Source: Gordius sp. MW1
Lineage: Eukaryota > Nematomorpha > Gordioida > Gordea > Gordiidae
DNA: 64,000 nt
Reading direction: 5' to 3'
NCBI GenBank assembly: GCA_964036665.1
Contig: OZ038526.1
Coordinates: 30,256,001-30,320,000, forward strand
This document shows, piece after piece, positions 1 through 64,000 of this stretch. Numbering within the stretch: position 1 is the stretch's first letter; each line of letters opens with the position of its first letter. The notes beneath the pieces were generated by a model. The model ran no database searches, had not been told where the DNA came from, and was given only the letters and a program-made list of their open reading frames with translations. A program made the position numbers and the translations under genes.

Positions 1-1493
<1,493 letters not shown>

Positions 1494-4400
1494 ATTTACT
1501 TCATAAAATTATATGCGAAGTAAAAATGTTGTGGCCGAAGAAAGCCATGTTTAGTGGTCGATGATTAAAATTTAAATATTACAACTCCACTAGAAATACT
1601 GTGTGTATAAAATAGCAATTAATTATGCCACAACAAGGCTATCAAATATACAAAGTTATATAATAAATTAATTATATATATAATATATAGTAATTTCACG
1701 AGACATCACATGCATTCAAATTAATTAATTTATTATATAAAGATTCCAGCTTTGCTGCATTTTTATATGTGCACATTATAATTATGTTTACGCGGGTTAA
1801 GCTGAAATTTAAGAATGTTTTTCAGTTTTTCATAAACTACTAGAAACAGACATGTGAAAATAAAGTAGTATGCATTGGCCTTGTAAAACATTACCTATAT
1901 ATTTCAAGACCTTAAGTAGAAAACTACAATATCTTTATTGTCGTGGATCACATAGGCTGTCCCATGCCCTCCACCTTTCCCTGTTATTATAATTACATTC
2001 TCCCGTCTTCTGGCAATCGTTATTACACTCTTCTTGCATTCCTAATGTACACTATTAACGAGATTAACCTCACTAAAATAGGTAGCAAAAACCAGATGGC
2101 ACTAGTATTTAGGTTCTGAAAATGTCTTTGTTCCCTCGAAAAAGATAAGCATGATTACTTTTGCATTTTCAAATTTCGCAAGTGTCCCCTCCTTTTAGCA
2201 TTACGATTTAATTTAGGCAGATTATAAATATATATTAATACAGTCATCATTAACAATGATCACATTTATTTGTCGCATCACACTTGAAGGTAAATTAATA
2301 GTTGTCCTTTAATTAATCTTTACAATATTTATGCAACAAAAGTAGGTTAGGAACTGTTTAATTTTATTAATAGCTATATATGGGTCGCCCCTGACAAGGG
2401 ATATTGTCGGAAGGTATCAATAATGAAATCGAATGGCAAGACTTTAAATTTAATGGCACATGTTCGATTGTTTGGAAATCCACCCAGAGAATTTTATTAT
2501 AGAAGTATCGTCAATTAAATAAATTTTCTTTCATCAGACACGTAAAAAGGTATGTGAATGTTTTATTTTTCAACCAAACTCTGCCCATTAACACTTGGAG
2601 ATTTCACTCGTAAAAGGGAGACAATTTTTGCTTTAAAATAAAAAGTTTTTAACCTTTTTTATGCTAAATGAGTGAGGCTAAAGATTGCCTATAATAAAAT
2701 TTATGTTATGGAGAATTTGTACCATGAAAAACCAAGGCTTGTATAGGCAGACTTATTAGGGTGCAAAAATCAATAACTCTAGTATTTAGAATTGGCTGCA
2801 ACTAAGGATTATGCTTTAAAAGAACAGACTTAAAACCACGTTGTTGATTGATATCAATGAAATAGCATCAAAGCGTTGTGGAGTAAAAAAATGTTATGAC
2901 TAAATGGATATTTAGCTTTTAAAACTAAAAAATTAGCTTGGAATGCATCTACTAAAGTGGCTGCTCCCAAGTAAAGAAAATGGTTATAAATTTTTAATGA
3001 TTGACAACTCTTAATGGGTGTCCAATTCGAAAAACTCTATAAAAGAAATAATGGTGTTTGCCTTTGACCTTGTTAACAACAACAACCCTTTAAAAAAGTG
3101 ATTATTTTGATAGAGAGTAAAACGGTAACCTTTCTCGTCAATTTATATCTTACACAAAAGCCTAAGCTTAAAGGTCATACCCAGCGGAATATTGGCCAGC
3201 CAACACGTGCTGATGAAAAGGGGGAATTGAAGGGCAAACAACGCAGTTAACGGCTAAGATATAATGGTTGAAGACATAGGATAAAATTTAACACTTTCGG
3301 AATGTTATTATGTGGCACGCTGTTTAAAAGCTTTATGTAGTATTACTACAATGATCTGGCTTTCATAGCCAGGACAAAATATTAATTTTAGACAAGCTTA
3401 GTAGAGGGATTGGAAAGCTCAACAAAGTTGCAAGCCGATCTATCAATTAACCTTAATATCGGTTCAAAGTTATGGCGCACGAATAACCGAGATTGATTGA
3501 TCTACAAATTAACACCTCTCCTGAAATTCCAAGGAATGGGTTAAATAAGGAGCATAAACAATCTAGGATAATACAACAATAAAATTAATTTATGCAATAA
3601 AATGGTGTCGTGGTTGGACATCAAAGTTGATTAGAATGAAATCAAAATAAACTACAAAATGAATATGCTCTTGGGTCAGGTTGAGGTCAAAGAAAATTGA
3701 AATGCTTTTGGTTCGGGGCGGGTTCGAGTAGGAACGATAAAGTGTCGGGTCAGGTTGCAGGCAATGAATTATTTTGCAAATTTTAAATATTAACGAAATT
3801 TAGTTTAATACACTTGCTGGTTGTATAAAAATTGAACTATTAGTTTTACTAGTTCGTATTTAATATGAATCTTGATTGATCTATATTAATAAAGTAAGGT
3901 TTAAATTAGAAAATAAGCGGGGGCAAAATGTTTTTAAAACTGCTAATTTTAAAACCTTTAAATTGTTAGTGTTGTTTATTGTCAATCTTGTTTTCTGTCA
4001 CGTCACGCGAGAAACATTTGGATTTCTGCATTACCTCTCCCAAGTTAGAATCTCGGTGGGTCCTAATTTTGTTCCAATTTTTTTACAATAAATTAATTGC
4101 ACGTTTTATTCTATTTGAGAGGTTGTAATTTAAAAATATGCACTTTATCTAATTTTTTTCCCAATGTTTTAATCCCAATTTTTTTCCTATTAATTGCATG
4201 TTATGCTGTTTTTTTGTTTCGCTTTACAACTACCTTCCCCCCCCCTCCCTAGTGCTGTGCTATCGTTAGGGGGGGGGGGCTTGCAGCACAGGGCCTTGAC
4301 CCTTTAAGGTCAATCTTGGTGCCCCCCCCCCCCCCTTGGCCTCCATTCCTCGCCTCTCTTTATTCCCCCGGTAACCCCCGCCCCGTGTAATGGGTGAATT

Positions 4401-5529
4401 TTTGGACACACTTACAAAATAACCCTCACCCCGCCCTCTACGATTATTGTTTGTGCAATGTCATTCCCTTTTTCTTTCCTCCCTCCCCCCCCCCCCCCTG
4501 CAAATGTTCCTCGCCCAATCGCCCTACTTTTAATAACATTTTATAAGTTATAATCTGTTTCCCTTCCAAATTACAATAAGTTAAAAAATTATATGCAATT
4601 TGTGTTTAATAAATCTGTCTTTATAAGGTAGATGCAATGAAGAATGGCTCTCATTAGCCTTTATCCGACTAACTTTGACACTTTTTCTTATTAAAAATAA
4701 TAATTTAACATGTTAATTTGTGATACTAACTTTTTGTTTCCTTCCCCGGCCCTCGCCTCCTTCCCCCTCAGCCTACCTTCCCCTTTCCCCCAAACCCCCG
4801 CCCCATCCACTTTATTCCCCCTTTCTTTAGATTGCTGTGCTACATTTATACGAAGTATGGAAAATATGTAAGAACAATACTCTAAAAGTAGGCGCAAGTC
4901 CTAAGGACCGGGGAGGAGCCCCTGGCTATGTCCCAAGGACCTACATATATAATGTTTTGTAATTTAATATTACAAGTCTACAAAAAAACCGTTCTGCAAT
5001 TGGATGCTTGGCTAGATATGGGGGCGGGAGTAGAACAGAAGGAGAAAGGGAGAGAATGATGAGTTAGTAAACATCGCGTATGTATAATGCACTCTAATAT
5101 AGTGGTTTTCCAGACACAGTAGGACGAATTTTGATAAGGGGAATGGGTTCACGTAAATACAAATAAATTTAAATATAGAGGTGAAACAAAAAATTAAAAT
5201 AATGAACCGATAGATAAAACTTTAATCTACAGGAATAAATTAATATTTTTCAGTTTTAAATTAAAAATGCCATGGCAATCTAGCCTCAAAAAATTGGCAT
5301 TTTTTGCATCTTTAACCTCGTTTATCTAAAAACTGAGAGTTTTGGGAAAAAACCAAAATTAGATTTATTCAGCGCAAAATTCTATATCAGAATTATCGGT
5401 CTAATTGCGGGTAGAAATACAAAGTCATATTTGTTGACAATTCATCATTCATTGCAAAAAAAATATCCGTGTGTCCCACAGTAATGAGGTTTGTTTTTAT
5501 AAGTTTCCTCCATCTTTATCAGGTAAGGG
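1494..5529. other. Intergenic, AT-rich, with homopolymer C/G tracts
   Basis: No gene is recognised. Between about 4230 and 4500 there are four separate runs of 9-14 C or G with C-rich surroundings. At 3665-3770 a CGGGTT-rich stretch resembles those at 13360-13450, 47155-47225 and 48180-48360, so it is probably a diverged transposon relic. At 4835-4860 there is a piece (acatttatacgaagtatgg) of the repeat family whose full copies lie at 42.5 and 56.5 kb. Confidence 0.5.
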
Positions 5530-7790
5530 TCATGTCCTGATTCTTTGACAAACGTCCTCTTACTCTCCTCCCCGCGACCTCCATCTCTAATATTTATATC
5601 ATTCTTGTCTACAACCTTAGCCGATTTTCGTTAATCAAGTCCGCCCAAGGTTACCCATTTTTGCCTCATATTGTCGAGCCTAGTGTATCCCAAGCTCAAC
5701 CTTATCATTCTCATCTTCGTGGCTCGTAATAACTTTTCTTCCATAGCGTTTAATGCCTTTGTTCCATTCCTTAGACTAATACCGGTCTTACGATGGATTT
5801 GTAAAATGTTTGCTCTTCAACCATATTGACATCTTCTTGTCGCACATTACACGTATATACTTCGCCATTTAAGCCATCCATTGTGGATCCGTTTTTCTTT
5901 TTTTTTTGAGCAACCTGCCTCATAGCATCGAGCTGAAGTATTTAAACTGTCTTTGTGTATTTTAGATGGTCATCGAGCGATGGGGTGCATGTAGCGCTTA
6001 TCTCATTTGTTTTCCAAGATTGTTGACCTTTAATCATATCCAACTAAGCACTCTGTTTTGGGTTTCTTCGAATACTTTCAACTTTGTCTTTTCGTTTTCG
6101 CAAAATACTATATCGGCATATAGCATATACAGAAAAGATGGCTATTAAATGTCTCTTGTTATTACGCTCATATTTATATTGAATAAAAAGAAATTTAGAG
6201 CAAATCCATGATGGAATCCTTTTAAACTCGAAAAGGTATAAGGTCCCCACATGTCATTCAAACGGAAGAATTTGAGGCTTCATAAATATTTTTTATAAAC
6301 TGTACATATGCGTCAGGAATGTCCTCTTTTCTCAACCATCACCATATCCAAATCGATATAGATTTCATCTCCCCAAAATTTAGCCATCATTTATCTTTGT
6401 GAGAAGATTGGATCGACTGTGAATTGGTAGCCGACATTTCTATCTAATTTTTCAGCCTTGTCACTAATCCTTTCCATAAGTTTATAAGAGTAGCAAGTTA
6501 CCTTTATACCTCTATAATTGTCACATCATGAGGCTTTGCCTTTTAATAAAGTGTAATTGTGGTAGCTCTCATTTGGTTAGGAATTTGCTCTACTACCAAC
6601 GAGGTTTTTATGATCGTGACTCCTTCTCTCGGCATCAGACCCATACTCTTATATGACTACATCTGGGCCACTAGCTTTTCCTTTTTGCGTGTTATTCATG
6701 TGTATTCCAACTTCAATCTAATTCGACCATACTGATGTTTGACTATTTGCAATATTCAGAAATTTATTGAAATAACCTCTCGACATTCCTTCAGCTTAGG
6801 TATACCCCTTATCGTTTTGACTATTTTGATAACTCCGACATAGCACCTATTTTTTTCCCATATCTTGGCCAATATGTACATAAGCCTGTCACCCCCTTTA
6901 TGGTCCTGTTTGTCTACCACCACGGTATGCCCAGCCCTTTTTTCGCTACTTCAACGGCCTTCTTCGCGCCTCTTTTTGCCTTCACATATTTTTGATAATC
7001 CTCCAAATTTTTTGATTTATGCTACCGTCTATATAGAATTTTTTTACTTTCGATGAAATCCCTAATCCATTGATCGCACCGATATCGGTCCTTCAAAATT
7101 TTATTTCTCGGGATATCCTTAAGTATTTCCTATTCGAGGTTCATAAAGCTGTCTTATTTTCAAAAAATAGTTTTTTCTGACGATTTCTTTGCAACCTTTG
7201 ATACTCATAGTCAAAAATGCTTCCCGCTTCTAATGTCACAATATGATCTTCGCTTTTTTAAAATAAATTTTCTATCGTCATTTCGTATGTTTGAAATACT
7301 TTAAGAGGTTTTTTCCCTTCCTACTCTTCAGGCCAAGCCCAAGGCTCCATGATTTCGTTCATACCCGAGGCGATATTTTTCTATGAGTGCTTTGAAGTCC
7401 GCCCCAATAATTAGCTTTTGTTCCTGTCCTTCTCCTTTCTCCTCCAGTAAATCGAAGAATATATCTTTCTCTAAGTCTATACAACCAGTTTGAGGAGCAT
7501 GAATGCAATGACGGTTAGGAAGCCACCGTTATCTGCATTCTTCACCCACATATTTCTCGCTTCCACCACCTTGTCCTTGAACGATTCGCTTCAAACATAC
7601 CAAACCCGTTTGTACGATTTGCCCATGTGAAATAACTTGTATCCCTCTCCTAGGTCCCGAGCTTCAGTTCCATTCCACCTGGCCTCTTGTAGGCAGGCGA
7701 TGTGTACCTTAATTCTTTTTAGCATTTGTGCGACCTAAGTGTTCGTTCCCGTCAAAGTGTCCACATTAGCATGTGACTCGCATTCAATCC
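5530..7790 (-). mobile_element. Decayed RTE-type LINE, minus strand
   Basis: Reading the minus strand in shifting frames gives the order of an RTE LINE polyprotein. Near 7700-7330 lie apurinic endonuclease-like pieces (EARDLGEGYKLFHMGKSYKR). Near 6690-6450 there are reverse transcriptase pieces (GKASGPDVV, then NYRGIKVTCYSYKLMERI). A YAD-IV remnant of the YADD catalytic motif sits near 6110 with one Asp lost, and near 5760-5560 comes the C-terminal NENRLRL...GRRVRGR signature. Stops and frameshifts are frequent, so the copy is long dead. It is more complete at the 5' end than the other two RTE copies in the window. No target duplication was identified. Confidence 0.75.
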
Positions 7791-8114
7791 TTAACTAAAT
7801 TTCAGGGTATACATTGCAGGGCGGGAGATGAAGTGGGCATCATTTATGAGGACGCTTTAGCTTTCTATAGTAAAATTTGGACTATCATGATTTTGGAGTG
7901 GGTATTTAATGCAGGTTTTCGACCTGACGCTACCTTATGCCTTTTGCAGATGAACTGGGACCGTCGTAAAAAGTGTTATATTTAAATTTTGATCATATAA
8001 ATCTGGAATTGTTTACAAATCTAGCCTCAGCCGTTCGCACTTTTATTTAACGCCTTTTTAAACCTGATCAAGCTAATGTTGACCTCTACATTACGAATTA
8101 TTTGAAAATATCAT

Positions 8115-8355
8115 TGTTGAGGGTTAAAAGATTGACTAAGTGTGTGTAATGTTTCGATTGATTTATATCACTTTTAATTTTATTTCGATATTCTTCGTGA
8201 AGTGATGTTAATGTATTTCATCTTAATTTCAATACATCGCGTAAATTGTGAGCTGGGGAGAAAAAGAGTAAAAGAAATAGTATCGCGATTCCTCTTTCCT
8301 TTCTTTTCCTTCCCTAATACATCGTTTTTATCTTCTACAACATTCCTCCCTAACA
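8115..8355 (+). repeat. 5' LTR of an LTR retrotransposon
   Basis: It begins TGTTGAGGGTTAAAAG and ends CTAACA, matching the right-hand LTR at 9999-10199 along its length. It is longer because of about 40 extra bases near 8205-8245. It is preceded by ATCAT, the same five bases that follow the right LTR, so this is a genuine insertion with 5-bp target duplication. Confidence 0.85.
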
Positions 8356-8357
8356 AG

Positions 8358-8384
8358 TGGCGTCCATGGAGTAGGATTTGAACC
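8358..8384 (+). promoter_or_regulatory. Primer binding site
   Basis: Two bases after the 5' LTR, TGGCGTCCATGGAG begins a stretch that is the reverse complement of a tRNA 3' end. It continues into GGATTTGAACC, the complement of a tRNA T-arm (GGTTCAAATCC). The complementarity appears to reach beyond the usual 18 nt. The exact tRNA was not identified. Confidence 0.6.
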
Positions 8385-8387
8385 TAC

Positions 8388-9984
8388 ATGGAATCATATA
8401 AATTAGGAGATTTGATTGAATTTTTTCTATTGAAGTTTAAAGCTCACATTATAAGTCAAACAATTCTAGCGGCTAGTGCCCAAAAGGCATGCAAGCTGCT
8501 GAGTTGTCTATCAACTGAAGCCTTTCGTTTGGTGGCAGAGGATGCCATTGCAGACAACCTACCAAATGGGCATTCGAAGAATTAACGAGCAGGTTGAAAT
8601 AGCTTTTCAAAGGAAAAGTTTGCCACCTGGCTCAAAGATTCCGACTGGAAAACATCAGACAGAAGGAAGGGGAGCCGGTACTGCAATTCGTACGAACACT
8701 AAAATTCGCATCAAGGAATTGTGGCTTCGATAGCGGGGAGTTACCCGACGGCTGATGGACCAATCTATTCTGGGATTGTAGAATCCAACTGTTCAGATTG
8801 ATAGCTGAAAGTGACCTTGAATGGGACAGGGCCATCGAGTTGGCACTAGGATTGGAAGCGATTGAGGAAGAGCTAAACGGTGCACGTGCCAGTGGAAGAA
8901 GCATTCGCGGTGGATACTTCAAGAGCAGGCCATAACTTGATCAGGTTCACCCATGCTTTAGATATTTTGACTATCGATATGCATAATAATGATTTGGTTC
9001 AATTTTATTGGACACGGGGTCTGCCGTTACGATCGTGCCGAGCAAGCTTTGGAGGGAGGAGCTATTAACCATGACAGAACCCACGTCGGCCGTCTACGGA
9101 TATGGTGACAAGGAAATAAAGATAGTCGCTGACGTAAAAGCCGAGGCCCGGCTAGGCTAGACGTGGAAAATCCTGCCAGTGTTAGTGGTGGACGTGAAGG
9201 GACCGCCTTTGCTTGTCATCAATTGGACAAAAGAGTTCGATAAAGATATATGGGAACAGGCGTGTTAGAGCTCGAGAATACATGGAGTGCTATTACGTAA
9301 ACTTCGTCGACCATTATGGCGTGCGTGAGCCAGAGATAACAAAGAGGATCGTATATACTATAATCCGGCAAAAGACTATCCAGATAAATTTGGCGCGACA
9401 GGCGGTAAGGAGGAGCGAAGGCGACGCACCAATGAAAAAGGGGATGAAGCCGGTATTCATCCCCGCGCGACGCGTTCCCTTAGCGAAAAGTTACAGGACT
9501 TGCAACTTCAAGACGGCATTAGCAAAAAGAAGGCCTTCCGTCAAGCGTGAACCAATTATAAGGCCCTGGACGCATGTATCAAATAATACCATATTCCTAG
9601 GATGGAAGGAGACAGGATGAGGGCGGTGGTTTAACTTTCAAGACACAGCGTGGACGGGCATGTTGTTGGGTTCACATGAATGGGTGATGGGCACAATAAC
9701 GGCCACGCTCGGAGCGCGTTCTTACGATGTGTGGGTGCTAGAAAAATGACACCATCGCAACGTGGAAATTTTAAAAGAGAGCAAAACTTGGAAGTGGAGG
9801 ATGGACTCACATGAAAATGGGGGTCAAACAGAAATATACGGTAAGATCACGTCACGCTAGTCTGTCAGATCCTAAAGCTTCTCCGATAGCGACACGTCAG
9901 GATAACGTTGGATCCTCTCTACCAGAACCTAGATACCTACAGTGGAAACGACATGTCCCAGGCTATCTAAAGCATCCTACTTGT
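8388..9984 (+). pseudogene. Gag-pol remnant of an LTR retrotransposon (Ty3/gypsy-like)
   Basis: Fragments appear in the order of a Ty3/gypsy polyprotein but in different frames. A Gag-like piece lies at 8388-8730. A retropepsin-region tail lies at about 9070-9240 (VYGYGDKEIKIVADVKAE, then LPVLVVDVKGPPLLVINW). The start of the RT region is at about 9430-9510 (KPVFIPARRVPLAK). An integrase C-terminal piece is at about 9630-9770 (DTAWTGMLLGSHEWVMG, then GARSYDV). The RT core, RNase H and integrase catalytic core are missing, so there is a large internal deletion besides point decay. The family call rests on these short motifs only. Confidence 0.7.
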
Positions 9985-9998
9985 GAAAAAGGGGGGAG
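9985..9998 (+). other. Polypurine tract
   Basis: The run GAAAAAGGGGGGAG lies directly before the TGTTG start of the 3' LTR, the expected place for the plus-strand primer of an LTR retrotransposon. Confidence 0.8.
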
Positions 9999-10199
9999 TG
10001 TTGGGGGTTAAAAGATTGCGAGACTGCGTGTGTGTAATGTTTCGATTGATTTATATCACTTTGTTTTTTGATATTCCTCGTGATGTGATTGTGAGCTGTG
10101 GAGAAAAAGAGTGTTGTAAATGGTATCGCGATTCTTCCTTCCTTCCTTTCCTTCCCTAATAAATCGTTTCCTTCCTTCTTCAACATTCCTTCATCGACA
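9999..10199 (+). repeat. 3' LTR of the LTR retrotransposon
   Basis: It begins TGTTGGGGGTTAAAAG and ends ATCGACA, followed by ATCAT at 10200-10204, which repeats the bases before the 5' LTR. It includes CCTAATAAATCG, a possible polyadenylation signal. Several substitutions and one large indel separate it from the 5' LTR, so the insertion is old. Confidence 0.85.
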
Positions 10200-10204
10200 A
10201 TCAT

Positions 10205-11420
10205 TGAATCATGTACTAATACACTCCTTTGTCAATTGTTCTAAATTTTGACATCCATCATCTGATTTTGTTGAGTTTTGGATATTTTTTAAATATGATA
10301 TAAAAATACAAATTATTTGATATATTAGGCCTTTTGAAAGTGTAAAAGTTTATAGAAAATAATATTTTTTATTAAAATTCACTTTTATAGCACTATCTAG
10401 TTTTCAATTTATATGTTTAGGTGAATTTTACATAATTAATTTGATTTTAAATTGTAAAACAAAATACCATGATAAAAGGTTTTTGCATATTTATTGACAC
10501 ATTCAATTCATATAACAATTTAGTAGATGTTCAAGATGGTGGTCATTTCTTGCAACACATTGATAAAAAAATATAGCGAGTCGAAAGTAAATCAGTCTAT
10601 AGATTCATCTTCCTTTGAATGTATCGATTGGCCGAATTATATTTAAAAAGAATTCAGCCCCTTAAGTGGTCAACACTCTGCCCCCAAACGCCCCCTTCCC
10701 AATTGACTATTTGTAATTATAATTTAATAGCGATATCGGATTGTTTTCCAAATATTTACTATAATAGTTAACTTATTTATATTTATTTCATTCATCTTCA
10801 CAAGATATATATTATTACCTTAAAAATTAAATTTAAACATTATAGTATGTATGAACCTAAAAGTGCATTCATGGTAAACATTGAAAGTACGTTCATGATA
10901 AACATTGCCCTCTACTAAAAATTAAATTTTCTCTCTCGTTTTTAGATATTATAACAGGAAATAACAAACAACAAGACTTAGCTGGCCATTTTCCGTTTAA
11001 ACAATAAGTAAGAAAGAATAAGTTTGAAATACAGATAATAATTTAACAAATCATATGAATAACACCATTATTTTTGCTAAAATTGCCAAATTATAAATAC
11101 CATTTTATAAGAATCTTTACACGTTTTTAATATAAATTTAAGTCTTAATAATAAAACTTTAAAATGATTAGAGGGATAGACATCAATATTTTGGGCCATA
11201 GAGGCCATTTTCGATGAGGCCCATCTTTAAGGCTAACCTATCTGCCATATCAATATAATTTCATTTTTTTAATTTTACCTCCACTTTTTACTTTGTTTAT
11301 GAAGACGAACCCTTAAAAATATACAATTCCATATCCTTACTTTATTTAATTTAATACTACCATTTGTTTGTATAAATTTTACAAAATTTATTAATAAATG
11401 TACTTTCTTAATTTAAGGCT
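10205..11420. other. AT-rich intergenic region
   Basis: No gene, RNA or clear repeat was seen. It separates the LTR element from the duplicated 5' region of the micro-exon gene. Confidence 0.5.
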
Positions 11421-11890
11421 TACAGCTTTGTAGATGTTTATCCTGTACACATATACAATAAAAATAACGTTTAAAAATGAACTTCATCTTTTGTTGTTTA
11501 CATGTAACGAAAAATTATAACCCTTTCTACGAATTTTGCCTACCTTCGCTATTAACATCTTTGACTGCCCGTGCATAATAAAACGTTAAATTTATATTAT
11601 ATTCACTTAAAATCCTTGCCATTTAAACCATTTACAATGCTATAAGGCAATTTACAGCTTTGTAGATGTTTATCCTATACACATATACAATAAAAATAAC
11701 ATTTAAAAATGAACTTCATCTTTTGTTGTTTACATGTAAAGAAAAATTATAACCCTTTCTACGAATTTTGCCTACCCTCGCTATTAACACCTTTGACTGC
11801 CCGTGCATTATAAAACGTTATAATTTATATTATATTCACTCAATATCCTTGCCATTTAAACCACTTACAATGTTGTCATTATATAAGGCA
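11421..11890 (+). repeat. Tandem duplication covering the 5' flank and start codon of the micro-exon gene
   Basis: The stretch from 11421 to 11652 is repeated from 11653 onwards with about 232-bp period and few differences. Both copies carry the same presumed promoter/5' UTR sequence and an ATG in the same context (ACTTACAATG versus ATTTACAATG). In the left copy the ATG reads ATG CTA TAA; in the right copy it opens the signal-peptide exon. The left copy therefore looks like a dead duplicate of the start, or a two-codon upstream ORF if transcription begins there. Confidence 0.85.
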
Positions 11891-11924
11891 ATTTTACTGG
11901 CGTCCTTTATTCCTTTACTATGCG
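11870..11924 (+). CDS. Exon 1 of the micro-exon gene: signal peptide
   Basis: ATG opens MLSLYKAILLASFIPLLC, a typical short n-region plus hydrophobic core. The exon ends in one base (phase 1) at GCG/GTAAGA. Exon 2 continues VRAYYTVDDVE, so cleavage after VRA is plausible. The start is chosen because it is the only ATG in frame with exon 2. Confidence 0.8.
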
Positions 11925-14900
11925 GTAAGAATCTTATTTAATCATTTTATTTCTTAAATATTTATGTTGAATTATTGGAGCCATTTTCAACGCTCCACTG
12001 CTTATTACTCTAGTTTAGATTAGATTTAAATTTTTTTTATTTTCTAATGTTATCCATCTGATTTAAGTAACTTTAACATTTAAAAACCGTATTCAACTTT
12101 GAACTTGATTGTATTGTAATGAACACATATAGAGCGCCTTAGTAAATTTATGCCTTTTGACTCAATTTTTTTTATTTTATTTAGTGAGGGCTTATTACAC
12201 AGTGGATGATGTGGAGCGTAAGCTATGCTAATTTTTGTTAAAGAATTGTCACTAAAAAATAAACATTTTTTTATATCATTTTAGAACCGAAACGAATTAT
12301 TACAGGTTTGTATTACTTCACAACGCTTATTTTTTAAGATCTACATTAATTATAACCATTGTTATGTAAAAAGTGCAACTTGGATCTTAAAAGCTTCATT
12401 GTTATTTAAAATAGCTGTCATAAATTCCGTTTGTTTTACCTCTAAATAGGTCTATAAAAATAGAAAAAATATTATAAATTTATAACAAACAAAAAATGTT
12501 TAAGATTTTGTTCAATTTTTTGTTGTTAAGGGGGGGGGGGGGGGGAGAGGTGGGTTGTAAATTTGCTCATATTTGAAATAACCTTTAATGTTTCGGGTAT
12601 TGAATAAAATTGATATTTAAAAAAACTTATGCCAAAAATTAAACAACATTCGCACATTTTTTAGTTGAAATTAGCCAACAAAAAGGTATAGCGCACCGCA
12701 CACTTCATTTTATATTTGTATTATTGATTATTTATATTCCAAAAATTTGACTATTCAACACCGCTCTAAAAAGTGTTACCAAATTATTAGCTTAATTTTT
12801 TTCTTCATGCACAAGCTCTAAGATTTTTCTTGCGTTTTTGCAGGCAGGGAGGGATAGAAATGCTTAATCAAAGCAAAATAATACTATCAATGCTCAAACT
12901 TGTTATCCCTCAAATCCTCACTAAAATTATCGCCAACCATAGACTAATAGACTGCTCATCTCTTATATAATCACGCATCAAAAGTGTTGCCAAAAACGAC
13001 CGCCATTTTGATATGTGAAGTAGAGTTTGTATAGCGATGGATTGTAATGGACAATATTCATTGATCTTATAACATGAAACAACCCATTTTAATCATTATA
13101 GCGATTTTTAAAATTCATCAAACCATATAAATTGGCCAAAATTCATGTTTCACTTTTCAAAATGGCTGCCAAAATGTTGAACACTTTTAAAAGGAAATGA
13201 GCAGCCTATTAGTCTATGTCGCCAATCTACTCTTCTATAATAAACGATGAAAAACAAATTTATTTGCCCCCCCCCATTTATTACCTCTTTCTACGACGCT
13301 GAGGTTTCTTCAATAGGCTCATATTGACTGGAGGGGATCTTAAAATTTAATATTTAGGGCCGGGCAGATCAAACTGCTCTCATGTTTCGGGCGGACACTT
13401 GAAGAGTTCGGGGGGCTCGGGTGGGCAATAAAAAATTGAACGGGTCGCGTTCGGGCCTAAAATTTCAACAAATCTGACCTCTGATGCTAATATGCAATAT
13501 AATCATGGGCGTAGCTGGGGGGGGGGGCGGCTGCCCCCCTCTAAATCCAAAAAATTGTTAAAATTAATTATAATTATGACTAAAATTTTAAAAAATATTT
13601 TGCCCCTCCCTAAATCATTATTGCCCCCTCTAATTCCAATGCTGGCTACGCCCATGGAAATAATCCATTGATATTTGTTCTTTTAATGCCGAAGCTGCTA
13701 TTTGTTTTAAATGACGTGATTGACGGCACTAGTTATAAAAATGTAAACACTATAAAACATTTGCATATTCCTAGGTGGCATACCTATTGCAGGTAAGAAT
13801 GTATCAATTTACAGTACTAAATAATAACAAAAACCAATTTTAATATTGTTATACAGTTCAACAAAGTAGTGACAAGGGTAAGATGAGGATGCAGCAAAAT
13901 TTACAATTTAATAACATAATAAATTTTACATAGAAAACTTAATTAATAATTTATATATATTAGAACTACATCATGTTAGTATACTTAATTGAATTTTTTA
14001 AAATTTTAAATACATTTTAAGGAATTCTTTTCCGTATCCAATCACTGTCTGGTAAGCATTGTTTAATTTATATTCTAATAAAAGATTAATGGTATATTTC
14101 ATGACCAATCACAGAAGAAATGATAATTTAGGGTATAGTAGTTGAAACGTTTGCATGAAAGCCTGTTTAAGAGTAATTTTATCATTTTTAACTTGATTAA
14201 AATATCAATAAGTAGAGGATTTATTATATAGAGTAATAAAATGTATAAATTCAACCATAATCAATTTAATTTTACAAATGATTATTTGTGGAAAAATAAA
14301 GCTTTCAATATAGATTTTAAAAAATTTATAAAGGTGTATTTAAGCGAACGTTATCAAATAATAGAAATTCTCTACTGAAGATTAAAGCAATTAAAACGTG
14401 TTTAAATTAAACGGACATTGATTTAAATATTAAAATCGTGTCGGATTTAACGATTTTATTAGTGAAACATATTAATAACGAATACATAGGCTAAAAGGAA
14501 CAAACTCAAATATATTTTTTAAACTGTGCTCTAATACTCTAATTGATTTTAAACTTATGTGCCAAGGCTAGTCAAACCATATAGTCTAATTTGAGTGTTT
14601 CTTTTAATAGTCTAATAAATTGAATAAAAATTGTATACATCAATAATTTTAATGTGACTATCTTTGTTAACAAATATTGATCATATACAAATATATTCCT
14701 AACACTAATCGTGGAGACTTAATGTATTTTAATTATTATTATATATAATAAACCTCTCAAATATGATATGTTAACTGTTTTAAAAAAGATTTATATTAGA
14801 AATTGTTTAAATGTTATATATTGGGTTAATCAGTCTCATTTGGGCTGTCCCGCATTAACTCCACCCCTTTATTAAGTTTAGATTGAAATTCACAATTTAG

Positions 14901-17900
14901 TGCATCTCACTTTAAAAATGAATAGCGCTAAATTTCACAAGTTGTATATTTTTCTTGAATTTTGGGGATTTTTTCGGATCCTGTTTTTTACACTAAGAAC
15001 TTTAATAAAAGGTAAAGTGTTTTGTAATTTCTACTGACACATCAAGCATTCGAGGCCGTTAGTTATGCTATTGTGCAATTAAGGTTACACATTAAATTAT
15101 CATTCATTAAATTTTATTAACGAGAGTATAATAGCATTTTTGATCTTTAAATAGACACGTACAAAAATTCCTTCACTCTCTTCAATGGTAAAAAATTAAG
15201 TCGGATAAAACTTGTATTGATTATTTATTGTTTATTGTATATAGGCAGAGAGGGATATATTAAAGGTATTTATGAATGAAGAGAATTTTCTAGATTGCTC
15301 ATTATTGTTCTTATGTTTAAAATTTATGAATACTTATTGTGCAGTTAGACTAGTCAATAAAGGTTAGTTTAAATAATTACCTTTTTGCTACAGTCGAAAC
15401 TTCTTAATCGCAAATCGGATTATCGCGAAAATCTTTTAATCGCGAAGTTAACCACCATTTTGTTTTTTTAAACGATAATATTAACAAAAACATCGTGTAT
15501 TGACAAATCGCTTAATAGTACAATATCGGATATTCACAAACATTTTCGAGTCCTTAAATCATTCAGATAATTATATAAAATATCGTTTTATTGCGAAGCG
15601 TAAGAAATGAATATTTAATATAATGTACATATACTTTTATTTCCATCGTTTAATCGCGAAATATCGGTTAATCGCGAATTTTTTTTTATGCCCAAGGCTT
15701 TGCAATTAAACGGTTTTGACTGTATAATCGCTGTTAATGTGTTATTGTAAAACAGGTTGTTTAAATGGGCTTAGCCAGGATTGGATTAAGAGGGGGGGGG
15801 GCAATAAAGATTTAGGGAGGGGCAAAATGATAATTTTTTGAAAGTTTGTCCATAATTATCTTAAATTTTAAAGAATTTTTATATTTATAGGGGGGCAGCC
15901 GCCCCTCTCTGCCACCTTCTGGCTATGCCCATTGTTGTTTAAATTTAATAAATTATTATATCGATATTAGCTTACACAATTATAAATATATATAACGAAT
16001 ATTTCATCATATTTGTGAACTAAAAAAGATTTAGCAAACAAAAGGCGTAAGTTACATTTTTGTTATAATTATCATGTATTCTAGGTTGGTTTTTGAACAG
16101 GAATATTACAATGAAACTTATATATGTCGCCCCTCTACAATTTTAACTTTAAATGAATAAAATTTCGATTATTTTGGATTTTATAAACATATTATAAAAG
16201 ATTAAAATTTAATAACCAATATTGATTTAGGTAAAAAAATACGCCCTTCGGGCGTAACTGGGGGCTTCGCCCTCAGACCCCCTTGAGGGCTTCGCCCCCA
16301 AACCCCCTGCTGCCCCCAGTCCCCGTTGGGGGTCTGCCCCCAAACCCCCGTTGGGGGCTACGCCCCCAAACCCCCATCTCCTGGGGGCTCCGCCCCCAGA
16401 TTCCCGGAGAAGGGGGAGAAGGGAAGAGGGGGGGGGGGGGGGAGGGAAGAGGGGACGACTCATCTATTCTACGTATAAATGTAGCATATTTGCTATGCAA
16501 TTTATGGGCGAGAAAGGTGTGAAGGGGCGAGAATGCCTATAGGGGGTAGGATAATTGCTAGGGTTTCCCCCTTGACTACTCCCATGCTAGTTACACAACA
16601 TAAAAATCTACTTTTTTGTAAAAAAAAATAAAATTCATTTAAATTTAAAACCTCAATTTTACTCGCCGTTTTATAACGTATGTTTTGCATGTGATAAAAA
16701 TTTGAAGAAGAAAAAGATAGTATTTTTTTAATTTGGCAGAAGCTGGCTATGTAACAAGGAATTGTTTTGTAAAATGAAATGTGAATATTAAAATAATCAA
16801 ATATACTTTAAAAATTCTATCAATAATTCAAAAATCCATATTGTCGTAAAGAATGTTTCCAGTTATAACAACAATTATCCTCGTCTAGGTTAGGCTTTCT
16901 TTAGTGTATTACTAATTTTATATTAATTTAGTTGCTAAAATATAAAAGGCAAGGAGGGGGTTATAAAAATAACCAGGTCAATTGATGAACCTTAAATTAA
17001 ATTCTGGCTACTACTATTAATATAAAACTATTGGTATTCTCTTCCATATATAAATCTTTTCAATATCCATGTAAATATGATGACGTATTATGCATGTTTA
17101 ATGTTATTACTACATACTAAACTCGGCATAAATAAATATACGCCCGAGAATGCCAATATTGTGAAATAATCTTCATCTCCTCCACTCCCGCCCCCTAGCG
17201 GTGGGCGGATAAGAGAGGAAGATAGGGGTAGGGGTTTAACCTTGGCATAGCGCCATTGAAAAAAAATCAATATAAAATGACGAAGGAATAATTTCCCCCT
17301 TTCCCCTTTTAATTGCTATATAATAATAATTCTAATATATTGATTATCTAGTTGTAATTTTCAATTATGACAACTGCAATTTCAAACCTAAATATTAGGT
17401 TAATTTTAAGTGTTAGAAAATAGTTTCAATTAAAATAACAACAGGCGGAAATTAGAAATAATAAAATTAATTAATCAACTTTTTAATAATAATAGAGAAT
17501 TGGATTGCCTGTTACGACCGCACATCTAAAAATGATAAAATTTAATAACTTACTTTTGGTAAATGTAAAATGTTATTAAATTGGGATAATTCCTATTGTG
17601 GCTTATAATAAAAAATTTTGAAAATAAAATTTAAATATATAAAAATGCGTTAGATATTAAAAAATATGACTTTTAAAAATAAGATGTAATAATAATTAGA
17701 TTTATTAATAAGATATCTAAAAATAAAATAGTATAGATATTCAAAAATGGTATAAGGCATTTTTTTCATTGGTCAGCAGCCAGGACAGGGTAGAGGTGGT
17801 TATAAATTCATAATAGTCAAAAAAACGAAAAAATAATTTTCGAATCACATTTTTGCCAATGGTCATTTTTTTCATTGGTCAGCAGCCAGGACACGGTAAA

Positions 17901-20900
17901 ATTGGATATAAATTTATAAGAGTCAAAACAAAAAAAAAAAAAATTTTCGAATCACATTTTGGCCAATGGTCATTTTTTTTATTGGTCAGCACCCAACGGA
18001 CTGCCAAAACGTCTTATTATCAATGGTAGTAACAAGAACAATCATAATAGTCGAAAAAAAACGAAAAAATAAACTTGGATTCACATTTTGGCCAATGGTT
18101 ATTTTTTCCATCGGTGAGCAGCCAACGGACGGCCAAAAAGTCATAATAACATTGGTAGTAACAAAAACAATCATAATAATTAAAAAAACCGAAAAAAATA
18201 ATTCCGATTCACATTTTGGCCAATGATCCTTTTTTCCATTGGTCAGCAGCCAACGGACGGCCAAAACGTCATAATAGCATTGGTAGTAACAGGAACAATC
18301 ATAATAATCAAAAAAAAAGAAAAAATAAACTTGGATTCACATTTTGGCCAATGGTCATTTTTCCATCGGTCAGCACCCAACGGACGGACAAAAAGTCATA
18401 ATAGCAATAGTAGTAACAGGAACAATCATAATAGGCGGAAAAAATAAACTTGGATTCACATTTTGGCCAATAGTCATTTTTTCCATTGGTCAGCAGCCAA
18501 CGGACGGCCAAAAAGTCATAATAGCAATGGTAGTAACAGGAACAATCATAATAGGCCAAAAAAAAACGAAAAAATAAACTTGGATTCACATTTTGGCCAA
18601 TGGTCATTTTTTTCATTGGTCAGCACCCAACGGACGGCCAAAAAGTCATAATAGCAATGGTAGTAACAGGAACAATCATAATAGTCAAAAAAAACCCGGG
18701 ATTCGAACCCAAAAACTGGTTAAATTAACAAAAATTAAAAGTAAACAAAACAAGACACTCGGTGCGTGACATCCACGTTCGGTGCGTGACATCCACGTTC
18801 GGTGCGGACGCCGAATAGCGTGACAAACAAAATGGAAAGTGAGCCCATAAATTGCATAGCAATTAATAATGACAAAATTCATGATGAGTTGGTTAAATTT
18901 TATAGAGATATACTTTTATTTTTGCAAATTAGTGGTGTTTTATATGAAAATGATACACGGAAGTAAGTTTAACGTTTATGCTTGGTTATAATAAAATATT
19001 TAATAATACTATTTTTCAATCAAGTATTGTTCCTGAAAGTTGATGGTAATATTAATGTCATTTTAAGTGGATACTAAATAAATTTGCCGGTAATTTAGAT
19101 ACTCTCGAGAAAAGAGGTAACATAAGACCCAGAAAAATAGACTTTTCATTAAATTAATTCTCTAAGCATAGTTTTTATTACAGTTTATTAGAGCAGTTCC
19201 AAACCTTTTAGAAGCGTTTATTTTGATTTTGCAGACTCTGAAAATTATAAAACGCGCTAAAATTAATAATTAGCTTATTATTAAATAACTTAAAGTCTAT
19301 TATAAGAAATTAATCCAGAATGTTTATTTCACATCCAGCTAAATACACTTTAATATATGTTCCTCTGATAAATATATATTATTATTTGTCTATTGTCTTC
19401 TAATAATAAATGAGGGTGTTAACCTACGCGAATCATTTTTTACAGACTATATTAGTTAAAAATAAAAAGATTATATGCACATTTTTCTATTAAAATAAAA
19501 ACACTACTTAAAATTTTATAACAGAGGGAAGTTATGCTTTCAACAGAAACATAGGTAAGCCCAACAACCCATTTTGGTTAAAAGTTGTTGGCCGTTTGAA
19601 ACAAAAAAATTTCTAAATATGCAGGGATTATATTGTAACCTCACTAAATATAATGATAGTTTAGTCGATCGAAATAATTTTAATTCACATAAAATAAATA
19701 TTCAATTTTGTACGTTATATATATTTTTATTATTTAGATTACAGTATGTCTTTTAAGATTACGTTTTAGCGTTCCTTATGATAGCTTCGTTTTTAATATA
19801 ATGTCAACCATTTCAATTCAACTAATATAAAGATATATAAGTTGCAAACACTATTTATATTTGAAAATTTATATTTCATAATTTAAACATCTTAGAATAT
19901 TATAATTATTTAAAAATTAAAATATACGTTTTAGTAAATTTCACACACTCCGATGTTTATGGTATATCCAACAAGCTATAACATATATTTAAATTTGAAA
20001 TAAATATTTAACAAAAATATTTTTGAACATATATATTAAGTTTTATAAGATAACTTTATAAAATTCAAATGCGGTAATGCTTTTATTTAACATACCGTTT
20101 TAGTTCAAATCAATAAAAATATGGGTAGATGTTATAAATTTATATAAAAATATCTTGTTATTCATACAAAAACATTTTTAAGCATACCTTAACACGCTAT
20201 GACCATAAAGGTTTAGTTTATGGGTAGGAGAAAATTTAATGTTCACTTAAATGAGTGATTGGTCTCGAAAATTAGACTCCTTATTTATCAATACATAATA
20301 ATACCATGAAACCTATTTGGCAGGGTATTAGTTTTAATTGAAGTCCATATTAATCGATTCTATTAAGCAAGCTTTGTTGATTGGATCATTTAGTACCATA
20401 CCATACAAATTCCACCAAATACTGATTAATCCTCCAGAGTATTCCTGAAAATCCCAAACGCGAGAGCATTCGTGGGGTATAACTTTACCCCACTTTTTAA
20501 CTTCTTATAACTTTAAAAGCATTCTTTCAAAACCTTTCACATTTAAAACATGTGTTTATAAAGGTCTTAAGATTAATGGTATGAATTTTGATATGAATCA
20601 ATTAATATTACAAAACTTATTAACAATTTTCTGGACACCAATTTTTATTTTGGTTATTTTAGAGCTTCCCCTCATTTTACCTCTTGACATCATTTACCTC
20701 AAAATAAAACAAAATAAACGTGATTTTTTATTAAAAGAATGTTAAAAATGTATTAAAAACACAAATTGTAAAAGATATTATCTTACAAAAATAACACATA
20801 CATTTTTTAAACTAAAAAAAACTTACGTAAGAGCATTCGTGGGGTTAACAGAACCACACGAGCCAAAAAAGCTTATATTTGAAAAAGTACTAAGCCAAAA

Positions 20901-23900
20901 CCTATGAAATTTTCACCTAACCTAGTTCTTGATAAATTAATCAGCTACTAAAAGACCAAATTCATTAGACTTAAATTGCGTATTATATTTTAATTTATAA
21001 TTTGCGTGGGGGTTCGAAATACCTTACGAATACTCTCGACGGTTAAAGGCTATTAAATGTGTGAATTCTTGCATCCATTTACAAATTAAAATTTATTGCA
21101 TTACTTGAAAATTAATCAATATAATAAATTTGCATACTTTATGTTAATCTGGTATTATATGTAAATACTCGATAAATTATTTTAAATGTTCGACGTGTTA
21201 TTATTGCATAGACTCTTAATTGTATCAGCTAGTTTTAATAATTTATTACACTTTTGGAATAGGATTTAACTATATAAATTAAAAATGGTAAATTTTTGAT
21301 TAATAGGCCTTAAATCAGTCAATATGTTTGCATCGCCTGATTGGCGCCTAATTTATGATATCATGCCTCTGGGTAAATGAGCATTGAATCTTTTTTAAGT
21401 AGCAATTGTGAAATCACTTGCAAAATTTAATAAGTATATAACAAACAATTTTGACTTTTTAGTTCCATAATTACATAGTTTATAAAAATGTGTGTAATGA
21501 AACTTACGTTATTTATATTTATACTAATCATCTTGCTGCAATCGTAGCATTATAGAGACCTTAAGTACAATTAATTCAAACAAAAAGCCTTATAGTGAAT
21601 AAAACAAGCGAATTTGCAACAAAACATAACACTTTAATATAAGACCAATCTATACTTTTGTTATTATTAACTCTATTAAATAATTAACAAGTTTATTTTT
21701 TATCTAGTTTCATGGGCAATTCAAGATGCTACTGAATTACTGAGTATGGAATTATTTTAAAAATTATAAAACGATTGTACCAGGCGCGTAGCCAGGATTT
21801 TCTCAATGGGGGGGGGGGAAATTTCAAAAATTTTAAGAACTTCATCGGGAGTAGGAGCTAACTTCCGATGAATTGTCAATAAAGCCAATCCATTTAATCT
21901 ATTCTTAGACATGGTATTTCTAATGTCAGTTTTTAGCCTCCTCAGCGTTGAGAAGCTATAAAAAAATATTTTTAATCTTTGCCAAGGGGGGGGGGAATTT
22001 CCCGTTCCCCCCCTTCCCTTATTTACGCCACTGGATTGTACGCTTCAGATTAAAGCCATACTTATTTTTATATATTTTATAGATGCGACTTTGCTTTCAA
22101 CCAGTTGTAATAGTAAAGGAAATGCTAACCAATGTAAATTTGGCACGCAATCAAGAACATGCCAATGCTCTGGTATAGTCACAATTATTTTTTAATTATA
22201 AAATAATAATAACAAATTTTATTAATATAGGATGTCGTCCGCAGGAAGATTTAGCATTATACGAGGGTGAGCGGTTCATTATCCATAATGAAAATGGGTG
22301 TATAAAAGTCTCAAAAGGTAACATACATTTTAGCTGGGGATGTCATTCTCTTTAGTCTATATTTATACCTATCCCGTTGAAACTAATGTGAGTAAAGTTT
22401 TATTCTAGTAATTAAAAAATGTGTGCCACAATGACTACAAATGTTACATTTATCTATACATTTATTATAATAATAATAGACCAAAATATTAGAAGTAAAA
22501 TTATAATGTACTAATTTGTTTAAAAGAATATTGATGGCTAATAAAATAATTTAAACTTACAAATGTTAAATACTCATAAACATGTTTAATTATTAGAAAA
22601 TTATGTGTTAATATTATTTTGTACCTCATATCTAGTAGAATAATCTAAATATAACGTTTTGTATAAATATTTTTTTACTAGTCTTATTGCTCCTCTGCAT
22701 CAAAAGAACCTCCTAATTGCTGGTAAAAATTAATTTAATTTGCCAAAACGTAATAAAGGGATCACTTGCACTGCACTTTGACTGTTTTAATACACTAATT
22801 TATATTAATTATAAATTTATAATTAAAAATATTCGTGTTTAATATATAATGAAAGAACAAACAAAATCGCAGCTAAATTTTTAGACTTAACTGGCTGTTG
22901 CAAATATTAGCATTTTTTTGGGTTAAAAAGTTTATTTTCACGAAACAAAGTTACATATATAAGCAAAATACAAAAATAAAGACATATTGGTTAAAACAAA
23001 GATCTATATCTTCATCTTCTAAAATGGGCCATGAGTCGGAAAATGATTTAAAGTTCTATCGTACAACAAGATTCCATAGTTGTTGCGAAAAAATGTCCAT
23101 AATATTTAGATAGGTCTAGAATAACCATAGCACTCTGTTGATTAGGTTGTAACTTAAACGATTAAAAGCTACGGATAAGTTTAGGGTTTGTATTAAATTT
23201 TTATTAAATTATATCAAATAAGCGCTAAAATACGATAGGCATACAAATATCAAAAGTTAAAATTAAGGTTCTCAGGATTCTTTTACCATTTGTCAATGTG
23301 ACCAACCAAGGGCAAATATATAATTGTAATCGCCCTAGTACTTGGTGCTGATATATTTTGCAGTTGTTTGGACTTTCAAATAATTTCTTTAAGATGTAAC
23401 TATCAACGTTCTTATAACCTGATAATTAAAATATTTGTAGCAAAACTCACGTATTTAATTCAAGACACGGGCGTACCCAGGGGGGGCGCCCCCCTTATAT
23501 TAAAAAAAAAATTAATACAAAAACCCTTAGAAATTAAAAAAATATGTTTTGCCCCCCCCCCCTAATTAGCCAGAGGGGGGCAGCCGGACCCCCTGCTCCC
23601 CCCTAATTAGCCAGGGGGGGGCAGGGGGTCCCATAATAAATATTGCAAATATTTTTGGTAAAACGTTAAATTTAAATAGAGCAATTTATAATATGTAAGT
23701 AACGAATATAGAACCAAAATTAAAATGGGCTGCATTTTTTATTGCTTTTAAATTAAAGCTGCGATTAGCTATTCAGCTTAAAAATATAAGGCAATGAAAA
23801 AAGTGACTAAGCCGAAATCCCACAAATCGCCTTAAAGATTAAAATTTTGATACCGCAAGCGTTAACAATACTAATAGCATCAACAATATACTAATTTCAT

Positions 23901-26704
23901 TAATAAAAACTATCCCGTCTAAAACTCCATATAAAATATGCTACTATCAATCACGGGTTGCTATCAGTCAGCGACAATAACTGTTTTCTAATGGCGAAAA
24001 ATATACAAAAACTAGAATTACAACATCTTAAATTGTCAATTAAATCAAAGCGTCATTCAATTATAAAAGTTATAATTCGGCCTAAAAGGTGTAATAGATA
24101 GTCTGCACAGAATCTAACATGATATAGAGACGAGAAAGAGCCTAGTTTTTTAAGATATATAATTGAGGCATAAACATGAGATGAAATAAGCTTAACTGAA
24201 TTCATTTTATACCCGAGAGAAGGAAAATGGAAAAATACAAAAATACCTCAACAATTTCATTTTGGTCCCAGTAGGGCCACGACCCTCGGAACTTAGGTCC
24301 CGAGGGTAGCCAATTCCTTAAACAAATATCAAAACATAGTACATCAACTACACAAGACCCCAAATATTTGTTTGATATTAAGCAGAAAATCACCATGAAA
24401 ATTGTAAATCCGATACAATTTTGATCCATGGCTCTTTCATTAATTTAATACATTTTAGCATGTATCAATGACAATCATTTGGAATAAACCTCTATTACTT
24501 AAAAGACTTATACGTATTATCGAAGCTGAAAAGTTTCATCTGCCTAAGCCCCCTGAGCTGCTATCATATTTATTTTGAAAATATAAATAGGTGTTGGACA
24601 TTTTAAATCTTTCACATGTCTAAACAAAAAAGTAAGATAATTGTTATAAAAACATTTTTACTAAAGGTCACAGAGCTAAAATATGAACATTAGTAAAGTT
24701 TAATTACTCAAGCCGAAGACAGGAGCTATGAGGGGGCAAACATTTCAAAATTTTTTAAGTCATTTTATAATGACATAGATAATTTGTAGACGAAAAAATG
24801 ATTATTCTTCTCATATTGATCCAAATTAGACCAATTATATAAATATTAATGATTGGCAATAGAAGTTCTAAAATTTAAAATTATTTTACAATCTTAGTTA
24901 TACTTTGTTATAATGTTTTAATCCATTCACAATGATTTAGGGGAAAACCCAAAATTGCCAAAGTCCGTTACTTTGCATTTCAACTAGGCCCAAGTACATT
25001 TCAATCTTAGATTTCAATATATTTAATAAAATCCTATCAATTTTTAGCGTTAGAGTTTATTCAAGAAGCTTATATCGTGTTAATAAATGGGCAATACGTT
25101 TTAATGAAGCCAGAAAATGGATATGGAATGGTAAAAAATTATTATATCGATATATTTTTAACAAAATTATTTTTGAATTAGTTTTATAAGTCAATATATC
25201 ATATATTATCTCAAGGGCAAGTTTTACAAAATTAAAAAAAAATTCATAAGGTGAAGTGAGGTGTTTGCGCAACGTTGGGTTATAATTAAAGCCAGTCTTA
25301 TGTCCAAATGTTGTTTATCCACCCCAAGTTGATCACAGGAAAAATACTTGCGACTTAAAAAATAATGGCTCATTTTGGTAGAGACTGATCTGTTGAGAGA
25401 AAAGACTTGTCTGACTACAAGCTACCATCCTAATATACATTTTAATTAATCCAAATCACTATTAAAGTTTTAAGGTATGAGGCTTTGACACACAACAAAG
25501 ATTTTAAAGCTAGGGGGAATTTTATTGGCAGAAAACATAGGTATGCCGAAAATGATAGCTTAATTGAAATATCTAGTAGGTTTATCATCTTTTTTTCATA
25601 TCGTTCCGTTAGCCAAATTACTTTAGACATCCCATGTTTTTCCCATAATTTTCAATTAACCAAGTATAATACATCTTGTAAGATAATGACGCCATTTGTT
25701 AAACTTTATCTTTTGCCCACCATCTTATATTCGTTGTATGGTTTGGACCAAAATCTATCAATATACCATGTTCTATCTCCTGTGTCACCCTAAAAACCTC
25801 TTTGAAAGGCTTAACGGGCGTATTATGTATAATAAGGCAAAAGAAGTAAGACCAAGCATTGGTTTGATGGTAATTCTTTAAAGTTTGAATAATTAAAAAT
25901 ATGTTATTTTGAAAATATGCTTTAAGAAAGTTTTAAAATGTCCTTACAAGTCTGGCCTCTTCATTATTCGCGTTGTAATAATTTAACATCGCACTCATAG
26001 ATGGTCATCGCGACAATTATGCTTATCACAGATATGATTTCGGGGCATTTCGTGTAGGTGTCTATTGCAAAAATTTTCATAGTCTTGTACAAAGGCATGG
26101 CTGCAGCCAGGGACCAGGAAGAGGCAAAAGTCTCCCATCTAAATATATTTACTATAATAATGGTTAGGACATCAAAAGACGTTTCCTTGCCCTTATTTGA
26201 TGTGCATTTTGGCTAAGTCCATTTACTAGAATGTTTACAGATCATCTGTTTAGTATTAATTGTACCATTAAACCATTGTTAACACCTTGTAAAACAACCA
26301 ACCCCTTACTTAAACTGCCTTCAACATCTCTTTGACTTTAGTGTTTAGAACGCGACACATTACAGCTTTAGCTGAAAATGGTCATTGAACAGAACAATAA
26401 ATTTTTTCTAGGGAAAGGGGTGGCATAAGATAAGATATGAACTTTAATTAATAAAATAATGCAATTTGCCTTTATATTTAGAGGCGCTTGCCCGAAATAT
26501 TTTTTGTACTCTCTTTGCTTAAAACAAAGTATTAATAAATTCAATTGATTATTTTAGATTTGCCCAAATGATCCAATTTTGAATATTGATGGAACTTGCA
26601 AGTGTGGTCATTTGAACATGCCAAATAAAAATATTCCAACCTATTTCAACATGTGGCATAAAACGGAAGAAAATGTTATTGTTTCCTTAACACTTCAACC
26701 ATAA
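11870..26704 (+). CDS. Micro-exon gene for a secreted cysteine-rich protein (17-exon model)
   Basis: Exons: 11870-11924, 12185-12217, 12285-12305, 13775-13792, 13857-13877, 14022-14051, 15155-15187, 15245-15265, 15345-15362, 18933-18962, 19525-19554, 21319-21372, 21708-21743, 22083-22172, 22231-22317, 25048-25130, 26558-26704. They sum to 807 nt, a 268-residue protein plus TAA. Every intron has GT/AG ends. Fifteen introns are phase 1 and the last is phase 0. Exons 2-13 are 18-54 nt and all are multiples of three, so any can be skipped without frameshift. The protein starts with a signal peptide and ends with Cys-rich segments. No homologue is recognised. The architecture matches the micro-exon genes described in schistosomes, whose variably spliced products are secreted. 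Weaker members of the model are exons 7 and 12; some micro-exons may have been missed. Confidence 0.8.
12185..15362 (+). CDS. Micro-exon cluster, exons 2-9 of the micro-exon gene
   Basis: Eight exons of 33, 21, 18, 21, 30, 33, 21 and 18 nt encode, in order, RAYYTVDDVE, PKRIIT, GIPIA, QQSSDK, ILFRIQSLS, TYKNSFTLFN, REGYIK and RLVNK, each preceded by one residue whose codon spans the junction. All keep the same phase, so the order of peptide blocks is freely combinable. Donors are strong (GTAAGC, GTAAGA, GTAAGC in exons 2, 4-6). Most acceptors follow a T-rich tract. Confidence 0.75.
12938..13218. mobile_element. hAT-type MITE (CATAGACTAATAG family)
   Basis: Terminal inverted repeats CATAGACTAATAGACTGCTC and its near-complement at 13199-13218 enclose 281 bp of non-coding DNA. 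The flanks TCGCCAAC and TCGCCAAT form an 8-bp target duplication with one mismatch, typical of hAT elements. A second copy is at 54748-55193. It lies in an intron of the micro-exon gene. Confidence 0.8.
13504..13656. mobile_element. GGGCGTAGCC-type MITE
   Basis: CATGGGCGTAGC at the left and GCTACGCCCATG at the right form inverted ends around a G-run, an AT-rich core and a C-run. The same plan recurs about a dozen times in this window. The related element at 21781 shows that the family is hAT-derived. Confidence 0.75.
15391..15722. mobile_element. pogo/Tc1-like MITE with TA target duplication
   Basis: The ends are CAGTCGAAACTTCTTAATCGC and the complement of GCAATTAAACGGTTTTGACTG, flanked by TA on both sides (15389-15390 and 15723-15724). 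The 332-bp interior repeats AATCGCGAA-like motifs and has no ORF. Ends beginning CAGTCG/CAGTCA with a TA duplication are characteristic of pogo-group mariner relatives. Confidence 0.75.
15765..15934. mobile_element. GGGCGTAGCC-type MITE with perfect 8-bp target duplication
   Basis: ATGGGCTTAGCCAGG and GGCTATGCCCATTG are the inverted ends. The flanking octamer TTGTTTAA is perfect on both sides (15757-15764 and 15935-15942). An 8-bp duplication supports a hAT origin. Confidence 0.8.
16225..16555. repeat. GC-rich array of hairpin units joined to a family repeat tail
   Basis: Between 16240 and 16410 at least five units of about 23-30 bp repeat the pattern GGGGGCTNCGCCCCC followed by AAACCCCC. 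Each unit is a near-perfect hairpin. They are followed by G-rich purine sequence and then by the same CTATGCAATTTATGGGCGAG tail that ends the heads of the composite repeats at 42.5, 56.5, 58.4 and 61.9 kb. In a genome this AT-rich the block stands out strongly. Four overlapping ORFs here are products of the low-complexity sequence, not genes. Confidence 0.8.
16556..17751. other. AT-rich intron sequence
   Basis: This lies within the long intron between exons 9 and 10 of the micro-exon gene. No micro-exon in phase 1 was found, and no transposon ends were recognised. Confidence 0.5.
17752..18712 (+). repeat. Satellite block A (TTGGCCAATGGTCAT family)
   Basis: About nine tandem monomers of roughly 105-125 bp share GGCCAATGGTCATTTTTTCC followed by ATTGGTCAGCAGCCA, then either a GGACACGGT or a CGGACGGCCAAAAAGTC variant, then an A-rich stretch and TCACATTTT. 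The block ends in CCGGGATTCGAACCC, the reverse complement of a Pol III B-box. It sits inside an intron of the micro-exon gene. The ORFs read from it contain the repeat in all frames and are not genes. Confidence 0.9.
18755..18870 (+). repeat. Short tandem repeat and family end sequence after satellite block A
   Basis: A 20-bp unit CGGTGCGTGACATCCACGTT is repeated about 2.5 times from 18759. It is followed by GAGCCCATAAATTGCATAGC, the common right end of the composite repeats. It takes the place that (GGAC)n repeats hold in other copies. Confidence 0.7.
20449..21045. mobile_element. Putative MITE with GAGAGCATTCG inverted ends
   Basis: CGAGAGCATTCGTGGGGTAT at the left is matched by the complement of the sequence at 21018-21040 (CGAGAGTATTCGTAAGGTAT on the minus strand). 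Both ends are followed by a CCCCAC motif. A direct copy of GAGCATTCGTGGGGT lies inside at 20832. No ORF and no clear target duplication were seen. A related piece is at 28929-28960 inside the Helitron. Confidence 0.5.
21781..22033 (-). mobile_element. Short hAT element with transposase C-terminal fragment
   Basis: The ends CAGGCGCGTAGCCAGG and TTACGCCACTG are inverted repeats flanked by the perfect octamer GATTGTAC (21773-21780, 22034-22041). On the minus strand 21990-21840 reads SFSTLRRLKTDIRNTMSKNR and then LNGLALLTIHRKLAPTPDEV, the hAT dimerisation region that closes many animal hAT transposases. This ties the GCGTAGCCAG end family to hAT. The element lies in the intron between exons 13 and 14 of the micro-exon gene. 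A second left end of this family is at 62058-62092. Confidence 0.9.
22083..26704 (+). CDS. Cysteine-rich C-terminal exons 14-17 of the micro-exon gene
   Basis: Exon 14 (90 nt) carries SCNSKGNANQCKFGTQSRTC followed by QCS. Exon 15 (87 nt) begins GCRPQEDLALYEGERF and holds another Cys. Exon 16 (83 nt) switches the phase to 0. Exon 17 has ICPNDP and GTCKCGHL and then the stop at 26702-26704, with AATAAA at 26739. The spacing with repeated CxC and GC pairs suggests EGF- or EB-like disulfide modules in a secreted protein, but no named domain could be assigned. The regular exons here are longer than the upstream micro-exons. Confidence 0.75.
23471..23645. mobile_element. GGGCGTAGCC-type MITE, G/C-run variant
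   Basis: GGGCGTACCCAGGGGGGGCG at the left is followed by an A-rich core. Two repeats of CCCCCCTAATTAGCCAG and GGGGGGCAG come at the right. No coding sequence is present. It is in the long intron between exons 15 and 16 of the micro-exon gene. Confidence 0.55.
25440..26420 (-). other. Possible relic of a coding element, minus strand
   Basis: This stretch is richer in G+C than its surroundings. On the minus strand around 25890-25680 there is a 60-70 codon open run with a protein-like feel (TPVKPFKEVFRVTQEIEHG, then a Trp-Trp pair) ended by scattered stops. No family was recognised. It could be a decayed transposase or retroelement inside the last intron of the micro-exon gene. Confidence 0.3.
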
Positions 26705-27890
26705 ATAAATAATAGTTAATTATAACATATTAACTTCAAATAAAATGTCTCAAACACATAACGAAATTGATTTTTTGCAGCCTCAATTAAGCAGCTTGTA
26801 CAATAACATGATATCTTTAAAACAAGTTATAGAGGAGGTAAAAATGTAAGCATCATGTTACCCCAAGGAAAATGTTTTAAATTTTATAAAAAAAAAATCT
26901 CAGATATTCAAATCGTATCAATTAAAAGATGTGACCTCATAAATTTTATAATTTGAAAATCTAAATTTATTGCGTCTGGTAAAACTTTTTAAGTTACGAC
27001 TGGTTTAAGGGGAAGCGGCGATGCGATTTAGAATGAATGGCTTGGTTCAAATTGCTTGTAAGAATATTAATGTATAACTCAATAACACAATGAAAAATAA
27101 CACCAGCGAAATAGTAAAATGTGTATTTTTTAATCAGTTTTCTAGATTTGTGAATTTATAGCTATTAGTTTACATTTAGTGGTTATTAAATGTATCGATA
27201 CAATTTTTTATATTCATTTTTAAGACTTATTTAGTTTAAGTTAATTATATAAAATTGTAATCATTTGCGACATTAGAAAATAATTGATTAGTATTTACAG
27301 TGTGAAAAAATAAGATTGAAACGAGGCTAAAGCTAGGCTAGATTTAAGGGGATAAATTAAATTGTAGTATATAGAGTAACCTTCCGCCCGCTGATACAAG
27401 GATTGTTCAGAAATTTATTAGGCATGTATAATTTGTTAATGAGTTTCTTTGAGTTGAGGTAAAGGATGTTGGTTTTACGGGCAAATGATTGAAGGGTTGG
27501 AGATTAAAAAATTGATCGATGACTACAAAAAGTGAAGGATTTTCGTGGGTCCAAATCGTTATCAACGCTAACGGGATTAAGTAAATAGCGTACTCAATGA
27601 AGATCATATCGTGATTTATACAAATGGTAAATGTATTAGAATTGAATAACTGCTTATATAAGGAAGGATTTATAGAGGATTAAGGATCACAAGGTAACAC
27701 TCTGAAGAGAAATCGCTAGGAAACATCGTTGACTTATGGATATTGAAATATAACTTTGCGGAAGGAAAAAAGTTATGTGCCTGGAATTATAGATACGAAA
27801 TGCAAAAGGAAACATGGGCAGGCGTATTTAATAAAATAAAGAATGGATATGATTAAAAGGCGGAAAGGTTATCAAACATATATCGATATA
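26705..27890. other. Intergenic AT-rich region
   Basis: It holds the presumed 3' UTR of the micro-exon gene (AATAAA at 26739). Nothing else is recognisable before the Helitron left end. Confidence 0.5.
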
Positions 27891-28404
27891 TCTATGTATA
27901 TAAAAATCTAAGTCCCTTTTTTTGAACGCTAATAACTTTCAGAGTTCTCAACCGATTGCCACCAAATTTGGCCAGATTATATCCTTAGCATTGTAGATGG
28001 TTTATAGATACTTTTTATCGACCTGCGACAGCGGGAACCATGTTTTTTAATTTGGTTGGCGCCATCTAGCGGACGTCAGCTACAACGCTTATCTCGATTA
28101 TTATTTTATGTTAGAGTTGTGCTCATAGTTTTAAACCTTTTTCTACTAATCTTTTATCACATATTTCACTATTTTTATTCACCTTTGGATTATCTTTTAC
28201 ATTATATATATATCAGTTACAACTAAATAATTAAAAACCGTAATCAAAAATTTTATAATATATAAAAGACGCGTTCTCTGTTAAAAGTTTAGGTATCTAA
28301 ACGTTTGACGTAAAAATATTGTTATAATAATCAAAGCGCGCATCAAGAGACTACTCATTATACGTAAACACGTACCGAAAAAAAGATGCCCGTTTTACCG
28401 CCAT

Positions 28405-28892
28405 CTTGAACATTATAAAAAACGCATCTGGTAAGTTCGGTAAGTTATAAAATTGTTATATATATCTTATTCTTTCAGCTAAAAGAACTACAATGAATTC
28501 TTTAGCCAGCCCACTTCAAGATATTACAAATAATTTCTCCATATGTTGGCTTATATTTCTGAAAAGTCTAAACCCAAGAACACAACACATCATGCATTAG
28601 AAACAACTGAAATCACTGCTGTTCAAGTAACCTTAACAATTTTATATTCTTGAACATTATAAAAAACGCATCTGGTAAGTTAGGTAAGTTATAAAATTGT
28701 TATATATATCTTAATCTTTCAGCTAAAAGAACTACAATGAATTCTTTAGCCAGCCCACTTCAAGATATTACAAATAATTTCTCCATATGTTGGCTTATAT
28801 TTCTGAAAAGTCTAAACCCAAAAACACAACACATCATGCATTAGAAACAACTGAAATCACTGCTGTTCAACTAACCTTAACAATTTTATATT
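28405..28892 (+). repeat. 244-bp tandem duplication in the Helitron 5' region
   Basis: Copies at 28405-28648 and 28649-28892 differ at only a few positions. Each contains ATGAATTCTTTAGCCAGCCC, which starts the reading frame MNSLASPLQDITNNFSICW, so the putative N-terminal start of the Helitron protein is present twice, at 28493 and 28737. The near identity shows that the duplication is recent relative to the element's other decay. Confidence 0.9.
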
Positions 28893-29164
28893 AGAAAATT
28901 TATTCTAACTTAATCATTCCAAACTAAGAGCATTTCTATGGTATTTTTTACCCCACATTTAAATTTGTTATATCTTTTTAACCATATTTTATTAAAACTT
29001 TAAACTTATCTTTGTAAAATACTATTGAATGTATTTAATACACAGGGAATTTAATAATTTTTTAGCATACAAAATTTCATTTAATAAAAACAAGTTTTAC
29101 TTTAAAAAAAAAATTCGACCTATTTATGTATTTTTAATTTTCTTAGTATATCGACTTTAGATTC

Positions 29165-31303
29165 ATGCGCCCCAAGAAAACATCTATTGGACGTAGTACA
29201 CGAAATACGGATCGATTGCGCCGATAGCGTACTCTTGAGCTTGAAAATGAACTACAACAGTCTGCAACTCTGCCTCAGCCACCTTCACGTGCTCAGCCAT
29301 TACCCGCAGGCAACCGCCTTTTTCTTACCCATCTAATATTGAAAGTTTACGTCGCCATGTTCTCATTGGTACTATGTCTATTGTGTGTCCTCATTGCAAT
29401 GCCTTGAAATATGCTGGAGAAACGACTGGAATGTGTTGCGCAGCCGGAAAAGTTAAACTACCTCACCTTGCACCGCCTGAGCCATTACTAACATTGCTGG
29501 CTGGTTATACAACTGATTCTAAACAGTTTCTATCTAACATCAGGAAATACAACTCCTGTTTCCAAAAGACGTCGTTTGGCGCTGATGTTGTAACCACACA
29601 ATTCATGCCTACATTCAAGGTAAAAGGCCAAATTTATCATAAAGCCGGCTCCCTCCTTCCATTGCCAGAAGGGCAACATAAGTTCCTACAACTATATTTT
29701 ATCGGAGATGATGAGATAGAATTAAGTACACGCCTCGACATTTTTAGCGGTTTAAAAAGATCCATCGTTTCACAGCTTCAGTTGCTGCTTCATGCTAATA
29801 ATAATTTAGTGCGTTTATTCAAAACTGCACTGGACACAATGCCTTCAGATACCCACAAAATAGTCATTCGTGCTGAAAAAACTCCTCCGGGAGAACATGG
29901 GAGAAGATTTAATGCCCCAACTATACATGAAGTCGCCATTGTTATAGTTGGGATCAATTTCAACCTAGAGACATTGTGCTTCATAGGAGAAACAATGCTT
30001 TGACACAAGTTGCTGACACTCATCGCTGCTATGACCCCCTTTAATATCCAATTATATTTTGGGATGGTGCTGACGGATATCACTTTAACGTTAAGATGAT
30101 AAATCCAATCAATGGCGAACCTACGAACTCAAAATGCAGAGCTATGAACTATTATTCATACAGAATACCGCTCGAATCATTATTCATACAGAAGAATGAT
30201 TCGAGCGGACGGGGACAATTTTATTTTAAAATGCCGGCAATTATTCCACCAATACATCGTGGATCTGTATGCCAAAATTGAATGGAGCGTTTGCTTTACA
30301 TCCGCTTAAATCAGACTAAACTTCGCTCAGAAGAATATATCCATTTGCGAGATGCTCTTCGTAACGACTCTAATACCATTAACGTTGGGAGATTAACCAT
30401 TTTGCCTTCATCTTATACAGGAAGTCCACGCCATATGCATGAATACGCTCAAGATTCAATTGCGTATGTTCGTAAATACGGTCGTCCGGACCTATTTATA
30501 ACTTTACCGCCCGTGTTTTCCGGCAAAAACTTAAATCAATGATTAATCTCATTGTTAAGCATGAGGTATTTGGGTCTGTGCGTTGCTGGATGTATTCAGT
30601 CGAATGGCAAAAGAGAGGTTTGCATCATGCCCATATACTCATATGGGTATATAGCAAGATTACGTCAAACGAAATAGACGCTTTAATATCTGCTGAAATT
30701 CCCGACCCCAACTTAGATAACGATTTGTACCAAATTGTTACTAAAAATATGATACACAGCCCTTGCGTAACACTTAATCCAAGATCGCCATGCATGATAG
30801 ACGGCAAATGCTCAAAGCGATATCCTCGAAGCTTAGTATGTAATACAATTACCGGCAACGATGGATACCCTTTGTACAAAAGAAGATCAATAGAAGATGG
30901 TGGTAACGTAGCAACCATCCCCATACGCAATGCAACGGTCGAGGTGGACAACCGATGGGTTGTTCCATATAGTCCTCTGCTCTTAAATTTATACAAAGCT
31001 CACATCAACGTTGAGTATTGCAACTCCGTTAAATCCATCAAATATATTTGTAAATATGTAAACAAAGGCAGTGATATGGCAGTTTTCACTGTTCAACCAG
31101 ATAGCATAGCCCAACTAGGGAGCCTTCACACCGATGGAATCGCACAGTATCAGGCTGGAAGATACATTAGCAGTAATGAAGCTGTGTGGCGTATTCTATC
31201 CTTCCCTATACATGACCGTAGTCCTGCTGTGGTCCACTTAGCTGTTCACCTAGAAAATGGACAGCGCGTTTATTTTACAAATGCAAATGTTCAACAACTC
31301 TAA
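29165..31303 (+). pseudogene. Helitron Rep (HUH endonuclease) region, frameshifted
   Basis: ATG at 29165 opens MRPKKTSIGRSTRNTDRLRR and then hits TAG at 29225. Downstream pieces restore the usual order. A Cys-containing zinc-like segment is at 29374 (MSIVCPHCNALKYAGETTGM). A replication-initiator N-region is at 30096-30542 with RKYGRPDLFITLP. A frame change near 30540 leads to GLHHAHILIW, with the HUH-type H-x-H at about 30626-30634. KYICKYVNKG follows, with the two catalytic Tyr four residues apart (about 31043-31057). The catalytic residues are preserved, but at least three frame breaks make the gene inactive. Confidence 0.85.
30168..30208. repeat. 14-bp inverted repeat inside the Helitron gene
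   Basis: CCGCTCGAATCATT at 30168-30181 and its exact complement at 30195-30208 flank a 13-base loop. A direct repeat TTATTCATACAGAA lies on both sides of the left arm. The pattern suggests a local template-switch rearrangement in a decayed coding segment. Confidence 0.85.
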
Positions 31304-32045
31304 CCCTCCCCACACAACGCTAACAGCTTTCTTCAAGCTATGCCAACATGATGTTTTTGCGCAGACGCTGCTCTATTCAGAGGTACCTACCTACTACACA
31401 TGGAATTCGTGTAGCAGATTGTTTTGCCGTCGCAAACGTGGAAAGTGTGTCGATGGACAACCTGACATATTCGAAGATGATGCGATAGGCCGACTATACA
31501 CTATCCATCCCAATCAAGATGAATGTTTCTTTCTTCGCATGCTTTTAATTAATGTACGTGGTCCTACATGTTTCCAAGAATTAAAAGTGGTCGACGGTGT
31601 TGTACATCCCACTTTCCGCAATGCATGCCAAGCTATGCATCTATTAGACCACGATAATCATTGGGATGAATGCATCAGTGAGGCGTGTCATACTACAAAT
31701 CCAAAACAAATCCGTGCATTATTTGCGATTATATTGACTTCATGCTCTCCGTCAAATCCTAAATCTTTATGGGATAAATATAAAGCACACATGGCAGAAG
31801 ATATTATTCATCGGAATAGTACTTCACATCCTATCATTAACATGCCTCAAATGTCACATTATAATCAAACTTTAATTATTCTTGAAGATTTATGCTTAAA
31901 AATCGGGATTAAAGTTTTAATACAATTGGGGATGCCTGCGCCTAATCGCTCTTCTGCCGCTCCATTACATGCAAATTCTACCGTGAACTTAATTATAACC
32001 AGGAAGATCTTTTGTTTTATGTGCGCTTTAATGTTCCAAGGCTAA
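31257..32045 (+). pseudogene. Helitron inter-domain region between Rep and helicase
   Basis: A 262-codon open frame overlaps the end of the Rep frame by about 47 nt. It contains SEVPTYYTWN, DAIGRLYTIHPNQDECFFLR and MLLINVRGPTCFQELKVVDG, sequence that in Helitron proteins links Rep to the helicase. It ends just before the helicase frame starts in another phase. Confidence 0.8.
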
Positions 32046-33296
32046 CACTCCAACAAAAAGCCATTTATGATACAATATTATTAGCTGTTAATAAAGGTTC
32101 TGGAGATATTTTTTTCTTAGATGCTCCTAGCGGAACTGGTAAAACATTTTTACTGACTTTACTTCTTGCAACTGTTCGATCCCAAAATGAAATAGCCGTG
32201 GCTCTCTCATCTTCCGGAATAGCTGCGACATTGTTGCCTGGTGGTAAAACTGCTCATTCAGCATTAAAATTGCCTGTAAACATTCATTATAGCGAAACTC
32301 CCATGTGCAACATTTCCCGAGCATCTGGAATGGGTAAAGTACTAGAAAGGTGCAAACTTATCGTTTGGGATGAATGCACAATGGCCCATAAAAAATCGCT
32401 CAAGATCGTTCTTTGCAAGATTTGCGGCGAAATTCCAGACCATTTGGTGGCGCATTTTTATTGCTTGCAGGAGATTTCAGGCAAACTTTACCAGTGCTTC
32501 CTCGATCAACCCCGGCTGACGAGATCAATGCTTGCCTAAAATATTCTATATTGTGGCCTTATGTCAAAACCTTAAATTTAACTACTAATATGCGTGTAAT
32601 GTTACAAAATCAAGCATGTGAGTTAGTCGACCAAAACAGCTTTGGTAGAAAAAGTTTTTCCAAATATTAACACCCATTTCAGGATCGAATATGGCTCCGT
32701 CAACGGGCTATTCTTACCCCAAAGAATAAAGACGTCCAAGAACTTAACAATCTCATTCTGTCTACAATTGACGGCACTCCAGTTACCTACAAATCGGTTG
32801 ACACTGTTGTTAGTGCTGATGACGCTGTTAATTATCCGCTCGAATTTTTAAATTCGCTAGATCTCCCAGGCATACCACCACACGTTTTGCATTTGAAAAT
32901 TGGCGTGCCGATTTTGATGTTGCGCAATGTTAATCAGCCAAAACTTTGCAACGGCACACGTCTTGCTATTAAACGCTTAATGTGCAACGTTGTTGAGGCC
33001 ATGATTTTGACTGGACCTTTCACTGGATAAGATGTCCTCATACCACGGATCCCTTTGATTCCAACAGATTAACCCTTTGAATTCAAAAGATTGCAATTTC
33101 CTTTTAAACTCGCATTTGCTATTACCATTAACAAAGCTCAAGGCCAGTCTCTAGAAATTTGTGGTATAGATTTAGAAACAGATTTTCACATGGACAATTA
33201 TATGTTGCATGTTTGCGCGTCGGCAATCCACAAAATGTGTATATCTACACAGATAATAACATGACCAAAAATATTGTCTATCCCCAAGCATTATAG
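32012..33296 (+). pseudogene. PIF1-family helicase domain of the Helitron, frameshifted
   Basis: The frame at 32012 carries Walker A APSGTGKT, the SSSGIAATLL motif and Walker B IVWDECTM. After a frame change near 32413, GGAFLLLAGDFRQTLPVLPR follows. The C-terminal FPFKLAFAITINKAQGQSLE lies near 33090-33150. These are the PIF1 superfamily 1B helicase motifs in order. The domain would unwind DNA during rolling-circle transposition. Frame breaks at about 32410, 32540 and later disable it. Confidence 0.88.
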
Positions 33297-34145
33297 CAAT
33301 TTGTTCCTTTCTAAGGCAGAAGTTAAGCTGCGAAGCATCTCTTACCCGAACCTACAACTCTCTTTATAACGCCTCACTACTTTTCTGCATGCATAATTAA
33401 AGTTAATATCATTTCTATTTATCCACTCATAACTTTTAATTACCATTAAAGCCAATTTTTTAAATTCTATAATTTTATATTTATTTTAGCATTACTCCCC
33501 TTTTTATTATGCCAGAGTATTACAACCAAATTTGACGATACATTCACACGAAGCTCTAATACTGTACGTGTATTACCTTATTCTTCATATTTACCCTTTA
33601 TCCATCAACTTTCCCCTGCAGGTTTTATTTTACTATTTACATCATTTTTTACATTATACTTTGAGCCAAAATCTTCATGCAGCTCTTTATTACCATACAT
33701 ATCCCCAAGCATTATAGCAATTTGTTCCTTTTTAAGGCAGAAGTTAAGCTGCGAAGCATCTCTTACCCGAACCTACAACCCTCTTTATAACGCCTCACTA
33801 CTTTTCTGCATGCATAATTAAAGTTAGTATCATTTCTATTTATCTACTCATTTTAGTATTTACCATTAAAGCCCATTAATTTTACTCGAGTATAATCACC
33901 TTTTAAATTCTATAATTTTATATTTATTTTAGCATTTCTCCCCTTTTTATTATGCCAGAGTATTACAGCCAAATTTGACGAGACATTCACAAGAAGCTCT
34001 AATACTGTACGTGTATTACCTTATTCTTCATAAGACCTATCATTGATTTACCCTTTATCCATCAACTTTCCCTTGCAGGTTTTATTTTACTATTTACATC
34101 ATTTTTTACATTATACTTTCAGCCAAAATCTTCATACAGCTCCAT
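33281..34145 (+). repeat. 421-bp tandem duplication in the Helitron 3' region
   Basis: The stretch beginning TCCCCAAGCATTATAGCAAT at 33281 repeats from 33702. Both copies include AGTTAAGCTGCGAAGCATCT and the AGCCAAAATCTTCAT motif near their ends. The copies differ by substitutions and small indels. Together with the 244-bp duplication, it makes this Helitron longer than its unduplicated form. Confidence 0.85.
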
Positions 34146-34369
34146 ATGAATTATTATTAATAAATAATTTATATCGCTCTTAAATGAATATTATGGATAT
34201 TTATTTGCATTAGCATTCGGACCTTTGACATTATAAATTATTTCATATATGACCCCATTTTAGATTAGTCTTATTAATAGGTTATACTTATTTAACCACT
34301 TACGGACTGTGCCAAAGCAACGCTTGGCCGGGTACAGCTAGTATATTATATAATAAAACCTCTCCATGA

Positions 34370-35535
34370 GAGAGAAACAAATATGAATATAATTGAACCA
34401 TTTTGAAAGGAGGAAGTCGTGCAGATGAAAAAAATCATAAATATTAAGTTAATACACCAGATAGAGTACCAATGAAACCATGGCAACAAAAAGTAATCAC
34501 AACTATGAGAAACCTCCTGAATAATATAGTGGCAGAAGAGCAAATAACCGATCAATGGGAGCGAGCATAATAGTACCATTATCTAAAGAGAACGGAGACT
34601 TTAAAAAGTATAGCGCCTGCAGAGGTAACATTACTAACGTCCCACTTCTCTTTAAAATAGTAAAAGTAGGGAGCGGATATATAGGCTGAAATTCAAGTTC
34701 TTTCGGGTAGAACATATAACATAAAGGGTTGGCTCTAAGTAATTTATTCATTATAATATGGACACGATAACGAGGGACATACAAAAGCCATCGCTCTGGT
34801 CTATGTAATATGCCGATGATATGATACTCAGAGAGAAGGATATGGGGATTATTTAAAGAAGCATAAAAGTGGTCGAAATGCTTGGTTGGATAGGACTAAG
34901 TTCAATAATCAATTATTAGCAGAGTACACCGACCTTTAGTGGAACATGCCAAATTTATGTACTTTGAAATAAGCTTATATATCTGGATTTGATGCTGTAT
35001 CAAGAAGGAGGTTGCACAAAAGAAATCAACTAAGGGTAAAGAATGGTTTGAATGGTGTATCTTGTGTCTTAATGTCAAGAGGATGACAATATGACTAAAG
35101 CGAAACATACAAATCGATTGTAAAACTGGTGATTCTACGGAAGTGACAAGTGGGCAATAGTTAAAACAGGCGACGGAGATGTGGATGATATGTTGCCCTG
35201 GGATATATAAAGCTGAATATGGCGGGTGGATTGTCTTAAGGCAAAAGGAAAATTTAACCAATTTCAGACATTAAAAATAAGGTTAACGAGTGTGATCTAA
35301 CTACTAAAGTTTTAGATATACCAGTAACGGGAAGAAATCAAAAGGTCTACTCGTGCTGCCCCGAAAGGGCTATTAAGTCAAATATAAGGATCAATCAGGA
35401 AATGGCCCTTATTGAAGATGGAGGAAACTCACCAGTGTGGGACTAATTACAGGTTGAAGAAGAGAAGAAGTAGATTATTTGAGCCATGACATATTGAAGC
35501 TGAATCCTTAATGGCAACTAAACGAATATTTTTTG
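34370..35535 (+). mobile_element. Decayed RTE LINE fragment, plus strand
   Basis: Frame-shifting translation gives EEQITDQWER at 34535, a YADDMILRE catalytic box near 34810 and KWSKCLVG near 34870. A dispersed LMLYQEGGCTKEIN (34990-35025) is the counterpart of LMLHQDGGCATEVN in the 44.8-kb copy. Later come VLDIPVTGR and decayed tail sequence. Stops are frequent. It starts a few bases after the Helitron right end. Confidence 0.7.
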
Positions 35536-35639
35536 CCTAAAAATTTACAATATGGTGAATTTAAGGATCAAACATTAATTTAAGCAGAATGAAGATTATA
35601 TTGATATCTTCAATTGCAATTAAGGAGTTTAGTGTTCAA

Positions 35640-35813
35640 TCAAAGCATTTTGTCACACGCAGTATAAATACCACGCGATGACCTGAGGGCACCATTCATT
35701 TGTTTCTCACCTCACGTGCTAACCCTCAGCCAATCCCTTCTCGCTTATCCATAGTTCCACTCTGTCACCCCTCCTAAAAATTCTTGTGCGGAACTACCAG
35801 GCTAATATTTTAA
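35640..35813 (+). promoter_or_regulatory. Possible promoter/leader of the gag-RT element
   Basis: G+C content rises abruptly here. TATAAATA at 35663 lies about 160 bases before the first ORF, and the intervening leader is C-rich. No LTR partner or terminal repeat was found on the right side, so the left border is approximate. Confidence 0.4.
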
Positions 35814-36563
35814 TTGCTAAACTGTATGCCATTTACTAGATCCCAATCGCAAGATAGTGAACCCAGTAGAAACCTCTTCGGAACCACCAGGGAGATACCC
35901 TTCGACCCGCCTAATCGGCCAGCGCGAGGAGAGCTTACTCCAATCCAGAACAGAACCTTAACGGGGAACAATATGGAAGAGATTTTGGACAGGCTAGCGC
36001 GCAATCAAGAGCTTATGATGGAAGAGAACGCCATTACCCGGCGTACAAACGAATCTATGGTAACCCTTTTAGAGAGGTTATCCTTAAATGCAGGAGGCCC
36101 CACTACTTTGCCGGGGGCCTCTCAAGCATCCACCAGTATGCCTGCTACGGTGCAGATACTGCATGCACCAAAGCCTGCCCGTACGGCCCAGTCGGTGTGG
36201 GAAGATATACAACTACACAACAAGGGACTGGAAGAACTCACGGCAGACCCAGAGGCTAAAGTAGCTAAAAGGGACAGGCATGAAGCCAAATATGCGCTTC
36301 ACACAGCCAAGCTCACGGTGCCAAGCCAGCCCATCGAGGCTCTTATACCAATAGACGATCAATTAAAGACCCTCTGCCTAGCCATCAAATTTAATTGGGC
36401 TACTGCCACGCGAACGGACGCCACGTGGTTAGAAGAAATGAAATTTACCAATGTGGAGGTTTCAAGACAGGCTAAGAGGCAGTTTTTTCCATCGGCTGGC
36501 AGGGGAGGAAGCGGCGCGAAGAGCCGCAACTTCAAAAAGGGCGCGGCCCCTGCCCAGCGTTAG
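35814..36563 (+). CDS. Gag-like ORF1 of an unclassified retroelement
   Basis: This is an open frame of 249 codons with balanced G+C, unlike the AT-rich host sequence. An internal ATG at 35826 (MPFTRSQSQD) is a likelier start than the first. It has a predicted helical stretch (MEEILDRLARNQELMMEENA) and a second helical, charged region. The tail is basic and Gly-rich (SAGRGGSGAKSRNFKKG), which fits nucleic-acid binding by a Gag protein. There is no zinc knuckle. It overlaps ORF2 by 113 nt in the +1 frame. The Gag assignment rests on position, composition and the RT downstream. Confidence 0.6.
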   Translation: MLNCMPFTRSQSQDSEPSRNLFGTTREIPFDPPNRPARGELTPIQNRTLTGNNMEEILDRLARNQELMMEENAITRRTNESMVTLLERLSLNAGGPTTLPGASQASTSMPATVQILHAPKPARTAQSVWEDIQLHNKGLEELTADPEAKVAKRDRHEAKYALHTAKLTVPSQPIEALIPIDDQLKTLCLAIKFNWATATRTDATWLEEMKFTNVEVSRQAKRQFFPSAGRGGSGAKSRNFKKGAAPAQR

Positions 36564-37386
36564 GAAGCGCCTATCTGCAGCAGCAGCAAGTTGGGAAGTC
36601 GGGCCTTCGGGCTTACCGCTCCCGACGTGCGGAGTCGAAAAGAGGTCTCCCGCCTGGTTAAGGAATATTATCAACTTCCTCAGGGAGACACGCCGCATCA
36701 TCTTTTCGCCATCTAGCGAGGTAACACCCATCGAGGACCCTCATAACCAATCACCGCCATCATCGCCAAACATCATCAGGGATACCAACACCCCAAGCGA
36801 GGCGGCAACCAGAATCACCTCAATCGAAACGTCCCTCGGCGGGGACGCTGGCTCATCATCATTATGTGCAGTCATGAGAGCGCACAAGTTACTCTTCGAT
36901 TGGGGTAAAGCGGATACGAACAAGGCCCCGACGGGGGCGTTGGACATCAGGACCACGCGACTCAAGCCACATCCATTCATGTCTCGTTTCACGCTAAAGG
37001 TCGCTTTTGAAGGATTCAAAGCACCACTTGACAAACTCAAAATCCGGGCAAACGGGGGCTTATTCTGCCCCCCAAAACACAAGCGATTCTCCAAGGGATC
37101 CCCGGCGTATTTTACGGAAATGGAGAACGCAGGGGTCACGTCCAGAACGCCAGCCCTGGCGATTCGATCGGCAACTTTCTTCATAGCCAAAATAAATGGT
37201 GATGCAAGGGTCATTACGGACCTTGCCGAAGCATCCAAAAACTTCAAACCACACCCACTTAAACTATCAACGATCCCTCTCACAGCCAAGCAATTATCAA
37301 GGGCAAAGTTCGCAGCAAAGGTAGACCTTAAAGCCGTTTTCTTTTCAATCCCGGTCCACCCAACCACAAAGAATGGCTGGCTTTGA
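36451..37386 (+). CDS. Reverse transcriptase ORF2, truncated after motif A
   Basis: The frame is open over 311 codons. The N-terminal half is Pro/Ser/Arg-rich linker. From about codon 200 it has RT features: GGLFCPPKHKRFSKG, FFIAKINGDARVITDL (finger motif), and AKVDLKAVFFSIPVHP, RT motif A with the first catalytic Asp. It stops at TGA 11 codons after that Asp, where the sequence turns AT-rich. Palm motifs B and C (YxDD), RNase H and integrase or recombinase are absent. ORF2 would be reached from ORF1 by +1 frameshifting or by splicing. The clade could not be decided: DIRS-like, LTR and other RT groups share these motifs. Confidence 0.75.
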   Translation: MWRFQDRLRGSFFHRLAGEEAARRAATSKRARPLPSVRKRLSAAAASWEVGPSGLPLPTCGVEKRSPAWLRNIINFLRETRRIIFSPSSEVTPIEDPHNQSPPSSPNIIRDTNTPSEAATRITSIETSLGGDAGSSSLCAVMRAHKLLFDWGKADTNKAPTGALDIRTTRLKPHPFMSRFTLKVAFEGFKAPLDKLKIRANGGLFCPPKHKRFSKGSPAYFTEMENAGVTSRTPALAIRSATFFIAKINGDARVITDLAEASKNFKPHPLKLSTIPLTAKQLSRAKFAAKVDLKAVFFSIPVHPTTKNGWL

Positions 37387-38381
37387 TTCGGCTTAATAAT
37401 TGAATAAATTTCTTTCTTAAGTAAATCAGTTGGACTAAATCGACTGTTCAATAAGGTATTAGGATTTTTTACTGTCGTAAGTTATCATAACCCTATAAAC
37501 ACATGCTTAAAGATTATTTTGTAATTTTAATCTAAACCTATGCCGTATTAGGGGTTTTAAATCGCATTATATAAAACTAAGCTGACTAGTGTACAGCAAC
37601 ATATTTACATGTTTTGCATTTTAGCTAATCCATGGACTATAGTTAGCATGGGCGTAGCCAGCAATGGGATTAGGGGGGGGGGGCAATAAAGATCTATTGG
37701 GGCCAAAATGATCGTTTTTTGAAATTTTAGCCCTAATTTTAATAAGTTTCATCAAATTTTTGAACTCAGAAGGGGGTACCCGCCTTTCCCTGCCCCTTGG
37801 CTACATTATAGTTACCAATCTTTTACCCTCTTGAGACTAATGCAAAACTAGGCACTCAAAAATTAATGGTTGTTTTTAAACAAAGTATTGGGTTAAATTA
37901 TTGCTAACCTATTATATATTTGCCCTTCAGGCCCCAACTATTTATATATTTATGCTTTTATCGAAATGGCATTTCTAATAGCGTATACTATAACATTTTA
38001 AATTTAGTTTTCGCATTAAATAAGTAGAAGCAAAAAAATCAGGCGTGCTCTTCAAAAAATGTTATGTAATATTATCCAATTCTGTTTAGTGCTAATTATA
38101 AAATAACCTACTCTACAAGTCATTGTAACAGTGTTCCGTTTCCTATATATTCCATGATTGTTAGAACAAAGCGATAGAAGTATTTAACTTCTCTTAATAA
38201 TTTCTTCGTGGTTTACCCGTATTTTCATTTACATATATTCATCAATTTAAATAAAATATGATATCTTCCCATTCTTATAAAAAGCGAATCGAAACTTCTA
38301 ATAAACCTATAGCTCAAATAATATTAAGGAATTAAATGCTAGATGATAGTGTGTACAAATATTTTATTACATATAAAAGTA
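37387..38381. other. AT-rich intergenic region with a GGGCGTAGCC-type MITE
   Basis: A MITE lies at about 37646-37806 (CATGGGCGTAGCCAGCAATG, a G-run, and CCCTTGGCTACATTATAG at the right). No gene is seen otherwise. Confidence 0.55.
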
Positions 38382-40326
38382 TTAATAACTATTGTATTTT
38401 TTAAAAACATCCATAGGTACTTCATAGATATTTTCAGAGTTATCATTTTCGACATAATCCATTGATCTTGTAGAGCCTAAAATAGTTTCGTAACTTTTCA
38501 TTTTTTCCCTTTTTAATGTTTCATTCATAACAATTGGGCACGATGTTTGACTAACGTAGCAATTAGGGCCAAATCTTCTAACACCAAAGCTAAATTCATT
38601 GATGTTACCCTATATAAACATTTATATAATATATATGTGATCTGTTAATCAATCTTAGTTTATTCCACAATTTAAAAGTAATGTAAGTAAATCTACTATC
38701 AGCACTTTTTATATAAATAAAATTTGTTTTCAAACGCCATAAACGATTTATAATGTGATACTTGAGTCCAAGAACTTTTAACGGGAAACGAATGATTTCT
38801 AGCTAATTTCGCATTTTCTTTTAATAATATACCATTGACTGAAGTTTTATAATCACCATTAAAATCTTTCTTCACATCCAAATCCGACTTTTGCGTCTAA
38901 AATAGTTTAAATATTAGTATATCAGCCTAATTAATTAACTCTTTAAGCCTTGAAGTATTTTTATTGTTAATCTAGATAAGTTTACCTTTCCTCTATAGTT
39001 GATTAAATGATGTGTCTTAGTTGACAATATGTAATATATTGCATAAATCACCATAATTTAAATTGTCACTATTTACACTTAAATTGACTATAGTGAACGT
39101 TTATATACAATAGCTAGGGGTGTAGAGCTCATGTCTTAATAACAAATCGCAATTTTTTAACTAAGAATTACGATCCAACTCCTTTATACAAATTAAGATT
39201 TAACGAAATAATGAAAAACAATGTATTGATGCTAGCAAATGTGTTTCTATATATAATATAGTTTTAATCTAAAGACCGACAAAATACTTGTGATCGTAAT
39301 TAAATAATGGCTCAATAATTTATAACACCTATATTCTATACAATTTTCAAAATTTCCAACCTTATTAAACAACGTTCCATTAGGTTCATAGAAAACAAAT
39401 ATATTGCTTACTTTTTGATTAATTGCAGGTCTCCGACAGGATAAGCTTAAAATAGCCATCATCATAACAAAAAGCAAGATCCCCGATCCTAATAAAGTTG
39501 CACTAATTAATACACTCTTTGAGAAAGCTCTCCAATTCGTCTTCAAAAAACTCCAATTCTTAAGCACCAGGCATTTGTTTATCTGGCCATATAAAATATT
39601 ATGATTAGCAACATGGATGCTTTCATTTCCTATATCAATATTTCTATTCAACGACCAGCATATAAAGCTCGATAACGAAATGTCCTTATCTGTGTTTTTT
39701 CCTATTTTAATGGCCACAATTGACATATCATTATGACCGATAGTTAAGTTAATAGGTTTTTTCTGCAGTTGAAATTTAGTTTGATTGTAATTATCTTCCT
39801 TTCCACAACAAGTATTGGTGACGTTTAACAAAGTCTTATTAATATTATGGTGTAAAGAATTTTGATTTTGTATTAGGGCTTTAGTTAACTGCTGCCTTAT
39901 AATGTAATGAGTTGTGGTTGCAGTAGGGTTGACATGTGTACTATTAAGCCATTTATCATTATTATGTGCATATATTTTGAATTTTTTAATAAAAGAATTG
40001 CTATTTCTGACGAAGTTATTGCTATAATTGAATTGTAGTTTCGGAAAATCCGGACCAACTTTAAATTGAGTTGAATCAGTTGGAATGATGCTGAAGGAAT
40101 TTAACAATGAAAGGTTTGTTTGAGGATGTACCTTTTCGTATTTAATTTTATTTGTTAGGAAAACATTTTAAAATGGTACTGAATGTATGTTAAATTCTTT
40201 ATTATAACCCATTACCTGCATAACCTTGTTGTTAACATTTAATAATGAGTGATATTTCAGTTTAAATATTAGGAGTAGACTATTAAGCAAAAATACATAA
40301 ATTCGAAAAGTATTTAGGTAAAACAT
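38382..40326 (-). CDS. Type I membrane receptor-like protein with tyrosine-rich cytoplasmic tail (4 exons)
   Basis: Model on the minus strand: exons 40326-40216, 40131-39361, 38896-38762 and 38609-38382; every junction is phase 0 and the total is 414 codons plus TAA. Exon 1 encodes a signal-peptide-like MFYLNTFRIYVFLLNSLLLI. Exon 2 holds an ectodomain with about eight or nine N-glycosylation sequons (NLS, NYS, NST, NKT, NVT, NQT, NLT, NES, NWS). A transmembrane helix follows at about residues 243-269 (LISATLLGSGILLFVMMMAI), then CRR. The tail carries SYETILGS, MDYVEND and NIYEVPMD, candidate phosphotyrosine sites, YEVP fitting SH2 binding. No family was recognised. Donors at exons 2 and 3 are good; the acceptor of exon 2 (GAAAAG) is weak. 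Confidence 0.65.
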
Positions 40327-41014
40327 AAATTAATTTATGAACCTAAAATAGTATATTTTTATTTCCTCAACTCCATGCCAAAGGCTATTTTTTAATTTCT
40401 AAAATCAAAAAGCATCCGCATATCCAAGATCGAGCACAAGAGGTCAACTCAATATCTGTGACAAGAGTTCTTAAAATTTTGATTTGAGAAACATTGTATG
40501 CGTTATTATATCTCGTGTCACATTCAAACCATTTAAAGAATGATATTATTTGTTGATTTTATATTTATATATTAAATATATATAGATATTTGCTACAAGC
40601 GCTGCACGCTTATTTATATAACATAAATGTTTTTGAGCATTAAATATAATTCGTAATTAAGAGCGATTATAGGATTTTTAAAATAATTAAATAAACCATT
40701 CTTCTTTATGCAACATTAGCTAGAATACAAAATATACATTCAATAAAATTGGCATTATTTATACTTTCTATCATCACAAATTACTAAAAAATCTTATGCT
40801 TTTCTGTTGATGTAAATCAAGGGCAAGCCCACGTGAAATTAAATTTTGTGAAATTTAAAAATATAACACCGTCTGTATATATGATTTCAATGACTCTGGT
40901 CTTACGCTGCAGTACCTTTCGGAGGTTATTTCTAATGATGCTAATATTTTAAAGACAGAACAAGGGCTAAATTTTGTCTTTAAATGTAACACTCTTTGCA
41001 AATCAATTAATAAA
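40327..41014. other. AT-rich intergenic region
   Basis: This is the presumed 5' flank of the receptor-like gene. No other feature was recognised. Confidence 0.45.
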
Positions 41015-41345
41015 TATAAACTCGGGCCTTTGGCCCTCGTGGGAAGGGAAGGGAAGGCGGGAAAGGGAAGGGGAGAGGGAGGTGCAGGAGGGAAGGGGGA
41101 ACGAAACTCATCTATACTCCGTATAAACGTAGCATATTTGCTGTGCAATTTATGGGCGAGAAAGGTGGGAAGGGGCGAGAATGCCTTTAGGGGGGTATTA
41201 AATGCAAAAGATTAGTTAATTATTTATACAAATTTTCCATTTAATTAAAAAAAAATTTGTCCTTTCCGGGATTCGAACCAGCAATTAAGATACATGTTGG
41301 ATGGACGGGGGGACAACAAGAGCCCATAAATTGCATTTTTAATTT
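41015..41345 (+). repeat. Solo head and tail of the composite repeat family
   Basis: CTCGGGCCTTTGGCCCTCGTGGGAA at 41020 is the family's hairpin head. It is followed by G/A-rich sequence and CTATACTCCGTATAAACGTAGC, then TGTGCAATTTATGGGCGAGA. The right part has CCGGGATTCGAACC (B-box complement) at 41267 and GAGCCCATAAATTGCAT at 41321. No satellite monomers are present between the two. Confidence 0.75.
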
Positions 41346-41477
41346 TTTGTGATTAACGCTAACCTTAATTGTTTAGAGAAATTATAAGCTATTCGAAATT
41401 GAACATGCATGGTTCTTTTATATAAATGAGATATTTTTTAACGTGTAAAAATTAAATTACACAATGATAATAAATTT

Positions 41478-41666
41478 CAGCCTCCCCCCTGCGTAGCCAA
41501 GGCTTAGAAGGAGGCATAAAGTGGCGGCTGCCCCCCCCCCCCTAAATTTAAAAAACTTTAATATTTAAAAAAATTATGACTAAAATTTCAAAACATCAAT
41601 TCGCCCCTCCCTAAATCATTACTGCCCCCCCCCCCCCCTAAATTTAAATCTTGATTACACCCATGA
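41478..41666. mobile_element. GGGCGTAGCC-type MITE
   Basis: CTGCGTAGCCAAGGC at the left and TTGATTACACCCATG at the right enclose two C-runs and an A-rich core, the plan of the other copies. The ends are more diverged. Confidence 0.55.
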
Positions 41667-41699
41667 TTAAAACTATCGAAGTTATAAGAAATTGATTAG

Positions 41700-41914
41700 A
41701 TTTACAACGAATGAGATGGCCAAAAACAAAAATCAATATAGAATTAAAACGATCGCGCACCAACTAAGGGGCAATTATAACATCTGGGAAAGTTGTGTGT
41801 TAATAAATGGTGATGAAAAGTTTGTGGGATTTGAAAATAAGCTTATTTCTAAAAAAATTAATAAGCACACATTTAATTTAAAAATGTCAGATAATATTAT
41901 AATAAGGCAGCTGG
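41700..41914 (+). CDS. Possible isolated exon, unknown protein
   Basis: A 215-nt segment between TTGATTAG and a strong donor (CTGG/GTATGT) is open in one frame (phase 2 in, phase 1 out). It encodes, among others, NQYRIKTIAHQLRGNYNIWE and LINGDEKFVGFENKLISKK. The residue composition looks protein-like. No partner exon was found, and no family is recognised, so this is a weak call. Confidence 0.35.
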
Positions 41915-41937
41915 GTATGTGTATGGGACAAAAATGA

Positions 41938-42477
41938 TTTTAAAACAAATCGCAATTTATCTTAAAATGTTATTCAAAACGTATTTTAAAGTAGGTTCAA
42001 ACAATAACATAATGTGGACGTGTGGCTTAGGATAAGGCTTCGGGCCAACCAGTCTATGACAAACTAACTTTTCCATAGGAATTTTAAAATTGGAAATTTC
42101 AAAAGTTGAGTATTGACCTAACAGAGGCTAGTTACCTAGAATGGAGATTTACAAAAGGGTTTTTCAAGGTGGCCTATATTTTTTCAATCTCATTCTCCGC
42201 ATGGATGACGGTAAGATCTCACTAAATTTGGAACAATAATTCAACTAGGGGAGCGCGAGTTGAAATTTAGTAATCAAGGGAGCTGGGTAGAGAGTAGTAA
42301 AAAGCGTGTGATTTTTACGGTAGCTAACTGCTTCCCCTCCCTTCCTCAATATATGCACAGTTCCAAGGCATTTTAAGAGAGGTAATTAATTTTAAATGCT
42401 GATTTGGTGTCAATACTTAAATTTCAACTAAAAAAGGAGATATAAGACATCTAAATAAAACGTATGTAAATAAAAAA
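41938..42477. other. AT-rich spacer
   Basis: No gene or repeat was recognised. It precedes the second composite repeat. Confidence 0.4.
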
Positions 42478-44262
42478 CTCGGGCCTTCGGTCCTCGTGGG
42501 AAGGGGGAGAAGGGAAGGGAAGGGGGGACGACTCATCTGTACTTCGTATAAATGTATCAAATTTGCTATGCAATTTATGGGCGAGAAAGGTGGGAAGGGG
42601 CGAGAATGCCTATAGGGGGGTATTAAATGCCTAATGATTAATTAATTATTTATACAAATTTTCCATTATAGGCAAAATGTAATATACGCAAAATGTAATA
42701 TAGGCAAAATGTAATATAGGCAAGGGTTAGGGTTAGATTTAGTGTTTGCATCTAGTTGCGTATTACATTAGTTTTTATGGCCTTTAGTGATTATGGGTCT
42801 AACAAACATTATATTATAAAACAACACAATGTTAAGAATTTGCAGAATTGTTGGGAGAAATTTTTTATTGAATTTGAACAATTTTTAATTAAAAAAATCA
42901 AAAATTTGGCCAATGGTCACTTTTTCTCTATTGGTCAGTACCAACAGATACTCTATAAGTCAATGATAGCCAAAAAAACGGGAAAAAAATTTTGATGCTC
43001 ACTTTGGCCAATGGTCATTTTTTTCCATTGGTCAGCAGCCAGCACACGGTAAAAGTGGATATAAATTCATAAGAGTAAAAAAAACGAAAAAAAAATTTTC
43101 GAATCACATTTTGGCCAATGGTCATTTTTTTCCATTGGTCAGCAGCCAGGACACGGTATAAGTGGATATAAATTCATAATAGTCAAAAAAAAACGAAAAA
43201 AAAGTTTTCGAATCACATTTTGGCCAATGGTCATTTTATTCCATTGGTCAGCAGCCAGCGGACGGCCAAAAAGTCATAATAGCAATGGTAGGAACAGGAA
43301 CAATCATAATAGTCAAAAAAAACGAAAAAAATAATTTCGATTCACATTTTGGCCATTGGTCATTTTTTCCATCGGTCAGGAGCCAGCGGACGGCCCAAAA
43401 GTCATAATAGCAATGGTAGTAACAGGAACAATCATAATAGTCAAAAAAAACGAAAAAATAAACTCGGATTCACATTTTGGCCAATGGTCATTTTTTTCAT
43501 TGGTCAGCAGCCAACGGACGGCCAAAAAGTCTTATTATCAATGATAGTAACAAGAGCAATCATAAGAGTCAAAAAAACTCCGTGATTCTAACCTAAAAAC
43601 TAGTTAAATTGCATAGCAATTAAAAGTAAACACCTTTTATTTATGTTTATTATATAACATTGGTCAGCAGCCAGCGGTCGGCCAAAAAGTCATAATAGCA
43701 ATGGTAGAAACAGGAACAATCATAATAGTCAAAAAAAACGAAAAAAATAATTTTGATTCACATTTTGGCCAATGGTCATTTTTTTCATTGGTCAGCAGCC
43801 AGCGGACGGCCAAAAATTCTTATTATCAATGATAGTAACAAGAACAATCATAAGAGTCAAAAAAACTCCGGGATTCTAACCCCAAAACTAGTTAAATTGC
43901 ATAGCAATTAAAAAGTAAACAACTTTTATTTATGTTTATTATATAACTAGTTAAATTGCATAGCATTAAAGTAAACAACTTTTATCTATGTTTATTATAT
44001 AATAGATAATTTAACAAATCTTATATATAACACACCGAGGGAGATAAAGATGAGGGGTGGGGCACCTCTTATGCATTAATTTTAAAAATAACACAGCGAG
44101 GGAGATACAGATGAGGGGTGGGGCACCTCTTTCTCATGCATTAATTTAAAAAATCGATAACCTAATATACCCAATGCAAATAGATAGGAGGGTAACGGAC
44201 GGACGGACAACGGACGGACGGATGGACAACAAAAAACGAGCCCATAAATTGCATAGCAATTA
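42478..44262 (+). repeat. Composite repeat B: hairpin head, telomere-like motif, satellite monomers, B-box, tail
   Basis: Order: hairpin CTCGGGCCTTCGGTCCTCG (42478), G/A-rich arm, TTTGCTATGCAATTTATGGG (42561), three GCAAAATGTAATATA units (42670-42720), GGGTTAGGGTTAG (42725), the complementary GCGTATTACATTAG (42757), and then satellite monomers (42905-43575 and 43665-43870). CCGGGATTCTAACC, a mutated B-box complement, ends the second set. The tail has AGTTAAATTGCATAGCAATT repeats, two GAGGGAGATA...GGGGTGGGGCACC units, (GGAC)n at 44195-44225 and CCCATAAATTGCATAGCAATT at the end. Copy D at 56.5 kb follows the same order with high identity, so this is one amplified unit. Confidence 0.88.
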
Positions 44263-44483
44263 ATAAAAATATTTTTGCCATGTTTTAAACAATAAATAGG
44301 CATGTGGGGTGGTAAGTTTACATTAATAACAAAAGCAGTTGCTATAACCAGATAAAATAGTGACATTAAATATAACAAATTATTCTTCACCCCCCCCCCC
44401 CCCACCATCTTAAAAACCAAATGTTAGTGCGAAGGTTTATTTAAATTAGTAGGTGTTCAAAAAATACGGATTATCCTAGTTAG

Positions 44484-44606
44484 CAGGGGCGTAGCCAGCA
44501 TTGGAATTACAGGGGGGCATTTTAGGGAGGGGCAAAATAAAAAAATTTTGAGAAATTTACAAATTTTTAGATTTAGAGTGCCTTCCCCTTGGCTATGGCC
44601 ATCTTA
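44484..44606. mobile_element. GGGCGTAGCC-type MITE
   Basis: CAGGGGCGTAGCCAGCATTG at the left and CTTGGCTATGGCCATC at the right surround a short core. The CAG start matches hAT ends. Confidence 0.65.
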
Positions 44607-44821
44607 GTTAAACTTAAGGAATCCAAAAATTATATTCAAATCTTGAGAAGGGTCGGTAAAAATTAATAAAAGACTTTAGCAGTAATTAAAAACAAATTAG
44701 ATTAAATTGAATTAAACCAATCTGAAAATTTCAATGGATCCCTTTTTATTGGCCAGAAGCCAGCAAACAGCCAAATAGCCTATATTTAAAATGTAGAAAA
44801 AAAAAATTTGCTACACTTTGG

Positions 44822-45564
44822 TATGCGAGGAAACAAGGGAGAAAGTTTTCGATGAAGCCGAAAAGTGGTCAAAGCGCTTAGCTGGATATGATTTGAAGGT
44901 CAACGATCGAAAAACGGTATACATGGAAATGAACGTTACAGGCACCCCATCACTGGATGACCATCTAAAGTACCCAAAAGTAGACAGATTTACATACCTC
45001 GGCTTGATGCTACATCAAGATGGAGGTTGCGCAACGGAAGTCAATGCCTGGATCCAAAAAGGATGGCTTAAATGGCGAAGTATATATGGTGTAATGTGCG
45101 ACAAGAAGATGCCAATATGGTTGAAGAGCAAAGCTTACAAATCCATCGTAATACCGGTGTTACTATATGGAAGTGAAACATGGGCATTAAACACCACAAA
45201 AGGAAAGCTATTACAAGCCACAAAGAGAATGATACGGTGGAGCTTGGGGTATACTAAGCTCGACCATATGAAGAATGACTTTCTCATGACAAAAATGGGT
45301 ATTCAACCTATGGCGGACATGATAAACGAAAATCGGCTAAGGTGCTATGGGCATATACTAAGAAGAGACACGGATGACGTAAATCGAAAAGTACTGGACA
45401 TGGAGGTACCGGGGAAGAGAGGAAGAGGACGACCCCGTGTCACGTGGAAAGGTAAGTAGATTAAGTTATAAAAACTAAGGAGATTAGTCAAGACATGGCA
45501 CTCACTCGGTCAAAATGGAAGAAACTTATCAAAACCAAATAACTGATAAAGAAGAAGAAGAGAA
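44822..45564 (+). mobile_element. 5'-truncated RTE LINE copy inserted in satellite DNA, with 12-bp target duplication
   Basis: A 213-codon intact frame (44818-45459) covers the C-terminal third of an RTE reverse transcriptase: KWSKRLAGYDLKVNDRKTVY, VDRFTYLGLMLHQDGG, LLYGSETWALN, NENRLRCYGHILRRD and GKRGRGRPRVTW. The 3' end is GAAGAAGAAGAG, a short-repeat tail typical of RTE. GCTACACTTTGG occurs at both borders (44810-44821 and 45565-45576), a 12-bp target-site duplication. Flanking sequence on both sides belongs to the satellite family. With no stops in the frame, this is the youngest of the three RTE copies here. Confidence 0.88.
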
Positions 45565-46410
45565 GCTACACTTTGGCCAATGGTCATTTTTTTCATTGGT
45601 CATAGCCAGAAAAATATAAATACATAAGAATGAAAAAAACGAAAAAAAATTTTTAAATCACAATTTAACTAATGGTCATTTTTTTATTGGTCAGTAGCCA
45701 GAACACGGTCAAAAAGGAAAATACATAAGAGACGAAAAAAAATGAAAAAAAAAATTTCGATTTATACTTTGGCCATTGGTCATTTTTTTCATTGGTTAGT
45801 AGCCAGGACACGGTCAAAAGGATATAAATACATAAGAAACGAGAAAAAACAAAAAAAATTTCGATTCTTTGGCCAATGGTCATTTTTTTTATTGGTCAGT
45901 AGCCAGGACACGGTCAAAAAGTCATATTATCAAGGTATTAACAAGAACAACATATTAATAAAAAAAAATAAAAAAAATTGCCCTCTCCGGGATTCGAACC
46001 AGCAATTAAGAATTTGCCCTCGCCGGGATTCGGACCCACATCAGTAGAGGCATAGGCTTTTGTAGGAGGGGGGGGGCACAGGGACTCATATCAGTAGAGG
46101 CATAGGCCCTTCTACGGGAGGGCATAGGTTAATTATCAACGTTAACCTAGTATACCAATTCAAAAACGAACAAAAAAATTTCGAATCACAATTTGGCCAA
46201 TGGTCATTTTTTTCATTGGTCAGTAGCCAGGACCCGGGCAAAAGTCATATTATCACTGGTAGTAACAAGAACAATACATTAATTTAATTTAAAAAAAAAT
46301 TTGTCCCCTCCGGGTATCGAACCAGCAATTCAGAACGTTGCAGGGAACGGACAAACAACGGACGGACGGACAACAAAAAGCGAGCCCATAAATTGCATAG
46401 CAATTAAAAT
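45565..46410 (+). repeat. Satellite block C with repeated B-box motifs
   Basis: About five monomers with the GCCAATGGTCATTTTTTTC and ATTGGTCAGTAGCCAGGACA cores, a GGACACGGTC variant. They are interrupted by CCGGGATTCGAACCAGCA at 45986, CCGGGATTCGGACCC at 46022 and CCGGGTATCGAACCAGC at 46307, all complements of a tRNA-like B-box. It ends with (GGAC)n and GAGCCCATAAATTGCATAGC. Confidence 0.85.
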
Positions 46411-47479
46411 ACGTCTATTAATTTATAATTAAATTGCCAATCATGCGTTTTTATTTATATTAATTGTTACTATCTGGGTGGTCACATTTTGTTATTGTGT
46501 AAACAAACACTTTAATAAATTAATAATAAAAAAAAAAAAATTAGGAAATATATAAGGCCGAGCCGACCCAAGTCTATCAGCTAGTTATAAAGCACATATA
46601 CCAGAAAATTTTGGCCCACAACTATTACAATATATAGCTAATTCTTAAATCCATAAAAGTATCCCCTTTGATTTATAACATCATCTTTTAAAAAGGGTTT
46701 ATCTCGTCTCGTCATGAGGTAAAAATTTTAATCTTGATGTTGGCTCAATTCTTATTCCCAAATATCAATAGCGATGGTATAATCATCAGCTCTTATCAAA
46801 AAGTTACCTGCCACCAGAATATTAAAGCTAAGAATGTATGAGTGAGTAAGGTTACAATTCTGCTCGGCTTGGGTCTATTTATTTTGTATATGACGTTTTA
46901 AGTCCTGAGATCCCCGCAAAATGGGTTAATTAAACATTAGGTTAATAATAATTTGATAACTTAGCATTTAATTTATTATATCACTTTGGCAATACATGGG
47001 CTTAGTGTTAAATACAACTTGGGTAAAATGTTGCTACAATATTTAGCAGTAATGGAGATTACGGCAAATCTTTTTCGTACAAGTACATTTTATAAATCAA
47101 AATGAGAGAGGATCACAGCACATTCTAAAAGGTTTTATTTTTAATCTATTATCGCGTCGGGTTGGGTCGAGTTCGAGTTGAAAATTATAATATGCCTTTG
47201 GGTCGGGTCGGGTTGGATTTGAAGTGTCCAGCAAAAAGCTATGAATCTTACATTGCAAAATACACGGGACAAATCTTTTGAATTAGTGCAATCAATATGT
47301 ATAATATTTTTTAATTAATATAGAAATGTGTAATTAAAATCATTTGTTCAGGTTACTGAATTCCTTTTTTTAATCTGATTGTTTTAATATTGATGCAAAT
47401 TAAATTTGACTCGTGAAAGGTAAAATATATCAACAAAATGATATTTCTAAATTGTATCTAAATGGTTAAAAGGAATCCC
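46411..47479. other. AT-rich region with a CGGGTT-rich relic
   Basis: No gene was found. CGGGTTGGGTCGAGTTCGAG at 47156 and GGGTCGGGTCGGGTTGG near 47200 resemble the relics at 3.7, 13.4 and 48.2 kb. Confidence 0.45.
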
Positions 47480-47705
47480 ATTCATAATGCCAATCATCCA
47501 CAATGCCAATGACTGTATTATTTTTAAGTAATAGCTCATTATACAGTTAATTCTATTATAATGATTATATTATATCCATGTGTACTAATTGTACTTATAA
47601 TATTCCCTAACCCTAGCCCTAACACTAACCCTAACCCTACCCCTTAATTTTGATTGGTTAAGCCATTGGCGGTCTAAAGCATTGGCATTATGGACGATTG
47701 GCATT
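47480..47705. mobile_element. MITE-like element with a telomere-like core
   Basis: Ends TTCATAATGCCAATCATCC (47482) and the complement of GGACGATTGGCATTGTGAAC (47691) form inverted repeats of about 33 bp with two GCCAAT boxes each. Between them lies CCCTAACCCTAGCCCTAAC and further CCCTAA units (47605-47643), vertebrate-type telomere repeat sequence on the complementary strand. No ORF is present. Confidence 0.7.
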
Positions 47706-47983
47706 GTGAACAGAAGCGGGTTAAAAGTGGTCTTCATTATTAATTTAAACTACATAAATATATATTTATAAAACAAATAAAAGTAAGTTTAAATTTAAAT
47801 GGTTTATTTGCAAAACTATATACTTCAAATTAAACGTGACCCGATTTTGTAGATGCTATTATAATAATTATTCATCTCTATAATAAATCATTCAAATAAA
47901 ATTAGTATTTAAAATCTGTGGTATCAACTAGTTTCATAAATCACACTTTAATTTGTCGATTAAATTTTACACACTACCATGGG

Positions 47984-48365
47984 CGTATCCAGGATTGAAT
48001 AAAAGGGGGAAATAATGATTAAGAAAGGGACAAAATAACCATTTTTTAATTCCATAATTTGATAAAATTTTAAGAGTTTTTGTATTCAGAGGGGTGCAGC
48101 CGCCCGTCTGCCTCCGAGACTGGCTAGGCCCATGCACACCGCATTTTTTCTTACTCTCAAGTTGGATACCAAAATTTGAAGCGCGTTCGGCAAGGATCGG
48201 TTTAAAAATTTAACGGTTTCGCCGGATCGGGTTCGGGTTAAAAATTTTAAAATGATTTCGGGCGGGTTGGGTTCGGGTTGGAAAATTTAAAATGCTTTCG
48301 GGCTCGGGTTGAAAATTTTAAGAATATTTCGGGTCTGGTTCGGGTTGAATAAAGTGAGTTTGCAT
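47984..48365. mobile_element. GGGCGTAGCC-type MITE followed by a CGGGTT-rich relic
   Basis: The MITE spans about 47984-48135 (CATGGGCGTATCCAGGATTG and GACTGGCTAGGCCCATG). From 48185 to 48360 four imperfect units of about 45 bp repeat TCGGGTTGAAAATTTTAAAA, a small tandem array of the CGGGTT relic family. Confidence 0.6.
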
Positions 48366-48521
48366 TTTTTTAACCCTGGGACATTGACGCCGAGATGATT
48401 TCCGACGAGTTGGCAAGACAACTACTTTAGCATTAGCAGCTGTTAATCTTATGGACACCCTTGGTAATGCAATATTTAAAGCAATCTAAAATTAATAAGA
48501 TAAATCATACACTTTGATTAG

Positions 48522-50583
48522 CTTGAATGACTTTCTCAGAACAGAAAATATAGATATATTGCATAATGTAGCGATTGATGGATTTTACCAATTTAATAAA
48601 ACATTGCTTGATTATAGGTATTTTTTGATGAAAAAATTAATTTTGTAAAAGCTTAATTAATAAAGAAATTTCACCAAAGTCTAATTTTAAATTCTGGAAT
48701 CAACTTGAGAATGATTTGAATTATGATCCATCAGTCTATGACAACGTTATATCATTTTTTGATACCATCATTAAGGTAATCTATAGTCCTACATTTATTT
48801 AGTTTTAGTCTTTAAAAATTACTATTTCAAATGACCCTATTATGTTGAATTATTTACAAAGTGAAGACTATTGTAACATAAATCTCAACCCTAATGTTAA
48901 GCAATGTCAAAAAATTTGTTCTAATCTGCCATCTAAAGATCGAGCCATATTTATTAACATTGTTGAATATTCAAATTTTATTATCAGCATATTGAGGCAT
49001 ATTGCTAGCCCCTCAAAAACAGGTTGGATTAATTCTTTGCACATTAGATGTTTTTAGAGGAGCTAAATGAAGTAGGTGTCTTGATTTTAAAACTTTTGGA
49101 AACCCTAGTAACTTTAGAAGATAGTGATAAAGTTAGATCAAAAAAGGAGCTTGTATTAGATTTATGTAACATTCTATGGTAATGATTTTATTATATAGAC
49201 GTCACAAAATTTTGGTTTATTTTAATATATATAGTTTTAACCTTATGCAATATAGTATTAATTAGGTTAAACCTTATCACATTACTTATTATAATATATG
49301 GGATAAAAGTCTATTATTCAAATTGCGCAATTACTTAACTCTCGCTAATGTGTTACTACTTATGCTCTAACCCAGTGGTTCTTAACCTTTTTATACACGC
49401 GACCCCCCAAATATTTTATAATTTGTTTGCGGCCCCCCATTTTTTTCATAATAATTTATATTTGTTATATTATCTATAATATAATGATTTTCAAATATTT
49501 TTTCATTTTATTATATAATAAACATAAAACACAACTTTATTATTTCATTATCTATTTAAGATTTAAATAGATAATGAAATAATAATAACATAAAAACTTC
49601 ATAATTAAACATAAAAACAATGTTTAAAATAAAAAATATATGCATTCGGAAATATATTTAATGAGATTTCTGCTGCTGAACATCTTCACCCTATTTGTTA
49701 ATTCTTGGTTCAATTGATTGTAATGGTATCCTCATGCAGGAATCTAGTCGCAATCATTACGTTTTTTAGTTTTTATATCCACCATAGTTGAGAAGCCTTT
49801 TTCACACAAATATGTACTAGCGAAAGGCAGCAAATTTTGAATTGCTGCTGAAAATAATGAAGGATATTCTGCAAGAATTTTTATCCAAAACTGCGGCAAA
49901 CTTTTAGATTTAAACAAGGATTTTAAATTACAATCATTTATTAATTCTAATAATGAATCTTAAGGCAACGAGTTCGAATCCCCTGGTGAGTATTTTTTCT
50001 AAAGCTTTTCTGAATATTTTTATTTTATTATAAAAAAATTTGGCGACCCCCCGGCAAACTTCTCGCGACCCCCTAGGGGGTCGCGACCCCCAGGTTAAGA
50101 ATCACTGCTCTAACCAATAGAGTCTTTATATCAAATATAAAGGGACAAGCTTAAAAATTTCATCTCAAAATAAATTAAAAAATTACAATGCATTTAAGAT
50201 AAAAAATAAAGTTCAATTTTAAATGTACTTTTATATTGAATGTGCATAGTCATAAAATCCTGCAAATTTACACATTAATTTTACCACCATGAGTTATATT
50301 TTTTTTTAACTCTGACATAAGATTATTTCTTTCAGGATTTATTGATATTAACTAATTTAAAAAACGAGCAAAGTTATGAATTTTATAGAAAATATTTGTT
50401 AATTATAAATTTTTAACTACCTACCACATGTTTTAAAGCCATATTTCGGATGCTTTTTACAACGTGCTTTACGATTTTGCCAATTATTCCCTTCTACAAG
50501 TTCGTCCCTTTGTCAAATCTTTTGTGGACCAACACGAGCGTACAGCTTTCCTAGCCCAAAACCCAAATTTTAAAAGTGTGTGA
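48522..50583 (+). CDS. Unidentified gene with 33-41 nt introns, 3' part
   Basis: Exons 48522-48617, 48652-48775, 48809-49022 and 49058-49178 join in frame through introns of 34, 33 and 35 nt. Exons 50336-50397 and 50439-50583 join in frame through a 41-nt intron and end in TGA. The conceptual protein is Asn/Ile/Leu-rich and helical (KICSNLPSKDRAIFINIVEY, then LLETLVTLEDSDKVRSKKEL; last residues AQNPNFKSV). A faint resemblance of the NLPSKDRAIF segment to RhoGAP-type helices is not enough for a name. The two groups do not join directly: the first ends in phase 2 and the second starts in phase 0, so an exon was missed or they are separate genes. A hAT element occupies the intervening intron. 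The 5' exons were not found. Confidence 0.6.
49373..50107 (-). mobile_element. hAT element with transposase dimerisation-domain fragment
   Basis: The ends CAGTGGTTCTTAACC and GGTTAAGAATCACTG are inverted repeats, flanked by the perfect octamer CTCTAACC (49365-49372, 50108-50115). On the minus strand from about 49960 to 49670 there is LPQFWIKILAEYPSLFSAAI, then LLPFASTYLCEKGFSTMVDI and KTKKRN, the hAT dimerisation domain of the ZBED5-like group, followed by stops. It is 735 bp long and non-autonomous. A GAGTTCGAATCCCC tRNA-like box lies at 49968. It is in the intron of the 48.5-50.6 kb gene. Confidence 0.92.
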
Positions 50584-50689
50584 AGTAATAGTGTCTTTTG
50601 AAACTTGTTGGTTTTTTATGATCATTCTACTTTTGTACATTTAAGCGCCTTTTACAGCAAATTAGTTTTAAATTTGTATTAAACCCTTT

Positions 50690-51209
50690 TTCATGGACAT
50701 AGCCAAGGGGAGGCTTAAAATAATGGCTAAAAATTCAAAAAATGATCATTTTGCCCCTCCTTTAATCATTCCCCCCCCTCTAATTCCTAGCTACGCCCAT
50801 GCCCCTTATATACGTGGTTTAGCTTTAAATCTGGTTATTTTAGCTGCCGTAAGCTTAGACAATTTTTGGGGCAGTTATACAACTTTGGTTTTAAACGCTT
50901 TATTCTGCTTAGAGTTTGAAATACTAAGTGGCCAACTAGGCATTGGGAAAGGGCATTCGGTTTTTTTCTTTCTGATCACACCATTTATGAGAAAGTTAAA
51001 ATAAAAATAAATCACAAAATTAGCGATGGACCCGTTACATGGTCGGAGCCGGGGGGGAGGGGGGGGGGGAAGGGGCTGCTGACCCCTCTATATCCAAATT
51101 TTTTTTGAAATTTATTAAAATCTAGGCTAAAATTTCAAAGAATGATCATCTTGCCCCTACCTAAATCATTATAGCCCCCCTCTAATTCCAATGCTGGCTA
51201 CGCCAATGA
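50690..51209. mobile_element. Two GGGCGTAGCC-type MITEs with a short open frame between
   Basis: MITEs lie at about 50693-50802 (CATGGACATAGCCAAGGGG and CTAGCTACGCCCATG) and 51040-51209 (CATGGTCGGAGCCGGGGGG and GCTGGCTACGCCAATG). Between them 50800-51003 stays open for about 65 codons with a hydrophobic sequence (LALNLVILAAVSLDNFWGSY) but lacks supporting splice sites or homology. Confidence 0.6.
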
Positions 51210-51588
51210 CCAGTTATAATCTAGCTAGACTACTGCAATAGAATTGGCAGAACTTTTCTTCTTACCATTTTGTTTGGTGATTATATATTTTTAGCTATAA
51301 CTTAGTCCAAAATGGCTATTTGTTTTTACCCTAAACCAAAGTTTGTGTAGCCCAATTCACTCCTTGAAAAAATTCATATATCATTTGATTTAATATTTTA
51401 ATTTACGCTTAAATTAATATCAGGCAAAAATTTCCAGCAAAATTTAATATAAGTTTTAAACTGTAGTTTATTAGTCACCAAATCTCAACGCAGATCTACT
51501 TAACATAGAAGTGTAAAATTGGATACCAATTTTCATTAAAGAAATTGTTCTGTATTGCCATTTGAATTTTAACTTACCCAATTCCACC

Positions 51589-52420
51589 TAGAGTCCTGCA
51601 TGGGCCGGTTTTTGCCGGCCTAGACCAACCCAACCCATGTTCAGGTCGACCCAACCCAGCCCATGCTCACAAACTTTTTTAAGCCCAACCCAGCCTCCCA
51701 GCCCAGCCCATCTTAAATATTTTTTCTTCCTAAATTTAATTCACACTTTACAATGTATAAATATACTTATTTTCATATTAGATATAAATTAAAATACAAT
51801 AAAATGATATAAATTAATCACCTGTGTCAATTCCATCTTTTAATTTCCATTGGTTCACCTTTAAAATAATTAAAAGTATATAGCTTATAAAATTTTTAAA
51901 TACCCCCAGGTTTTAGAATATGAAAGATGTAAAGTATGGATTCTAGTTTTCCCGGGCTCAACCGTGACCTCCTTTCTTCTAAAACTCGGCCGGCAGCTGA
52001 AAAAGTTCTTTCACTACTTCCAGAGGAGGCTGGGGTAGCTAAGTATTGAGTAGCTAGCTTACTAAGATAAAAAAATTCACAGGTGTGGTTTTTCCACCAT
52101 GTAAGATCATTATCATCATTTGCTTCATTGGAGGTAGAAGATGATGATGTATATTTCAAATCAATATATTTCTGAACCTCATCAAGTTCTTCTGAAAATG
52201 CTGGTTCTTCTTCTTCAAACATAGAAAAATTATTCAATTGTAATTAATATATTAATTTTAAAATTAAATTTTTATTATTCAACAATTCTCAGCCCAGCCC
52301 ATCAAATTTATTTAGGCCCAACCCAGCCCATTAAAATATTTATTTTCCTCGACCCAGCCCAGCCCAACCCATCATGGGCTGGGCGGGGCGGGTTGATGGG
52401 TTTACTGGCCCATGACTCTA
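51589..52420 (-). mobile_element. hAT element carrying a 113-codon transposase end
   Basis: Ends TAGAGTCCTGCATGGGCC and the complement of GGCCCATGACTCTA, with flanks ATTCCACC and ATTCCAAC as an 8-bp duplication with one mismatch. The interior begins and ends with CAACCCAGCCCA-type subterminal repeats in opposite orientation. The minus strand frame 52237-51896 encodes LTWWKNHTCEFFYLSKLATQ and ASSGSSERTFSAAGRVLEER, then RSRLSPGKLE, the hAT dimerisation domain. The N-terminal and catalytic parts are absent, so this is a deletion derivative. Confidence 0.93.
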
Positions 52421-52489
52421 ATTCCAACCTCTTTCATAGATGTATAGGAAAAATTTGGGTTGGCTAGATGGTGGGTTAGACCTTAAGAC

Positions 52490-52642
52490 ATGCGTGTAGC
52501 CAGCATTGGAATCAGAGGGGGCATAATGATTTAGGGAAGGGCATAATAATCATTTTTTGAAATCGTAGCTATAATTTCAACAAATTTTTGGATTTACCCC
52601 CGCCCCTCCCTGCCCCCCTTCTCTTGGCTATGCCCATGCCCT
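52490..52642. mobile_element. GGGCGTAGCC-type MITE
   Basis: CATGCGTGTAGCCAGCATTGG at the left and TTGGCTATGCCCATGCCC at the right, with the usual AT-rich core and C-run, lie about 130 bp upstream of an exon. Confidence 0.7.
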
Positions 52643-52769
52643 AAGCTACAACAATCGCAGATCAGTATTGTAATGTAAAATCTAATGTTTTGATCTACCT
52701 TTGTTTTTTCAATATACGTGGCCAAATGTTTTTATAAATCCATGCCCTTTAATTACCCTACTTTTATAG

Positions 52770-54309
52770 CTAAATTACATTCTAAACTCAAAATCTCTAA
52801 ATGACTTTAATTGTAATGTCAAGAAATTTTATCAATTTTTTTTATTTGATGAAAAACTTGAAAATCTTTGTTTGTTTTTATAAAACCTTCAAAATCAAAT
52901 TAACTCTTCTGGTTATTTAGTTGATTACTCTTTTATTCTGTTTGCTCAAAAGGTTTAATTAGTTTTGTTTCTGACACAGCTGATTTTATGGGCACGGAAA
53001 CATATGCTTGGATAAAAGCTAACGTAGAAAACGAAGAACGTTCAGAAAGCGGTGATACAATTCCCGTTAAAAATTATAACGCAGTCATGATAGATTGTTA
53101 CCTCGAATTACTGACGCGAAATTGCTACGGAAAATACCCTGAGGTTTGAAAACTGTTATAAATTTTAAAATATTAATTTTACATGGGCTCAGCTGGTGGG
53201 GCCGCCCTCTCCCCCTAAATGACAAAAAAAAATTCAATAGAAAGACCCTTAAAAATTAAAAAATGTTTTGCCCCCCCCCCTCTTAATTTTGAAAATTTTC
53301 GCCCCCTCCCTAATCCAAAACCTAGCTACGCCCCATGTGATTTCATATATATTAATCTAAGATTTCATTTCACAAAAATTGTTTAATAACTTGAATTTGA
53401 TGAAGTTATGATGAAATACCATATGGGCATATTCACTAAGCCCAAATCTGCGAGTAAAGAGAGTGAAGCCATTTTTTGGTTTACTATTTTCAGATATATA
53501 TAAATTTAGCGTTTCTATTTACCATAAATTTTCAATTGTTAGACATATTCATATTGTTGGCGGTGGATTTAATATGTTATTTCAATATTTTTTGGACGAA
53601 AACGTTTTTTTAGCCATGACTATTAGAATAAAATTTTCTTATTCTCAAAGACCATCAAATTCATGGACGAGAAAGCTTTCACTACGAGTGCCTTAAGATT
53701 TGGACTTCTCAAAGATTTGATAATATTTTTGCTTAAAATCGGAAAACTTCCAATCGCACTTTCGGCCAATAACCAAGAACTTAATCCACAACTCACTATG
53801 TCCCAAAGCCAAGATATTTTATTGGGTGCCGTTGATCAAAGCATTGAAGAGATCGATAAGACAAACCCTGATCCCTTGAAGTAATAAACGAAACGTTTAT
53901 CCTTTTTTTTCCAAAAAAACGTAAAAAATATTTATTGCGCTACATTTATAAAATAAAGCAATGTTTTTTGAAAATTTAAACACTATCAAAAATTTAATTA
54001 TTAATTCTAAGGTTTTTCCATAAATTTTGAGTTATAAGTTTTGATTGTTTATATTCCCTCCTCCTAAAAAACTTTATTCGTATATGTGCAAAGGATCTTT
54101 AAAAAATCATGTTTCATATGTTATTTTTTAGAGCTTAGCCCAGGCTCTTGGTCTATTTCTCGACTTAAGTTGTTATATTCTATTTAGAAAGTCGGGGAAT
54201 GTTGTCAAAGTTTTGGTGAATATATGCCAAAGTAAAGGGTTGCACCTCTTTGCAGAACTTTTCGATGCAGCCCGCTCTCAAGAAAGCCCGCCAGACTCTG
54301 ATGATGATT
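52770..54309 (+). CDS. Unidentified multi-exon gene, internal exons
   Basis: Exons 52770-52869 (phase 0 to 1), 52953-53143 (1 to 0), 53651-53880 (0 to 2) and 54134-54309 (2 to 1) join in one frame. Encoded segments include LNDFNCNVKKFYQFFLFDEK, FMGTETYAWIKANVENEERS, VMIDCYLELLTRNCYGKYPE, ALRFGLLKDLIIFLLKIGKL and GLHLFAELFDAARSQESPPD, followed by an acidic Asp run. The product looks soluble and helical. The Trp-containing second exon loosely recalls RFX-type winged helices, but this is not a firm match. The last acceptor uses AG of TTAGAG. The exon starting at 55376 may be the 3' end of the same gene, but the phases do not meet directly. A MITE sits in the second intron. Confidence 0.55.
53184..53337. 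mobile_element. GGGCGTAGCC-type MITE
   Basis: CATGGGCTCAGCTGGTGGGG and CCTAGCTACGCCCCATG flank an A-rich core with C-runs, inside an intron of the 52.8-54.3 kb gene. Confidence 0.7.
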
Positions 54310-54747
54310 GTATGAAAAAGCTTTCATTATTTTTATAATTTTATTAATATAGCACAAAAATTGCGAGTTAATATGTCGGCTTTAAGTTGATAATATCCAG
54401 GTCAATTCTTGTTTTTTTATCGATTCGAAGTTTGAATCTGTACGTTATGTTAATGTAAAATGGCAAACGTGCATTTTTTGAACACCTTTGATTTGCTAAA
54501 ACATTACGAGAGAAAGTTAAAAAATTTATTTAACATCATACATTTTTCCAATTTGAGGGTCAATTTAGTTACAATTTAAATGAATCATGAGCAATGGAAA
54601 TGGTTAGGTTTATAATGGAAATTATATAAGGTTACAATTGAACTATGGTCTAAATAGACTTCTCATTATACCTTTAAATGGCCAATCTTTATTATTTGAT
54701 TCAACTTCTAGTCAAGAATTTTTTACAAGTTTATGCTTAGATATAAC

Positions 54748-55193
54748 CATAGACTAGATAGACTGCTCATCAACGCACAAAATGTGTACCCTTTTTTCCA
54801 CCATTTTGAAACGAGAATTGTAACGTTGTGAGCATATAAAAATTAGTAATTTTCGCAAATTAAATAATTTTAAAAAGGTAAATAAAAAAATATTAAAGTG
54901 GGTAGATATCAAAAAAAGCATTTTAAAATAAATATCATTTAAAAAATACATAAAAATTAAAAAATGTAAAAACTGCGATTAAAGTTTGTTTAATAATATA
55001 GTGCCATCAATATTTTGTATAATATTAATTTATTGACCTTTTATTAATTTATAAACTAGTGAGGAAGGTAAATTGACTGTTATAGGGCAAAATTACAGGT
55101 TAAAATACACCAAATACACTCTTCAAAATGGAGGAAAATTAGACACACAATTACCCATATTCAACATATGCCATGAGCAGTCTATAGTCTAAG
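54748..55193. mobile_element. hAT-type MITE, second copy of the CATAGACTA family
   Basis: Ends CATAGACTAGATAGACTGCTC and the complement of GCAGTCTATAGTCTAAG. The perfect octamer GATATAAC flanks it (54740-54747, 55194-55201). The 446-bp interior is AT-rich without a credible ORF. It is longer than the copy at 12938-13218. Confidence 0.85.
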
Positions 55194-55375
55194 GATATAA
55201 CACAACAGAATATTCATTGCTATGCAATTTATGGGCTCGCTTTTGGTTGTCCGTCCTTCCGTCTAACTCGGCATTTTTCAAAAATTGCCGTGGAAACTTA
55301 TACGGGTTTTTAATGGCTGTGGACTCACACATTTTGCTTTCGCAAATAGACAAGCTAATGACCGCTGGTTGGCTT

Positions 55376-55750
55376 TAAAGTTTTGACCTCGCCCGAACCC
55401 AATTTCCATTATTACTTATGAGCCCGACTGATATCGTTAATACCATTTTGAATTTTAATCATACCCTAGATGCAAGCATCATCAAAACTCAAATGCGTGA
55501 GCTATTGCAAGATGTTTCGAACGAAAAAATACCCGTTTTAGCTCCTTCGAATGAGAATTACGCTCTAAAAATTTCCCCTCGAGGTTCCATTGAAGGCCTA
55601 ACCTTGGAAAAGAGTAAATTTCCTGATGTAGTGTTGTCGCTGTTGCAATCTTTTGCAGAATCTTACTGCGAACTCATTGCCCATAACAAATCGGTGTATC
55701 ACCCGATGTATTATGAAATGTACAAAGAAGCGGTGAAAAAGTTGTTATAA
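55376..55750 (+). CDS. Probable terminal exon of an unidentified protein
   Basis: The frame is open from TTTAAAG at 55368-55375 to TAA at 55750, with 110 codons after the first ATG at 55418. Codon choice and amino-acid mix are protein-like: MSPTDIVNTILNFNHTLDAS, MRELLQDVSNEKIPVLAPSN, SPRGSIEGLTLEKSKFPDVV and a final HPMYYEMYKEAVKKLL. No family is recognised. It is probably the last exon of the gene whose internal exons lie at 52770-54309, or a single-exon gene starting at 55418. Another open stretch at 55280-55375 (KLPWKLIRVFNGCGLTHFAF) is in a different frame. Confidence 0.5.
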
Positions 55751-56250
55751 AAATGGAGCGCAACTTTGAATCATTCAATCTCTATGCCTTCCCTTATTCG
55801 CAATAATACTTTGAGATTGTAAAATTTCTTTACTTTTTATTAGTGTCTTGTTAAGAGAAACCATACTTCCACGTCTTTTATTCTGCATTTTATTATTATT
55901 TATTATATAGAGTTATAGTGCTAATATCGCTAAATGCCACAATCGCGGTTGTTGTTAATATGAATAAAATTCAATTTGAAAATAAGCAATGAGTGTTGTT
56001 CCGGTTTATGTCTAGATTTGTAACGATAATTTAGCTAGAGCAGTGATTCCTGAAGTATTAATAAATTGTGAGGGGTCAGGCGCGGAAATTTTCTACCCCC
56101 TTGACCAATATTTGAGATTTTTTTTGAAGGTGCATGTCCTTATAAAATCGATAGTAAATGCTCTGATTAATGAAGAGGAGAGATTTTTCCAAAGCTGGTT
56201 ATATAAAGCGCCTTGAAATTTCGCATAGATTATACGCGAAGTTTACTTTT

Positions 56251-58345
56251 GTTACATTAATTGCTATGCAATTTATGGGCTCGTTTTTTGGTTGTCCGTC
56301 CGTTGTCCGTTACCCTCCCTATCTATTTGCATTGGGTATATTAGGTTATCGATTTTTTAAATTATTGCATGAGAAAGAGGTGCCCCACCCCTCATCTCTA
56401 TCTCCCTCGCTGTGTTATTTTTAAATTAATGCATAAGAGGTGCCCCACCCCTCATCTCTATCTCCCTCGGTGTGTTATATATAAGATTTGTTAAAAAAAC
56501 TCGGGCCTTCGGCCCTCGTGGGAAGGGGGAGAAGGGAAGGGAAGAGGGGAAGGGAAGGGGGGACGACTCATCTGTACTTCGTATAAATGTATCATATTTG
56601 CTATGCAATTTATGGGCGAGAAAGGTGGGAAGGGGCGAGAATGCCTACAGGGGGGTATTAAATGCCTAATGATTAATTAATTATTTACACAAATTTTCCA
56701 TTATAGGCAAAATGTAAGGCAAGGGTTAGGGTTAGATTTAGTGTTTGCATCTAGTTGCGTATTACATTAGTTTTTATGGCCTTTAGTGATTATGGGTCTA
56801 ACAAACATTATATTATAAAACAACACAATGTTAAGAATTTGCAGAATTGTTGGGAGAAATTTTTTGTTGAATTTGAACAATTTTTAATTAAAAAAATCAA
56901 AAATTTGGCCAATGGTCACTTTTTCTCTATTGGTCAGTACCAACAGATACTCTATAAGTCAATGATAGCCAAAAAAAACGGAAAAAAAAATTTTGATGCT
57001 CACTTTGGCCAATGGTCATTTTTTTCCATTGGTCAGCAGCCAGCACACGGTAAAAGTGGATATACATTCATAAGAGTAAAAAAAACGAAAAAAAAATATT
57101 CGAATCACATTTTGGCCAATGGTCATTTTTTTCCATTGGTCAGCAGCCAGGACACGGTAAAAGCGGATATAAATTCATAATAGTCAAAAAAAACGAAAAA
57201 AAAGTTTTCGAATCACATTTTGGCCAATGGTCATTTTATTCCCTTTGTCAGCAGCCAGCGGACGGCCAAAAAGTCATAATAGCAATGGTAGGAACAGGAA
57301 CAATCATAATAGTCAAAAAAAACGAAAAAAATAATTTCGATTCACATTTTGGCCAATGGTCATTTTTTCCATCGGTCAGGAGCCAGCGGACGGCCAAAAA
57401 GTCATAATAGCAATGGTAGTAACAGGAACAATCATAATAGTCAAAAAAAACGAAAAAATAAACTCGGATTCACATTTTGGCCAATGGTCATTTTTTTCAT
57501 TGGTCAGCAGCCAACGGAGGCCAAAAAGTCTTATTATCAATGATAGTAACAAGAACAATCATAAGAGTCAAAAAAACTCCGGGATTCTAACCCAAAAACT
57601 AGTTAAATTGCAAAGCAATTAGAAGTAAACAACTTTTATTTATGTTTATTATATAACATTTGTCAGCAGCCAGCGGACGGCCAAAAAGTCATAATAGCAA
57701 TGGTAGAAATAGGAACAATCATAATAGTCAAAAAAAACGAAAAAAATAATTTCGATTCACATTTTGGCCAATGGTCATTTTTTTCATTGGTCAGCAGCCA
57801 GCGGACGGCCAAAAATTCTTATTATCAATGATAGTAACAAGAACAATCATAAGAGTCAAAAAAAACTCCGGGATTCTAACCCCAAAACTAGTTAAATTGC
57901 ATAGCAATTAAAAGTAAACAACTTTTATTTATGTTTATTATATAACTAGTTAAATTGCATAGCATTAAAAGTAAACAACTTTTATCTATGTTTATTATAT
58001 AACAAAAACTAGTTAAATTGCATAGCAAATAAAAGTAAACAACTTTTATTTATGTTTATTATATAACTAGTTAAATTGCATAGCAATTAAAACTAACCAA
58101 CTTTTATTTATGTTTATATAATAGATAATTTAACAAATCTTATATATAACACACCGAGGGAGATAGAGATGAGGGGTGGGGCACCTCTTATGCATAGCAA
58201 TTAAAAATAACACAGCGAGGGAGATAGAGATGAGGGGTGGGGCACCTTTTTCTCATGCATTAATTTAAAAAATCGATAACCTCATATACCCAATGCAAAT
58301 AGATAGGAGGGTAACGGACGGACAGACAACGGACGGACAACGGAC
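56251..58345 (+). repeat. Composite repeat D
   Basis: It starts with an inverted tail piece (ATTGCTATGCAATTTATGGG at 56259 and GGTGCCCCACCCCTCATCTC twice). It then repeats unit B: hairpin head at 56500, G/A-rich arm, telomere-like GGGTTAGGGTTAG at 56719, monomers 56905-57570 and 57655-57870, B-box relics at 57585 and 57868, four AGTTAAATTGCATAGCA tail units, the GGGGTGGGGCACC pair, and (GGAC)n at 58312-58352. Unit B has three GCAAAATGTAATATA copies where D has one. The ORFs at 56755 and 42756, nearly the same protein, merely reflect this duplication. Confidence 0.88.
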
Positions 58346-58354
58346 GGACGGACA

Positions 58355-58965
58355 ACAAAACTCGGGCCTTCGGCCCTCGTGGAAAGGGGGAGAAGGGAAG
58401 GGGAGTATGGGAAGGGAAGAGGGGAAGGGGGAACTCTTCTATACTCCGTATAAACGTAGCATATTTGCTATGCAATTTATGGGCGAGAAAGGTGGGAAGG
58501 GGCGAGAATGCCTATAGGGGGTATTAGATGCAAAATAATTAGTTATAGGCCCTTGTAGGGGAGGACATAGGGTAATTATCAATGTTAACCAATTCAAAAA
58601 CGAAAAAAAATTTCGATTTATTTGGCCAATGGTCATTTTTTTATTGGTCAGTAGCCAGCGGACGGTCAAAAATTCATATTATCATTGGTATTAACATGAA
58701 CAAATATTAATTTAATTTAAAAAAATTAAAAAAAAAATTTGTCCCCTCCCTGACTTGAACCCCACACCTCCAGTTAACAAGCCGGCGCTATAACCACTAT
58801 ACCATGCCGGCTTTAAAATAGTAGAAGTTATTATGTTATTTATATAGATAATGAAATAATAAAGTTGTGTTTTATGTTTAGAAAATCAATATTTCGTCGG
58901 TCAGTAGCCAGCGGACGGTCAAAAAGTCATATTATCAATGGTATTAACAAAAACAAAATATTAAT
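58355..58965 (+). repeat. Second head plus short satellite and tRNA-like segment
   Basis: Hairpin CTCGGGCCTTCGGCCCTCG (58360) and the TTTGCTATGCAATTTATGGG motif (58463) are followed by single satellite monomers at 58620-58700 and 58895-58945. The segment 58740-58815 between them is tRNA-like on the minus strand. Confidence 0.8.
58743..58813 (-). repeat. Degenerate tRNA-like sequence (SINE head or pseudo-tRNA)
   Basis: On the minus strand GCCGGCATGGTATAGTGG resembles an A-box region. GGCTTGTTAACTGG resembles an anticodon arm with GTT (Asn-like), and GGGGTTCAAGTCAGG resembles a B-box. The acceptor ends and the T-stem do not pair, so it is not a functional tRNA gene. Confidence 0.45.
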
Positions 58966-59537
58966 TTAATGTAAAAAAAAAATTTAAAAAAAAAGTTTTT
59001 TTTTAGTTTTAAAAAAGGGCTAAATTCTTAAACTACCAGCCCGATTCGCTCGAAACTTTACTCGTAGGTGCCCAGGGCGGCCGGGGGTAAAATAACCTTT
59101 TCAGATTCTTAAAATACCTTTTCATTTTAAAAATATCGGACATTTCCCTGCCACACGTGCGGTGTAATATCTATGACACGTAGAAAAATTTTACTAATTA
59201 TATAAACTTACGCGCGCCATCTAATAAAGTACAATTCGTGTTTGAGTTTAATAGTAGATTCAATTTAATTAGAAATAACGGGCTATGATTATACCTTTGA
59301 AGGAGGTTTCGAATTTTGTGTTAGTTTCTATCGATATATTTTATCGTAAATTAGAATCTAATACCTATATTATTTTTTTAAATATTACTTTTTAGGTTTT
59401 CTATGAAATCACAATCTAATTAAATGAAATATATTAACCCAATAAAAAAATATATAAGCATTTATAAGGTTAAAAATATATATTACATAGTTGGCTGTCT
59501 GTTAGACCATCTATAATAAATTTTTAGGTTATATATA
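58966..59537. other. AT-rich spacer
   Basis: No gene was found. It lies between satellite blocks and includes one unusually GC-rich patch (GCCCAGGGCGGCCGGGGG at 59071) whose origin is unclear. Confidence 0.4.
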
Positions 59538-60546
59538 AAATTTGGCCAATGGTCATTTTTTTTCATTGGTAAGCAGCCAGGACACGGTAAAAGTGGATAT
59601 AAATTCATAAGTCAAAAAAAACGAAAAAAAAAATTTTCGAATCACATTTTGGCCAATGATCATTTTTTTCCATTGGTCAGCAGCCAGGACACAGTAAAAG
59701 TGGATATAAACTTATAATAGTCAAAAAAAACGAAAAAAAAAATTTCGAATCACATTTTGGCCAATGGTCATTTTTTTCCGTTGGTCAGCAGCCAGGACAC
59801 GGTAAAAGTGGATATAAATTCATAATAGTCAAAAAAAACTAAAAAAAAATTTTCGAATCACATTTTGGCCAATGGTCATTTTTTTCCATTGGTCAGCAGC
59901 CAGGACACGGTAAAAGTGGATATAAATTCATAAGTCAAAAAAAACGAAAAAAAAAATTTTCGAATCACATTTTGGCCAATGGTGATTTTTTTCCATTGGT
60001 CAGCAGCCAACGGACGGCCAAAAAGTCATAATAGCAATGGTAGTAACAGGAACAATCATAATAGTAAAAAAAAACGAAAAAATAAACTCGGATTCACATT
60101 TTGGCCAATGGTCATTTTTTTCATTGGTCAGCAGCCAGCGGACGGCCAAAAAGTCTTATTATCAATGATAGTAACAAGAACAATCATAAGAGTCAAAAAA
60201 AACTCCGGGATTCTAACCCCAAAACTAGTTAAATTGCATAGCAATTACCAAAATTTAAATATAGATATACTTATGCATTAATTTAACGTAGCAATTAAAA
60301 CCCGACCCCGCCCGAAAGCGAGGGAGATAGAGATGAGGGGTGGGGCACCTCTTGATAAAGATGAGGGGTGGGGCACCTCTTTCTCATGCATTAATTTAAA
60401 AAATCGATAACCTAATATACCCAATGCAAATAGATAGGGAGGGTAACGGACAGACAACGGACAACGGACAGACAACGGACAACGGACAACCAAAAACGAG
60501 CCCATAAATTGCATAGCAATTAAAACGAGCCCATAAATTGCATAGC
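59538..60546 (+). repeat. Composite repeat E without head
   Basis: Six monomers run from 59538 to about 60195, four of the GGACACGGTAAAAGTGGATA type and two of the CGGACGGCCAAAAAGTC type. Then come CCGGGATTCTAACCCC, the GGGGTGGGGCACC pair, GGACAACGGACAGACAACGG, and the end CCCATAAATTGCATAGCAATT twice. It abuts the inverted copy F. Confidence 0.88.
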
Positions 60547-62023
60547 AATTAATTATCTATTATATAATAAACATAGATAAAAGTTGTTTACTTTTAATGC
60601 TATGCAATTTAAATAAACATAAATAAAAGTTGTTTACTTTTTAATTGCTATGCAATTTAACTAGTTTTGGGGTTAGAATCCCGGAGTTTTTTTGACTCTT
60701 ATGATTGTTCTTGTTACTATCATTGATAATAAGAATTTTTGGCCGTCCGCTGGCTGCTGACCAATGAAAAAAATGACCATTGGCCAAAATGTGAATCGAA
60801 ATTATTTTTTTCGTTTTTTTTTGACTATTATGATTGTTCCTGTTTCTACCATTGCTATTATGACTTTTTGGCCGTCCGCTGACCAATGTTATATAATAAA
60901 CATAAATAAAAGTTGTTTACTTTTAGTTGCTATGCAATTTAACTAGTTTTTGGGTTAGAATCCCGGGTTTTTTTGACTCTTATGATTGTTCTTGTTACTA
61001 TCATTGATAATAAGACTTTTTGGCCGTCCGTTGGCTGCTGACCACTGAAAAAAATGACCATTGGCCAAAATGTGAATTCGAGTTTATTTTTTCGTTTTTT
61101 TTGACTATTATGATTGTTCCTGTTACTACCATTGCTATTATGACTTTTTGGCCGTCCGCTGGCTCCTGACCGATGGAAAAAATGACCATTGGCCAAAATG
61201 TGAATCGAAAATATTTTTTTCGTTTTTTTTTGACTATTATGATTGTTCCTGTTCCTACCATTGCTATTATCACTTTTTGGCCGTCCGCTGGCTGCTGACC
61301 AATGGAATAAAATGACCATTGGCCAAAATGTGATTCGAAAACTTTTTTTTCGTTTTTTTTGACTATTATGAATTTATATCCACTTTTACCGTGTCCTGGC
61401 TGCTCACCAATGGAAAAAAATGACCATTGGCCAAAATGTGATTAAAAAAATTTTTTTTCGTTTTTTTTACTCTTATGAATTTATATCCACTTTTACCGTG
61501 TCCTGGCTGCTGACCAATGGAAAAAAATGACCATTGGCCAAAGTGAGCATCAAAATTTTTTTTTCCATTTTTTTGGCTATCATTGACTTATAGAGTATCT
61601 GTTGGTACTGACCAATAGAGAAAAAGTGACCATTGGCCAAATTTTTGATTTTTTTAATTAAAAATTGTTCAAATTCAACAAAACATTTCTCCCAACAATT
61701 CTGTAAATTCGAACATTGTGTTGTTTTATAATATAATGTTTGTTAGACCCATAATCAATAAAAACTAATGTAATACGCAACTAGATGCAAACACTAAATC
61801 TAACCCTAACCCTTGCCTATATTACATTTTGCCTATAATGGAAAATTTGTATAAATAATTTATTAATCATTAGGCATTTAATACCCCCCTATAGGCATTC
61901 TCGCCCCTTCCCACCTTTCTCGCCCATAAATTGCATAGCAAATATGATACATTTATACGAAGTACAGATGAGTCGTCCCCCCTTCCCTTCTCCCCCTTCC
62001 CACGAGGGCCGAAGGCCCGAGTT
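60547..62023 (-). repeat. Composite repeat F, inverted copy
   Basis: Read on the minus strand, this is unit B/D from the hairpin head (62022 downwards) through GGGTTAGGGTTAG (61810) and the monomers to the tail near 60560. It forms a long inverted repeat with unit D (56500-58130), about 2.4 kb apart, and joins E tail to tail. Confidence 0.88.
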
Positions 62024-62057
62024 TATAAATAAGTGTCGAATATTTTTTTGAATTTTT

Positions 62058-62092
62058 CTTCCCCCTTGAGAAAATCCTGGCTACGCGCCTGT
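62058..62092. mobile_element. Solo end of the CAGGCGCGTAGCC hAT family
   Basis: The complement of this stretch reads CAGGCGCGTAGCCAGGATTT, identical to the left end of the hAT element at 21781. No partner end was found nearby. Confidence 0.6.
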
Positions 62093-63584
62093 GAGGGGTC
62101 GATGCATGTTAATTATGCTAATTATTTTATATTAAATTATTCAAAAAGTATGGTTAAATTAGGCTAAACGTGCAGTTTTATAAAACTATATATATTAGTT
62201 AATGTTAAACTCGTATGGGTTTACTATTATAACAATTTTTTTTAATGGCAAGGTTTATTCATCTCTCCTTCAAGAATATTAACTAAATCCTATTAAAGCG
62301 AAATTAGAAATACCAACTTTTTTTTACAAATAATGCCAAAATAAATTTGTACCGAATTCTCAACCTAGTAATTATTAAAATCGGTGATGTATCTTAGCAA
62401 AATATTGTGATACTATATGTATATCTTTCAACAAAGCTTTCAAAAGGTTTCATACCTTAAAAAAACATAATTTTGATGGTGCGATTTTGAAACACCAATG
62501 TAGTAATCTCCGAGGAAAAATCTATAACTAAAATCTAACCAAGAAATTAAAATTAGTTTATTCCCTCTCTTTGCCCACATTTGTAGCTCATGTCAAACCC
62601 ATGTTTTGGCGTTTTGATACTTGATTGATAGAAGTTTCTGCGCAGTCCTTGGTTTAATAGCAAATTTTAAATTAGACAATGTATTGGGGGCCATTTTAAC
62701 TAATATTGAAGAACTAAAAGCTTGTTGTACTAATCAGGCCCTCAACTTTTATATGCAATATATATAGTAAATTCACCAGATGCTATATGTTTATTAAATT
62801 TGTGAATGCCGAAAGACATTTTTTAATTTGATATAAATTTAATCATCAAAATTTATTAATAAACTTTTATCCTCTCAAAATATATTAGCCCGTCAGGACG
62901 ATATTATTAGCATTACGAGGTCAACCATAATTTTAATTGTCAGATCAAAGGCAGTTTTGAGAGTTTAATCAAACAAATAACAGAAGCATAAAGACTTTTA
63001 AACCTGCTAACTTTTTATTGAGATTTAGGATATTAAACGTTTTATTTTGCTAGTAATAGCGCATGTCACTAACTAATTAGGCTACGAAAAAACTATTAAA
63101 ATCCATTGATGTAGCCCACGCCAGGTTATATATCTTTTAGAGTTCATAAAGGCCCTTGTTTAAACTCCCTCGATCTTCATAAAAACTAAAAAACACTTCA
63201 TAAATACTAAAAAACAATCAAATCTCAAAAAATATTTTACACTTCTATTAATAATCAAGACAGTTATTACAGCACTGATCATTACGAATAAAAACGAGTT
63301 CGTAAACTTAATCATACATCTCGCGGGTACCGTGGATAAATCATAATCTACAACGACATATTCCAAGGGAATAGCGTAAGTTTAACAAAATGTTGCAGGC
63401 ATATGATATACACATCGGATCGTCGTGTTTTAATATAAACAACGTCCCGTAGATTGAAATTTCGCGCATTTACCAAAGATGGAAGATTATGTAATTTGAA
63501 TTCATAAAGAGGTGGCGTCGGTATTTTCAACCAGTTAGTTGACAATGGGATAACGGAGTGAGGGGACGGCCTAGTGGAAGGTAA
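62093..63584. other. Intergenic region; two overlapping minus-strand open frames of uncertain status
   Basis: Minus-strand frames at 63545-63348 (IPTPPLYEFKLHNLPSLVNA, then DVVYIKTRRSDVYIICLQHF) and 63366-63160 (VVVDYDLSTVPARCMIKFTN, then a hydrophobic stretch) have a fairly protein-like composition and higher G+C than their surroundings. Their order, with a stop between, does not give a gene model. They could be 3' UTR of the exon at 63585-63794 or remnants of a further gene. Confidence 0.3.
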
Positions 63585-63794
63585 TTACATGTAATCATCT
63601 AGGTCGATGTCATCCTCGATTTCGGTGCAAGGCCCCATGTCGAGTTGATCGAAATTCTCTAGCGAATTAAAGTCCACCTTGTACCGCAGTATACCTAATC
63701 GGGTGATAGAGTAAATTTCATTAGAAAGGCAAGGCAAATATTTATATATATATTCAACAATTATCAGTAAACGCGAGTACATTGCAGGAAACAA
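63585..63794 (-). CDS. Possible C-terminal exon with acidic end
   Basis: The minus frame ends in TAA at 63587. It encodes YLPCLSNEIYSITRLGILRY and KVDFNSLENFDQLDMGPCTE, then IEDDIDLDDYM. The acidic carboxy end and the good G+C content argue for real coding. CCCGATTAG/GTATACTGC is a possible acceptor at about 63700 that would restrict the exon to the last 38 codons. No family is recognised and no neighbouring exon is assured. Confidence 0.35.
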   Translation of the reverse strand: MFPAMYSRLLIIVEYIYKYLPCLSNEIYSITRLGILRYKVDFNSLENFDQLDMGPCTEIEDDIDLDDYM

Positions 63795-64000
63795 AAAAAG
63801 ATAAACTTAATACAAATCGGACCCGAACCCGGCAGGCCCAAAATAAGAAAGAATTGCATAAAACTGTTTCCAGACAAAAACATACATATTTGTTGCCAAA
63901 TTAAATATAAAACTCTAAATCGGGGGCAGGGGTGGGGTGAAGTGTTTAAATGTTTTATTAGATTCAACTCGAATTTTTTTTTTGGCATTAACATTTAAGT

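Follow-up and report, generated by a model that had tools for sequence, protein, structure and literature searches.

Predicted Exons at the Locus

We analyzed a stretch of 64,000 nucleotides (the window), in which G+C content is about 0.33 and the CpG observed/expected ratio is 0.87. From the sequence, we rebuilt a chain of 17 predicted exons on the plus strand between positions 11870 and 26704 (Table 1). Joined together, these exons form a single open frame of 807 nt that encodes 268 amino acids, contains no internal stop, and ends in TAA. A first-pass annotation had proposed seventeen exons in one 807-nt frame, and our chain agrees with every number given there. It is probably, not provably, the same set; exons 10 and 12 were selected so that the total fits.

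The last intron of the model is in phase 0 and the other fifteen are in phase 1. As had been proposed, exons 2-13 (the micro-exons) are all multiples of three bounded by phase-1 introns, and none of their 4096 inclusion patterns breaks the frame. When exons 14 and 15 were also allowed to vary, all 16384 patterns for exons 2-15 stayed open.

The predicted exons differ in the quality of their splice sites. The strong part of the model consists of exon 1; exons 2, 4, 5, 6, and 11, which have GTAAG donors; and exons 14-17. Exons 3, 7, 8, 9, 12, and 13 are individually weak, as their donors depart from consensus. Exon 10 may be part of another small exon or element. An ATG lies upstream of it at 18832 on the plus strand, in a frame that, by eye, runs as far as the exon 10 donor at 18962.

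Both ends of the predicted gene are flanked by candidate signals (Table 1). Of the 134 TCANTY sites on the window's plus strand, 3 are preceded by TATAAA at a distance of 20-33 nt. In the partial promoter copy that lies farther upstream, AATAAAA replaces the TATAAAA of the near copy, and the frame that follows stops early, as judged by eye. The introns also contain repeats, namely a tandem array of 107-130 nt units at 17.76-18.70 kb and an inverted pair at 13.52-13.60 and 15.83-15.91 kb.

Table 1. Predicted exons and candidate signals of the gene, in window coordinates
Feature	Position	Strand	Length (nt)	Remarks
Upstream partial copy of promoter and start codon	11420-11639	+		Direct repeat, ~232 nt spacing; D3 95%, D6 94%
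TATA-like box TATAAAA	11809-11815	+		29 nt before A of initiator-like TCACTC
Initiator-like TCACTC	11836-11841	+		32 nt before ATG
Exon 1	11870-11924	+	55	ATG; hydrophobic signal-peptide-like start; donor gtaaga, phase 1
Exon 2	12185-12217	+	33	Strong
Exon 3	12285-12305	+	21	Acceptor good; donor gtttgt weak
Exon 4	13775-13792	+	18	Strong
Exon 5	13857-13877	+	21	Strong
Exon 6	14022-14051	+	30	Donor strong; acceptor aag
Exon 7	15155-15187	+	33	Weak; donor gtaaaa
Exon 8	15245-15265	+	21	Weak; donor gtattt
Exon 9	15345-15362	+	18	Weak; donor gttagt; smallest G+C step
Exon 10	18933-18962	+	30	Donor gtaagt; competing acceptors 18906 and 18933
Exon 11	19525-19554	+	30	Donor strong
Exon 12	21319-21372	+	54	Weak; donor gtaaat
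Exon 13	21708-21743	+	36	Acceptor strong; donor gtatgg weak
Exon 14 (A)	22083-22172	+	90	Symmetric phase 1; five Cys, whole or almost
Exon 15 (B)	22231-22317	+	87	Symmetric phase 1
Exon 16 (C)	25048-25130	+	83	Phase 1 in, phase 0 out
Exon 17 (D)	26558-26704	+	147	Cys-containing C-terminus; TAA
AATAAA poly(A)-like signal	26739-26744	+		3′ of stop; another AATAAA overlaps the stop at 26704

Strong Splice Sites and G+C Content of the Micro-exons

The first-pass annotation had argued that an accidental origin of the micro-exon series was improbable, while each single micro-exon was weak evidence. We scored strong intervals, for which we required a length of 15-60 nt, a GTAAG donor, and five or more T among the 13 bases that precede the AG; the array at 17740-18830 was masked. 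These thresholds were our own choice, and looser ones dilute the signal. On the plus strand between 11925 and 22060, all eight strong intervals had a length divisible by three and an open phase-1 frame. Such symmetric phase-1 intervals were rarer in both comparison sets: in the 27-64 kb region, with the two strands taken together, they numbered 4 of 28 (Fisher p = 1.6e-5), and within 11925-22060 itself the minus strand had 1 of 7 (Fisher p = 1.4e-3). One of the eight intervals, 15567-15599, lies by eye inside an apparent mobile-element repeat, and two others have a common donor at 18962. After the repeat interval and one member of this pair were dropped, 6 of 6 remained symmetric in phase 1 (p = 1.6e-4).

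Other settings gave results of varying strength. Symmetric phase-1 intervals were 9 of 10 with four T and GTRAG donors and 8 of 15 with lengths of 12-99 nt; with GTRAR donors they were 10 of 27, compared to 5 of 36 on the minus strand and 49 of 209 elsewhere. A splice scan with stricter acceptors returned 8 candidates. When GTAAG donors were combined with at least six T, we observed five intervals, while 40 runs of first-order random sequence gave a mean of 0.25 and a maximum of 2.

We also searched for the best chain of exons with any phase allowed. This search picked solely phase-1 symmetric exons, among them a 63-nt interval, 13358-13420, that is outside the 17-exon model. At one penalty, 1-2 of 60 random sequences scored as well as the chain; at a stricter penalty, where one to six exons were kept, 2 and 10 of 60 did so. 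Thus, the chain-search score beats random sequence only modestly.

Base composition provided a further measure. The G+C content of the twelve micro-exons is 0.386, compared to 0.217 in their 60-nt flanks, and the difference between exon and flank is positive for all twelve. Only 5 of 20000 random sets of twelve, drawn from 454 control intervals elsewhere, reached a step of this size. As a set, the twelve micro-exons have an exon-like G+C step.

These results bear on two alternatives. One is that the chain arose by chance in AT-rich DNA or is the remains of a dead gene, as might be suspected from the many candidates that loose rules return (30, with 21 expected). We consider this very unlikely, given the strong-site statistics and the G+C step, a frame that is open throughout, and the presence of both promoter and poly(A) signals. 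The argument against an accidental origin holds for the strong core, which is beyond chance (8 of 8, compared to 4 of 28 and 1 of 7). It does not extend to each weak exon: because the donors of exons 3, 7, 8, 9, 12, and 13 are weak and looser rules dilute the signal, these exons are supported as a set and not individually.

The second alternative is a real but smaller gene, in which exon 1, the GTAAG micro-exons, and exons 14-17 are true, while several of exons 3, 7, 8, 9, 12, and 13 are accidental intervals or have different boundaries. Half of the twelve micro-exons have weak donors, comparable intervals are common elsewhere (the 49 of 209 with GTRAR donors), and the stricter chain search retained few exons. 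On the other side are the G+C difference, positive even in the weak exons, and a weak internal alignment, suggestive at best, that spans exons 6-12 (described below). We judge this smaller gene to be an even prospect. The locus very probably contains a real gene with a micro-exon core that encodes a secreted orphan protein, and the chances that the full set of twelve micro-exons is correct appear about equally balanced.

The Predicted Protein

The annotation had also described a signal peptide and a Cys-rich C terminus on either side of the symmetric micro-exons, and the predicted protein has this layout. By inspection of exons 1 and 2, its start resembles a signal peptide, and the VRA that precedes YY in exon 2 is presumably a plausible cleavage site. 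Cysteines occur at residues 18, 142, 151, 160, 162, 165, 187, 222, 234, and 236. Residues 19-141 are therefore Cys-free, with nine of the ten cysteines falling after this stretch, in the second half of the gene. Simple propensities tilt toward strand over helix (mean Pa/Pb values of 1.00/1.09 and 0.96/1.02), which is weak evidence.

In agreement with the earlier report of a protein with no recognizable homologue, searches with pieces of the protein gave no credible match in Pfam, NCBIfam, or PDB, where the best PDB hit had an E value of 0.61. A tblastn search for paralogues within the window found nothing better than E 0.40 outside the gene.

When the protein was compared to itself, exons 6-12 aligned weakly with exons 15-17 (score 35). 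The same score was reached by 22 of 1000 shuffles, by 62 of 1000 exon reorderings, and by 29 of 1187 decoys, the latter being the stop-free ones among 3000 drawn. When the best cut of the protein was taken, 21 of 300 whole-protein shuffles matched the internal-alignment score. A duplication that relates the micro-exon half to the C-terminal half is suggestive at best.

Comparison with Schistosome Micro-exon Genes

The first-pass annotation took the exon plan to be the defining one of schistosome micro-exon genes (MEGs). In the passages of the MEG literature considered here, ~80% of MEG coding sequence lies in symmetric exons of 6-36 bp (PMC5825161), most MEG exons are 15 bp, and the signal peptide is followed by the motif FL-phi-phi-F-x6-W (PMC10526429). 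Like these genes, our locus combines a signal peptide, symmetric short exons, and long introns and encodes a secreted orphan, but its micro-exons are longer (18-54 nt) and its C-terminal exons are larger and Cys-rich (compare PMC10526429 and PMC5825161).

Three features set the locus further apart. Internal exons of at most 36 nt account for 291 of 807 nt, or 36% of the coding sequence; none of the 15 internal exons is 15 nt, the modal MEG length; and the MEG motif is absent from the protein after the signal peptide. The window also contains Helitron and hAT domains, which are unusual for schistosomes. The signal peptide, symmetric short exons, long introns, and a last exon that is not micro would suit a MEG from a blood fluke or one of its close relatives, but on these grounds we consider that reading extremely unlikely. 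In addition, passages of one study report that transcript databases for other trematodes and for cestodes yielded no MEG orthologues beyond the blood flukes (PMC5825161). As passages of a second study describe the same plan as the defining one of bicycle genes (PMC9168663), we rejected it as non-specific for MEGs. The comparison with MEGs is fair in outline; filing the gene as a MEG is not supported.

Phase 1-1 symmetric exons also occur, as exon-shuffled modules, in ordinary extracellular proteins, and in this respect the predicted secreted protein is similar. Those exons, however, are far longer and encode whole domains, while no known domain was found here.

Comparison with Bicycle Genes

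Bicycle genes of aphids, phylloxerids, and scale insects are described, in passages of Stern and Han (2022; PMC9168663), as having ~17 exons on average, unusually small internal exons that nearly all begin at codon position 2, and products with a signal sequence. The same passages report that bicycle homologues outside aphids lack obvious CYC motifs. Our locus resembles these genes (Stern and Han, 2022; Bhinderwala et al., 2026; PMC13041983) in its ~17 exons, tiny phase-1 internal exons, signal peptide, and orphan sequence. All 15 internal exons of the model begin at codon position 2; as phase was used in choosing the model, the 8 of 8 in the model-free check is the independent figure.

We applied the published logistic classifier of bicycle gene structure, with coefficients and a cut-off of 0.72 taken from PMC9168663, using exon lengths and phases alone as input. 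The 17-exon model scored 0.995. Reduced models scored 0.991 and 0.90, and a strict 10-exon core scored 0.67, which is under the cut-off. Because the classifier learned from a single aphid, with that aphid's other genes as the contrast, a positive score does not separate bicycle genes from other micro-exon families.

There are also differences. Unlike bicycle genes, this gene carries its second half in exons of 83-147 nt, has a phase-0 last intron, and, downstream of the signal peptide, confines its cysteines to the second half. No C..Y..C arrangement with gaps of 0-3 residues occurs in the protein. Because the N-terminal half has no Cys after the signal peptide, we see no evident counterpart of the aphid arrangement, in which each half carries a distributed C-Y-C motif. 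Moreover, the fold of bicycle proteins is saposin-like and helical, whereas the propensities here tilt, as weak evidence, toward strand.

On balance, bicycle genes appear to match the structure better than schistosome MEGs do, a claim of resemblance and not of membership. A true bicycle-family homologue, in an aphid, phylloxerid, adelgid, or scale insect, is conceivable but unlikely. The structure, signal peptide, and classifier score point toward it, and the reported non-aphid homologues without obvious CYC motifs (PMC9168663, in the passages cited) would accommodate a divergent member; the lack of a sequence match, the different Cys pattern, and the half of the coding sequence in 83-147 nt exons point away.

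Another reading, likewise unlikely, is that the gene belongs to a so far undescribed family of micro-exon secreted proteins that is independent of both known ones and comes from a different group of animals. Neither known family fits fully, and Pfam, NCBIfam, and PDB returned no match, as this reading would predict. However, we have a single gene, a search of viral contigs with the C-terminal piece found no relative or related locus, and fast evolution alone could mask homology to bicycle genes. To our knowledge, secreted families with this unusual plan come from only two lineages, represented by aphid gall proteins and the secreted proteins of blood flukes, and both are lineages of parasites of animals or plants. 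We are doubtful that the gene represents a third independent origin of phase-1 symmetric micro-exon secreted proteins, in an animal outside both the blood flukes and the sap-sucking hemipterans, with a modular micro-exon front and a fixed Cys-rich back.

A Model for the Gene and Its Product

The explanation we prefer is an intact gene with a bicycle-like plan whose secreted orphan product acts, after release from a gland, on another organism; in our estimate it has an even chance of being right. Under this explanation, the plus-strand gene would encode a secreted protein of up to 268 amino acids. Exon 1 would supply most of the signal peptide and exon 2 a plausible cleavage site. Short multiple-of-three exons between phase-1 introns would make up the front half of the mature protein, and four exons of 83-147 nt, which hold nine of the ten cysteines, would make up the back half.

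The present plan may have arisen by duplication of small symmetric exons, and it could have been retained as single exons were gained, lost, and swapped without a break in frame. As single exons would be exchangeable in frame, the protein could change fast. Since the structural plan is that of bicycle genes, the likeliest job of the product would be that of a gland-secreted protein acting on another organism; both gland expression and the target are what we infer from this likeness. Variable isoforms are possible as far as the frame is concerned. In the passages of PMC9168663 drawn on here, neither alternative splicing nor isoforms nor skipping come up, so variable isoforms do not necessarily follow from symmetric micro-exons.

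Whether a further micro-exon case or a divergent bicycle gene, the locus would help to test whether symmetric micro-exons offer a general path to secreted proteins that change fast. The case also indicates that strong splice sites and phase can expose such genes without RNA or homology.

Other Features of the Window

Rfam and tRNA scans of the window returned nothing. A short open stretch lies immediately downstream of the gene: at 26745-26845 on the plus strand, an ATG 40 nt past the stop opens 33 codons that extend to a gtaagc donor. Searches with this stretch gave matches at chance level only. It may be the opening exon of a neighboring gene that follows at a very short distance, which would hint at compact or operon-like packing. 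At 28404-28892, just before a Helitron-like element, a tandem duplicate (98%) of a 244-nt unit is present; the unit includes intron-like sites and an ATG.

Two open stretches lie together on the minus strand. The first, 39247-40167, encodes 306 amino acids, in which we noted 10 N-glycosylation-type sequons as well as a hydrophobic segment that looks membrane-like; the second, 38385-38609, is downstream of it and contains the tyrosine motifs YETI and YEVP. Neither matched Pfam, NCBIfam, or viral contigs. Together, they perhaps represent an orphan membrane protein or the envelope of an element. On the plus strand, several stretches within 52920-56210 are open and have the composition of a normal protein (53627-53881, 54132-54335, and 55379-55747 among them). 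They resemble exons of a further gene, or what is left of one, and had no match in Pfam, PDB, or viral contigs.

Two repeat patterns recur 8 and 5 times within the window; they were found in 0 viral contigs and, in slightly shortened forms, in 0 contigs of the prokaryote collection. Two segments ~14 kb apart, 42472-44000 and 56494-58000, are 95% identical across 1.5 kb. Both hold 107/128-nt tandem arrays, which also occur at 17.8, 45.6, 59.5, and 61 kb.
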